Shown: positions 1 to 36,768 of the stretch, piece after piece
Layout: each line of letters starts with the position of its first letter
How positions within the stretch are numbered: the first letter of the stretch is position 1
Assembly (NCBI GenBank): GCA_029260055.1
Contig: JAJDDX010000229.1
Coordinates: 1 to 36,768 of the forward strand
From: Phycisphaerae bacterium
GTDB lineage: Bacteria > Planctomycetota > Phycisphaerae > UBA1845
DNA length: 36,768 nt
Direction: 5' to 3'
Made by a program: the position numbers and the translations under genes
Notes under the pieces: model-generated
What the model saw: only the letters and a program-made list of their open reading frames with translations
The model's database searches: none
What the model was told of the DNA's origin: nothing

Positions 1-1513
1 CCATCTCGGCGCCGACGCGCCGTGCGACGGACCACTTATCGCCGGTGACCATGGAAATGTTTCGAATATTGAGCTTGCGCAGTTCGTCAATCGCGGCCCG
101 CGCCTCACCGCGCGTGCGGTCCTCCATGCCCAGCCAACCGAGGCATTGCCCACCGCGAGCTACATAAAGAATGCTGACGCCCTCGGGTTCGGCGAAATCC
201 GGGTTCTCGGTCAGCGACATGTCCGTGCCCCGTTCGGACAGCCACGTGCTGCGGCCGACCATGATGTCGTCATCGTTGACCTTGGCCGACACGCCACGAC
301 CGGCCGCCTCTTTGAAGCCCACCGGCTGCGTAAGCGCTATCTTGGCCTGCTTGGCCACCTGCACCAGAGCCAGGGCGGCTGGGTGTTTGCTCATCTGCTC
401 GGCGGATGCCGCGGCGTGCAGCAAGTCGGCACCTTCCACTCCGGGGGCGGGCTTGAGCTGCGTCACGGAGAGCTCACCGGTCGTCAGCGTCCCCGTCTTG
501 TCAAACACAACGGCGGTCAGCGTGCGTGCGAATTCGAGTTGAACGACGTTCTTGATGAGGATGCCGAGCCGCGCGGCACAGCTCAGCGCCGCGACCATCG
601 CGGTCGGCGTCGCGAGCACCAAGGCACACGGGCAGGCGATGATGAGCATGGTGATGGCCTTCTCCACGCCTACATCTTTGTTCTGCGAGAAGAACCAGAC
701 GACTGCGGCGAGCATGCAGACCGTCGGGGTGTACCACCCGGCGTAGCGGTCGATGAGGCGCATAAGAGGCGTCCGCGTAGCCTCCGCGTCGAGAATGAGC
801 TGCTGCACGCGTCCAAGGGTCGTGTCGGCCCCCGCCTTACTCACACGGATATCGAGTGCACCGGTAAGATTGCTTGTGCCGCTGAAAACTTCATCGCCGG
901 CGTGCTTATCCGTGGGAAGCGACTCACCCGTGATGTTGGCCTGATTGACCGTCGACTCGCCAACCGAGACCTCGCCGTCGGCCGGAATGTTGTCGCCGGG
1001 CCGTACACGGATGACATCGCCGGGTCGAAGCGCCTGGGCGTCAACCTCTTCCTCGGTTCCGTCGGGCAGCATCCGGTGAGCCTTGTCCGGCGTGAGCCGC
1101 AGCAGCGACTCGATGGACGCCCTGGCACCGAGCGCGGTACGGGTCTCAATCAGGTTGGACAGGATCATGAAAAACGCGATGATCCCCGCCTCCTGGTAGT
1201 CGCCGAGGGTCATGGCTGCGACGACCGCCAGCGCCACCAACTCGTCCATGTGGGCGTGGCCGGAAAGTAGCCCCTTCAAGGCGTGCCAGACGAGAGGCGC
1301 CCCCAGCAGGACGGCTCCGAGCAGCGCCATGGCCTGTGAATACGGGGTGGGTACTCCCGGCGTCACTTCGTACTGGAAAAGCGTACGTGCGACGAACGGC
1401 GTGTTCACGACGAAGGAACTCGCGACCAGCATTCCGCCCATCAGGGTACCGATCAAGAGGCCGGTCGCCTTGGCGGTTTCCGCCTTCACGTCGTGCAGAT
1501 GCGAATGCGCCAT
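1..1513 (-). CDS. Heavy-metal translocating P1B-type ATPase, C-terminus cut by window edge
   Basis: This is an inner-membrane pump that exports a soft or transition metal ion using ATP. The frame is open from an ATG at 1513 to the window edge, giving 504 codons of what is usually a 650-800 residue protein. Visible motifs in order are N-terminal hydrophobic segments, a membrane pair around MDELVALAVVAAM, the actuator motif ITGESLP, the metal-binding CPC in the membrane segment IIACPCALVLATPTA, the phosphorylation site DKTGTLT, an HP locus (SKHPAA) and the start of the hinge (MVTGD). There is no N-terminal HMA domain, only a short His-containing leader (MAHSHLHD). CPC fits Cu or Zn/Cd/Pb pumps. 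The stretch GDYQEAGIIAFF before the actuator leans towards the ZntA/CadA kind, but the deciding C-terminal membrane helices are outside the window. Confidence 0.9.
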   Translation of the reverse strand, partial: MAHSHLHDVKAETAKATGLLIGTLMGGMLVASSFVVNTPFVARTLFQYEVTPGVPTPYSQAMALLGAVLLGAPLVWHALKGLLSGHAHMDELVALAVVAAMTLGDYQEAGIIAFFMILSNLIETRTALGARASIESLLRLTPDKAHRMLPDGTEEEVDAQALRPGDVIRVRPGDNIPADGEVSVGESTVNQANITGESLPTDKHAGDEVFSGTSNLTGALDIRVSKAGADTTLGRVQQLILDAEATRTPLMRLIDRYAGWYTPTVCMLAAVVWFFSQNKDVGVEKAITMLIIACPCALVLATPTAMVAALSCAARLGILIKNVVQLEFARTLTAVVFDKTGTLTTGELSVTQLKPAPGVEGADLLHAAASAEQMSKHPAALALVQVAKQAKIALTQPVGFKEAAGRGVSAKVNDDDIMVGRSTWLSERGTDMSLTENPDFAEPEGVSILYVARGGQCLGWLGMEDRTRGEARAAIDELRKLNIRNISMVTGDKWSVARRVGAEM

Positions 1514-1671
1514 ATTTCGAAATTCCTCGCTCGCTGGGCTCTTCGACCGGGCCTAAAGCCAAACTCGGCTTCAACCGGAGGCCGGGTAGACGTCTCATAA
1601 CACGGGCGGAACCGGTGCGTCAACCGCCCGCCGGGACGGCGCAGAGGGCGCGCGCCGTGTGTTGGACGTTA

Positions 1672-1682
1672 CTACGCAGTAG
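1672..1682. promoter_or_regulatory. CTAC-N3-GTAG dyad upstream of the metal ATPase
   Basis: This short perfect inverted repeat lies about 160 bases upstream of the ATPase start. It resembles the TAC/GTA half-sites used by BlaI/CopY-type repressors, which control metal pumps and beta-lactamases in other bacteria. No regulator gene is in the window. A dyad with four-base arms can occur by chance, so this is only a candidate operator. Confidence 0.2.
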
Positions 1683-1746
1683 CTCCGCGTCAGGTTCAGT
1701 CGCTATCGGGCCGCCGGTTCGAAAACCCGCTCGCCCGGAAGAAGCC

Positions 1747-1782
1747 GACGCCGACGACGGGGTGAACCCCGTGGTCGGCGCC
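1747..1782 (-). terminator. Possible terminator after the FG-GAP lipoprotein gene
   Basis: A stem of about 15 base pairs with two mismatches and a TGAA loop lies 42 bases past the stop codon of the minus-strand gene ending at 1824. The outer arms are GACGCCGAC and GTCGGCGCC, the inner arms ACGGGG and CCCCGT. No proper T run follows on the minus strand, only TTTT some way downstream, so termination is uncertain. Confidence 0.35.
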
Positions 1783-1823
1783 AGGTTAACAACGTCGTGT
1801 GGAACAGGGAAAGCCGGCCGCGA

Positions 1824-4800
1824 TTACGGTGCGCCGCGGTTAGTCCCGAAGTTGTTGCCATACACGATATAGGCGTCACCGGCATTGCGCCTTCGGCCCA
1901 AGCCGGGGTCATCGCCCTCGGAATCCTGCGGGAAGCTCGTGTCGATGAAATCCGCCTTCGGGTTGCCGATGGCGATGTCGCCAAAGCCGTCGTTGTTGAT
2001 GTCACCGATAAACGCCACGGTCGTCGGGGCAGCCTCGTTCGGTTTCCCCTTCGTGTAGGGGCTGAGGAAGATGATGCCGGGCAGATCGTCCGAGCCGACC
2101 TGATCCAGACTCCAGACGCTGTTGTGCAAGTGAGTACCGCCGAAGACCAGATAGACCACACCGAGCCGCTCACGACCCGCGCGGTCGATCCGCGTTTCAC
2201 CCGGAACGGCGATCAACAGGTCTCCGAAGCCGTCTTGATTGAAGTCGCCCGCTGAACTTACGTCCATCCCGGCGTGGTAGCCGGCAGCGGCGCCGAAGAA
2301 TATCGTGCCGGGAAGGTCGGGTGTCGCGATGTCCGACAGGGTGCGATCACCGTCAGTGAAGACCCCACCGAAGATGACACCGACGAAACCGTTGTCGACG
2401 AGATTGTCGCAACAATCGCTGTCGCCATCAGCCACACAGAAGAAGATCTGCTCGTCCTCGTCATCGATGTCCCCGTCTCTGTCGTAGTCAAAGACAACGC
2501 AGGCGTCGTCCGTGAAGACCTCGTCTCCGGTAGCCGAACGGCAGTCGCTGAAGTCGGACGCAAGTAGGTCCTCCGACGTGAGTACGCCGTCGCCGTCGAA
2601 GTCCCTTGCGCATCTGGAGCGGATGACGGAGCCGTAGTCGACCCACGGGGACGCGATGAACACGTCGTCGACCCTGTCGCCGTTAACGTCGAGTCCGGCG
2701 GCTTGGCGCCATCCGACCTGGTCGCCCGGCGTCTCGCCGCGAATCCTCAGCATCGGCGTTCGAGTCAGCGGGTTGTCCGCGTTCTTCAGATCGAAGTCGC
2801 CCAGGATGTTACGGCCGTACAGGACGTAGGTAGCCCCGGTGTCGAGGATGTTGTCGGTCAGGTCGTTCTTCGGCGCCCCGCAGAGGATGTCATCGAGGCC
2901 GTCCAGGTTGAAGTCGCCGGCCGAGCGCCCGTCTCCGAGCATGTCGGCTCGATCTTCGGCGAACACCTCGAACGCATCCGACGGTACGAGGATTTCGCGC
3001 CGGACCGACGGCTGGCATCGTCCAAACGGCGGGTTCCGCTGCTGGTCCAATGACGGGATCACGCCGTTGGAATCATCGTCGACGGGCTTCTCACGCCACA
3101 CGGCGGCGCTGTAGTTGGCCCCCGGGAGCACCGCGATACTGCCTTCGAAGCCGGTCGAGCTCACGTGCGTACTCTGTCCGCCGAACGTGTCTCGAAGGTC
3201 CTGCAGGTAGGCCTCGTTCTTCGGCGCGGAGATGACGATTTCGTTGAGGTTGTCGTTGTTGAGGTCCCCGATCGGCGCGACGCTCTGGCCGAACGAGCCG
3301 TTGCGCGCGGGCTGATTGGTCAGGCGGTGGTCGATGCAGTCGAAGTGTCCGCCCATGAACCGAGCGCCGGCGACGCGCCCCAATTCGTCGTAATTGTCAC
3401 AACGAGGCGTGATACTCCCGCCCGTCATGTTGACGCCGCCACCATCGAGCGTGAAGGCCTGTTGCCCCGCCAATTCGAGGGCCACTGTCGTCGTGTCAAG
3501 CCTCTCCGGAATGGGCGTGATGCGAGGTGAGTTATCCCGATTGCCACTGTCGACCATCACGACCATCCCGCCGGCCGTGAACTGGTAGTCGAAGTCGTCG
3601 GTGTTGGTATCGTCCGTCTTGTTGTTGGCGTAGGGGTCATCGTAGCAGCCGCGCGCGCCGAGGGCGTTCTGCTTCGTATACTCGATACGAAGCGACGGCC
3701 GGTTGTCACCGACGCTGAACTCGCTCGACCGCACCGAAGCCTCGTCGTCGAGGTCTTCATCCGATCCGCTGGCGATGAAGATCAACGAAAGCTCGTTCCC
3801 GACCAGCACACCATCGAAGAGCAACTGCACGAGGTCGGTCACGTCTGCGGTGACGACCTCGGCCGTGTCGGCGGTCACCGTGTCGAGTGTCCCGTCACCG
3901 GGGCCGCTGAGCAGGTAGTCGACGCCGGGCTCGGGCTCGCCCCCGTTGATCGCGAAGGTAGCGAAGGTCGTTTGCTCGTTGAAACCCGTAAGAGCCTCGA
4001 ATACGTCGGCCCCGATGCCGGTGTTGAAGACGCGCATTTCGAGCGTGGCGGTCATCGTCTGCGGGTCAATGAAGAACGGGTCATCCGGTAGGAACAAGAG
4101 AATGTCGCTGAACTTGATCAGCGCCCATTTTCGATTCCCGGCTCCGCCGTCGACCCAGGAAAGGTCCTGTTCGGAACCGAAGCTCAAGTTCGGCTCCGAA
4201 CTGTCGATCGTCACGTCTTCGATTCCGGTGTAGGTCTGGTTGATCTGATTCCCGTCAAGCGTGATGCTTCCGGTTCTGAAGCGGATGTCCACATCGGTCG
4301 TATCGTCGCTGGCCGCAACATCCTGGTCGCCGGGGTCGAAGTCCATGGCTTCAAATGCACCATGGACGTGAGGCAGGCTGAACAGGATTTCCGGTCGCCC
4401 GTCACCGGACAGGTCCGGCACGAAGTTTACGTCCGTGATGCCGGCACTGAAGGCAGTGCCCGGAATGATGCACGGAGCGCCGTCCGACATATCGGGGTTG
4501 TTTCGTTCCGGCGGCGCCTCGAAGATCACACCGCTGATCGCCTCGCTCACCGAGTTCACGCCGATCGCTCCACCGAAACGAATCTGGTCTTGTCCGTAGA
4601 TCAGATACGCTTCGCCGACGAGGCCGGCGTTCCGTGGGTTACCGGTTTTGGCCACGGCGACGAAGTCATCGACGCCGTCGGCGTCGAAGTCTCCCACGCC
4701 GGAGAGGCTTGATCCGAGGCGTGCCTCCGGATTAAAGCCCCAAAGCCGTGTGCCGGACTTGTCTCGCCCGATGTCGAAAAGGTCGACGACGCCCGCCGCG

Positions 4801-5693
4801 AGTTGGACCACACTGATCTTTCCGACGGCATAACTGTGAACGCGCGGGTTCGTGCCGTCATCGGTCGTCGCTCGAATATAGTACGGCTCCCCACCCAGCA
4901 GCGGGGGGATCGTGGACAAATCCACGGGAATATCGAAGCTGATCGGATCGAAGGCTCCGGCCTGCACCACTTGATTGAGCAGAAGGATGATCTGGTCGGG
5001 GTCCGGGTTGGACGGATCGTCGTTGTTGGGCTCCTGGTCCAGATCGAGCACGATGTACAGGGTGATCTCGCTGTCGGCATCAAACGGCAGCGCGGCATCC
5101 GGCGGTTGTCTGGTCGGTTGTACGGTCACGGTCAGGACGTCGTCCTGCGCCACACTGAGATTGAACGCGGGTGCCGTCACGGTCACGACCGGCGGCGTGG
5201 TTACCGGACCAGTACCCGGCTCGACCACGGTCACCACAACACGCTGAGGCACCGCTTCGGCCGCAGTAAACGCATAGACCTCGACCGGCGCGTTGACGCC
5301 GTCGTCGATACTCCCGAGCAGGTTGTAGGTGCCGAACGGAATCAGGCTGGTGCCCACGCTGACCTGATCCAAACCGGTCGTGTCGTTCTCGTCGAGCCCG
5401 GATACCAGCGTAATCCGCTCGTTCGTGGCCGTATTGATCAGGGAAAAACTGATCGCGGCGTTGGAATCCTGGTCCGTATCGCGCCAGCCTATGAGAATCA
5501 GGCTCCCCTGATCCACTGTCAGGTTGACGTTGGGCGCTTCGATCGTCAGGGTCGGCGGATCGTTCCCCGTGACACCAGGCCCGACCACCAGGAACGGTGC
5601 CGGCGCCGAATCGCACGATGGGATGGTCCCAATAATTCCCACCAGCCCGAGCATCAACACCAAGCTGGTTTTCAATCCGAGAGAAGCCTTCAT
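1824..5693 (-). CDS. Large secreted FG-GAP repeat (integrin-alpha-like) lipoprotein with a DNRLRE-like insert
   Basis: This 1289-residue exported protein has no recognisable catalytic site. A hydrophobic leader ends in IPSC at Cys27, a passable lipobox, so it is probably lipid-anchored. Residues 40-300 look like Ig-like/cadherin-like beta domains (repeats around 'LTIEAPNVNLTVDQG' and 'VTVTAPAFNLSVAQD'). About seven FG-GAP/VCBS blades follow, with Ca loops such as GDFDADGVDDF (near 336), GDLNNDNLNEI, GDFNLDGLDDI, DVNGDRVDDV, GDFNQDGFGDL and GDINNDGFGDI (near 1230). They suggest a seven-bladed propeller. A beta-rich DNRLRE/CBM-like domain (about 468-671, with KWALIKFSDI) sits inside the blade series, and an EF-hand-like pair sits near 1031-1080. 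The ATG at 5693 has GGAG nine bases upstream. The likely role is surface adhesion or ligand binding. Confidence 0.85.
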   Translation of the reverse strand: MKASLGLKTSLVLMLGLVGIIGTIPSCDSAPAPFLVVGPGVTGNDPPTLTIEAPNVNLTVDQGSLILIGWRDTDQDSNAAISFSLINTATNERITLVSGLDENDTTGLDQVSVGTSLIPFGTYNLLGSIDDGVNAPVEVYAFTAAEAVPQRVVVTVVEPGTGPVTTPPVVTVTAPAFNLSVAQDDVLTVTVQPTRQPPDAALPFDADSEITLYIVLDLDQEPNNDDPSNPDPDQIILLLNQVVQAGAFDPISFDIPVDLSTIPPLLGGEPYYIRATTDDGTNPRVHSYAVGKISVVQLAAGVVDLFDIGRDKSGTRLWGFNPEARLGSSLSGVGDFDADGVDDFVAVAKTGNPRNAGLVGEAYLIYGQDQIRFGGAIGVNSVSEAISGVIFEAPPERNNPDMSDGAPCIIPGTAFSAGITDVNFVPDLSGDGRPEILFSLPHVHGAFEAMDFDPGDQDVAASDDTTDVDIRFRTGSITLDGNQINQTYTGIEDVTIDSSEPNLSFGSEQDLSWVDGGAGNRKWALIKFSDILLFLPDDPFFIDPQTMTATLEMRVFNTGIGADVFEALTGFNEQTTFATFAINGGEPEPGVDYLLSGPGDGTLDTVTADTAEVVTADVTDLVQLLFDGVLVGNELSLIFIASGSDEDLDDEASVRSSEFSVGDNRPSLRIEYTKQNALGARGCYDDPYANNKTDDTNTDDFDYQFTAGGMVVMVDSGNRDNSPRITPIPERLDTTTVALELAGQQAFTLDGGGVNMTGGSITPRCDNYDELGRVAGARFMGGHFDCIDHRLTNQPARNGSFGQSVAPIGDLNNDNLNEIVISAPKNEAYLQDLRDTFGGQSTHVSSTGFEGSIAVLPGANYSAAVWREKPVDDDSNGVIPSLDQQRNPPFGRCQPSVRREILVPSDAFEVFAEDRADMLGDGRSAGDFNLDGLDDILCGAPKNDLTDNILDTGATYVLYGRNILGDFDLKNADNPLTRTPMLRIRGETPGDQVGWRQAAGLDVNGDRVDDVFIASPWVDYGSVIRSRCARDFDGDGVLTSEDLLASDFSDCRSATGDEVFTDDACVVFDYDRDGDIDDEDEQIFFCVADGDSDCCDNLVDNGFVGVIFGGVFTDGDRTLSDIATPDLPGTIFFGAAAGYHAGMDVSSAGDFNQDGFGDLLIAVPGETRIDRAGRERLGVVYLVFGGTHLHNSVWSLDQVGSDDLPGIIFLSPYTKGKPNEAAPTTVAFIGDINNDGFGDIAIGNPKADFIDTSFPQDSEGDDPGLGRRRNAGDAYIVYGNNFGTNRGAP

Positions 5694-6310
5694 GCCCTAG
5701 CGCTCCAATAAGGCGAGAACCTCGAAAGACATCGGTAGGTTGCGCCGCCGCCCCATCCGTGGGGTCGGCTCCCGCACGATCGCGGTGGTCTATTCACAGC
5801 CTCAAGGCTGCGCACCAATCACCCCAGACCGGCTCAACAAGTCCGGCCACCGTCGCTTCCCAACTGGGGTCGTCCACGGGTGCCCCTCATTTCGATGGCG
5901 GACGCCAGGGCGGATCTCGCCCCGACGCGCCCGGCACGGCACCAGCGTCGAATACTAAGGGCGGCTGAACTGTCCCGTCAACCGTACGAGATGCACGAAA
6001 CCGCCATAGCGTGCAGGCAAGCCGCCACAAGCAGCTAGCAGCCCCCGAGCGGTGGGCTCTTCATACCGAACCGCCGGCGGCGTACAACCCGTTCGATCCG
6101 GCTTCGGCACGGGGCGGCGCACCTGCCCGGACCCGCCTTGACACGGCCCGCCGGGTGCGGTACGCGGAACTTATTACAGAGGCTGTTGAACAGCCGATTG
6201 CGGGGCGCCACGCCCGACGCCTTTGGAGTCGCCCGTCGGTAGGCCGGGGTGCTCTGGTAACATTTGAGCGGCGGCGCATCCGCTTTCGCGGCACAGAACC
6301 GGAGATACGT
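5694..6310. other. Divergent intergenic region, no gene seen
   Basis: These 617 bases separate a minus-strand and a plus-strand gene and must hold both promoters. Short open frames exist but lack ribosome sites and recognisable sequence. The frame of the downstream gene is open back to 6011, but the part before 6311 is low-complexity Arg/Ala/Pro-rich and not protein-like. I see no tRNA or clear sigma-70 boxes. Confidence 0.5.
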
Positions 6311-6961
6311 ATGACCCAGTTTCAGCCCCCCCCAGCCCCCCCCGCCGCCATGCCTGGTATCCCTGGTCAGCCCGTGCGCTGGAGCGCGGCCGCCATTACC
6401 GGTTTCGTCGGGTCGCTTCTCGGCTGCACGCTCATCGGCGCGCTTATCGGGATCGTTTTCGGCATCATCGGCATCATGAACACGCGCGGCGGACGGCGTC
6501 GCGGCATGGGCTTGGCGATCGCTGCCCTTCCGATTTCGCTTGCGTCCGGGTTTGTCGGGCTGATCGTGGCTGCTTCCATGGTTGTCCTGGTTCACGGGGC
6601 CGCACTGGTCGAGGACGTCGGGCGCGTTATCACGATGGGGAACACGGACGTTCAGCAAAGCACGGACATCCTGCTCAACGTGGCGGGTGACGACCTCCAG
6701 GAGAGTTTGACCGCGTCGAGGCTTCAGGCATGGGTCGAAGGGATCGCGGAGAAACAGGGTAGCTTTGTGGAGATGTCGCCGGACCAGTCGCGCTTCGCGC
6801 GTGGTACGGACCCCAACGGAGACCCCTACTTCACGGTGATCGGCAAGTTCGTCAACGGTGAGGCGGCCATCAAGATCGTGCTCGACCAGAACAGCTCGAT
6901 GATGGGGATTAAGGTGGCGGACATCGAGGTCGACGGCATGTCACTCCGCGATCCGGAGTGA
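6311..6961 (+). CDS. DUF4190-type small membrane protein
   Basis: This 216-residue protein has a Pro-rich N-terminus (MTQFQPPPAPP) and then two hydrophobic helices joined by a short Arg/Gly loop (NTRGGRRRGMG). That is the layout of DUF4190 proteins: a helix, a basic 'GRRRGxG' turn, then a second helix starting LAIAALPIS. The remaining 120 or so residues are soluble and probably extracytoplasmic, with a mixed alpha/beta pattern (ESLTASRLQAW, FTVIGKFVNGEAAIKIVLDQN) that recalls Coa1-like or lipoprotein-associated folds; that resemblance is weak. The start at 6311 has GGAG six bases upstream, better than any start in the longer open frame. Function is unknown; DUF4190 proteins are often found as envelope accessory proteins. 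Confidence 0.75.
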   Translation: MTQFQPPPAPPAAMPGIPGQPVRWSAAAITGFVGSLLGCTLIGALIGIVFGIIGIMNTRGGRRRGMGLAIAALPISLASGFVGLIVAASMVVLVHGAALVEDVGRVITMGNTDVQQSTDILLNVAGDDLQESLTASRLQAWVEGIAEKQGSFVEMSPDQSRFARGTDPNGDPYFTVIGKFVNGEAAIKIVLDQNSSMMGIKVADIEVDGMSLRDPE

Positions 6962-7010
6962 CGTCGCAGCCTCGCGCTATGCCGTCTGAGCGTTGATGTG
7001 CAAGAAAAGC

Positions 7011-7048
7011 GAGCCGGGCCGGGATTTGGATCCCGGCCCGGCTCTTTA
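7011..7048. terminator. Bidirectional rho-independent terminator between convergent genes
   Basis: The stem is a perfect 14 base pairs (7011-7024 with 7031-7044, very G+C-rich) with a six-base loop. TTTATC follows on the plus strand, and on the minus strand the stem is followed by GCTTTTCTT. It lies 50 bases after the DUF4190 gene stop and 50 bases after the convergent sppA stop, so it can serve both. Confidence 0.85.
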
Positions 7049-7094
7049 TCGACTGCGGCAACCACCCACGGTTCGTCGGTCTAATAGTACGCTT

Positions 7095-8957
7095 CTAGCG
7101 AATCACGAGTTCGTCCGGCATCACCGTCAGGACGTTCTCCCGGTGAAGCAACTCGATCTTCTGAAGCTGGCGCAAGACGGCCCTGAATCGTAGCGGCTCG
7201 AGCTTAGCCAGCATCGGCAACGCCGTCTTGAACGGCGGCAGGTTGATCAGCGAGAGCGAGTTCGTCCGCGCGGCGATGCCCAGCACTTCATCGTCATCGG
7301 CTCCGCCCATGAACATGTCGAAAATGTTCGGCGGCTCCGGAATGACACGGGTCTCGTATTCGCCGAGACGGGCCTCATTCGCCGCGAACTTGATCGCGTC
7401 GTTCAGTCCCCCGATCTTGTCTATGAGCCCGAGCTCGAGTGCCTGAGCGCCGGTGAAAACGCGTCCGCCGGCCAGTTCCCCGATCGGCTTCTTCAACTTG
7501 TCGCCGCGAGCTTTCACGACGTGATCCTTGAAGATGCCGTAGACTTCCTCCATGTACTTTCGCATCTTGGCCCGTTCGGCGTCCGAGAACGGCGTCGACG
7601 TGCTCAACAGCCCGGCCATCTCACCGCGCTGATGCGGATACCAGTTGATCCCCAGCTTGTCCCAGAAACCGGTGGTCACAAGCTTGCCGGACAGCACGCC
7701 GATGGAGGACGTGATCGTACCCGCGTCGGCGAATATCGTGTCCGAGGCGCAGGTGACGTAGTACCCACCACTACCGGCCACGTTGCCCATCGAGACAATC
7801 AGCGGCTTCTTCTTCGCCACCCGCCTCGAGGCGTTGAGGATGATCTCCGACGCCAACGCCGACCCACCGCCGGAATCGACGCGCATGACGACGGCCTTGA
7901 CCGAGTCATCCTCGGCCGCCTTGTCGAACGCTCTTCGTAGCGTGGTGCTGTACGCCCCGCTGGACGATCCGAACGGCGACTGCTCGGCCTGCCCGGTCAG
8001 AATCATGCCTTCGACGTAGACGATGGCCACGCTCGGCTCGGTATAGACCTTCGGCGAGGGATTGAACATCTTCATGAAGAACTCGAACGCCGCGAACATG
8101 TTGTCCGGCACGTCGCTGGCACTCTCGCTGCCGTAGTCCCGCACGACCTCGATGTTTTTGCCGTAGCGATCTTTCATGTCCGCGGCGAAGTCCTGACGAT
8201 ACATGACTGAGTCGATCAGGCCGGCCGCAAGTGCCTCCTCGGCGCTGTAGGGTCCGCCGTCGATCAGACCGCGTACCTGCTTGGGCTTCATACCGCGGCC
8301 CGTGCCGATCGTGTTGACGACCGAGTCGTACAGACCGTCGAACAGCCAGTTCATCATCTCCTTGGATTGCTCGGAAGGCCCGGTCCGCGTGATGGATTCG
8401 GCGCCGGTCTTGAAGTCACCGCACTGCTCGAAATCCGGGACGATGCCGAGCTTCTCCAGCCCGCCGCGCAGGTAAGGCGTCTCGCTGTGGAACCCCATGA
8501 GCCAGACCTCGCCGGTCGGCGTGATGCTGATGTGCGAGGCGCCGCTGGCGGCCGCGTACGACATTGTCATCAGTTGATCCGCATGGACGTAAACTGGCTT
8601 GTCGACCGCCCCGAACTTCTGAAGGGACGCGTGGAACTCCTCGAGCTGGGCGACACCCAGGGCGGCCTGTTCGAGGTCGATCACGACGGCCACGACCTTG
8701 TCGTCCATGCGGGCCTGCTTTAGCCGCTCGAGCAGAGCCTTGAGCGACAACGGCGGTTCACTGGCGAACAGCGGCGGCATCTCGACCGGCGTCTCCGCCA
8801 GCAGACCCTTGAGTTTGAAGTGAGCGATCTTCTTGGCCGCGGGCTCCGACGACCCCGAAGCGAACTTCTTCAGTCGATCCAACTGTGCCCACGCCGGTGA
8901 ACTCAGCACCGAGACGGTGAGCAAGGCGGCCCACATGGCATGCGACTTTCTTGTCAT
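7095..8957 (-). CDS. sppA: Signal peptide peptidase SppA, long (67 kDa) type
   Basis: This 620-residue membrane-associated serine protease of family S49 digests cleaved signal peptides and other membrane debris at the periplasmic face. A signal sequence ends at AWA-Q (residues 22-25). The protein has the two tandem S49 halves of E. coli SppA. The general-base lysine is K183 in the first half (GDFKTGAES), and the nucleophile is S396 in the second half (MGNVAGSGGYY), with the supporting motif VMRVDSGGGSALAS before it and ITSSIGVLSG after it. The ATG at 8957 has a strong GGGAGG nine bases upstream. A 14-base direct repeat lies in its upstream region, and the gene ends at a shared terminator. The assignment to S49 is firm; the physiological substrate is inferred. 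Confidence 0.93.
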   Translation of the reverse strand: MTRKSHAMWAALLTVSVLSSPAWAQLDRLKKFASGSSEPAAKKIAHFKLKGLLAETPVEMPPLFASEPPLSLKALLERLKQARMDDKVVAVVIDLEQAALGVAQLEEFHASLQKFGAVDKPVYVHADQLMTMSYAAASGASHISITPTGEVWLMGFHSETPYLRGGLEKLGIVPDFEQCGDFKTGAESITRTGPSEQSKEMMNWLFDGLYDSVVNTIGTGRGMKPKQVRGLIDGGPYSAEEALAAGLIDSVMYRQDFAADMKDRYGKNIEVVRDYGSESASDVPDNMFAAFEFFMKMFNPSPKVYTEPSVAIVYVEGMILTGQAEQSPFGSSSGAYSTTLRRAFDKAAEDDSVKAVVMRVDSGGGSALASEIILNASRRVAKKKPLIVSMGNVAGSGGYYVTCASDTIFADAGTITSSIGVLSGKLVTTGFWDKLGINWYPHQRGEMAGLLSTSTPFSDAERAKMRKYMEEVYGIFKDHVVKARGDKLKKPIGELAGGRVFTGAQALELGLIDKIGGLNDAIKFAANEARLGEYETRVIPEPPNIFDMFMGGADDDEVLGIAARTNSLSLINLPPFKTALPMLAKLEPLRFRAVLRQLQKIELLHRENVLTVMPDELVIR

Positions 8958-8983
8958 CGTACGTATCCTCCCAAGCTAAACGA

Positions 8984-9024
8984 GTACTCAGTGATTCCTC
9001 GGAATATAACGTACTCAGTGATTC
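8984..9024 (-). repeat. 14-bp direct repeat in the sppA upstream region
   Basis: GTACTCAGTGATTC occurs at 8984-8997 and again exactly at 9011-9024, 27 bases apart start to start, in the 125-base gap upstream of sppA. Between the copies the minus strand reads TTATATTCC, a possible -10 element. Paired operator sites or a small tandem duplication are both possible. Confidence 0.6.
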
Positions 9025-9082
9025 GCAGACTTCAAAGTAAACTGCTGTAAGCCGGACAACTACTTACAGCGGAGACGCGAGG

Positions 9083-9961
9083 CTACGGACTCTCGGGCGC
9101 GCCGGCCGCAGGAGGCGTGTCGCACGACGCGAGCGTCGTTCGATTCCGTACAAGTAACAACACCAGTCCGACGACCAGTGCCAGCACACCCACTGCTTGA
9201 AGCAGCACGTTCGGTTGGAAGTAATTCCGTCCGCCGGCTCGAAGCAACAGAAGCCCGATCGTCAGGACGGCAAGCGCAGCGAGGCTGCGCACAAGGCGCC
9301 CGTCCGTTCGTAGGAAAAGCCACCAGAGGACCACGAGCACGATCAGCTCGCGAACCAGCGGAAAGGGTGCGATTCCGAAGGCAAGCGCCCGCGGCAATTC
9401 CGTCAATGCGGACACCTGGACCTTCAGGCCATCCGCCTCTGCAACGACGGCCTTCTTCTTGCCCGGTCCCATGGTCTCGCCGCGCTTCGTTTTGACCCAT
9501 ACATGGGCGAAGTCGGTGACGATCCGCGCCTCGAAACCGAGCTTCGCGAGCATCGACGCAGCCACCACGGCGCGACCGTCGCAATCCTCATGGCCGCGTT
9601 CGATCGTCTCGGTCACGGTCGGCAGGTAGTCGGCGTTGCCCCAGGTCTCCCAGTCCCAACGGTACGGGATCCTCTCGTACACGAAACGCTCGACGACCTT
9701 GAGCGTCTCCTCCGCGGAGAGCTCATCCGACAGCCGCTCGTTCAACTCCGCCATCAGCGGCTGCAGCGCCTCGGCTTCGGGTTCGATCAACGCGTTCGGA
9801 TCGCGCCAATGCTGCACGTGCCGAAGCAGAACTCCCGGATGTGGGAAGCAAACCGCCAGAATCGTGAACCCGAGGATCGCCGTCTTGGCCGGGCACCGGT
9901 AGAACCAGCGAAATCGGTTGAGAAAAAGGAGCTTGTGCATACTCACGTCCGCCCTCCGCAT
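9083..9961 (-). CDS. Transglutaminase-like cysteine peptidase-fold membrane protein
   Basis: This 292-residue protein has one N-terminal membrane segment (about 25-40), a soluble transglutaminase-like domain (about 65-160) and three C-terminal membrane helices (about 203-217, 225-241, 253-272). The active-site pattern is present: Cys127 in GHEDCDGRAVVAASML, followed by a helix and LGFEARIV, then His153 in FAHVWVK. These are the Cys and His of the papain/transglutaminase triad. The upstream segment FVYERIPYRWDWETWG also fits this superfamily. It may act as a periplasmic peptidase or amidase, but no substrate can be named. The start at 9961 is uncertain; an internal ATG at 9940 with GGAGG upstream is an alternative. 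The gene lies upstream of sppA in the same direction, about 125 bases apart. Confidence 0.75.
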   Translation of the reverse strand: MRRADVSMHKLLFLNRFRWFYRCPAKTAILGFTILAVCFPHPGVLLRHVQHWRDPNALIEPEAEALQPLMAELNERLSDELSAEETLKVVERFVYERIPYRWDWETWGNADYLPTVTETIERGHEDCDGRAVVAASMLAKLGFEARIVTDFAHVWVKTKRGETMGPGKKKAVVAEADGLKVQVSALTELPRALAFGIAPFPLVRELIVLVVLWWLFLRTDGRLVRSLAALAVLTIGLLLLRAGGRNYFQPNVLLQAVGVLALVVGLVLLLVRNRTTLASCDTPPAAGAPESP

Positions 9962-10054
9962 CTTGTATCGGCCTTACAGTGCTGAAAACATGGTACCGGC
10001 GACCCCGTTCCTGCAGAAGCGGCCGTAACGCCGCCGCGAGGCCCTCTCGTATTC

Positions 10055-10083
10055 ACTTTAACGCGCCAATCGTCCGCTATAAT
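10055..10083 (+). promoter_or_regulatory. Candidate promoter for the membrane/TPR gene
   Basis: A perfect TATAAT lies at 10078-10083 in the divergent gap before the gene at 10246. The -35 is poor (ACTTTA at a 17-base spacing), so only the -10 element is convincing. It would leave a leader of about 155 bases. Confidence 0.4.
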
Positions 10084-10245
10084 CCTGTGTGGCGCCGGCA
10101 TCGTGCGTACGGCGGCGTCACGCACGGCGGGAAGCGTTCACCCGCCCGGTAAGGTAAGCCCGCGGTATGGTATACAGGCGCATCGGGCGGGTCCCCGTGA
10201 ACTCGTGCGCGGGGCGCAGCCCTTCGGTTGTTGCGGAGTTCAAGG

Positions 10246-11328
10246 ATGGTAGCGTCGCAAGACACCCCGCGCTCCGGTTCCGGCGCGCTCGCCTCCACGG
10301 TCCTTCAAGCGGTCGGCATCATTGTCCTGGCATTGACGCCGATCGGTGTGCTCACGGTCCTGGCCACGCGCATCGGGCGTCAGGAGCCCATCGACACGTC
10401 GACTATTCTGGCACTCCTGGGCGCCCTGGTTGCCGGTGTGACGTGTGGCGGTCTGCTCCTGGGGATGGCGTCGCTCCTTCGCATGCTCGCCGGCGCTCGC
10501 GCCACTGAGCTCCGCCGAGCCCGCACGACCCCTGACCGGTCCGCGACCTTCCCCGGCGATCCGCTCGCACCCCATATGGATGACGAAACCGGCCCCGTCA
10601 GCGCCAACCAAGTGCTCGGGCTACTGCGTAAACAGCGAGACCTGACGCATCTGGACCCGGACCAGCGTGAGGCCGCCCAGGAGCGACTACGCACATATCT
10701 TCAGCGCGAGGCGGCCGAGGCCGTGATCGAAGCCATCAATCGCAGGCAGCTTGGCAAGGCGAGAGTGATTCTTCGGGCCACCGAGGCACGGTACGGGGCG
10801 ACGCCGACCGTCCAGCGTTTGACCGACAAGCTGAGCGAAGCCACCGCCCGTCGTGAACCGCTCGACTTCGCGCACACCAAGCGCATCGTCGAGGAGGCCA
10901 TCGCCACGGCGAACTGGGCCCTTGCCGAACAGTACGTCCGCGCTCTTTACTTCAACCACCCGGAAAGCAGGCGATGTCGCCAGCTCTGGGACGAGACGCG
11001 GCGGGCGCGGCTTCGGGCACACATTGAGAGCTGTGCGAACCGACACCACTGGGCTGAGGCGCTCGCGGCGGCTCAGGAGTTCCTGGCCCGCTTCCCGGAC
11101 AGCACCGAAGCCAGAGCCCTCCGCAGCCAGATACGAACGTTGGAGGTCAACGCCGAAATACACGAACGGAAGCAGTACGAGAGCCGGTTCAAAGAGCTTC
11201 TTTCGAATCAGCAGTATGCCGCGGCGTTGCGAGTCGCTCAGGTCGTCGTACACAGGTTCCCCGCTTCTCCTCAGGCTCAGGCCCTCCGTGATCAGATCCC
11301 CGCGCTCGAAAAGAAGCTGACCGGTTGA
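10246..11328 (+). CDS. Membrane protein with TPR-like helical repeats
   Basis: This 360-residue protein has two N-terminal membrane helices (about 15-40 and 50-80, VLQAVGIIVLALTPIGVL and ALLGALVAGVTCGGLLL) followed by about 270 residues of Ala/Arg/Leu-rich helices. Repeating units such as ANWALAEQYVRALYFNHPES, HHWAEALAAAQEFLARFPDS and QQYAAALRVAQVVVHRFPAS fit the tetratricopeptide pattern and each ends in the typical FP turn. TPR stacks bind other proteins, so an envelope scaffold role is likely; no catalytic motif is visible. The start is set at the ATG 10246, which has GGAG seven bases upstream, and not at the TTG 18 bases earlier. It lies upstream of aroDE but that gene has its own promoter. 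Confidence 0.7.
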   Translation: MVASQDTPRSGSGALASTVLQAVGIIVLALTPIGVLTVLATRIGRQEPIDTSTILALLGALVAGVTCGGLLLGMASLLRMLAGARATELRRARTTPDRSATFPGDPLAPHMDDETGPVSANQVLGLLRKQRDLTHLDPDQREAAQERLRTYLQREAAEAVIEAINRRQLGKARVILRATEARYGATPTVQRLTDKLSEATARREPLDFAHTKRIVEEAIATANWALAEQYVRALYFNHPESRRCRQLWDETRRARLRAHIESCANRHHWAEALAAAQEFLARFPDSTEARALRSQIRTLEVNAEIHERKQYESRFKELLSNQQYAAALRVAQVVVHRFPASPQAQALRDQIPALEKKLTG

Positions 11329-11354
11329 ACCCGATGCGGCATGGCCGGTATAGT
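11325..11354 (+). promoter_or_regulatory. Sigma-70-type promoter for aroDE-aroK
   Basis: TTGAAC (11325-11330) and TATAGT (11349-11354) are 18 bases apart. The -35 overlaps the stop codon of the preceding gene. The predicted start of transcription leaves a leader of about 70 bases before the aroDE ATG. Confidence 0.55.
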
Positions 11355-11431
11355 CGCCCGATCGGGAGATGCCACGCGCGGACCTGATCGCAACACATCC
11401 ACTGCGTCGTGCGCGGTGGATGGAGAGTCGA

Positions 11432-12991
11432 ATGACCTTGCTGACCGCCTCAATCCGAGCGGATGATGAAACCACGCTCCGAGACCTCGCGCATCGCGCG
11501 TGGAACGGCGGCGCGGACGCGATCGAAATACGGCTGGACGGTTTCACGGGATCGACTGAGCACGTTCGGCGTCTCGTGTCGGAGCCGTCCAAGGGCACGT
11601 GGATCGTGACCTGCCGCTGCAAGCGCCAGGGCGGGCATTCCGACGACCCGCCCGTCCGGCGTGCGGAGTTCCTGGCGTCCGTCGTTCGTGGCTCCGATGC
11701 CTACGTGGACTTCGAGCTGACTGATTGGGAGGCGGCTCCCGAGGTTCAGCCGCTACTGCTGCAGGCAATCGGGGCTTCGGCAGGAGCCAAACCGCAACTG
11801 ATCCTGTCAGCTCACGACTTCGACGGGCGTCCGGCTGATCTGCCCGACATCGTCAAGCGGGCGCACTCCGCGGTCCCCGGTGCCATCGCCAAGATCGCCT
11901 ACCTGGCCAACGACCTCGAGGCTGGCTTCGCGGCGGTGGATCTCATGCACGAGCATGGCGATTCGGTCATCGCGATCGCCATGGGCGAGGCGGGGCTGTG
12001 GACGCGCGTTCTGGCGAAGAAGCTGGGGGCGTTCGCCTCGTATTGCTGTCTGGGCGACGAGGATGCCACCGCGCCCGGGCAGCTTACACTGAACGGCATG
12101 CTCAACGCCTATCGATGGCGTGATCTTAGCGCCGCGACCAAGGTCTTCGGCGTCTTAGGACGCCCCGTGGCCCACTCGATGAGCCCGGTGCTACTGAACC
12201 GATGGTTCGCGGAATCGGCTACCGACGCGATCTATCTACCCCTGCTCGCGCCGGACGATGAACCGTCGTTCGTTCGTTTCCTCGAAGAATGTTCGGAGCG
12301 GCCTTGGCTGAACATGGGCGGCTTTAGCGTCACGCTGCCGCACAAGACGACCGTTGCGCGGTGGGTCGGCAAGGCGGGCGACCGCCTCGTCAACGCCGTG
12401 GGCGCGGCCAACACCCTGGCTCTTCGTGACGGCAGCGCCACCGCCTTCAACACGGACTGCTATGCCGCGGTCGATTCGATGCTAGCCGCACTTGGGTGCG
12501 CTCGAACCGACCTCCGCGGAAGGCCAATCGACGTGCTGGGTATCGGCGGTGCCGCCCGGGCGATCCTCGCGGCGCTGGCGGAACTGGGATGCGATGTCAC
12601 GCTCTACGGACGCTCGCCCGCGCGAACGGAGGAACTGGCTGGCGCGTTCAGTGCTCGGGCCGCGACGTGGGATGACCGCATCGAGCGCACGGGGCAGCTC
12701 TTGATCAACTGCACGCCGGTAGGCATGTGGCCGAACGTCGATGAGACGCCGATCTCCGCCGATGCGCTAGACGGGTGTGAGCTGGTGTTCGACATGATCT
12801 ACAATCCGCTGCAGACTCGCCTGCTCCGCGATGCGAAGGAGGCGGGAATCGCCACGCTGAACGGATTGGACATGTTCCTCCGACAAGCCGCGGCTCAGTT
12901 CGAGCTGTGGACCTCGGTGTCGCCCGACATCGAACTAGGGCGGACCATCGTCACCGAAGAGATCGAGAGACGAGCGAGGCAGGCGCAATGA
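11432..12991 (+). CDS. aroDE: Bifunctional 3-dehydroquinate dehydratase (type I) / shikimate dehydrogenase
   Basis: This fused 519-residue enzyme carries out steps 3 and 4 of the shikimate pathway in the cytoplasm: dehydration of 3-dehydroquinate, then NADPH reduction of 3-dehydroshikimate. The AroD part (about 1-230) has EIRLDGF, His128 in LSAHDF and the Schiff-base Lys154 in AKIAYLA. The AroE part (about 236-519) has the shikimate-binding HSMSP, the catalytic Lys305 in SVTLPHK, GAANTL, NTD with Asp342, the nucleotide-binding GIGGAAR and INCTPVGMWP. The fusion is known from plants, chlamydiae and planctomycetes. The start is placed at 11432 because GGAG is six bases upstream; the longer frame from 11369 has GGGAG directly touching its ATG. 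The stop overlaps the aroK start as ATGA. Confidence 0.95.
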   Translation: MTLLTASIRADDETTLRDLAHRAWNGGADAIEIRLDGFTGSTEHVRRLVSEPSKGTWIVTCRCKRQGGHSDDPPVRRAEFLASVVRGSDAYVDFELTDWEAAPEVQPLLLQAIGASAGAKPQLILSAHDFDGRPADLPDIVKRAHSAVPGAIAKIAYLANDLEAGFAAVDLMHEHGDSVIAIAMGEAGLWTRVLAKKLGAFASYCCLGDEDATAPGQLTLNGMLNAYRWRDLSAATKVFGVLGRPVAHSMSPVLLNRWFAESATDAIYLPLLAPDDEPSFVRFLEECSERPWLNMGGFSVTLPHKTTVARWVGKAGDRLVNAVGAANTLALRDGSATAFNTDCYAAVDSMLAALGCARTDLRGRPIDVLGIGGAARAILAALAELGCDVTLYGRSPARTEELAGAFSARAATWDDRIERTGQLLINCTPVGMWPNVDETPISADALDGCELVFDMIYNPLQTRLLRDAKEAGIATLNGLDMFLRQAAAQFELWTSVSPDIELGRTIVTEEIERRARQAQ

Positions 12992-13548
12992 CCAAATCGA
13001 CGAGCCAACCGGACCGCCTCCGCCGCTTCGCCTTGATCGGCCTGCGCGGTTCCGGCAAAACGACCGTGGCTCGGCTTCTCGCCGACCTGATCGGCGGGAC
13101 TTGCGTCGACACGGATGAGTTGGTCGTTACTGCGTCCGGCCGAAGCATCGCCGAGATCTTCGCCACCGATGGCGAGGCAACGTTTCGGCAGCTCGAACGT
13201 AAGGCTGTGGCTGATGCGGTCGCGGGGCCGGCAACCGTCATAAGCGTGGGCGGCGGCGCGATCCTCGACGACGCCAACGTGCGTTTGCTGAAGAGCGCGG
13301 CAACGGTCGTCTGGCTGACCGCCCCGCCGGAGGTGCTGTGGAACCGGATCAGCGCAGATTCGCAGACCGCAGACTCCCGCCCCGCCCTCACGGATCAGAC
13401 CGGCTTGGCCGAGATGGGACAACTCGCGGCGCAGCGTCGTCCATACTACGAGGCTGCGGCCGGCGTGGTCATCGACACGAACGGCAAGACGCTCGCTCAG
13501 GTCACAGCGCAGATTGTGGAGCGGTTAGGCGATGGAAGCGACGTCTGA
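12988..13548 (+). CDS. aroK: Shikimate kinase
   Basis: This 186-residue P-loop kinase phosphorylates shikimate at the 3-hydroxyl, the step after AroE. Walker A is GLRGSGKTT (18-26), shikimate-binding acids are in DTDE (41-44), the conserved GEATFRQLE follows at 62-70, and the GGG loop is at 88-90. The lid region carries the expected Arg (SRPALTD). The ATG at 12988 shares bases with the aroDE stop (ATGA), and GAGG is eight bases upstream, so the two enzymes are translationally coupled in one transcript. The end of the gene overlaps by 17 bases the next small ORF. Confidence 0.95.
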   Translation: MTKSTSQPDRLRRFALIGLRGSGKTTVARLLADLIGGTCVDTDELVVTASGRSIAEIFATDGEATFRQLERKAVADAVAGPATVISVGGGAILDDANVRLLKSAATVVWLTAPPEVLWNRISADSQTADSRPALTDQTGLAEMGQLAAQRRPYYEAAAGVVIDTNGKTLAQVTAQIVERLGDGSDV

Positions 13549-13663
13549 CGAAGTGAAGGAAGTGTATGCGACGTTCGGCCTCGCGTACTACTACGCCGAG
13601 TTGCTTCACAGGGGGCTCTGTGAGCTCTACTGTGTCTCGCGGACCCGGTGGGCGGCGGAATGA
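13532..13663 (+). CDS. Short ORF, probably the N-terminal piece of the split HEPN-like gene
   Basis: This 43-residue frame (starts MEATSDEVKEVY) overlaps the 3' end of aroK by 17 bases, with GGAG ten bases upstream of its ATG. The sequence FGLAYYYAELLHRGL is a clean amphipathic helix of a kind I associate with the first helix of a group of uncharacterised helical proteins whose next part contains RNxLAH. Exactly that continues in the neighbouring frame from 13660. It ends with TGA that overlaps the next ATG as ATGA. Read alone it has no domain. The most economical view is that it is the first part of one gene whose frame was broken, or a coupled pair made from one ancestral gene. Confidence 0.5.
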   Translation: MEATSDEVKEVYATFGLAYYYAELLHRGLCELYCVSRTRWAAE

Positions 13664-14367
13664 CAACGCCTCGTCTCGACGAACTCTTCACCGAAGCGCA
13701 CCTCCTCACTCTCGGCCAGATCGTCCCGAAGGTTGTTACGATCTTACCGGGTTCCCTGCTGCCACGGATCAAAGAAGCGGTGGAGGCCCGGAATCATCTC
13801 GCCCACGGGTTCTGGTTTGAGCGAGTTCACCTTGCCATGACATCGGAAGGAACTCGCCAGCTTATCGCCAGTCTTACGGCCCGCACAGATGCTTTTCGCA
13901 AGCTCGCTGGCGAAATCGAGGCCTGCTCGGCACCGTATTTCGAACGCTTTGGCATCACCGATGCGATGCTCCAAGAAGCCTACAACGAAGCACTCGCAGG
14001 AGAGGATTCCCCCCCGGCGCGGGCAAAACGGCGTCCCACAAAGAAGAGGAAGGAGCTTGTAGTCGCTGCGTACATAGTGCCATGCGGCGACGCCGGCGGT
14101 TCAACGCTGGTATTCCAAACTGACGATGACGAACTGTGGCAGCTTTGCGACGTCGGACTCGGGTGGACAGCCTACGGACAAGTTGCGAGAGACTGGCGTC
14201 CGGCAGGATTACTTGAGGGCGCGCTGCCAGCGCATATCAATCCGAGGCCAACCGTTGAGGCGCCGTGGACCTATGAGATTGTATTCAAGCACGGAATCAC
14301 GCTCCTAGTTCGTCCAGGTGTCGGCCCGGACCAGTTCCGTTACAGCGTTAGGCGAGCCGATGTCTGA
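13660..14367 (+). CDS. HEPN-like protein with extra C-terminal beta domain
   Basis: This 235-residue protein is unassigned to a named family. Residues 1-115 are helical and contain ARNHLAHGF with R44, N45 and H49, the RN-x3-H pattern of HEPN ribonucleases. Around it are TLGQIVPKV and a helix LIASLTARTDAFRKLAGEIE. A basic linker (RAKRRPTKKRK, 121-131) leads to a beta-rich C-terminal part with no motif I recognise. The frame is open upstream to a TGA at 13621, so the helix of the preceding ORF is missing here. Codons in the 3' half seem less G+C-biased than those of aroK, which hints at transfer, though this was judged by eye. If intact it may be an RNase, but function is inference only. Confidence 0.6.
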   Translation: MTTPRLDELFTEAHLLTLGQIVPKVVTILPGSLLPRIKEAVEARNHLAHGFWFERVHLAMTSEGTRQLIASLTARTDAFRKLAGEIEACSAPYFERFGITDAMLQEAYNEALAGEDSPPARAKRRPTKKRKELVVAAYIVPCGDAGGSTLVFQTDDDELWQLCDVGLGWTAYGQVARDWRPAGLLEGALPAHINPRPTVEAPWTYEIVFKHGITLLVRPGVGPDQFRYSVRRADV

Positions 14368-14418
14368 AGAAAGGCAGGGAGTAGACGGGCAATTTGACGC
14401 CGCGACCACCTGTTTCCC

Positions 14419-14472
14419 GAGCCGCAGGCTTTAGCCTGCGCGGACGTCCGCGCGGGCTAAAGCCCGCGGCTC
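14419..14472. repeat. 54-bp REP-like imperfect palindrome
   Basis: The two 27-base arms (14419-14445 and 14446-14472) are complementary at 25 of 27 positions, with no loop. They contain GCTTTAGCC and GGCTAAAGC and start and end with GAGCCGC and GCGGCTC. Palindromes of this type are typical dispersed extragenic elements, often mobilised by RAYT transposases elsewhere in a genome. No second copy is in this window. Confidence 0.75.
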
Positions 14473-14502
14473 AGTAAGGCGTGGCACGCGTGACGCGCGA
14501 GC

Positions 14503-14655
14503 CTACATGTTCAACTGAAGCCGGGCGGCTTCGCTCATTCTGTCGGGGCCCCACTGCGGGCTCTACACGAGGTCGACCTGAACGTCCGGCACGCCGTCGA
14601 CGGCTTTCACCTTGGCCTCGACCTCAACCACCAGCGACCCGGCCACCGGGCAGGC
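14503..14655 (-). pseudogene. Truncated, interrupted copy of the sufT C-terminus
   Basis: Read on the minus strand, 51 codons correspond one to one with residues 61-110 plus stop of the intact sufT at 22785-23117. It begins ACPVAGSLV and ends SEAARLQLNM-stop. The codon for Trp91 of the intact protein (TGG) is TAG here, and several other positions differ (for example TRAID becomes VKAVD). The region encoding residues 1-60 is absent and there is no start. The copy is in the same orientation as its parent, about 8 kb away, and begins 30 bases after the palindrome. Confidence 0.88.
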
Positions 14656-14707
14656 ACGGCTGAGGTCGGCTGCTCATCGGCCACCGCTGACGGACACCGT
14701 ATGCAGT

Positions 14708-14736
14708 TTGAATCGACAGGGTCGTTCCACTAGAAT
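14708..14736 (+). promoter_or_regulatory. Sigma-70-type promoter for the DUF4082-like secreted protein
   Basis: TTGAAT (14708-14713) and TAGAAT (14731-14736) are separated by exactly 17 bases, 45 bases ahead of the start codon at 14781. Confidence 0.6.
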
Positions 14737-14780
14737 GGCCGGCTGGGCTTCGATAGACGTAGACTGTGGGAGAATACGCT

Positions 14781-16070
14781 ATGTGTACGCCACACGGACC
14801 GGTCCGCCCAAACGTCACCAGGATGTCGACACTCTTCAGTGTCATCATTTTGGCCCTCGCAGCGATGTCCGCCGTTCCGGCACATGGTGCGACGCTCTGG
14901 CCCGCCGACGACGCCGGCCTGCGCGACGACGCACCGGAGGACGGCGTCGCCGATTCGATGACCTCGACACTCTGGGTTTACAACAACTACAGCGCGACGA
15001 CGGTCGCCGTTATGGAATACAGCGTGTCCGCGTTTACGGGCCAGACGCTGTCCGTGGCCACCGTGCAGGGTGAACTCGCGGTGAACAACGCAAACAACGT
15101 GGGCGTGCGAACCTTCCTGGTGAAGATCTACGCCGGCAACGGAACGGTCGAGCTTAGCGACTACGCCATCGCGGCGACCGAAGTGGGTCAGTTCTCCTAT
15201 GCGCCTCCCGCCGACACCAGAGCCCCGTTTACCATCGATATGCTCGGCGCCGCCCAGGCTCTGATCTCGAGCGGAGCCACCTATATCGGCGTCCGCGTGG
15301 AGCCGGCTGGGTCCGACTCGCCCAACGTGTTCCCCACGCCTCCCACGATCACCCTTCAGACGGGTGCCCCGCCCGGCCCGGAGGCGATCGCCTGGACCGT
15401 CGAGCCCGCGCACGTGGCGCAGACTGGTTCGGGCGTCGACGGCACCGAGTTCACGCCATCGGAACCCATTACCGTCACAGCCCTGGGCTACTACGACGAC
15501 ACGTACCAGTCCGACCCGGGCCTCAGCGTGCCGCACGATGTCGGAATCTACAACTTGGATACCTACGCATTGGTGGTCTCGGCCACGGTGCCGGCCGGGG
15601 CGCAGGCTCCGCTCGTGGACGAGTTCAGGTTCGTCGAGATCACGCCGACCGATCTTGTCGCCGGGCAGACATACGTGCTTGCCGCCGTCTCGAACGGCGA
15701 CTGGGCCCGAAATGCCGGACCGGATTACCGCATCGTCGATCCCCGGATCACGGTTGGGGCATGGCTCGTCAGCGGGTCTTCGTCTCTGACTTTCCCGACT
15801 ATCCCCCTTGCGACCGAGAGTATCTTCCTCGGACCGACCTTCCTGTTCACGGGCGAGTCGGCCGACGACAGCGACGGCGACGGGGTAGCGGATGGCGTCG
15901 ACGAATGCCCGGACACGATCCCGGGTGTGACTGTGGACGCGGTCGGCTGCCCGCCGCCGATCATCGGAGATCTCGACCGCGACGGCGACGTAGACCTGGA
16001 CGACTACGCCATGTTGGTGCAATGCATGAGCGGCACAGATACGCCCGCCGACCCCAGTTGCGGCTCCTAG
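14781..16070 (+). CDS. Secreted protein with DUF4082-like domain, TSP3 repeat and dockerin-like tail
   Basis: This 429-residue exported protein has a leader whose hydrophobic core is FSVIILALAAMSA, with cleavage likely after PAHGA. Residues about 35-180 form a beta-rich domain of unknown type (one stretch reads VNNANNVGVRTFLVKIYAG). Residues about 190-330 resemble DUF4082: WTVEPAHVAQTGSGV, VTALGYYDD, HDVGIYN and the pattern 'FRFVEITPTDLVAGQTYVL'. A thrombospondin type 3-like Ca repeat (DSDGDGVADGVDECPD) and one dockerin-like EF-hand (GDLDRDGDVDLDDYAML) close the protein. The ATG at 14781 has GGGAG eight bases upstream. It is probably a cell-surface or matrix protein; no enzyme activity is suggested. 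Confidence 0.8.
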   Translation: MCTPHGPVRPNVTRMSTLFSVIILALAAMSAVPAHGATLWPADDAGLRDDAPEDGVADSMTSTLWVYNNYSATTVAVMEYSVSAFTGQTLSVATVQGELAVNNANNVGVRTFLVKIYAGNGTVELSDYAIAATEVGQFSYAPPADTRAPFTIDMLGAAQALISSGATYIGVRVEPAGSDSPNVFPTPPTITLQTGAPPGPEAIAWTVEPAHVAQTGSGVDGTEFTPSEPITVTALGYYDDTYQSDPGLSVPHDVGIYNLDTYALVVSATVPAGAQAPLVDEFRFVEITPTDLVAGQTYVLAAVSNGDWARNAGPDYRIVDPRITVGAWLVSGSSSLTFPTIPLATESIFLGPTFLFTGESADDSDGDGVADGVDECPDTIPGVTVDAVGCPPPIIGDLDRDGDVDLDDYAMLVQCMSGTDTPADPSCGS

Positions 16071-16103
16071 CGCTTCCACACGGTCCGATGCTTGCCCATC
16101 GCG

Positions 16104-19100
16104 TTACTGTTCGTGCGGTTTGCCGCGAAGTTCGTACAACGTGACGAGTCGTTCGGCGACCGCCCGTCGCTCTCTTGCCGGCACGTACTCCTCCGAACCG
16201 AGGAGTTCCTGGGCGTCGAGCAGCAGCGCCTCCGCTTCGTCCCACTCGCTCTGTCCCGTGAGGGCCTCGCCCAAGACACTCATAGCCTCGGCGACGCGCC
16301 AGTCATCTTCGTCCCAGCGGGTCTGACTGATCGAGAGACCCTCGCGCAAAACCGGTATGGCCTCGCCGGGCCGATCGTGCGCGAGCAGGAATCGCCCGAG
16401 GTTGAGCATTGCTTCCGCGATGTCCGGGTCTTCCGCCGGCGAGCGCGCGCGCCGTGTCGCGAGCGTCCGGCGGTAAACTCCCTCGGCCTCCTCGATAGCG
16501 CCGGATTCGACGTAGCATTCGACCAACAGCCGTTCGTAGTTCCCGCGATCGGCGGATTCTTCGTCCGGCGACGAATCCAGCAGGTCTTCCAGGGTCTCGA
16601 TCGCGGCCGGTAGGTCGCCTGTTTCGCGGTAGGCCATAGCGGCCCAGTAGTCGTCCGGACGGAACGCATCGGTGATCATCTCGCGTGCCTCGAGTGCCAC
16701 TTCAAGTGCCCGCTGTGGGTCGCGCAGGTCCTCGGGCTCGATGGTCAACAACTCGCGGACATAGTAGATACGTTGGGCCGCGTCGGCCTCGGGACGCTCG
16801 GCGATGGTCCGCCGATGCTCGAGCAACTCCTCCGCGAATGGGCGCCCTTCCTCGAACTTCTCCTGTGCCGCCAGGGCGCGGACGAGCCCGCGCAGGGTCC
16901 AGAGCGTGGCGGCGTGTCCCCGACCATGCACGCGGAGCATAACTTGATAGGCCTCACGGTGACCCTGCTCCGCCTCGGCGAATCGGCCGAGCGTGCGCAT
17001 TAGATTCGAGTACGACGTAAGCGCCATGGCGGTGTCGCGGTCCTCGTCCCCATAGGCGCGCCGCCGCAGATAGAGCAGCTCCCCGAACACGCGCACCGCC
17101 TCGCGGTAGTCCCGCTGGCGGTAGAGGACGCTTCCGAGGTACTGCAAGGCGGACAAACGCAAGGGATCGTCGTCCGCCAGCGCGTCGGCCTCGACGACCA
17201 ACCGAAGAAGCGTGTGAGCTTCGTCGATCCGGCGCAGATTGCGCAGGACCAAGCCGTACGCGACGGCTGAGGCGAGCGTGTCGCGGTTTAGCCTTCCGAA
17301 CACACGCTGTCGGCCCTCATAAGCGGCACGGTACAACGGTTCGGCTTCCTGAAGCTCCCCGCGCGCGCTGAGAATGTCCGCCAGGCCGCTGACTGCCCCG
17401 AGCGTCGAGGGGTGATCTTCGCCATAGAGATCGCGGTACCGTTCGAGCACTTCCGAGGCGTATCGCTTCGCCTCCGACGTTCGACCTTCGTGCAGCAGAT
17501 GTGGATTGACCCAATTGGCGAGCGTTCCAATCGTCGTGGGATCGTCGTCGCCGAGAAGACGACGGCGGCGCTGAAGCGTGTCATGCAGCAGTTCGGCCGC
17601 CTCGTCCATACGCTGCAGGTTCCATAGAGCCATCGCGTAGGTATGGGCGGCGCGCAGCGTTAGCTCGTGATCTTCTCCGAACGTTCGGCGGCAAAGGTCG
17701 AGCGTGTCGCGGCCCAGCGCTTCACCCTCGGCAGTCTGTGCCGGCCCAAGCAGGGCGTCTACCAGCGCAAGCCTGGTGCCAATCGTGTCCGGATGGATTT
17801 CGCCTAGCTTCTGCAGGAAGATGGCTTCAGCCTCCCGCAGGTGCTCAACAGCCGGTGCCATCTCCCGCCGAGCCGCCAGCACGCGGCCGAGCGTCTGCAG
17901 CACGGACGCCTTGACCAACGGTTGGTCCTTGAACGCCGTCCGGATCTCGCGCGACGCAGTGGTCAGAACCTCCTCGACGGTTGTTTCCCGTCCGCGAGCC
18001 ACGCTCGGCTCCGAAGCGCCGAGCAGACGCTCGGTCAAGAAGGCGTTGACCGCGCGAGCTGTTTCGGTCTGTCGCTCGGCTTCGACGCGCCGCGACTCTG
18101 CTTCCGTCTCCGCCCGAGCTGCCCGGCCATACAGCGCGCTCATCCAGCCGGCAAACCCTATCACCGAGACGAGAAGCGCGGCCATTAGCGCCGACGGAAG
18201 CTTGTGTCGCGCCACCAGCTTCCGCAATTGATAGGCGGCAGTCGGAGGTCGCGCCAGGATGGGCTGGTCCGCGAGATGTCGGTCAATGTCGTCCGCCAGG
18301 GCGGCTGCGCTCGCGTACCGCTGGCTCGGGCCCTTGGACAGACACTTCAGAAGGATCGTATCGATTTCATCATTGAGATCAGGGCGGAGCGAACTCGGCG
18401 CCGGAGGATCCTGCTCGATGATGTCACGCAACAACCGCACGCGCTGCCGCCGGCCCGGAAAGGGAGAGGATCCAGTCAGCGATTGATAGCTGACGGCTCC
18501 GAGTGCGTAGACGTCGGTTCTCAAGTCGACGTCGTCCACGCGCCCGTCGGCCTGCTCCGGGCTCGACCACGGTAGCGAGCCCAGAAACTGCCCGGCCACG
18601 GTCATGTCATGGTCACCGCTTGAGCCGGTACTCATCTCGGTGTCCATTTTGGCCAGCCCGAAGTCGAGGATGTGCGGTCTCCCTTCCTCGTCGACCTGGA
18701 TGTTGCTTGGTTTCAGATCACGATGAATGATCCCTCGTTGGTGTGCGGCGTGGACCGACCGCGCGATCGTGCCCATCAGACGAAGCGTCTCCGCGGGGCC
18801 CGACTGAACTCGTGCCACGTACCGATCCAGCGGCTCCCCCGGAATAAAGGGCATGACGAAGTAGTGGCACCCACGTGCAATGCCCGAGTCGAATACCGGC
18901 ACGATGTTGGGATGGCGGAGTTGCCCGAGAATCCGGACCTCACGGTCGAACCTGGCCTGCTCGCGCGGCCCGTCGAGTGGCCCGCGGCGCACGATCTTGA
19001 TCGCGACATCTCGCCCGGTACTGAGCTGACGCGCCCGAAATACGACGCCCTGACCACCCCGGTGAATCTCGTGGCGAGTCTCATAGCCCGGGATGTCGGG

Positions 19101-19205
19101 CATCGCTCCGGTCGCCCGTGTGAGAGAAACCTCCAGCTCGACAGCCACTTGCCGTGCCTCACCGATCAGCGAGGCGAAGTCGCTCGTTTCGCTGCTGGAA
19201 GTCAT
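16104..19205 (-). CDS. Transmembrane Ser/Thr protein kinase (PknB type) with TPR tail
   Basis: This 1033-residue protein is a Hanks-type kinase. The N-terminal kinase domain spans about 41-310 with the Gly-rich loop HRGGQGVVF, ATP-binding Lys70 in VAIKIV, catalytic HRDLKPSN (161-168), DFGLAK (181-186), an APE-like SPEQ and the Arg-containing end of the fold. A single membrane helix follows at about 338-359. The remaining 670 residues are TPR-like helical repeats of the Pknox/kinesin-light-chain kind (for example EHLREAEAIFLQKLGEIHPDT and RYRDLYGEDHPSTLGA), placed outside the membrane by topology. It sits 91 bases after an ECF sigma gene in the same direction, a pairing typical of planctomycetes, so it likely senses a signal and phosphorylates the sigma factor or its partner. 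Confidence 0.92.
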   Translation of the reverse strand: MTSSSETSDFASLIGEARQVAVELEVSLTRATGAMPDIPGYETRHEIHRGGQGVVFRARQLSTGRDVAIKIVRRGPLDGPREQARFDREVRILGQLRHPNIVPVFDSGIARGCHYFVMPFIPGEPLDRYVARVQSGPAETLRLMGTIARSVHAAHQRGIIHRDLKPSNIQVDEEGRPHILDFGLAKMDTEMSTGSSGDHDMTVAGQFLGSLPWSSPEQADGRVDDVDLRTDVYALGAVSYQSLTGSSPFPGRRQRVRLLRDIIEQDPPAPSSLRPDLNDEIDTILLKCLSKGPSQRYASAAALADDIDRHLADQPILARPPTAAYQLRKLVARHKLPSALMAALLVSVIGFAGWMSALYGRAARAETEAESRRVEAERQTETARAVNAFLTERLLGASEPSVARGRETTVEEVLTTASREIRTAFKDQPLVKASVLQTLGRVLAARREMAPAVEHLREAEAIFLQKLGEIHPDTIGTRLALVDALLGPAQTAEGEALGRDTLDLCRRTFGEDHELTLRAAHTYAMALWNLQRMDEAAELLHDTLQRRRRLLGDDDPTTIGTLANWVNPHLLHEGRTSEAKRYASEVLERYRDLYGEDHPSTLGAVSGLADILSARGELQEAEPLYRAAYEGRQRVFGRLNRDTLASAVAYGLVLRNLRRIDEAHTLLRLVVEADALADDDPLRLSALQYLGSVLYRQRDYREAVRVFGELLYLRRRAYGDEDRDTAMALTSYSNLMRTLGRFAEAEQGHREAYQVMLRVHGRGHAATLWTLRGLVRALAAQEKFEEGRPFAEELLEHRRTIAERPEADAAQRIYYVRELLTIEPEDLRDPQRALEVALEAREMITDAFRPDDYWAAMAYRETGDLPAAIETLEDLLDSSPDEESADRGNYERLLVECYVESGAIEEAEGVYRRTLATRRARSPAEDPDIAEAMLNLGRFLLAHDRPGEAIPVLREGLSISQTRWDEDDWRVAEAMSVLGEALTGQSEWDEAEALLLDAQELLGSEEYVPARERRAVAERLVTLYELRGKPHEQ

Positions 19206-19296
19206 GGCTCGCTCACTCGCGGGAACCGACGGCGCCTACGGATGAGGGCCGCCCGCTCCTCTTACCGGTATTAATAACCGGAGCCGCTCACCGCAC

Positions 19297-19917
19297 TCAC
19301 GAATAATCACTGAAATCCTTGAGAGGATCGATAAGTAGTTTCTGCAACGCTCGATGCGCGCGGTGCCGCAACATGAACACGGCTCCCTGGCTTCGTCCAA
19401 GCGAACTCGCCACGTCAGCGATCGGGAGGCCTTCAAGGTCATAGGCCTGGACGACCATCCGATAACCGTCCGGAAGCCGCCCCAGCGCATTCGCCAGCGC
19501 CGTCGCCGCCTCCCGTCGGGCGATCTTCCGGCCGGGCGTCGATGACCCCACCACCAACTCGAAGAGTTCGACGCACGCGTCCTCGCCGGTGTTCACGCGA
19601 TGTCGCGCGCCGCCTCGCTTCTCCGCCTGGAGGCTGCGGATTGCAGTAGCCAGGTTGTTCCTCGCAATCGCGAAGAGCCAACCACGGAACGAACCGTCCC
19701 CGCGCGGTACGAATCGTCTGATGTCGAGGAATGCGTCGACATACGCCTCCTGGAGCACATCGTTCACCTCGAGAACGGATTGCCATTTTGTGGGGATGCG
19801 GCCGCGGACCGACCTGGCGAGCGCGTCGTGGTGGCGCTCGATCAAGGTCTGCAGGGCGTCCCGGTCCCCCGCGATCGCCTCTTGCAGCAGCGACTCTTCC
19901 GTTGGCTCTGCTTGCAT
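19297..19917 (-). CDS. ECF-family RNA polymerase sigma factor
   Basis: This 206-residue protein has region 2 (about 25-95) with NDVLQEAYVDAFLDIRRF and GWLFAIARNN, and region 4 (about 140-190) with LGRLPDGYRMVVQAYDLEGLPIADVASSLGRS and a helix-turn-helix. The two are joined by a linker that replaces region 3, as in ECF factors. The start is put at the ATG 19917 (MQAEPTEESLL); a GTG 21 bases earlier lacks a ribosome site. No anti-sigma gene lies beside it. The downstream gene encodes a Ser/Thr kinase, which fits ECF groups of planctomycetes that are controlled by kinases. The region of about 385 bases upstream is the divergent promoter with the gene at 20304. Confidence 0.88.
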   Translation of the reverse strand: MQAEPTEESLLQEAIAGDRDALQTLIERHHDALARSVRGRIPTKWQSVLEVNDVLQEAYVDAFLDIRRFVPRGDGSFRGWLFAIARNNLATAIRSLQAEKRGGARHRVNTGEDACVELFELVVGSSTPGRKIARREAATALANALGRLPDGYRMVVQAYDLEGLPIADVASSLGRSQGAVFMLRHRAHRALQKLLIDPLKDFSDYS

Positions 19918-20303
19918 AAGTCGAATCCGGCAACGCACTTACGAATCGCAAACGCCCGGCCACGGCACCGCTCGATCACGGGTCCCGGCCAGCCGTGTCG
20001 AGACCGGCGCGGCGCGTGGAGTATCGAGTACCAAACTTAACATATTTTTAGCGCGTGAGTAAAGCTTCCCTTTCCGGTTGATGCTGATAGTCGGGGGTGG
20101 TGTTTGCGGGCCGGACTCCAGATCGTGAAGCGGCGGATCAGCCCGCCCGCTTGGCGGGAGGTGGTCTTCCGGCACCGTCAAGCGAAGCGCGCGTGGCGCT
20201 ATCCCGGCAAAGCAGCGTCAGTCACGGTCATCGTTCCTTTGGCCATCTGCTCGGTGAACGAAGCCCCGAGCGGCTCGCCACAAATCCAGGAGGAGACGAA
20301 TCG
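19918..20303. other. Divergent promoter region between the sigma factor and the tandem secreted genes
   Basis: There is no gene here. An A+T-rich patch near 20035-20055 (minus strand AAAAATATGTTAAG) may hold the sigma factor promoter, but no pair of boxes with good spacing could be fixed. A small hairpin CCCGCC/GGCGGG lies at 20142-20158. A strong AGGAGGAG precedes the plus-strand start. Confidence 0.4.
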
Positions 20304-21446
20304 ATGCATCTCAACCGTCACGTATTATCCGGTGTGCTGCTTCTATGCGGCGTGGCCCTTCCCTCATCAACGCAGGCCGAGCAGGCGATCTTCTTTGTCG
20401 CGTGGATGCAAGGCAATCCCGGCTCGCCAACCGCCTATCGTTCCGATGTTTGTTACGTGATCGACACAGTGACTGCCCATTGCCTGCTCACCATCGACGG
20501 GAATACGTTCTCAGGCGAGATGAGCGTCGACAGCGACTTCTATTTCCAACCGAACGGATTCAGGAGGTACTGGTCACGCGGCTATCCTAGCAGCAACGGC
20601 GCATGGGTGAGCAAGAACCCTACCGAAGCCGCCCCTGTCCCCTATCGCAGGCCCGGTCTAGGCCACGGCGCTACGGAGTGGAACGACGTCGCCTACACGC
20701 TAGCAAGCAGTGAACCGGTTTTCGCTACAGACGTTGGCATCTACAGAGACTTGACCAGAATCCGAGAGGGCGTGTACACCAGCGTGGCCGTAGATAACAC
20801 ACGTGGCGTCATCTACGCGATTGCCCCGGGCAACATCGTCAAACTCGACCTGGACGGTAACCTGATCGAGCTTCTACATCTCGACGTGGTGGAGCCTCCG
20901 CTGGGCCTGGCCATCGATGAGGACGCCAACAAGATCTGGTGGCATACCGAGGATAAGATCAAGCGAGCCAACACTTCCGGCTACAACTCCGGCCTTGTCA
21001 CCATCCACGGGGAGCTCGGCGGCACGATCGCGGACATTGAAGTCTTCCCGGAGAGCAACTCGGTCTATTCTCTCTGGGACGCCGGCTCAGAATGGGCCGT
21101 TTATAGGATGGGCCGAGGTGGCAATAACCTCGAGCTTCGCATAATCGATTACAAACCCGCCGGTTACCGCCCGGTTGGCTTCGATGTGCATGAGCCGGGT
21201 TGCCGCCTCGGCGACGGAAGCCAGCGCTTGTTCGGCGACGTGACGGTGGGATGGAACAGCGTGGACTTTCGTGACATCCAGAAGGTGGCCCAGTGCTTCC
21301 AAGGGCTCGGAAGCTCGAGCGACAGGGAACGATGCGACCTCAGTCCGTGCCTCCTTCGATCGGGCTCGTGCCTGGGTGACGACGATATCAGTTACTTCGA
21401 CATCAACAACGTCATCGACGCCTTTCAAGGCCTCGGCTGTCGGTAG
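20304..21446 (+). CDS. Secreted propeller-like protein with paired dockerin-like motifs, copy 1
   Basis: This 380-residue exported protein has a signal peptide cleaved after Ala25 (ALPSSTQA-EQ). The middle region (about 130-280) holds beta-propeller-like repeats similar to LDL-receptor class B or NHL units: GVIYAIAPGNIVKLDLDGN, then GLAIDEDANKIWWHTEDKIKRANTSG, and IADIEVFPESNSVYSL. The C-terminal 80 residues contain two EF-hand-like dockerin motifs (GDVTVGWNSVDFRDIQKVAQCF and GDDDISYFDINNVIDAF) flanked by Cys pairs. The ATG has AGGAGGAG upstream. The gene is followed 95 bases later by a paralogue with a near-identical leader and tail. Function is unknown; a structural or binding role at the surface is inferred. 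Confidence 0.8.
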   Translation: MHLNRHVLSGVLLLCGVALPSSTQAEQAIFFVAWMQGNPGSPTAYRSDVCYVIDTVTAHCLLTIDGNTFSGEMSVDSDFYFQPNGFRRYWSRGYPSSNGAWVSKNPTEAAPVPYRRPGLGHGATEWNDVAYTLASSEPVFATDVGIYRDLTRIREGVYTSVAVDNTRGVIYAIAPGNIVKLDLDGNLIELLHLDVVEPPLGLAIDEDANKIWWHTEDKIKRANTSGYNSGLVTIHGELGGTIADIEVFPESNSVYSLWDAGSEWAVYRMGRGGNNLELRIIDYKPAGYRPVGFDVHEPGCRLGDGSQRLFGDVTVGWNSVDFRDIQKVAQCFQGLGSSSDRERCDLSPCLLRSGSCLGDDDISYFDINNVIDAFQGLGCR

Positions 21447-21541
21447 CGCGTGGAATGTGCGTAGCGCTTGGTCGCGCGGGGACCTCCACGCGGCAGTTCA
21501 TCACGCGACAAATCACTTTAGCACCCAGAGGAGACGAATCC

Positions 21542-22687
21542 ATGCATCTCGACCGTCACGTATTGTCCGGTGTGCTGCTTCTGTGCGGCGTGGCCCTTCC
21601 CACATCAACGCAGGCGGAACAGCCGATCTTCTTTCTGGCATGGATGCAAGGCAATCCCGGCTCGCCAACCGGCTATCGTACCGACGTGTGTTATTCGGAT
21701 CCGCTGGACAGTACACTCGGGGCTCATTGCAGAGCCATCCGGACGGGTGACACATTCTCCGGGGAAGCGAGCGTCGACAGCGACGTGTACTATATTCACC
21801 ATGATTTGACCGATTGGGTTTGGGGGCGCTATATGTCCACCCATTTTTGGAGGGAAGAGCCACTGCACACTTTCGACGGCGGTCTTGTAGCGCACCCAGG
21901 TCTATACGACGGCGTAACGGAGGTGAACGACGTCGCTTATTCTGATTCAGTGGCGTGGGCGTTCTTCGCTACTGATGTCGGCATCTACAAGCATGAAACC
22001 AGAATCCGTGAGGGCGTGTATATCAGCGTGGACGTAGATAGCACGCGCAACCTCCTTTACGCGATTGCCCCGGGCAACATCCTCAAACTGGACTTCGACG
22101 GTAACCTGATCGAGCTTCTGCATCTCGATACGGTAGAGCCTCCACTGGGCCTGGCGATCGATGAGGACGCCAACAAGATCTCGTGGCACACGGACACGAA
22201 GGTCAAGCGGGCTAACACTTCGGGCTACAACTCCGGCCTTGTCACCGTCCGCGAGTTCTCCACCGCGATCACGGACATCGAAGTCTTCGCGCAGAGCAAC
22301 TCGATCTATGTGCTCCAGGGCAACGAAGTGGCATGGCTCGTTTCTCGGATGGGCCGAGGTGGCAATAACTACGAAGAACTCATATTCGACTGGAGTCCAG
22401 GCGGTCGCCACCCAGTTGGCTTCGACGTGTACGAGCCCGGTTGCCGCCTCGGCGATGGAAGCCAACGCTTGTTCGGCGACGTGACGGCGGCATGGAACGA
22501 CGTGAACTTCAATGACATCCAGAAGGTGGCCCAGTGCTTCCAAGGGCTCGGAAGCTCGAGCGACAGGGAGCGGTGCGATCTTAGCCCCTGCATCCGTCAA
22601 ACAAGCTCGTGCCTGGGGGACGACGATGTCAGTTTCAAGGATATCGACAGGGTCGTCGACGCTTTTCAAGGGCTCGGCTGCCTGTAG
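21542..22687 (+). CDS. Secreted propeller-like protein with paired dockerin-like motifs, copy 2
   Basis: This 381-residue paralogue of the preceding gene has the same signal peptide (MHLDRHVLSGVLLLCGVAL), the same propeller-like stretch (LLYAIAPGNILKLDFDGN, GLAIDEDANKISWHTD) and an almost identical dockerin-like tail (QKVAQCFQGLGSSSDRERCDLSPC). Even the leader up to the start matches (GAGGAGACGAATC). The two proteins differ most at residues about 47-120, where neither has a motif I know. They are best seen as a recent tandem duplication with a variable segment. It ends 97 bases before the convergent sufT gene. Confidence 0.8.
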   Translation: MHLDRHVLSGVLLLCGVALPTSTQAEQPIFFLAWMQGNPGSPTGYRTDVCYSDPLDSTLGAHCRAIRTGDTFSGEASVDSDVYYIHHDLTDWVWGRYMSTHFWREEPLHTFDGGLVAHPGLYDGVTEVNDVAYSDSVAWAFFATDVGIYKHETRIREGVYISVDVDSTRNLLYAIAPGNILKLDFDGNLIELLHLDTVEPPLGLAIDEDANKISWHTDTKVKRANTSGYNSGLVTVREFSTAITDIEVFAQSNSIYVLQGNEVAWLVSRMGRGGNNYEELIFDWSPGGRHPVGFDVYEPGCRLGDGSQRLFGDVTAAWNDVNFNDIQKVAQCFQGLGSSSDRERCDLSPCIRQTSSCLGDDDVSFKDIDRVVDAFQGLGCL

Positions 22688-22784
22688 GCGACAGAGTGCG
22701 CGGGGCGGGCGCACGCCCCAGGGCCGGCGGCCTGCGCTTCCCGACGGTCGCGGTTCGGAGCGGTGCCGAGTCCGGGTGATGTGC

Positions 22785-23117
22785 TTACATGTTCAGTTGA
22801 AGCCGGGCGGCTTCGCTCATCCTGTCGGGGCCCCACTGCGGGCTCCAGACCAGATCGACCTGCACGTCGGACACGCCGTCGATGGCGCGCGTCTTGGCTT
22901 CAACCTCAGCCACCAGCGACCCCGCGACCGGGCAGGCCGGCGACGTGAGCGTCATCTCGATGTTGACCTTGCCCTCGGCTGACGCCTCGACCTCGTAGAT
23001 CAGCCCGAGTTCGTAGATGTCGACCGGAATCTCGGGGTCGTAGACGGTCCGGAGCTTCTCGATCACCTGGGCCTCGAGCGCCTTGGCCTTGATGTCATCA
23101 ACCGGGGAATCGGACAC
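22785..23117 (-). CDS. sufT: SufT / MIP18-family (DUF59) iron-sulfur maturation protein
   Basis: This 110-residue protein of the MIP18/PaaD family helps deliver Fe-S clusters to target proteins. The hallmark YDPEIPVDIYELGLIY is at 26-41 and MTLTSPACPVAGSL, with the conserved Cys62, at 55-68. The end (GPDRMSEAARLQLNM) is normal length for the family. It is the last gene of the suf operon, 91 bases after sufU, separated by a hairpin at 23165-23183. A damaged copy of its last 50 codons sits at 14503-14655. Confidence 0.93.
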   Translation of the reverse strand: MSDSPVDDIKAKALEAQVIEKLRTVYDPEIPVDIYELGLIYEVEASAEGKVNIEMTLTSPACPVAGSLVAEVEAKTRAIDGVSDVQVDLVWSPQWGPDRMSEAARLQLNM

Positions 23118-23164
23118 GGTGGGTTACCTCGCAGAAAGAGCGACTGTTACGTGGACGGGCGTAG

Positions 23165-23183
23165 GGCGGGCAATCTGCCCGCC
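23165..23183. repeat. Hairpin in the sufU-sufT gap
   Basis: An 8-base-pair perfect stem, GGCGGGCA with TGCCCGCC and an ATC loop, lies between sufU and sufT. TTTCTCT follows on the plus strand only; on the minus (operon) strand there is no T run, so it is more likely an RNA processing site, an attenuator or a small dispersed repeat than a terminator. Confidence 0.5.
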
Positions 23184-23208
23184 TTTCTCTCCAGGTTTCC
23201 GCTGAACG

Positions 23209-23664
23209 CTACTCGCTCGACACAACCTTGTCGCCCTCTTCATCGAGAGCCTCATTGACCGTGTGCCACGCGAGCGTGGCGCACTTCACGCGAGCGGGAA
23301 ACCGGCACACGCCGGAGAACACAGCCAGCTTGCCCAGCTCCGGGCCTTCGTCGCTCTTCTCGGCGTCGCCCATGACGAGGCTGTGAAACTTCTCGAACAA
23401 CTGCTTGGCTTCTTCGACCTTGACGCCCTTGAGGCACTGCGTCATCAGCGATGCCGACGCCGTCGAGATCGCACAGCCTGTCCCCTCAAACGTAACTTCC
23501 TCGACGATGCCGTCCTTGACCTTGACGAAGACCGTCACACGATCGCCGCAAAGCGGATTGTAGCCCTCCGCCGACTTGCACGGACAGTCGAGCTTACGCC
23601 GGTTGCGCGGGGACTTGTTGTGATCGAGAATAAGTTCCTGATAGAGCTCGAACAGGTCGGACAT
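23209..23664 (-). CDS. sufU: SufU-type Fe-S assembly scaffold / sulfur acceptor
   Basis: This 151-residue protein is of the IscU/SufU fold. The ligand residues are all present: Cys39 and Asp41 in NPLCGD, Cys64 in GTGCAIS and Cys128 in RVKCATL. The insert of about 20 residues before the last Cys (GDAEKSDEGPELGKLAVFSGV) marks it as SufU, the zinc-containing sulfur acceptor that takes persulfide from SufS, and not as IscU. Its ATG shares one base with the sufS stop (TGATG), so the two partners are translationally coupled. Confidence 0.94.
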   Translation of the reverse strand: MSDLFELYQELILDHNKSPRNRRKLDCPCKSAEGYNPLCGDRVTVFVKVKDGIVEEVTFEGTGCAISTASASLMTQCLKGVKVEEAKQLFEKFHSLVMGDAEKSDEGPELGKLAVFSGVCRFPARVKCATLAWHTVNEALDEEGDKVVSSE

Positions 23665-24929
23665 CAGCCGAATACCTCAACGACGCGACAGAGGCTGGCC
23701 ACAAGCACGTCGATCTCTTCCTTCGTGTTGTAGAACGCCAGGGACGCACGGGTCGTCGCGGGCACGCCGAACCGCTCCATCACCGGCTGGGTGCAGTGAT
23801 GCCCGGTCCGAATCGCGATGCCCTCGCGATCCAGGATGGTACCCACGTCGTGCGCGTGTACCGCGTCCAACACGAAGGACAGAACCGCCGCCTTGTGTGC
23901 AGCCGTGCCGACCAATCGGACACCACCGGCTGCTTGCAGCGCTTCGGTCGCATAAGTGAGGAGTTCATACTCGTACGCGGCGATCCGATCAAGGCCGACC
24001 GATTCGAGGTATTCCACCGCCGCCCCGAGCCCCACGACACCGGCGATATTCGGCGTGCCGGCCTCGAATTTGTGAGGAATGTCGTTGTAGGTCGTGCTCT
24101 CGAACGTGACCGAGCGGATCATCTCGCCGCCACCCTCATAAGGCGGCATGGCTTCGAGCAACTCCGCTTTGCCGTACAAGGCGCCGATGCCCGTCGGGGC
24201 GAAAACCTTGTGCCCGGAAAACGCGTAGAAGTCGCAATCGAGGTCCCGCACATCGACTTTCATGTGCGGCACAGCCTGGGCCCCGTCAATCAGCACCTTC
24301 GCGCCGCACTGGTGGGCCGACTCGATCATCTCGCGTACCGGGTTGATGGTACCGAGGCTGTTGGACACATGGGTGACCGCCACCAGCTTGGTCTTCGGCC
24401 CGAGCAGCTTGGCATATTCGTCCATCAGGACCTCGCCGCTGTCGTTGATCGGCACGACACGGAGGACCGCTCCGGTCTGCTGGCAAAGGAGCTGCCACGG
24501 CACGATGTTCGAGTGATGCTCCATCGTCGTGATGACGATCTCATCGCCTTCGCCGATGGTGGAGCGGCCAAACGTGTGCGCCACGAGGTTGATCGCTTCG
24601 GTCGCTCCGCGGACGAAGACGATTTCCTTCGCTTCGGCAGCACCGAGGAAGTCGCGTACGAGCAGGCGGGCGCGTTCGTAGGCTTCGGTCGCGCGCACGC
24701 TCAAAGCGTGGACGCCACGATGAATGTTGGCGTTGTCGGTGGTGTAGTAGCGCGTGACCGCATCGATGACGGACGCGGGTTTCTGCGACGTAGCCGCGTT
24801 GTCCAGGTAGACCAGCGGCTTGCCGTGTACCTTCTGCTGGAGGGCGGGGAAATCCTCTCGAATCCGCGCAACCGGGAACGGCGGCTCTTGCGTCGCACTA
24901 TCAGGCCGGTTTACGTTCACGATGCTCAT
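23664..24929 (-). CDS. sufS: Cysteine desulfurase SufS
   Basis: This 421-residue PLP-dependent group II cysteine desulfurase takes sulfur from cysteine and passes it as persulfide to SufU. The PLP lysine is K241 in SGHKVFAPTGIGALYG, the catalytic Cys is C379 in RTGHHCTQPVM, and other cofactor residues are in DNAATSQKP, TTMEHHSNIVPWQ and DGAQAVPHM. Length is normal. The gene overlaps sufD upstream (ATGA) and sufU downstream (TGATG). The assignment to SufS and not to IscS rests on the operon and the short active-site loop. Confidence 0.96.
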   Translation of the reverse strand: MSIVNVNRPDSATQEPPFPVARIREDFPALQQKVHGKPLVYLDNAATSQKPASVIDAVTRYYTTDNANIHRGVHALSVRATEAYERARLLVRDFLGAAEAKEIVFVRGATEAINLVAHTFGRSTIGEGDEIVITTMEHHSNIVPWQLLCQQTGAVLRVVPINDSGEVLMDEYAKLLGPKTKLVAVTHVSNSLGTINPVREMIESAHQCGAKVLIDGAQAVPHMKVDVRDLDCDFYAFSGHKVFAPTGIGALYGKAELLEAMPPYEGGGEMIRSVTFESTTYNDIPHKFEAGTPNIAGVVGLGAAVEYLESVGLDRIAAYEYELLTYATEALQAAGGVRLVGTAAHKAAVLSFVLDAVHAHDVGTILDREGIAIRTGHHCTQPVMERFGVPATTRASLAFYNTKEEIDVLVASLCRVVEVFG

Positions 24930-26266
24930 GCGCTCTCTCGAAACGAAGCCCCCTGCGGCAGCCTTGCCAGCAGGAGGGCATCCAGTTGTTCACGAAGGGC
25001 GTCGACCTTGATCTTCGACACGCTCTCTTTAGCGAAAGCGTAGATCAGAAGGCTGCGCGCCGCCTCGGCGCTGATTCCGCGGGACTGCAAGTAGAACAAG
25101 GCATCCTCGTCGACCTGTCCGATCGTCGCGCCGTGCGTACACTTCACGTCGTCGGCGAAGATCTCGAGCTGCGGCTTGCTGTCGACCTGCGCCTCTTCCG
25201 ATAGAAGCAGGCTCATGTTGGTCTGCTTCGCGTCGGTCTTCTGGGCGTCCTCTCGGACCATGATTCGACCGCAAAACACACCGTGCGACCGCCCTTCCAG
25301 GATGCCCTTGTAGAATTCGCGGCTGTCGCAGTGCGGTACGGCATGGTCGACGCGCAGATGGTTATCCACGTGCTGTTCGCCGTCGATGGTGTAAAGCCCG
25401 TTGAGCGTACACTCCGCGCCTTCGCCTGCCAGCAGCGCCCCGACGTTGTTGCGCACGAGCTTCCCACCCATCGATAGCGTGTGGGAAGTGGCGCAACTAT
25501 CGCGCCCCAGCCGGACGTGTCGCGTGCCGATGTGGAACGCCTCGTCCGCTTCGCGCTGTACGTTGTAGTGATCGACGATGGCACCGTCGCCGACGACGAT
25601 CTCCGTGACCGCGTTGGCGAAGTACTTCGCACCGTCGAGTCCGACGTAGTTCTCGATGACCGTGACCTCGCTGCACTCGCCGACCACGATGAGATTGCGC
25701 GGGTGAGACACAAACGGTGATGCGGTCGAGGTCGACAGATACAGAACGTGAATCGGTCGTTCGATCTTCTTGCCCGACTCCACCCGAATGACCGCCCCGT
25801 CCTCGACGATCGCCGTATTCAGAGCGGCGAACGCCTGAGTCACGCTGTCGGTGTGCTTGCCCAGATGCTCTTTGACGACCGCGTCACCCGATTCGACGGC
25901 GGCAGCCAGGCTCCCCGCGTGCAAGCCGGCCGACAAGCTGTCGATAATCGACAGGTCGCGAGCGAAGTGCCCGTTGATGAAGACCAGCAGCCCCCCCACC
26001 GCATCCGCCATCGCAAGCCGCGCGATCTGAGCGGCAGTCACACCGTCTATTGCACTGCGGTCGGCACGTTCGAACGCGATCTTCGCGATGGGCGCTACGT
26101 TCGTGTATCGCCAGTCCTCGTCCTTCGTCGTCGGAAAGCCCAGTTCGGTGAACCGCGCCATGGCGGTTTTGCGCGCGGGCAAGAACCAGTCCGACGCGGC
26201 GCCGCCCTGCTCGAACCGGTCGAAGTGGGCGAGGTAAGTGTTCTTGTCTTCCTTAACGTGTGCCAT
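24926..26266 (-). CDS. sufD: Fe-S cluster assembly protein SufD
   Basis: This 446-residue beta-helix protein forms the SufBC2D scaffold on which Fe-S clusters are built. The N-terminus has the DEDWRYTN motif (in FPTTKDEDWRYTNVAP). The C-terminus has CTHGATIGQVDEDALFYLQSRG, containing the conserved His, and LLIYAFAKE. GAGG precedes the ATG by five bases. It starts 18 bases after sufC, and its stop overlaps the sufS start as ATGA. Confidence 0.95.
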   Translation of the reverse strand: MAHVKEDKNTYLAHFDRFEQGGAASDWFLPARKTAMARFTELGFPTTKDEDWRYTNVAPIAKIAFERADRSAIDGVTAAQIARLAMADAVGGLLVFINGHFARDLSIIDSLSAGLHAGSLAAAVESGDAVVKEHLGKHTDSVTQAFAALNTAIVEDGAVIRVESGKKIERPIHVLYLSTSTASPFVSHPRNLIVVGECSEVTVIENYVGLDGAKYFANAVTEIVVGDGAIVDHYNVQREADEAFHIGTRHVRLGRDSCATSHTLSMGGKLVRNNVGALLAGEGAECTLNGLYTIDGEQHVDNHLRVDHAVPHCDSREFYKGILEGRSHGVFCGRIMVREDAQKTDAKQTNMSLLLSEEAQVDSKPQLEIFADDVKCTHGATIGQVDEDALFYLQSRGISAEAARSLLIYAFAKESVSKIKVDALREQLDALLLARLPQGASFRESA

Positions 26267-26284
26267 ATCAGCCTCGTCCTAGCC

Positions 26285-27055
26285 TTACGATGTGACCGCC
26301 TCAGTGCCGGCTTTCGCGTCGTCGACACCCTTGTACCCGTTCTGTTCGAGTTCCAAGGCCAGTTCCTTGCCGCCGGACTTGACAATGCGGCCATCCATCA
26401 GCACGTGGACGAAATCGGGCACGATGTAGTTGAGTAACCGCTGGTAATGCGTCACCACGACCATGGCTCGGTCCGGACCGCGCAGCTTGTTCACGCCGTC
26501 GGCGACGATCTTAAGTGCGTCGATGTCGAGCCCGGAGTCGGTCTCGTCGAGGATGGCCAGCGTCGGCTCCAGCATGGCCATCTGGAAGATTTCGTTGCGT
26601 TTCTTCTCGCCGCCGGAGAAGCCTTCGTTGATGGCACGATTCAACAGCTTCGAGTCGATCTCGACGTACTCGGCCTTCTTCTTGACCACGTCGAGGAAGT
26701 CCATCGCGTCGAGTTCTTCCTCGCCGCGGTGCTTCCGGATCGAGTTGATCGCGGCTCGGAGGAAGTAGTTCGTCGTGACGCCGGGGATCTCGACCGGGTA
26801 CTGGAACGCCAGAAAGATGCCCTCGCAGGCACGCTTGTCGGGCGTAAGTTCCGTAAGGTCCTGCCCCTTGTAGATGATCTGGCCCTGCGTCACTTCGTAG
26901 GCCTCATGACCCGCGAGCACTTGCGCCAGCGTACTCTTGCCCGACCCGTTGGGCCCCATGATCGAGTGGACCTCACCGGCGTTGACCGTCAGGTCGATGC
27001 CTTTGAGGATTTCGTGTCCCTCGACGTTGGCGTGTAGATTCCGAATCTCCAGCAT
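26285..27055 (-). CDS. sufC: Fe-S cluster assembly ATPase SufC
   Basis: This 256-residue ABC-type ATPase drives conformational change in the SufBC2D complex. Walker A is GPNGSGKST (34-42), the signature is FSGGEKKRNEI (near 150), and Walker B with its neighbours is LAILDETDSGLD, where the family-specific DETDSGLD is intact, followed by the His of the switch (VVVTHYQRLL). It is separated from sufB by 176 bases holding a palindromic element, and from sufD by 17. Confidence 0.96.
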   Translation of the reverse strand: MLEIRNLHANVEGHEILKGIDLTVNAGEVHSIMGPNGSGKSTLAQVLAGHEAYEVTQGQIIYKGQDLTELTPDKRACEGIFLAFQYPVEIPGVTTNYFLRAAINSIRKHRGEEELDAMDFLDVVKKKAEYVEIDSKLLNRAINEGFSGGEKKRNEIFQMAMLEPTLAILDETDSGLDIDALKIVADGVNKLRGPDRAMVVVTHYQRLLNYIVPDFVHVLMDGRIVKSGGKELALELEQNGYKGVDDAKAGTEAVTS

Positions 27056-27231
27056 CGCTATCTCTCTTTCGCGTCGACCGGCGGGAACCGGGGCATAGCA
27101 CGTCTTGGCACATCAAATGACGGGTGGCCTGGGCAAGCGGCAGCTTGCCCGTGAGCAGCTGCCGAGGACACGGGCAAACAAGTTTGCCCATGCCACCCCG
27201 GTGGACCCTTCAATTGAGATGCGACGAAGCA
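27056..27231. other. sufB-sufC gap
   Basis: This 176-base spacer is unusually long inside an otherwise tight operon. It holds the palindromic element listed at 27122-27198 and the ribosome site of sufC (GAGAG). No gene is seen. Confidence 0.7.
27122..27198. repeat. 77-bp structured palindromic element between sufB and sufC
   Basis: The ends are inverted repeats (GGGTGGCCTGGGCAAG against the complement of the right end, one mismatch in the first 15). Inside are several perfect stems: 27131-27138 with 27143-27150, 27172-27179 with 27182-27189, and two alternatives that compete with the first, 27138-27145 with 27157-27164 and 27145-27153 with 27169-27177. It looks like a REP- or MITE-like dispersed repeat that inserted in the operon and could fold in the mRNA. 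Confidence 0.7.
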
Positions 27232-28680
27232 CTAGCCAACGCTGCCTTCCAAACTGACCTCTAGTAGTTTCTGAGCTTCAACCGCGAATTCCATCGGGAG
27301 TTCGCGGAACACTTCCTTGCAGAAGCCGTTGACGATCATGGAGACCGCGTCTTCCATCGAGATGCCGCGTTGCATCATGTAGAAGAGTTGGTCCTCGCCG
27401 ATCTTGGACGTAGTGGCTTCGTGCTCCATCTGAGCCGTCTTGTTCTTGACCTCGATGTACGGGAAGGTGTGCGCGCCGCACTGATCCCCGATCAACATCG
27501 AATCGCATTGCGTAAAGTTGCGGGCGTCCGTCGCGCCGCTGTTGATGCGCACGCCGCCGCGGTAAGTGTTCTGTCCGTGGCCGGCTGAGATACCTTTCGA
27601 GATGATCGTGCTGCGCGTGTTCTTGCCGATGTGGATCATCTTCGTGCCGGTGTCAGCCTGCTGATAGTTGTTCGCCATCGCGACCGAATAGAACTCGCCC
27701 ACCGAGTTGTCGCCCAGTAGGATGCAGCCGGGGTACTTCCAGGTAATCGACGAACCCGTCTCGACCTGCGTCCACGAGATGTGCGAGTTACGCCCCTGGC
27801 ACTTGCCCCGCTTGGTGACGAAGTTGTAGATGCCGCCCTTGCCCTCTTTGTCGCCCGGGTACCAGTTCTGTACGGTCGAATACTTGATGCTCGCGTCGTC
27901 AAGCGCGACGAGTTCCACCACGGCTGCGTGAAGCTGGTTCTCATCGCGCATCGGAGCGGTGCAGCCTTCCAGGTAGCTCACGTCGGCCCCCTCGTCTGCG
28001 ATGATCAGCGTCCGCTCGAACTGTCCCGTGGAGGCTGCGTTGATCCGGAAGTAGGTCGACAGCTCCATCGGACACTTGACGCCCTTGGGGATGTAGACGA
28101 ACGAACCGTCGGTGAAGACCGCGGAGTTCAAGGCGCTGAAGAAATTGTCACCGGTCGGGACCACGGAGCCGAGGTACTTCCTGACCAGCTCCGGATGCTC
28201 CTTTACGGCTTCAGAGAACGGGCAGAAGATGATGTCGAGTTCGGCGAGCTTCTCGCGGAACGTCGTCGCGACGGACACGCTGTCGAAGACCGCATCGACC
28301 GCCACGCCCGCGAGCTTGGCACGCTCTTCCAGCGGAATGCCGAGCTTCTCGTAGGTGCGTAGCAGTTCCGGATCGACCTCGTCGAGGCTCTTGGGAGCGT
28401 CCTTGTTCTGCTTGGGCGCGGAGTAGTAGACGATCTGCTGATAGTCGATCGCGGGGTACTTGACGTTCGCCCAGGTCGGCTCGGTCATCGTGAGCCAGTG
28501 CCGATAGGCCTTGAGCCGCCATTCGAGCATGAACTCCGGCTCGCCCTTCTTCGCCGAGATGACGCGGATCACGTCCTCGTTGAGGCCGGCCGGCACGGCG
28601 TCCGCCTCGATGTCCGTGACGAACCCGTACTTGTATTCCGACTCTGCCCACTGATCGATCGTGGAACCCGATTCAGACAT
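27232..28680 (-). CDS. sufB: Fe-S cluster assembly protein SufB
   Basis: This 482-residue protein is the cluster-binding beta-helix subunit of SufBC2D. Family features include [10 protein letters not shown] at the start, [26 protein letters not shown], the long core ending in [23 protein letters not shown], with the Cys that receives sulfur, and [22 protein letters not shown], with the conserved His and Glu. Length is typical. It follows the A-type carrier gene by 52 bases. Confidence 0.96.
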
Positions 28681-28732
28681 CCATCTTCACTCCGGGCGGC
28701 GATGCCGCCGTGCAAGGTTCGGCGAGCCCGCG

Positions 28733-29077
28733 TTACACGGAGAAGCTGCTTCCGCAGCCGCAGCTCGTGTTGGCGTTCGGGTTGTTGAAGACAAAGCCGC
28801 GTCCCATCATTTCGTCCCGGTAGTCGATGGTCGTGCCGTCGAGGTAGAGGAAACTCTTGGAATCGCAAATCACCGGGACACCGTGCTGATCCCAGTTTTC
28901 GTCGGTTTCCGTCATCGTGTCGACGAGATCGAGCGAGTAGCTAAACCCGCTGCAACCACCGCCCTTGACGCCGACGCGCAGATAGAACTTCTTGGGCTCC
29001 GCGCCTTCGGCTCCGTTCTGTTGGTCGATGATCGTCTTGACCTCTTTCGCGGCCATTTCGCTCAGTATGATCGCCAT
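28733..29077 (-). CDS. A-type Fe-S carrier protein (SufA/IscA/ErpA family)
   Basis: This 114-residue HesB/IscA-family carrier collects clusters from SufBC2D and hands them to apo-proteins. The three cluster-binding cysteines are present: Cys42 in GGGCSGFSY and Cys106/Cys108 in SCGCGSSF. The start is taken as the second ATG (29077), since GGAG lies nine bases upstream of it but only three bases upstream of the earlier ATG at 29083. It is the second gene of the operon. SufA, IscA and ErpA cannot be told apart by sequence alone, so no symbol is given. Confidence 0.93.
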   Translation of the reverse strand: MAIILSEMAAKEVKTIIDQQNGAEGAEPKKFYLRVGVKGGGCSGFSYSLDLVDTMTETDENWDQHGVPVICDSKSFLYLDGTTIDYRDEMMGRGFVFNNPNANTSCGCGSSFSV

Positions 29078-29133
29078 TAGCATCTACTCCGCTTCGTTAG
29101 AGTCGACGTGGTGCCCGACGAGGCGAGATCGCG

Positions 29134-29628
29134 TCAGGACCGTCCGTCCACCGTATCCAATGCCTCGCCGTTGTCGCTCGACGCGCCGGGCACTCCCAAC
29201 GTGACCGGCTTCGCATCGAACGCTAAGTCAGCGAGGCTCACTTGACTCAGGTATTCACGCAGCCCGCGGTGCACGCGCCTCACGGGCTCCTTGATCTTGC
29301 ACGAGCGTTCCAGGTCGCAGTCGGCGTCCGCTTCTTCGAGTTCGCCACCGCAACACGCAGCCAGCCGGATCGAACCCTGAATGGCGTCGATCATGTCGGC
29401 AAGGCTGATCTCACGGGCCGAGCGTGAAAGGCGATAGCCGCCCTTCGCGCCCTTCGTCGATGCGACCAGACCGAACTGGACGAGTTGGTGCAGGACGTTC
29501 GTGAGCATGGGAAGGGGGATGCCGATCGTCTCGGCGAGCTCGCGCGCGCTGGCATGTTCGGGATCGCGGCGCGCCAAATCGGCCATCGCGACGAACGCGT
29601 AATCAGCTTTACGAGTGAGCGAGAGCAC
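29134..29628 (-). CDS. Rrf2-family Fe-S sensing transcriptional regulator (SufR/IscR-like)
   Basis: This 164-residue protein has a winged-helix DNA-binding half (LSLTRKADYAFVAMADLARR, AETIGIPLPMLTNVLHQLV, GAKGGYRL) and a cluster-binding part with Cys92, Cys93, Cys104 and Cys110 (ACCGG, DADCDLERSC). This matches the IscR layout of three Cys near 92-104. It probably holds a [2Fe-2S] cluster and represses the suf operon that it heads when cluster supply is adequate. The start is set at GTG 29628, which gives the canonical 'MLSLTRKADYA'; the frame is open to a TTG at 29643, which has no good ribosome site. Confidence 0.9.
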   Translation of the reverse strand: MLSLTRKADYAFVAMADLARRDPEHASARELAETIGIPLPMLTNVLHQLVQFGLVASTKGAKGGYRLSRSAREISLADMIDAIQGSIRLAACCGGELEEADADCDLERSCKIKEPVRRVHRGLREYLSQVSLADLAFDAKPVTLGVPGASSDNGEALDTVDGRS

Positions 29629-29692
29629 TGAAACACCACCCAATCCGCACGAGAGTCCGCAAAAACCGCCTTCGGCCCAGCGACCAGCCCAG

Positions 29693-29721
29693 TATATACT
29701 ACCATATCGGTGCTACTTCAA
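29693..29721 (-). promoter_or_regulatory. Promoter of the rrf2-suf operon
   Basis: On the minus strand TTGAAG (29716-29721) and TATATA (29693-29698) are 17 bases apart. The -10 lies in the perfect 10-base palindrome AGTATATACT (29691-29700), a possible autoregulatory site. The transcript would have a leader of about 55 bases. Confidence 0.55.
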
Positions 29722-29880
29722 GGCGGAATATGCACTAATTTGGTGATAATTTCTCCGTGCGTCGTCGCGGCTCCGTGCCGCCACGCGCCATCGATCCGGA
29801 ACTACTTGCGGATACAGGAGTTATGGCGTATTCTGGCCGCCAGGCTGCAGGCTGGGTCCGGTACCGCGAGGGAGTTCGTC

Positions 29881-30210
29881 ATGCCTCAATGGGTTCGCAC
29901 ATGGCTTCAACGACACCAGCACCCCTTATCGCAGGTCCTGCACGCCGTTGGCATCCCGCTGCTGCCGTGGGCAGCCGTGCTGATCGTTGTCCAGCTCGCT
30001 GACGGGGCATGGTCTCTCTGGTGGAGGCCGGTGGCCCTGGTCGCGGTGAGCTACCTGCTTCAATGGGTGGGCCACTGCGTCGAGGGCAACACGATGGGCG
30101 AATTGATCCTGATCAAAAAGGCGCTCGGCAAGCCTTATGTCGCGATCTCGCCCCGCTACGCAGACCGCGTGCGGGCCAATGAGGTAGCGAGTCGAGGCAC
30201 GGATGGCTAA
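29881..30210 (+). CDS. DUF962 / Mpo1-like small membrane protein
   Basis: This 109-residue protein has two or three membrane helices. Conserved features of DUF962 (YGL010w/Mpo1) are visible: HPLSQVLHAVGIPLL near the N-terminus, LQWVGHCVEG in the second half, and the final LGKPYVAI. The His residues in these motifs are the metal ligands proposed for the yeast fatty acid alpha-dioxygenase Mpo1; whether bacterial members have that activity is unknown. GGGAG sits six bases before the ATG. The open frame extends 170 bases further upstream but with non-family sequence. Its end overlaps the next gene by eight bases. Confidence 0.8.
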   Translation: MPQWVRTWLQRHQHPLSQVLHAVGIPLLPWAAVLIVVQLADGAWSLWWRPVALVAVSYLLQWVGHCVEGNTMGELILIKKALGKPYVAISPRYADRVRANEVASRGTDG

Positions 30211-30685
30211 GACACCGATCACGATACGTACAGCCTCGGACAGGGATGAAGAGTTGATCGTGTCGAACAACCGTGCGATGGCGCTCGAGACCGAGAGCAA
30301 GGCGCTTGATGCAAAGGCGAGTGCGGACGGGGTACGCCGCGCGCTGGCCGATCCGACGCGTGCGCTCTATTTCATGGCGGAATCAGGAGGCGAAGTCGTC
30401 GGTCAGGCCATGATCACGACCGAGTGGAGCGACTGGCGCGACGGTTTCTTCTGGTGGTTTCAAAGCGTCTACGTCAGGCCCGGGCACCGCTGTAAGGGTG
30501 TCTTTCGCGCCCTTTACGAGCACATCCGGACAGCCGCGCATGATCGCGGAGACGTGTGCGGGCTGCGACTCTATGTGGATCGTGACAACACGCACGCTCT
30601 CGATACCTACGAGAAGCTCGGCATGGAGGTGGCGAACTATTTGCTCTGCGAGGAGGACTGGTCGAGCCGGGATGCAGAATCCTGA
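30203..30685 (+). CDS. GNAT-family N-acetyltransferase
   Basis: This 160-residue protein has the GNAT fold: TIRTASDRDEELI at the start, the central beta strand EVVGQAMITTEW, and motif A FWWFQSVYVRPGHRCKGVFRALYEHIRT, in which the acetyl-CoA pyrophosphate loop (R-x-x-G-x-x-R/G pattern) is altered to RPGHRCKGV. Next come GLRLYVDRDNTHALDTYEKLGMEV, the motif B with the catalytic Tyr. The substrate is unknown. It overlaps the DUF962 gene by eight bases, so the two are probably co-transcribed, perhaps as a small stress or maintenance operon. Confidence 0.88.
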   Translation: MAKTPITIRTASDRDEELIVSNNRAMALETESKALDAKASADGVRRALADPTRALYFMAESGGEVVGQAMITTEWSDWRDGFFWWFQSVYVRPGHRCKGVFRALYEHIRTAAHDRGDVCGLRLYVDRDNTHALDTYEKLGMEVANYLLCEEDWSSRDAES

Positions 30686-30738
30686 ACCGGGGTGGGACAG
30701 CGCCCGCCACCGTCATACAACCAAGTACAAGACCTTCC

Positions 30739-30768
30739 TTGCCCGCCCACTCGTCCGTCGCCTACAAT
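30739..30768 (+). promoter_or_regulatory. Candidate promoter for carboxypeptidase copy 1
   Basis: TTGCCC (30739-30744) and TACAAT (30763-30768) are 18 bases apart, about 105 bases before the start at 30875. The -35 matches only the TTG core, so this is tentative. Confidence 0.35.
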
Positions 30769-30874
30769 ACCCGTGTCGGGACGGTGCGGCGCGGTCATCG
30801 CGAAGGCCGGCAAACTGACCGCACCCGTCGAGTGCCCGCCGCCGGTGTTGCCTCAAGGACCCGAGAGCCACACG

Positions 30875-32437
30875 ATGTACCGCCACGCCCCCTACTGCAC
30901 AATCGCCGGTATCCTCACAACGCTCTACCTCTTCCCGCTGTTGGTTGACGCCGCGCCGCAAGTCGAACCCGGCTACCAGGTTCTTCGCGTCACGGTGAAG
31001 GACGCCGCGCAGCTTCAGAAACTGATCAAACTCGACGAGCGGCGCCGCGACCTCGAAATCTGGGCGGATCAACTCGCCCCCGGGCAGCTTGACGTGCGAG
31101 CGTCACTGGCGGCGAAGCAGGCACTGTCGGAGGCAGGTCTTCGCCACACGGTCGAGATCCAGGACCTACGGGCCCATTACAGCACCCTCTTTCCCGGCGG
31201 TGGCGGCGACTTCTTCGATAACTACCGCACCTACGATGAACACATCGCGCTCATGCAGAGCTTGGTCGCGACCTACCCGAACCTCGCGCAGATGTTCAGC
31301 GTGGGACAATCCGTTCTCGGGCGCGAGATGTGGGCCCTGCGCATCACGGGCCCCGGAGCCGACAAGACGGGTGTGTTGTATCACGGAGGCCAGCACGGCA
31401 ACGAGATCATGGGGCCGGCCGTCGTCGCTTACACCGCGCGGCACGTACTGCAGAACTACGGGTCCGATGCCGAGGTCACGGCACTTGTCGATGGCCTGGA
31501 GTGGTACCTGCTTCCGATCATGAATCCGGACGGCTATGTGGCCGGAAGCCGCGGCAACGCCGCCGGCGCGGACCTCAATCGCGACTGGGGCGGGCCCGGC
31601 AGCCAGCCGAACCCGTTTTCCCAGCCCGAGACGGTAGCCGTCTCGGCGTTGTTGATCGCGAACCCGAGCGTTCGCGTCTACATGGATTTCCACACGCACG
31701 GCTACATGATCATGTGGCCCTGGGGACACACACCCGAGTACTGTGAAGATCAGCCGACGTTCGACTTGCTCGGCACGCTGATGGCGGACCGAATCATCGA
31801 AGTCCGCGGCACCGACTATTGGCGGCGCGGTCCGGTCAATACGACGATCTACCCCGTCGCGGGCGGCTCCAACGACTACGTCTATGGCGATCTCGGGCGA
31901 TGGGCGTTCACGATCGAGATCGGCTACGCGCACTACATGTCGCCTATCGAGATTCTCCCAAGTGCCCAGGAGATGGCAGCCGCCCTTCGAGGGTTGTCCG
32001 GGTGGGCCGCGGACTGCAACGGCAACGGCATCCTCGACAAGCAAGAGATCGACAGCGGGCAGGCCGTGGACTGCAACGAGAACCTGACGCCCGACGTCTG
32101 CGAGGGCATCCCCGATTTTGACGGCGACGGCGCGATCGACGTCTGCGACCCGGACACCGACAACGACGGTGTCCTCAACGAGGACGACATTTGCCCGTTT
32201 TCACTTCCCGGGGCTCCGATCCATACGGATGGCGGGCCCGTCGGCGACAGCAACGGGAACTGCACCGTGGATCACATAGACTACGCCCGATTCCGGCCCT
32301 GCCTGTTGGGTAGCGGCCCGGGCACGCCCCCACTGCAGGGGCAATGTGAGCAGTACTTCGACTTCGACGGCGACGGTGACGTCGACCTGGCGGACGTGGC
32401 GATGTTCTTCGACGCGTTCGCCCCGGGCGCCGGCTAG
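30875..32437 (+). CDS. Secreted zinc carboxypeptidase (M14), copy 1, with Ca-repeat tail
   Basis: This 520-residue exported metallopeptidase should remove C-terminal residues from peptides. A signal peptide precedes AAPQV (about residue 26). Residues 30-105 look like a propeptide. The M14 catalytic set is intact: zinc ligands His174 and Glu177 in GGQHGNEIMG and His273 in DFHTHGYM, substrate-binding Asn235/Arg236 in DLNRDWGG, and the general base Glu348 in FTIEIGYAH. After about 375 comes a tail of Asp/Asn/Cys repeats (DCNGNGILDKQE, DFDGDGAIDVCDPD, DNDGVLNEDD) and a dockerin-like pair ending FDFDGDGDVDLADVAMFF. The ATG is preceded by GAGAG at seven bases. Confidence 0.92.
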   Translation: MYRHAPYCTIAGILTTLYLFPLLVDAAPQVEPGYQVLRVTVKDAAQLQKLIKLDERRRDLEIWADQLAPGQLDVRASLAAKQALSEAGLRHTVEIQDLRAHYSTLFPGGGGDFFDNYRTYDEHIALMQSLVATYPNLAQMFSVGQSVLGREMWALRITGPGADKTGVLYHGGQHGNEIMGPAVVAYTARHVLQNYGSDAEVTALVDGLEWYLLPIMNPDGYVAGSRGNAAGADLNRDWGGPGSQPNPFSQPETVAVSALLIANPSVRVYMDFHTHGYMIMWPWGHTPEYCEDQPTFDLLGTLMADRIIEVRGTDYWRRGPVNTTIYPVAGGSNDYVYGDLGRWAFTIEIGYAHYMSPIEILPSAQEMAAALRGLSGWAADCNGNGILDKQEIDSGQAVDCNENLTPDVCEGIPDFDGDGAIDVCDPDTDNDGVLNEDDICPFSLPGAPIHTDGGPVGDSNGNCTVDHIDYARFRPCLLGSGPGTPPLQGQCEQYFDFDGDGDVDLADVAMFFDAFAPGAG

Positions 32438-32709
32438 CGGGGACCGCTGTGCGGCCGCAGAGGCCTGGTTGTTCGCCCGGCCGCCGCGAGACCTTGCACT
32501 TTGGCGACGCGCTACGGCGTCATACGATCCCTTTGGACGATTACCCTTGCGGCGTCCGCCTCGCTCTACCTAGAATGGTCGGCGCAGCGGTGGAGTCGCA
32601 GGGCAATGCGATTACCGACGTACCGCCGCGACTACGGCCGTCCCTCCCGACGCACGGCTGATAGGACAACGGCTCTCTGTCGGTCGAGCCCCAACCTGTG
32701 AGCAGACGC
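32438..32709. other. Spacer between the two carboxypeptidase genes
   Basis: These 272 bases hold no gene. They contain a candidate promoter at 32547-32576 and no hairpin terminator that I can see. Confidence 0.5.
32547..32576 (+). promoter_or_regulatory. Candidate promoter for carboxypeptidase copy 2
   Basis: TTGCGG (32547-32552) and TAGAAT (32571-32576) are 18 bases apart. The -10 context CTAGAATGGTCGG closely matches that of the promoter at 14708-14736 (CTAGAATGGCCGG). Confidence 0.4.
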
Positions 32710-34272
32710 ATGCCCATCAACACATACTATCGAGCGGCAACTACCCTAGTCTTCATCTTGTTCGTCTCGCCTCACGCGAGCCATTCGGCTCCGCAGGTCA
32801 ACCCGGGCCTCCAGATGCTACGCGTCACGCTTGACGACGCATCGCAACTCGACACACTCGTTGCCCTCGAACGGCAGCGCCGCGATCTCCAGATATGGAC
32901 CGACCGCCTCGCCCTCGGGCCGATTGACGTACGAGCCTCACTCGCGGCTGTGCAGGCGATCGAGAAAGCCGGGTTGTCATTCGAAGTGACAATACCCGAC
33001 TTGCAGGCGTACTACGGCCGACTCTTCCCAGGCGGCGGTGGCGACTTCTTCGATTCCTATCGTACTTTTGAAGAACACGTGGCGTTCATGCAGAATCTGG
33101 AGGCCACCTATCCCTCGCTGGTTCAGATGATCAGCGTGGGGAAATCCGTACTCAACCGTGATTTGTGGGCCCTTCGTATCACGGGGCCGGGCAACGACAA
33201 GGTCGGTGTGTTGCATTACGGCGCCACACACGGCAACGAAGTCATGGGAGCGGCCGTTGTGGCCTATACTGCGCAGCACCTACTCGTCAATTACGGAACG
33301 GACGCCGAGATTACCGCCTTGGTCAACGACGTCGAGTGGTTCCTGCTTCCGATCATGAACCCCGACGGTTATGTGTCGGGCAGCCGCTACAACGCCGCCG
33401 GTGCCGACCTCAATCGCGACTGGGGCGGGCCCTGGACGGGGCCCGGCGCGTTCTCAGAGCCCGAGACCGTCGCGATGGCCGACTTCTTCATCTCCCACCC
33501 GAACGTACGCGTGATCCTGGACTTCCATACTTTTGGCAGAATGATCCTATGGCCGTGGGGGCACACTCCGGTTCTCAGTGACCACAATGCCTTGTATGAC
33601 GCCCTTGGCGATGACATGGCTTTCGCGATTTCTCAGGTCCGCGGCGTTGACTACTGGCAGCGAGGGCCGATCAACACGACGATTTACCCGACCATGGGCG
33701 ACGCAGCCGACTACGCGTACGGCGTACTCGATAGGTGGGCGTTCGGTATCGAGATCGGCACCTCGCACTACATGCCGACATCTGAAATCGTCCCGAGCGG
33801 CCAGGAAATGGCCGCCGCCCTCATGGCCGTCTCGGACTGGGCTGCTGACTGCAACGGCAACGGAGCCCTCGACTGGCAAGAGCTCAGTTCAGGCCAGGCG
33901 GAGGACTGCAACGGCAACCTGACACCTGACGAATGCGAGATGATCCCGGACTTCGATGGCGATGGGATTATGGATATATGCGATCCGGACACCGATAACG
34001 ACGGCGTGCTCAACGAGGACGACATCTGCCCGTTTTCCGCTCCCGGGGCCCCGATCCATCCCACCGGCAGCCCCATCAGCGATAGCAACGGGAACTGTTT
34101 CGTGGATCACGTGGATTTCGCCCGATTCCGGCTCTGCCTGTTGGGTAGCGGCCCCGGGACGCCTCCGTTGCAGGAGCAATGTGAGCAGTACTTCGACGGT
34201 GACGGCGACGGCGATGTCGATCTCGCGGACCTTGCGATGTTCTTCGGCGCGTTCGATCCGGGCGGCGGCTAG
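32710..34272 (+). CDS. Secreted zinc carboxypeptidase (M14), copy 2, with Ca-repeat tail
   Basis: This 520-residue paralogue of the preceding gene is collinear with it and exactly the same length. The same catalytic residues are visible: GATHGNEVMG, DLNRDWGG, LDFHTFGRM and FGIEIGTSHY, so it should be active. The second His of DFHTHG in copy 1 is Phe here; it is not a ligand. The tail repeats (DCNGNGALDWQELSSG, DFDGDGIMDICDPD, DNDGVLNEDDICPFS, GDGDGDVDLADLAMFF) match closely. The start is placed at ATG 32710 because it gives equal length to copy 1. A GTG at 32698 adding MSRR is possible, and neither has a strong ribosome site. Confidence 0.9.
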   Translation: MPINTYYRAATTLVFILFVSPHASHSAPQVNPGLQMLRVTLDDASQLDTLVALERQRRDLQIWTDRLALGPIDVRASLAAVQAIEKAGLSFEVTIPDLQAYYGRLFPGGGGDFFDSYRTFEEHVAFMQNLEATYPSLVQMISVGKSVLNRDLWALRITGPGNDKVGVLHYGATHGNEVMGAAVVAYTAQHLLVNYGTDAEITALVNDVEWFLLPIMNPDGYVSGSRYNAAGADLNRDWGGPWTGPGAFSEPETVAMADFFISHPNVRVILDFHTFGRMILWPWGHTPVLSDHNALYDALGDDMAFAISQVRGVDYWQRGPINTTIYPTMGDAADYAYGVLDRWAFGIEIGTSHYMPTSEIVPSGQEMAAALMAVSDWAADCNGNGALDWQELSSGQAEDCNGNLTPDECEMIPDFDGDGIMDICDPDTDNDGVLNEDDICPFSAPGAPIHPTGSPISDSNGNCFVDHVDFARFRLCLLGSGPGTPPLQEQCEQYFDGDGDGDVDLADLAMFFGAFDPGGG

Positions 34273-34320
34273 CAGGAGTCGTTCCACATCCGGGAGGCGG
34301 GCAGTGTGGTCCCGAGCCCA

Positions 34321-36303
34321 TCACCCGCCATCGGGCGGGCCGAATGCCGCAAAGAACGCGGACAGGTCTTCCATATCCACGTCCCCGTCCTCGTCAAAGT
34401 CGAACGGGTGCGCACAATAGACGACGTCCGCGGGCACGTCCGGTCCGCCGACGGTCAAGCAGGTACGGAAGCGGCTGTAATCCACCAGATCGATGCCGCA
34501 GTTGGCGTTTGTATCGGCGCGCGGTGAACCGTCGGGGGCGACGGGCACGCCGGTCGGCGTCAGGTCGCAGACATCCGCCTCGTTCAGCACGCCGTCGTTA
34601 TCGATGTCCGAGTCACAGCCGTCATTCGTGCCGTCGCCGTCGAAGTCGGGATCGCACTCATCGGGGACGAAGTTCCCGTCACAGTCTTCGCTGGTTCCGT
34701 CGGCGATGTCGCACGGGTCGGCCACGTTCGTATCGTTGCAGTCGGGTTCGCACTCGTCCGGAAAACTGTTCCCGTTGCAGTCGTCGCTGGCGCCACTCGC
34801 CACGTCCTCAGCGTCCGGAATACCGTTTTCGTTGCAGTCGATTGTGCCGATCCTGAGGAAGTAGACGTCTTGTTCCCCGTTGAACGTCGCCGCGTAGGCC
34901 ACGTTGACGCCCGCGTTGTCCGACACCATGTCATAGTAATCACCGAGCTTGCTCTGATTCGGCCAGCCCAAGTGGCTATCGAACATCGGGCTGACGGGCG
35001 TGCTCGCCGACCAAGTCGAACCGCCGTCAAACGAATTCGTATAGAAGAGCTCCGAGAAATTGTCGGCAATGCCGTTCCGCGTATCGTTCCAGATCACGTC
35101 GATTCGACCGTTGGGGGCGACCGACATCGTGCCGAACCATTGCCAGGCGTTGGTCGTCGTGAGGTCGTCGTTGACGCGGATCGGGTCGCTCCAGGTCTGA
35201 CCGCCGTCAGGACTCCGCACGAACATCACGTCCAGTGGATCGCTGCCGGGGGGATCGACCGACGACAGAACGTAGACATTCCCATGCGTCGCGCCCTCTG
35301 AGTGATCCGTCGCGACCCAGACCTGCCCGAGCAGCCCGCCGGGATTCGGTCCGGGTACGGTGTAGCGCAGAGAACCGCCCAAGGAGATGTCCACGGCGAG
35401 ATCGAACGCCGGCGCAAGCGATGCATCCTGCACCGTCAACGAGCGTGCCAGGGCAAAGACGCTCGAGCTGCTGTTTCTCCTACCCACGAGGTAGTAGGCG
35501 CCGTCGGGGCCCACCGACGATGTACCCCAGATCGGAAAGCCCGGTGTCGGAATGGGCGTGCTGTAGGTGAGCCCGCCGTCGACCGATCGGATAAAAACGT
35601 CTGAACCGCAGCACCCCGCGTAATCCCAAGCGGCGTAGATATGGCCGTGTCCCATACCACCCGTACGGTCGATGGACATCCAGGCCTTGTCGCCGCCGAA
35701 CGCAGGGATGGGCTCGGTCCACGTGACACCGCCGTCGCCGGACTTGAACATGTCACACGCGTATCCGCCGCCGGGGATCGTTAGGCTGTAGTAGTAGATA
35801 TTCCCGTCCGCATCCGCTTTCACGACCGGATCGCTACGGAACACCTGCGGGTCCAGCACGCCGGGAGCCGTCCACGCGAGTCCGGCGTCGGTCGTATAGC
35901 CCCATCCTGCCTGGCGAAAGTTCGATGCGGTGGTATCGAACTGGCGCCACCCGATGACCATGCGGTTGGGACTGGTCGGGTCGACGGCGATGGAAGGCTC
36001 ATTGGCGGCGTCACCGGGGATGTTGTTGCCGAACTCATCGACGTTGACCTGCACGCTGGTGAATCCGCCTCGCGAAACGACGGCTCGGCCCATCCTCACG
36101 CCGGGCGGCGGAACGAGCGAACGCGGCATCCAGGGGTCGCGAAGCTCCTCCTTGTGGCCCAGCGTCTTGCTGAGCGTGCGCATGGTCGTCTCAGCGGTGG
36201 TAATGCGCGCACGGACGGACCTTGCATCGAGCTGCGCGGGCCGCGCTGGGCTGCATGCCACACCGACTACCAACGCTCCGGCTATCCACGATGGGAATCT
36301 CAT
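34321..36303 (-). CDS. Secreted BNR-repeat (sialidase-like propeller) protein with Ca-repeat tail
   Basis: This 660-residue exported protein has a signal sequence (GALVVGVACS, perhaps lipid-modified at Cys17). Residues about 100-470 carry Asp-box/BNR repeats: TTDAGLAWTAP, SGDGGVTWTEP, SVDGGLTYSTP, SPDGGQTWSDP and SFDGGSTWSAS, five in all, as in sialidase-like propellers. The Arg triad and other residues of true sialidases are not evident, so an enzyme activity is unproven. The tail has repeats DCNENGIPDAED, DCNGNSFPDECE, DCDGNFVPDECD, a DIDNDGVLNEADVC unit and a dockerin-like FDFDEDGDVDMEDLSAFF. GGAAAG lies seven bases before the ATG, and the gene starts 15 bases after the upstream gene. Confidence 0.88.
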   Translation of the reverse strand: MRFPSWIAGALVVGVACSPARPAQLDARSVRARITTAETTMRTLSKTLGHKEELRDPWMPRSLVPPPGVRMGRAVVSRGGFTSVQVNVDEFGNNIPGDAANEPSIAVDPTSPNRMVIGWRQFDTTASNFRQAGWGYTTDAGLAWTAPGVLDPQVFRSDPVVKADADGNIYYYSLTIPGGGYACDMFKSGDGGVTWTEPIPAFGGDKAWMSIDRTGGMGHGHIYAAWDYAGCCGSDVFIRSVDGGLTYSTPIPTPGFPIWGTSSVGPDGAYYLVGRRNSSSSVFALARSLTVQDASLAPAFDLAVDISLGGSLRYTVPGPNPGGLLGQVWVATDHSEGATHGNVYVLSSVDPPGSDPLDVMFVRSPDGGQTWSDPIRVNDDLTTTNAWQWFGTMSVAPNGRIDVIWNDTRNGIADNFSELFYTNSFDGGSTWSASTPVSPMFDSHLGWPNQSKLGDYYDMVSDNAGVNVAYAATFNGEQDVYFLRIGTIDCNENGIPDAEDVASGASDDCNGNSFPDECEPDCNDTNVADPCDIADGTSEDCDGNFVPDECDPDFDGDGTNDGCDSDIDNDGVLNEADVCDLTPTGVPVAPDGSPRADTNANCGIDLVDYSRFRTCLTVGGPDVPADVVYCAHPFDFDEDGDVDMEDLSAFFAAFGPPDGG

Positions 36304-36318
36304 GCTCTGTCTTTCCAG

Positions 36319-36768
36319 CTATCCGCCAAACCCGCCCTGAAAGAACGACACATCTTGAAGATCGACATCGCCATCATCATCCGCGTCGAACGGATTCAGA
36401 CAGGTCGCGGCGTCGACGGGGGTGCCCGGTCCGCCGCCGGCGAGGCACGGTCGCAGCCGCTGAAAATCAACCAGGTCGATGGCGCAGTTACCGTTCGTGT
36501 CGGCGCGCGGCGATCCATCGGGTTGAACCGGAGCGCCCATCGGCGTGAAGTCGCAGAGGTCCGCGGCGTTCGGCACGCCGTCGTGATCGATGTCCGGGTC
36601 GCAGGCGTCAATGGTGCCGTCACCGTCGAAGTCAGGGTCACACTCATCAGGGACGGTGTTCCCGTCGCAGTCCTCGCTGGTCCCGGTGGCGATGTCGCAC
36701 GTGTCGGCGACGCCGGTGTGATTGCAGTCTCGCTCGCACTCATCCGGAAAAGTATTGGCGTTGCAGTC
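36319..36768 (-). CDS. C-terminal tail of a secreted Ca-repeat protein, N-terminus beyond window
   Basis: The frame is open from the window edge to a TAG at 36319, giving 149 residues of C-terminus. It is entirely tail: DCNANTFPDECE, DCNHTGVADTCD, DCDGNTVPDECDPD, DFDGDGTIDACDPD, DHDGVPNAADLC, then a dockerin-like pair ending FDADDDGDVDLQDVSFFQ. These are the same modules as in the neighbouring BNR protein and the two carboxypeptidases. It ends 15 bases before the BNR gene, so the two are probably one operon. Nothing can be said of the catalytic part. Confidence 0.85.
   Translation of the reverse strand, partial: DCNANTFPDECERDCNHTGVADTCDIATGTSEDCDGNTVPDECDPDFDGDGTIDACDPDIDHDGVPNAADLCDFTPMGAPVQPDGSPRADTNGNCAIDLVDFQRLRPCLAGGGPGTPVDAATCLNPFDADDDGDVDLQDVSFFQGGFGG

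What the first reader, a model, noticed from the sequence alone, without database searches (positions are those of the whole stretch)
30875..36768. One C-terminal module shared by secreted proteins of unrelated function
Two M14 peptidases, a BNR protein and an unknown protein end in the same order of units: Cys/Asn repeats (DCNGN..PDECE), a DPDxDNDGVLNExDxC unit, an 'NxNCxxDxxDYxRFRxCL' segment and a dockerin-like pair with GDVD and a terminal AFF. Simpler forms end the proteins at 14781, 20304 and 21542. Sharing of tails by different catalytic heads suggests a sorting, anchoring or docking signal. No cohesin or sortase-like partner is in the window.
Basis: partly seen in the sequence, partly recalled or inferred. 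Interest (0 to 1): 0.6.

Follow-up and report, generated by a model that had tools for sequence, protein, structure and literature searches.

The report
Disulfide-clamped dockerin tail on secreted proteins
Several secreted proteins of an uncultured planctomycete end in the same plug-like calcium-binding domain, a dockerin, and likely matching sockets, cohesins, sit elsewhere in the same genome, so the tail most likely plugs many different proteins into shared surface scaffolds.

Summary
The shared tail is real. It belongs to a subclass with a cysteine on each side of the inter-repeat linker. Its predicted fold resembles solved dockerins. The genome gives 140 matches to the subclass profile; in the part I fetched, 78 of 108 full domains end within 10 residues of the C-terminus, on predicted extracellular proteins with varied heads. 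The partner missing from the window exists elsewhere: about 16 cohesin places, including two proteins with three cohesin-like domains and an IPTL-CTERM-like end, and cohesin+HYR "adaptors". A cohesin-dockerin "planctosome" with M14 peptidases was proposed for freshwater planctomycetes in 2019, so the kind is known; the scale, cysteine pair and exosortase-type scaffold ends look like a variant. Within the window the full tail sits on two visible head families only (M14 twice, BNR once); the fourth protein is cut by the contig end. Binding is inferred; some relatives have one or two cohesins for over a hundred dockerins.

The parts
30875..32437 (+). M14 zinc carboxypeptidase head with full tail (M14a)
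   Evidence: PF00246 E 1.1e-57, Dockerin_1 25.8 bits over cut-off 22.9
32012..32104 (+). DCNxN...PDxCE repeats of M14a tail
   Evidence: alignment of tails
32114..32194 (+). thrombospondin type 3 unit of M14a tail
   Evidence: PF02412 21.1 bits, below cut-off 25; over cut-off in M14b
32246..32434 (+). C-type dockerin of M14a (both half-repeats)
   Evidence: fold
32698..34272 (+). M14 zinc carboxypeptidase paralogue with full tail (M14b)
   Evidence: PF00246 E 5.2e-56; TSP_3 27.3 bits over cut-off 25; 67.5% identical to M14a
34081..34269 (+). C-type dockerin of M14b
34321..36303 (-). BNR-repeat-like protein with full tail
   Evidence: BNR matches below Pfam cut-off; tail alignment; paralogue C297 over BNR cut-off
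34567..34647 (-). thrombospondin type 3 unit of BNR tail
   Evidence: PF02412 17.8 bits, below cut-off
34327..34515 (-). C-type dockerin of BNR protein
36319..36768 (-). C-terminal tail of a protein cut by the contig end; head not visible
   Evidence: contig end
36325..36501 (-). C-type dockerin of the truncated protein
14766..16070 (+). protein ending in a TSP3-like unit plus half a dockerin
   Evidence: profile E 9.6e-10 covering positions 1-32 of 58; stop follows
15966..16061 (+). half dockerin with both clamp cysteines, second half absent

Best explanation
The tail is a cohesin-docking plug. DCNxN repeats and a thrombospondin type 3 unit form an optional cysteine-rich, probably calcium-binding spacer; the last ~63 residues are one type I dockerin whose linker is probably clamped by a disulfide. 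After Sec export the enzyme or binding protein is held outside the cell by its dockerin binding a cohesin. In this genome cohesins sit on two three-cohesin proteins ending in an IPTL-CTERM-like signal (probably handed to an exosortase for surface retention) and on large cohesin+HYR adaptors that end in another, weakly dockerin-like module. Shown: dockerin identity, C-terminal placement, head diversity, presence of cohesins and exosortase-like genes. Inferred: that these dockerins bind these cohesins, the disulfide, export and anchoring routes, calcium dependence.
For: Dockerin_1 over cut-off in M14a; 39 PF00404 places at E<=1e-3 in the genome (150 of 233 candidates scored; 2 of 14 control genomes ring). 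Predicted fold of the last 65 aa (pLDDT 78.5): Foldseek's first five rows are dockerins, though at E 0.67 or more with EF-hand proteins below; of the 58 chains realigned, the 16 entries listed are dockerins or dockerin-bearing scaffold chains, Z 2.1-6.4. Profile A5: 140 matches at E<=1e-3 (150 of 344 candidates scored; its 22 training rows are included). Among 133 proteins examined (129 fetched places plus four window proteins) 108 full domains, 78 ending within 10 residues of the C-terminus; both cysteines in 101 of 108 (the profile was built from rows that have both, so this is partly selection). Heads, 69 of 79 terminal proteins scanned: beta-helix 18, BNR 3, FGE-sulfatase 2, one each of M14, M4, S8, M10, M43, M12B-type, RCC1 and others. 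A strict signal-peptide rule passes M14a, M14b, BNR and 51 of 74 complete terminal proteins, against 13 of 60 control ORFs. Cohesins: 16 PF00963 places at E<=10, six over cut-off singly; 13 with own profile A4, six of them training rows. A4's seven PDB matches at E<=0.1 (best 0.0037) are all cellulosomal cohesin or scaffoldin chains. Two proteins with three A4 domains each; their ends score 21.0 and 19.8 bits on a local IPTL model, no shuffle of 1000 each as high. The same M14 tail in five of six named loci, from four genomes.
Against: No binding was tested and no complex modelled. Stoichiometry is odd: G298 has 141 C-dockerin matches but one A4 and one PF00963 match at E<=0.01 (a second, weaker one at L281). 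In 294 phylum genomes, 10 of 22 with the C-dockerin have no PF00963 match at 1e-3; the association (12 of 22 versus 30 of 272) rests largely on one family: without it and the own genome it is 3 of 13 versus 26 of 268, p 0.14. In the three-cohesin proteins no single domain passes PF00963 alone; the C230 protein reaches 41 bits only in sum, and the C468 one rests on A4, trained on C230. NCBIfam does not call IPTL-CTERM in either at E<=1, and the WG glycine is missing. No relative's ORF had more than one A4 match. The genome also has terminal dockerins without the cysteine pair (e.g. C87, C334, C94).
Confidence: 0.62

Rival explanations
1. The terminal dockerin is an end-cap or calcium-dependent module that binds something other than a cohesin (surface polysaccharide, S-layer, another dockerin, or its own protein), so the copy number reflects a general surface-adhesion domain.
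For: Dockerins far outnumber cohesins: 141 to one or two in G298, 64 to 2 in G297; 10 of 22 sampled C-dockerin genomes have no cohesin match. The cysteine pair marks it off from the solved dockerin best aligned.
Against: All six genomes with 50 or more copies carry cohesins; 294-genome co-occurrence is positive overall, though weak outside one family; best fold matches are to cohesin-bound dockerins.
Confidence: 0.2
2. The tail is itself a secretion or sorting signal recognised and perhaps removed by a dedicated exporter or protease.
For: C-terminal placement: 78 of 108 full domains end within 10 residues of the C-terminus.
Against: A separate sorting signal, IPTL-CTERM, exists with exosortase-like genes; 24 of 108 full domains are more than 25 residues from the end, some just before an IPTL-CTERM end, one group at the N-terminus.
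Confidence: 0.1
3. The tail is only a passive calcium-stabilised spacer left by domain shuffling, without a dedicated partner.
For: TSP3 and DCNxN units look like optional spacers; by motif only 6 of 83 terminal dockerin proteins carry both.
Against: Calcium-ligand positions and both half-repeats are conserved across 108 domains and in homologues from other genomes, more than a spacer needs.
Confidence: 0.08

Closest known systems
Planctosome (Andrei et al. 2019, PMC6461901; passages read)
   Same: Planctomycete, non-cellulosic cohesin-dockerin set; M14 and M12B peptidases with dockerins; TSP3 repeats; adaptor with cohesin, HYR and dockerin.
   Different: That model has an anchor protein with a lamin-tail domain and one adaptor, in Nemodlikiaceae (mean genome 2.6 Mb). 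Here there are 140 dockerin matches, two three-cohesin proteins with IPTL-CTERM-like ends, and many non-peptidase heads. Whether its dockerins share the cysteine pair was not checked.
Clostridial type I cohesin-dockerin (cellulosome)
   Same: Two EF-like half-repeats, three-helix dockerin fold, cohesins present.
   Different: No glycoside hydrolase family in the head lists shown; cysteines around the linker; scaffolds seen here have one to three cohesins.
Non-cellulosomal cohesin-dockerin sets of ANME archaea and Cloacimonadota (PMC9012536, PMC5244752, PMC8542988; passages read)
   Same: Many dockerins, cohesin proteins, extracellular heads including peptidases (Cloacimonadota).
GC-type dockerin NF041540 (NCBIfam)
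   Same: A named bacterial dockerin-like C-terminal domain.
   Different: Not among the listed NCBIfam matches of M14a, M14b, BNR, 20097 or 21455 at E<=1; one cohesin adaptor gave a weak 12-bit match, cut-off 29.

Membership tests
Type I dockerin (PF00404) | Two calcium-loop/helix half-repeats D.D.DG.VD..D | tested here: met
   M14a 25.8 bits over 22.9; M14b 23.4 as genomic stretch but 18.3 as whole protein; BNR protein not matched by PF00404 at E<=0.1 but by A5; columns of 108 domains
Type I dockerin (PF00404) | Three-helix dockerin fold | tested here: met
   Model pLDDT 78.5; listed VIA rows are dockerins or dockerin-bearing chains, best Z 6.4, rmsd 2.4-2.8, from Foldseek's own top 58; Foldseek E-values 0.67 and higher, so support is moderate
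Type I dockerin (PF00404) | Binds a cohesin, calcium-dependent | not testable with these tools
   Cohesins present in the genome; no binding assay or complex model
Thrombospondin type 3 repeat (PF02412) | Profile match over cut-off | tested here: inconclusive
   Over cut-off in M14b (27.3 vs 25); below in M14a 21.1 and BNR 17.8
Cohesin (PF00963) | Profile match over cut-off in partner proteins | tested here: met
   Six places over cut-off on their own; the C230 three-cohesin protein only in sum, 41 bits
Planctosome | Dockerin-bearing M14 and M12B peptidases | tested here: met
   M14 in window and at C177; one reprolysin-like head
Planctosome | Adaptor with cohesin, HYR and dockerin | tested here: met
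   C146 1016 aa: HYR and Cohesin over cut-off; its dockerin is only a weak C-dockerin match, iE 1e-3, not called by Pfam at E<=0.01
Planctosome | Anchor with lamin-tail domain, P-domains, TSP3 and cohesin | not tested
   Lamin-tail family not searched in this genome
Cellulosome | Dockerins on glycoside hydrolases or cellulases | tested here: inconclusive
   None in the Pfam tallies shown for 69 of 79 terminal dockerin proteins; 4 of 29 families were not shown and other carriers were not scanned
IPTL-CTERM (TIGR04174) in the window tails | IPTLSxWG plus transmembrane helix plus basic end | tested here: not met
   No window ORF of 60 aa or more with local-model E below 0.8; M14a end scores -2.3 bits; not in the NCBIfam lists of M14a, M14b, BNR
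IPTL-CTERM in the three-cohesin proteins | Motif, transmembrane helix, basic end | tested here: inconclusive
   21.0 and 19.8 bits on a local model from 11 tails, none of 1000 shuffles each as high; not called by NCBIfam in either
Exosortase XrtH (TIGR04177) | Profile match over cut-off in the genome | tested here: not met
   Best four 64.4-83.4 bits, cut-off 86; family-like genes, not called XrtH; 7 of 14 controls ring at E<=1, none over cut-off

The most novel reading that the evidence does not exclude
A two-tier surface display system: an exosortase-type signal fixes three-cohesin scaffolds to the envelope, and more than a hundred Sec-exported proteins plug into them, directly or through cohesin+HYR adaptors, by a disulfide-clamped dockerin subclass with its own cohesin specificity.
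Probability: 0.25. Interest if true: 0.6.

Novelty: new variant of a known kind. Interest (0 to 1): 0.42.

Why it matters
If the docking holds, these planctomycetes would display a very large, exchangeable set of extracellular proteins from a handful of scaffolds, with no sign so far that cellulose is the purpose. It would join two sorting logics, exosortase-type anchoring and cohesin docking, in one system, and clamped dockerins could be useful oxidation-stable plugs. It also gives a simple rule to annotate around a hundred proteins of unknown role as parts of one system.

Tried and rejected
Full-tail structure prediction (141 aa, 9 sequences) gave pLDDT 48.6 and was not used. My first signal-peptide rule called 72 of 79 terminal dockerin proteins but also 35 of 60 control ORFs, so it was dropped; the stricter rule gives 51 of 74 versus 13 of 60. 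The control ORFs are longest non-overlapping frames from the window and five loci and include non-genes. The tails at 20304 and 21542 as simpler forms of the module: rejected, no significant match. In some searches and 6 protein 4 was the wrong-strand frame over 14766-16070; the right frame was scanned (NCBIfam), not in Pfam. A4 found nothing at 1e-6 in 293 other sampled phylum genomes (at most 13 candidates scored each), so PF00963 was used for co-occurrence; the association weakens to p 0.14 once one family is removed. A cytoplasmic-sounding head family, Thr_synth_N, matched 2 of 36 members at best 5.5e-6; I did not follow it up and take it as spurious. In the paper listings and passages I saw there was no cysteine-clamped dockerin class and no planctomycete cohesin scaffold with an exosortase signal; this is the open-licence library only, and 2 of the 4 papers holding 'planctosome' were not opened. 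Peer et al. 2009 is not held; known here only from other papers' citations.
Full report
What is there. The window is a whole contig (C145) of a 7.63 Mb, 500-contig genome; an ECF sigma factor resembles a planctomycete subfamily (below its cut-off) and the nearest named M14 homologues are from Planctomycetota and Phycisphaerales MAGs. Four genes at its right end share a C-terminal tail: 30875-32437(+), 32698-34272(+), 34321-36303(-) and the 5'-truncated 36319-36768(-). M14 and non-M14 tails align at 45-55% identity, E 2.6e-34 or better, and the BNR and truncated tails at 70%. The order is DCNxN repeats, one thrombospondin type 3 unit (over the Pfam cut-off only in M14b), and a dockerin.

One dockerin, not two units. 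Pfam Dockerin_1 is over cut-off in M14a and in M14b as a genomic stretch. AlphaFold of the last 65 aa gives three helices at pLDDT 78.5. Foldseek's first five rows are dockerins at weak E-values (0.67 and up), EF-hand proteins follow; the second look at its 58 best chains lists 16 entries, all dockerins or dockerin-bearing scaffold chains, Z up to 6.4.

A cysteine-paired subclass. One cysteine follows helix one and one precedes loop two; of 108 full domains 101 have both, 5 have one, 2 have neither. The profile used to find the domains was built from rows that all have both, so this number is partly selection. The genome also has dockerins without the pair at or near protein ends (for example C87, C334, C94, found with PF00404). 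The window tails and their M14 homologues add a third cysteine in loop one (invariant in 9 of 9). The solved dockerin aligned best by sequence (8x3a) has no cysteine at the two columns. That the pair forms a disulfide is inference.

How many and where. Profile A5 gives 140 matches at E<=1e-3 in the own genome with 150 of 344 candidates scored, its 22 training rows included. For closer study I took 114 of the 138 non-window places and 15 more, 129 in all (fetched). Dropped were mostly second matches in a frame already taken, also four C105 rows, C468:43708, C146:13851 and the PF00404 places at C346 and C281 (read as cohesin loci instead). Of the 129, 79 lie within 16 residues of the C-terminus; of 108 full domains in these plus the window proteins, 78 end within 10 residues of it and 24 lie more than 25 away. 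A strict signal-peptide rule of my own passes 51 of 74 complete terminal proteins against 13 of 60 control ORFs. Pfam on 69 of the 79 heads finds mostly extracellular-type families: beta-helix in 18, BNR 3, FGE-sulfatase 2, single M14, M4, S8, M10, M43, reprolysin-like, RCC1 and Kelch matches, and FG-GAP. No glycoside hydrolase family is in the lists shown. By motif, DCNxN repeats and a TSP3 unit together are rare: 6 of 83 (four window proteins, two BNR paralogues). An M14 at C177 carries the dockerin and is not among those six. So the constant element is the dockerin and the front part is an optional spacer.

The partner exists outside the window. PF00963 gives 16 places at E<=10, six over cut-off singly. 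My profile A4 gives 13 at E<=1, six of them training rows; C281, two places at C346 and a weak one at C146:14127 are seen by PF00963 only. A4's seven PDB matches at E<=0.1 (best 0.0037) are all cellulosomal cohesin or scaffoldin chains. Two proteins, C230:50901-52959 and C468:45447-47649, have three A4 domains each and end in VPxxSxW, a hydrophobic stretch and basic residues; by Pfam C230 reaches 41 bits in sum with no domain passing alone. On a model from 11 IPTL-CTERM ends of this genome their ends score 21.0 and 19.8 bits, above all scored shuffles of 1000 each, though NCBIfam does not call them. The genome has 68 IPTL-CTERM places over cut-off, five only with neighbours (control genomes ring in 8 of 14 at E<=1, none over cut-off), and four exosortase-like genes at 64-83 bits, below the XrtH cut-off of 86. 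Cohesin+HYR proteins like the published adaptor are at C146 (1016 aa, both over cut-off) and C468 (740 aa, HYR_4C, cohesin by A4 only).

Relatives. M14a homologues in named genomes: five of six loci, from four genomes, keep the whole tail; the sixth (L194) does not. The five genomes reached through these loci hold 92, 50, 109, 64 and 141 C-dockerin matches and all have cohesins, some in clusters of neighbouring cohesin genes; no frame there had more than one A4 match. In a 294-genome phylum sample the C-dockerin is in 22 at 1e-6 (22 candidates scored per genome) and PF00963 in 42 at 1e-3 (at most 13 scored), both in 12: 12 of 22 against 30 of 272; without the own genome 11 of 21 against 30 of 272, p 1.4e-5. 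Without also the 12 listed genomes of one family it is 3 of 13 against 26 of 268, p 0.14 (unlisted members of that family stay in). That both searches used the same 294 genomes is inferred from shared handles.

Reading. Most likely the tail docks secreted proteins to cohesins, as in the planctosome proposed by Andrei et al. 2019 (passages read). Against it: no binding shown, a 141-to-one-or-two ratio in G298, and 10 of 22 sampled C-dockerin genomes without a cohesin match. A cohesin-independent adhesion or cap role is the main rival. Non-cellulosomal cohesin-dockerin sets are known in ANME archaea and Cloacimonadota (passages read). What looks new is the scale, the cysteine pair and the IPTL-like scaffold ends; whether published planctosome dockerins share the pair was not checked.

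Noticed in passing
20097-22687 (+): Two tandem paralogues (71% identical in the last 175 aa) end in a different cysteine-rich tail with repeated FxDI...AFQG motifs, similar by eye to the end of a cohesin-bearing 740 aa protein at C468; possibly a second dockerin class.
   Followed up: partly
G000 C87, C334, C94, C107, C317:5929: Another dockerin type, GDVNGDG..DPSDI..VID.LNG, without the cysteine pair and slightly away from the C-terminus.
   Followed up: no
16104-19938 (-): Ser/Thr kinase with TPR repeats next to an ECF sigma factor resembling a planctomycete subfamily.
   Followed up: no
L273, L275, L276, L292: Clusters of neighbouring cohesin and dockerin genes in two relatives and at C146 of the own genome, including cohesin proteins ending in a FDVDKDG...L.DV half-loop.
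   Followed up: partly
G000 C435, C330, C395, C400, C414: Dockerins followed closely by an IPTL-CTERM-type end, so the two C-terminal systems can sit in one protein.
   Followed up: partly
L054 (G000 C105:1095-2979): Tandem small paralogues with the dockerin at the N-terminus right after what looks like a signal peptide.
   Followed up: no
23667-29083 (-): SUF iron-sulphur cluster genes (SufB/D-type, ABC ATPase, class V aminotransferase, Fe-S_biosyn), ordinary.
   Followed up: no
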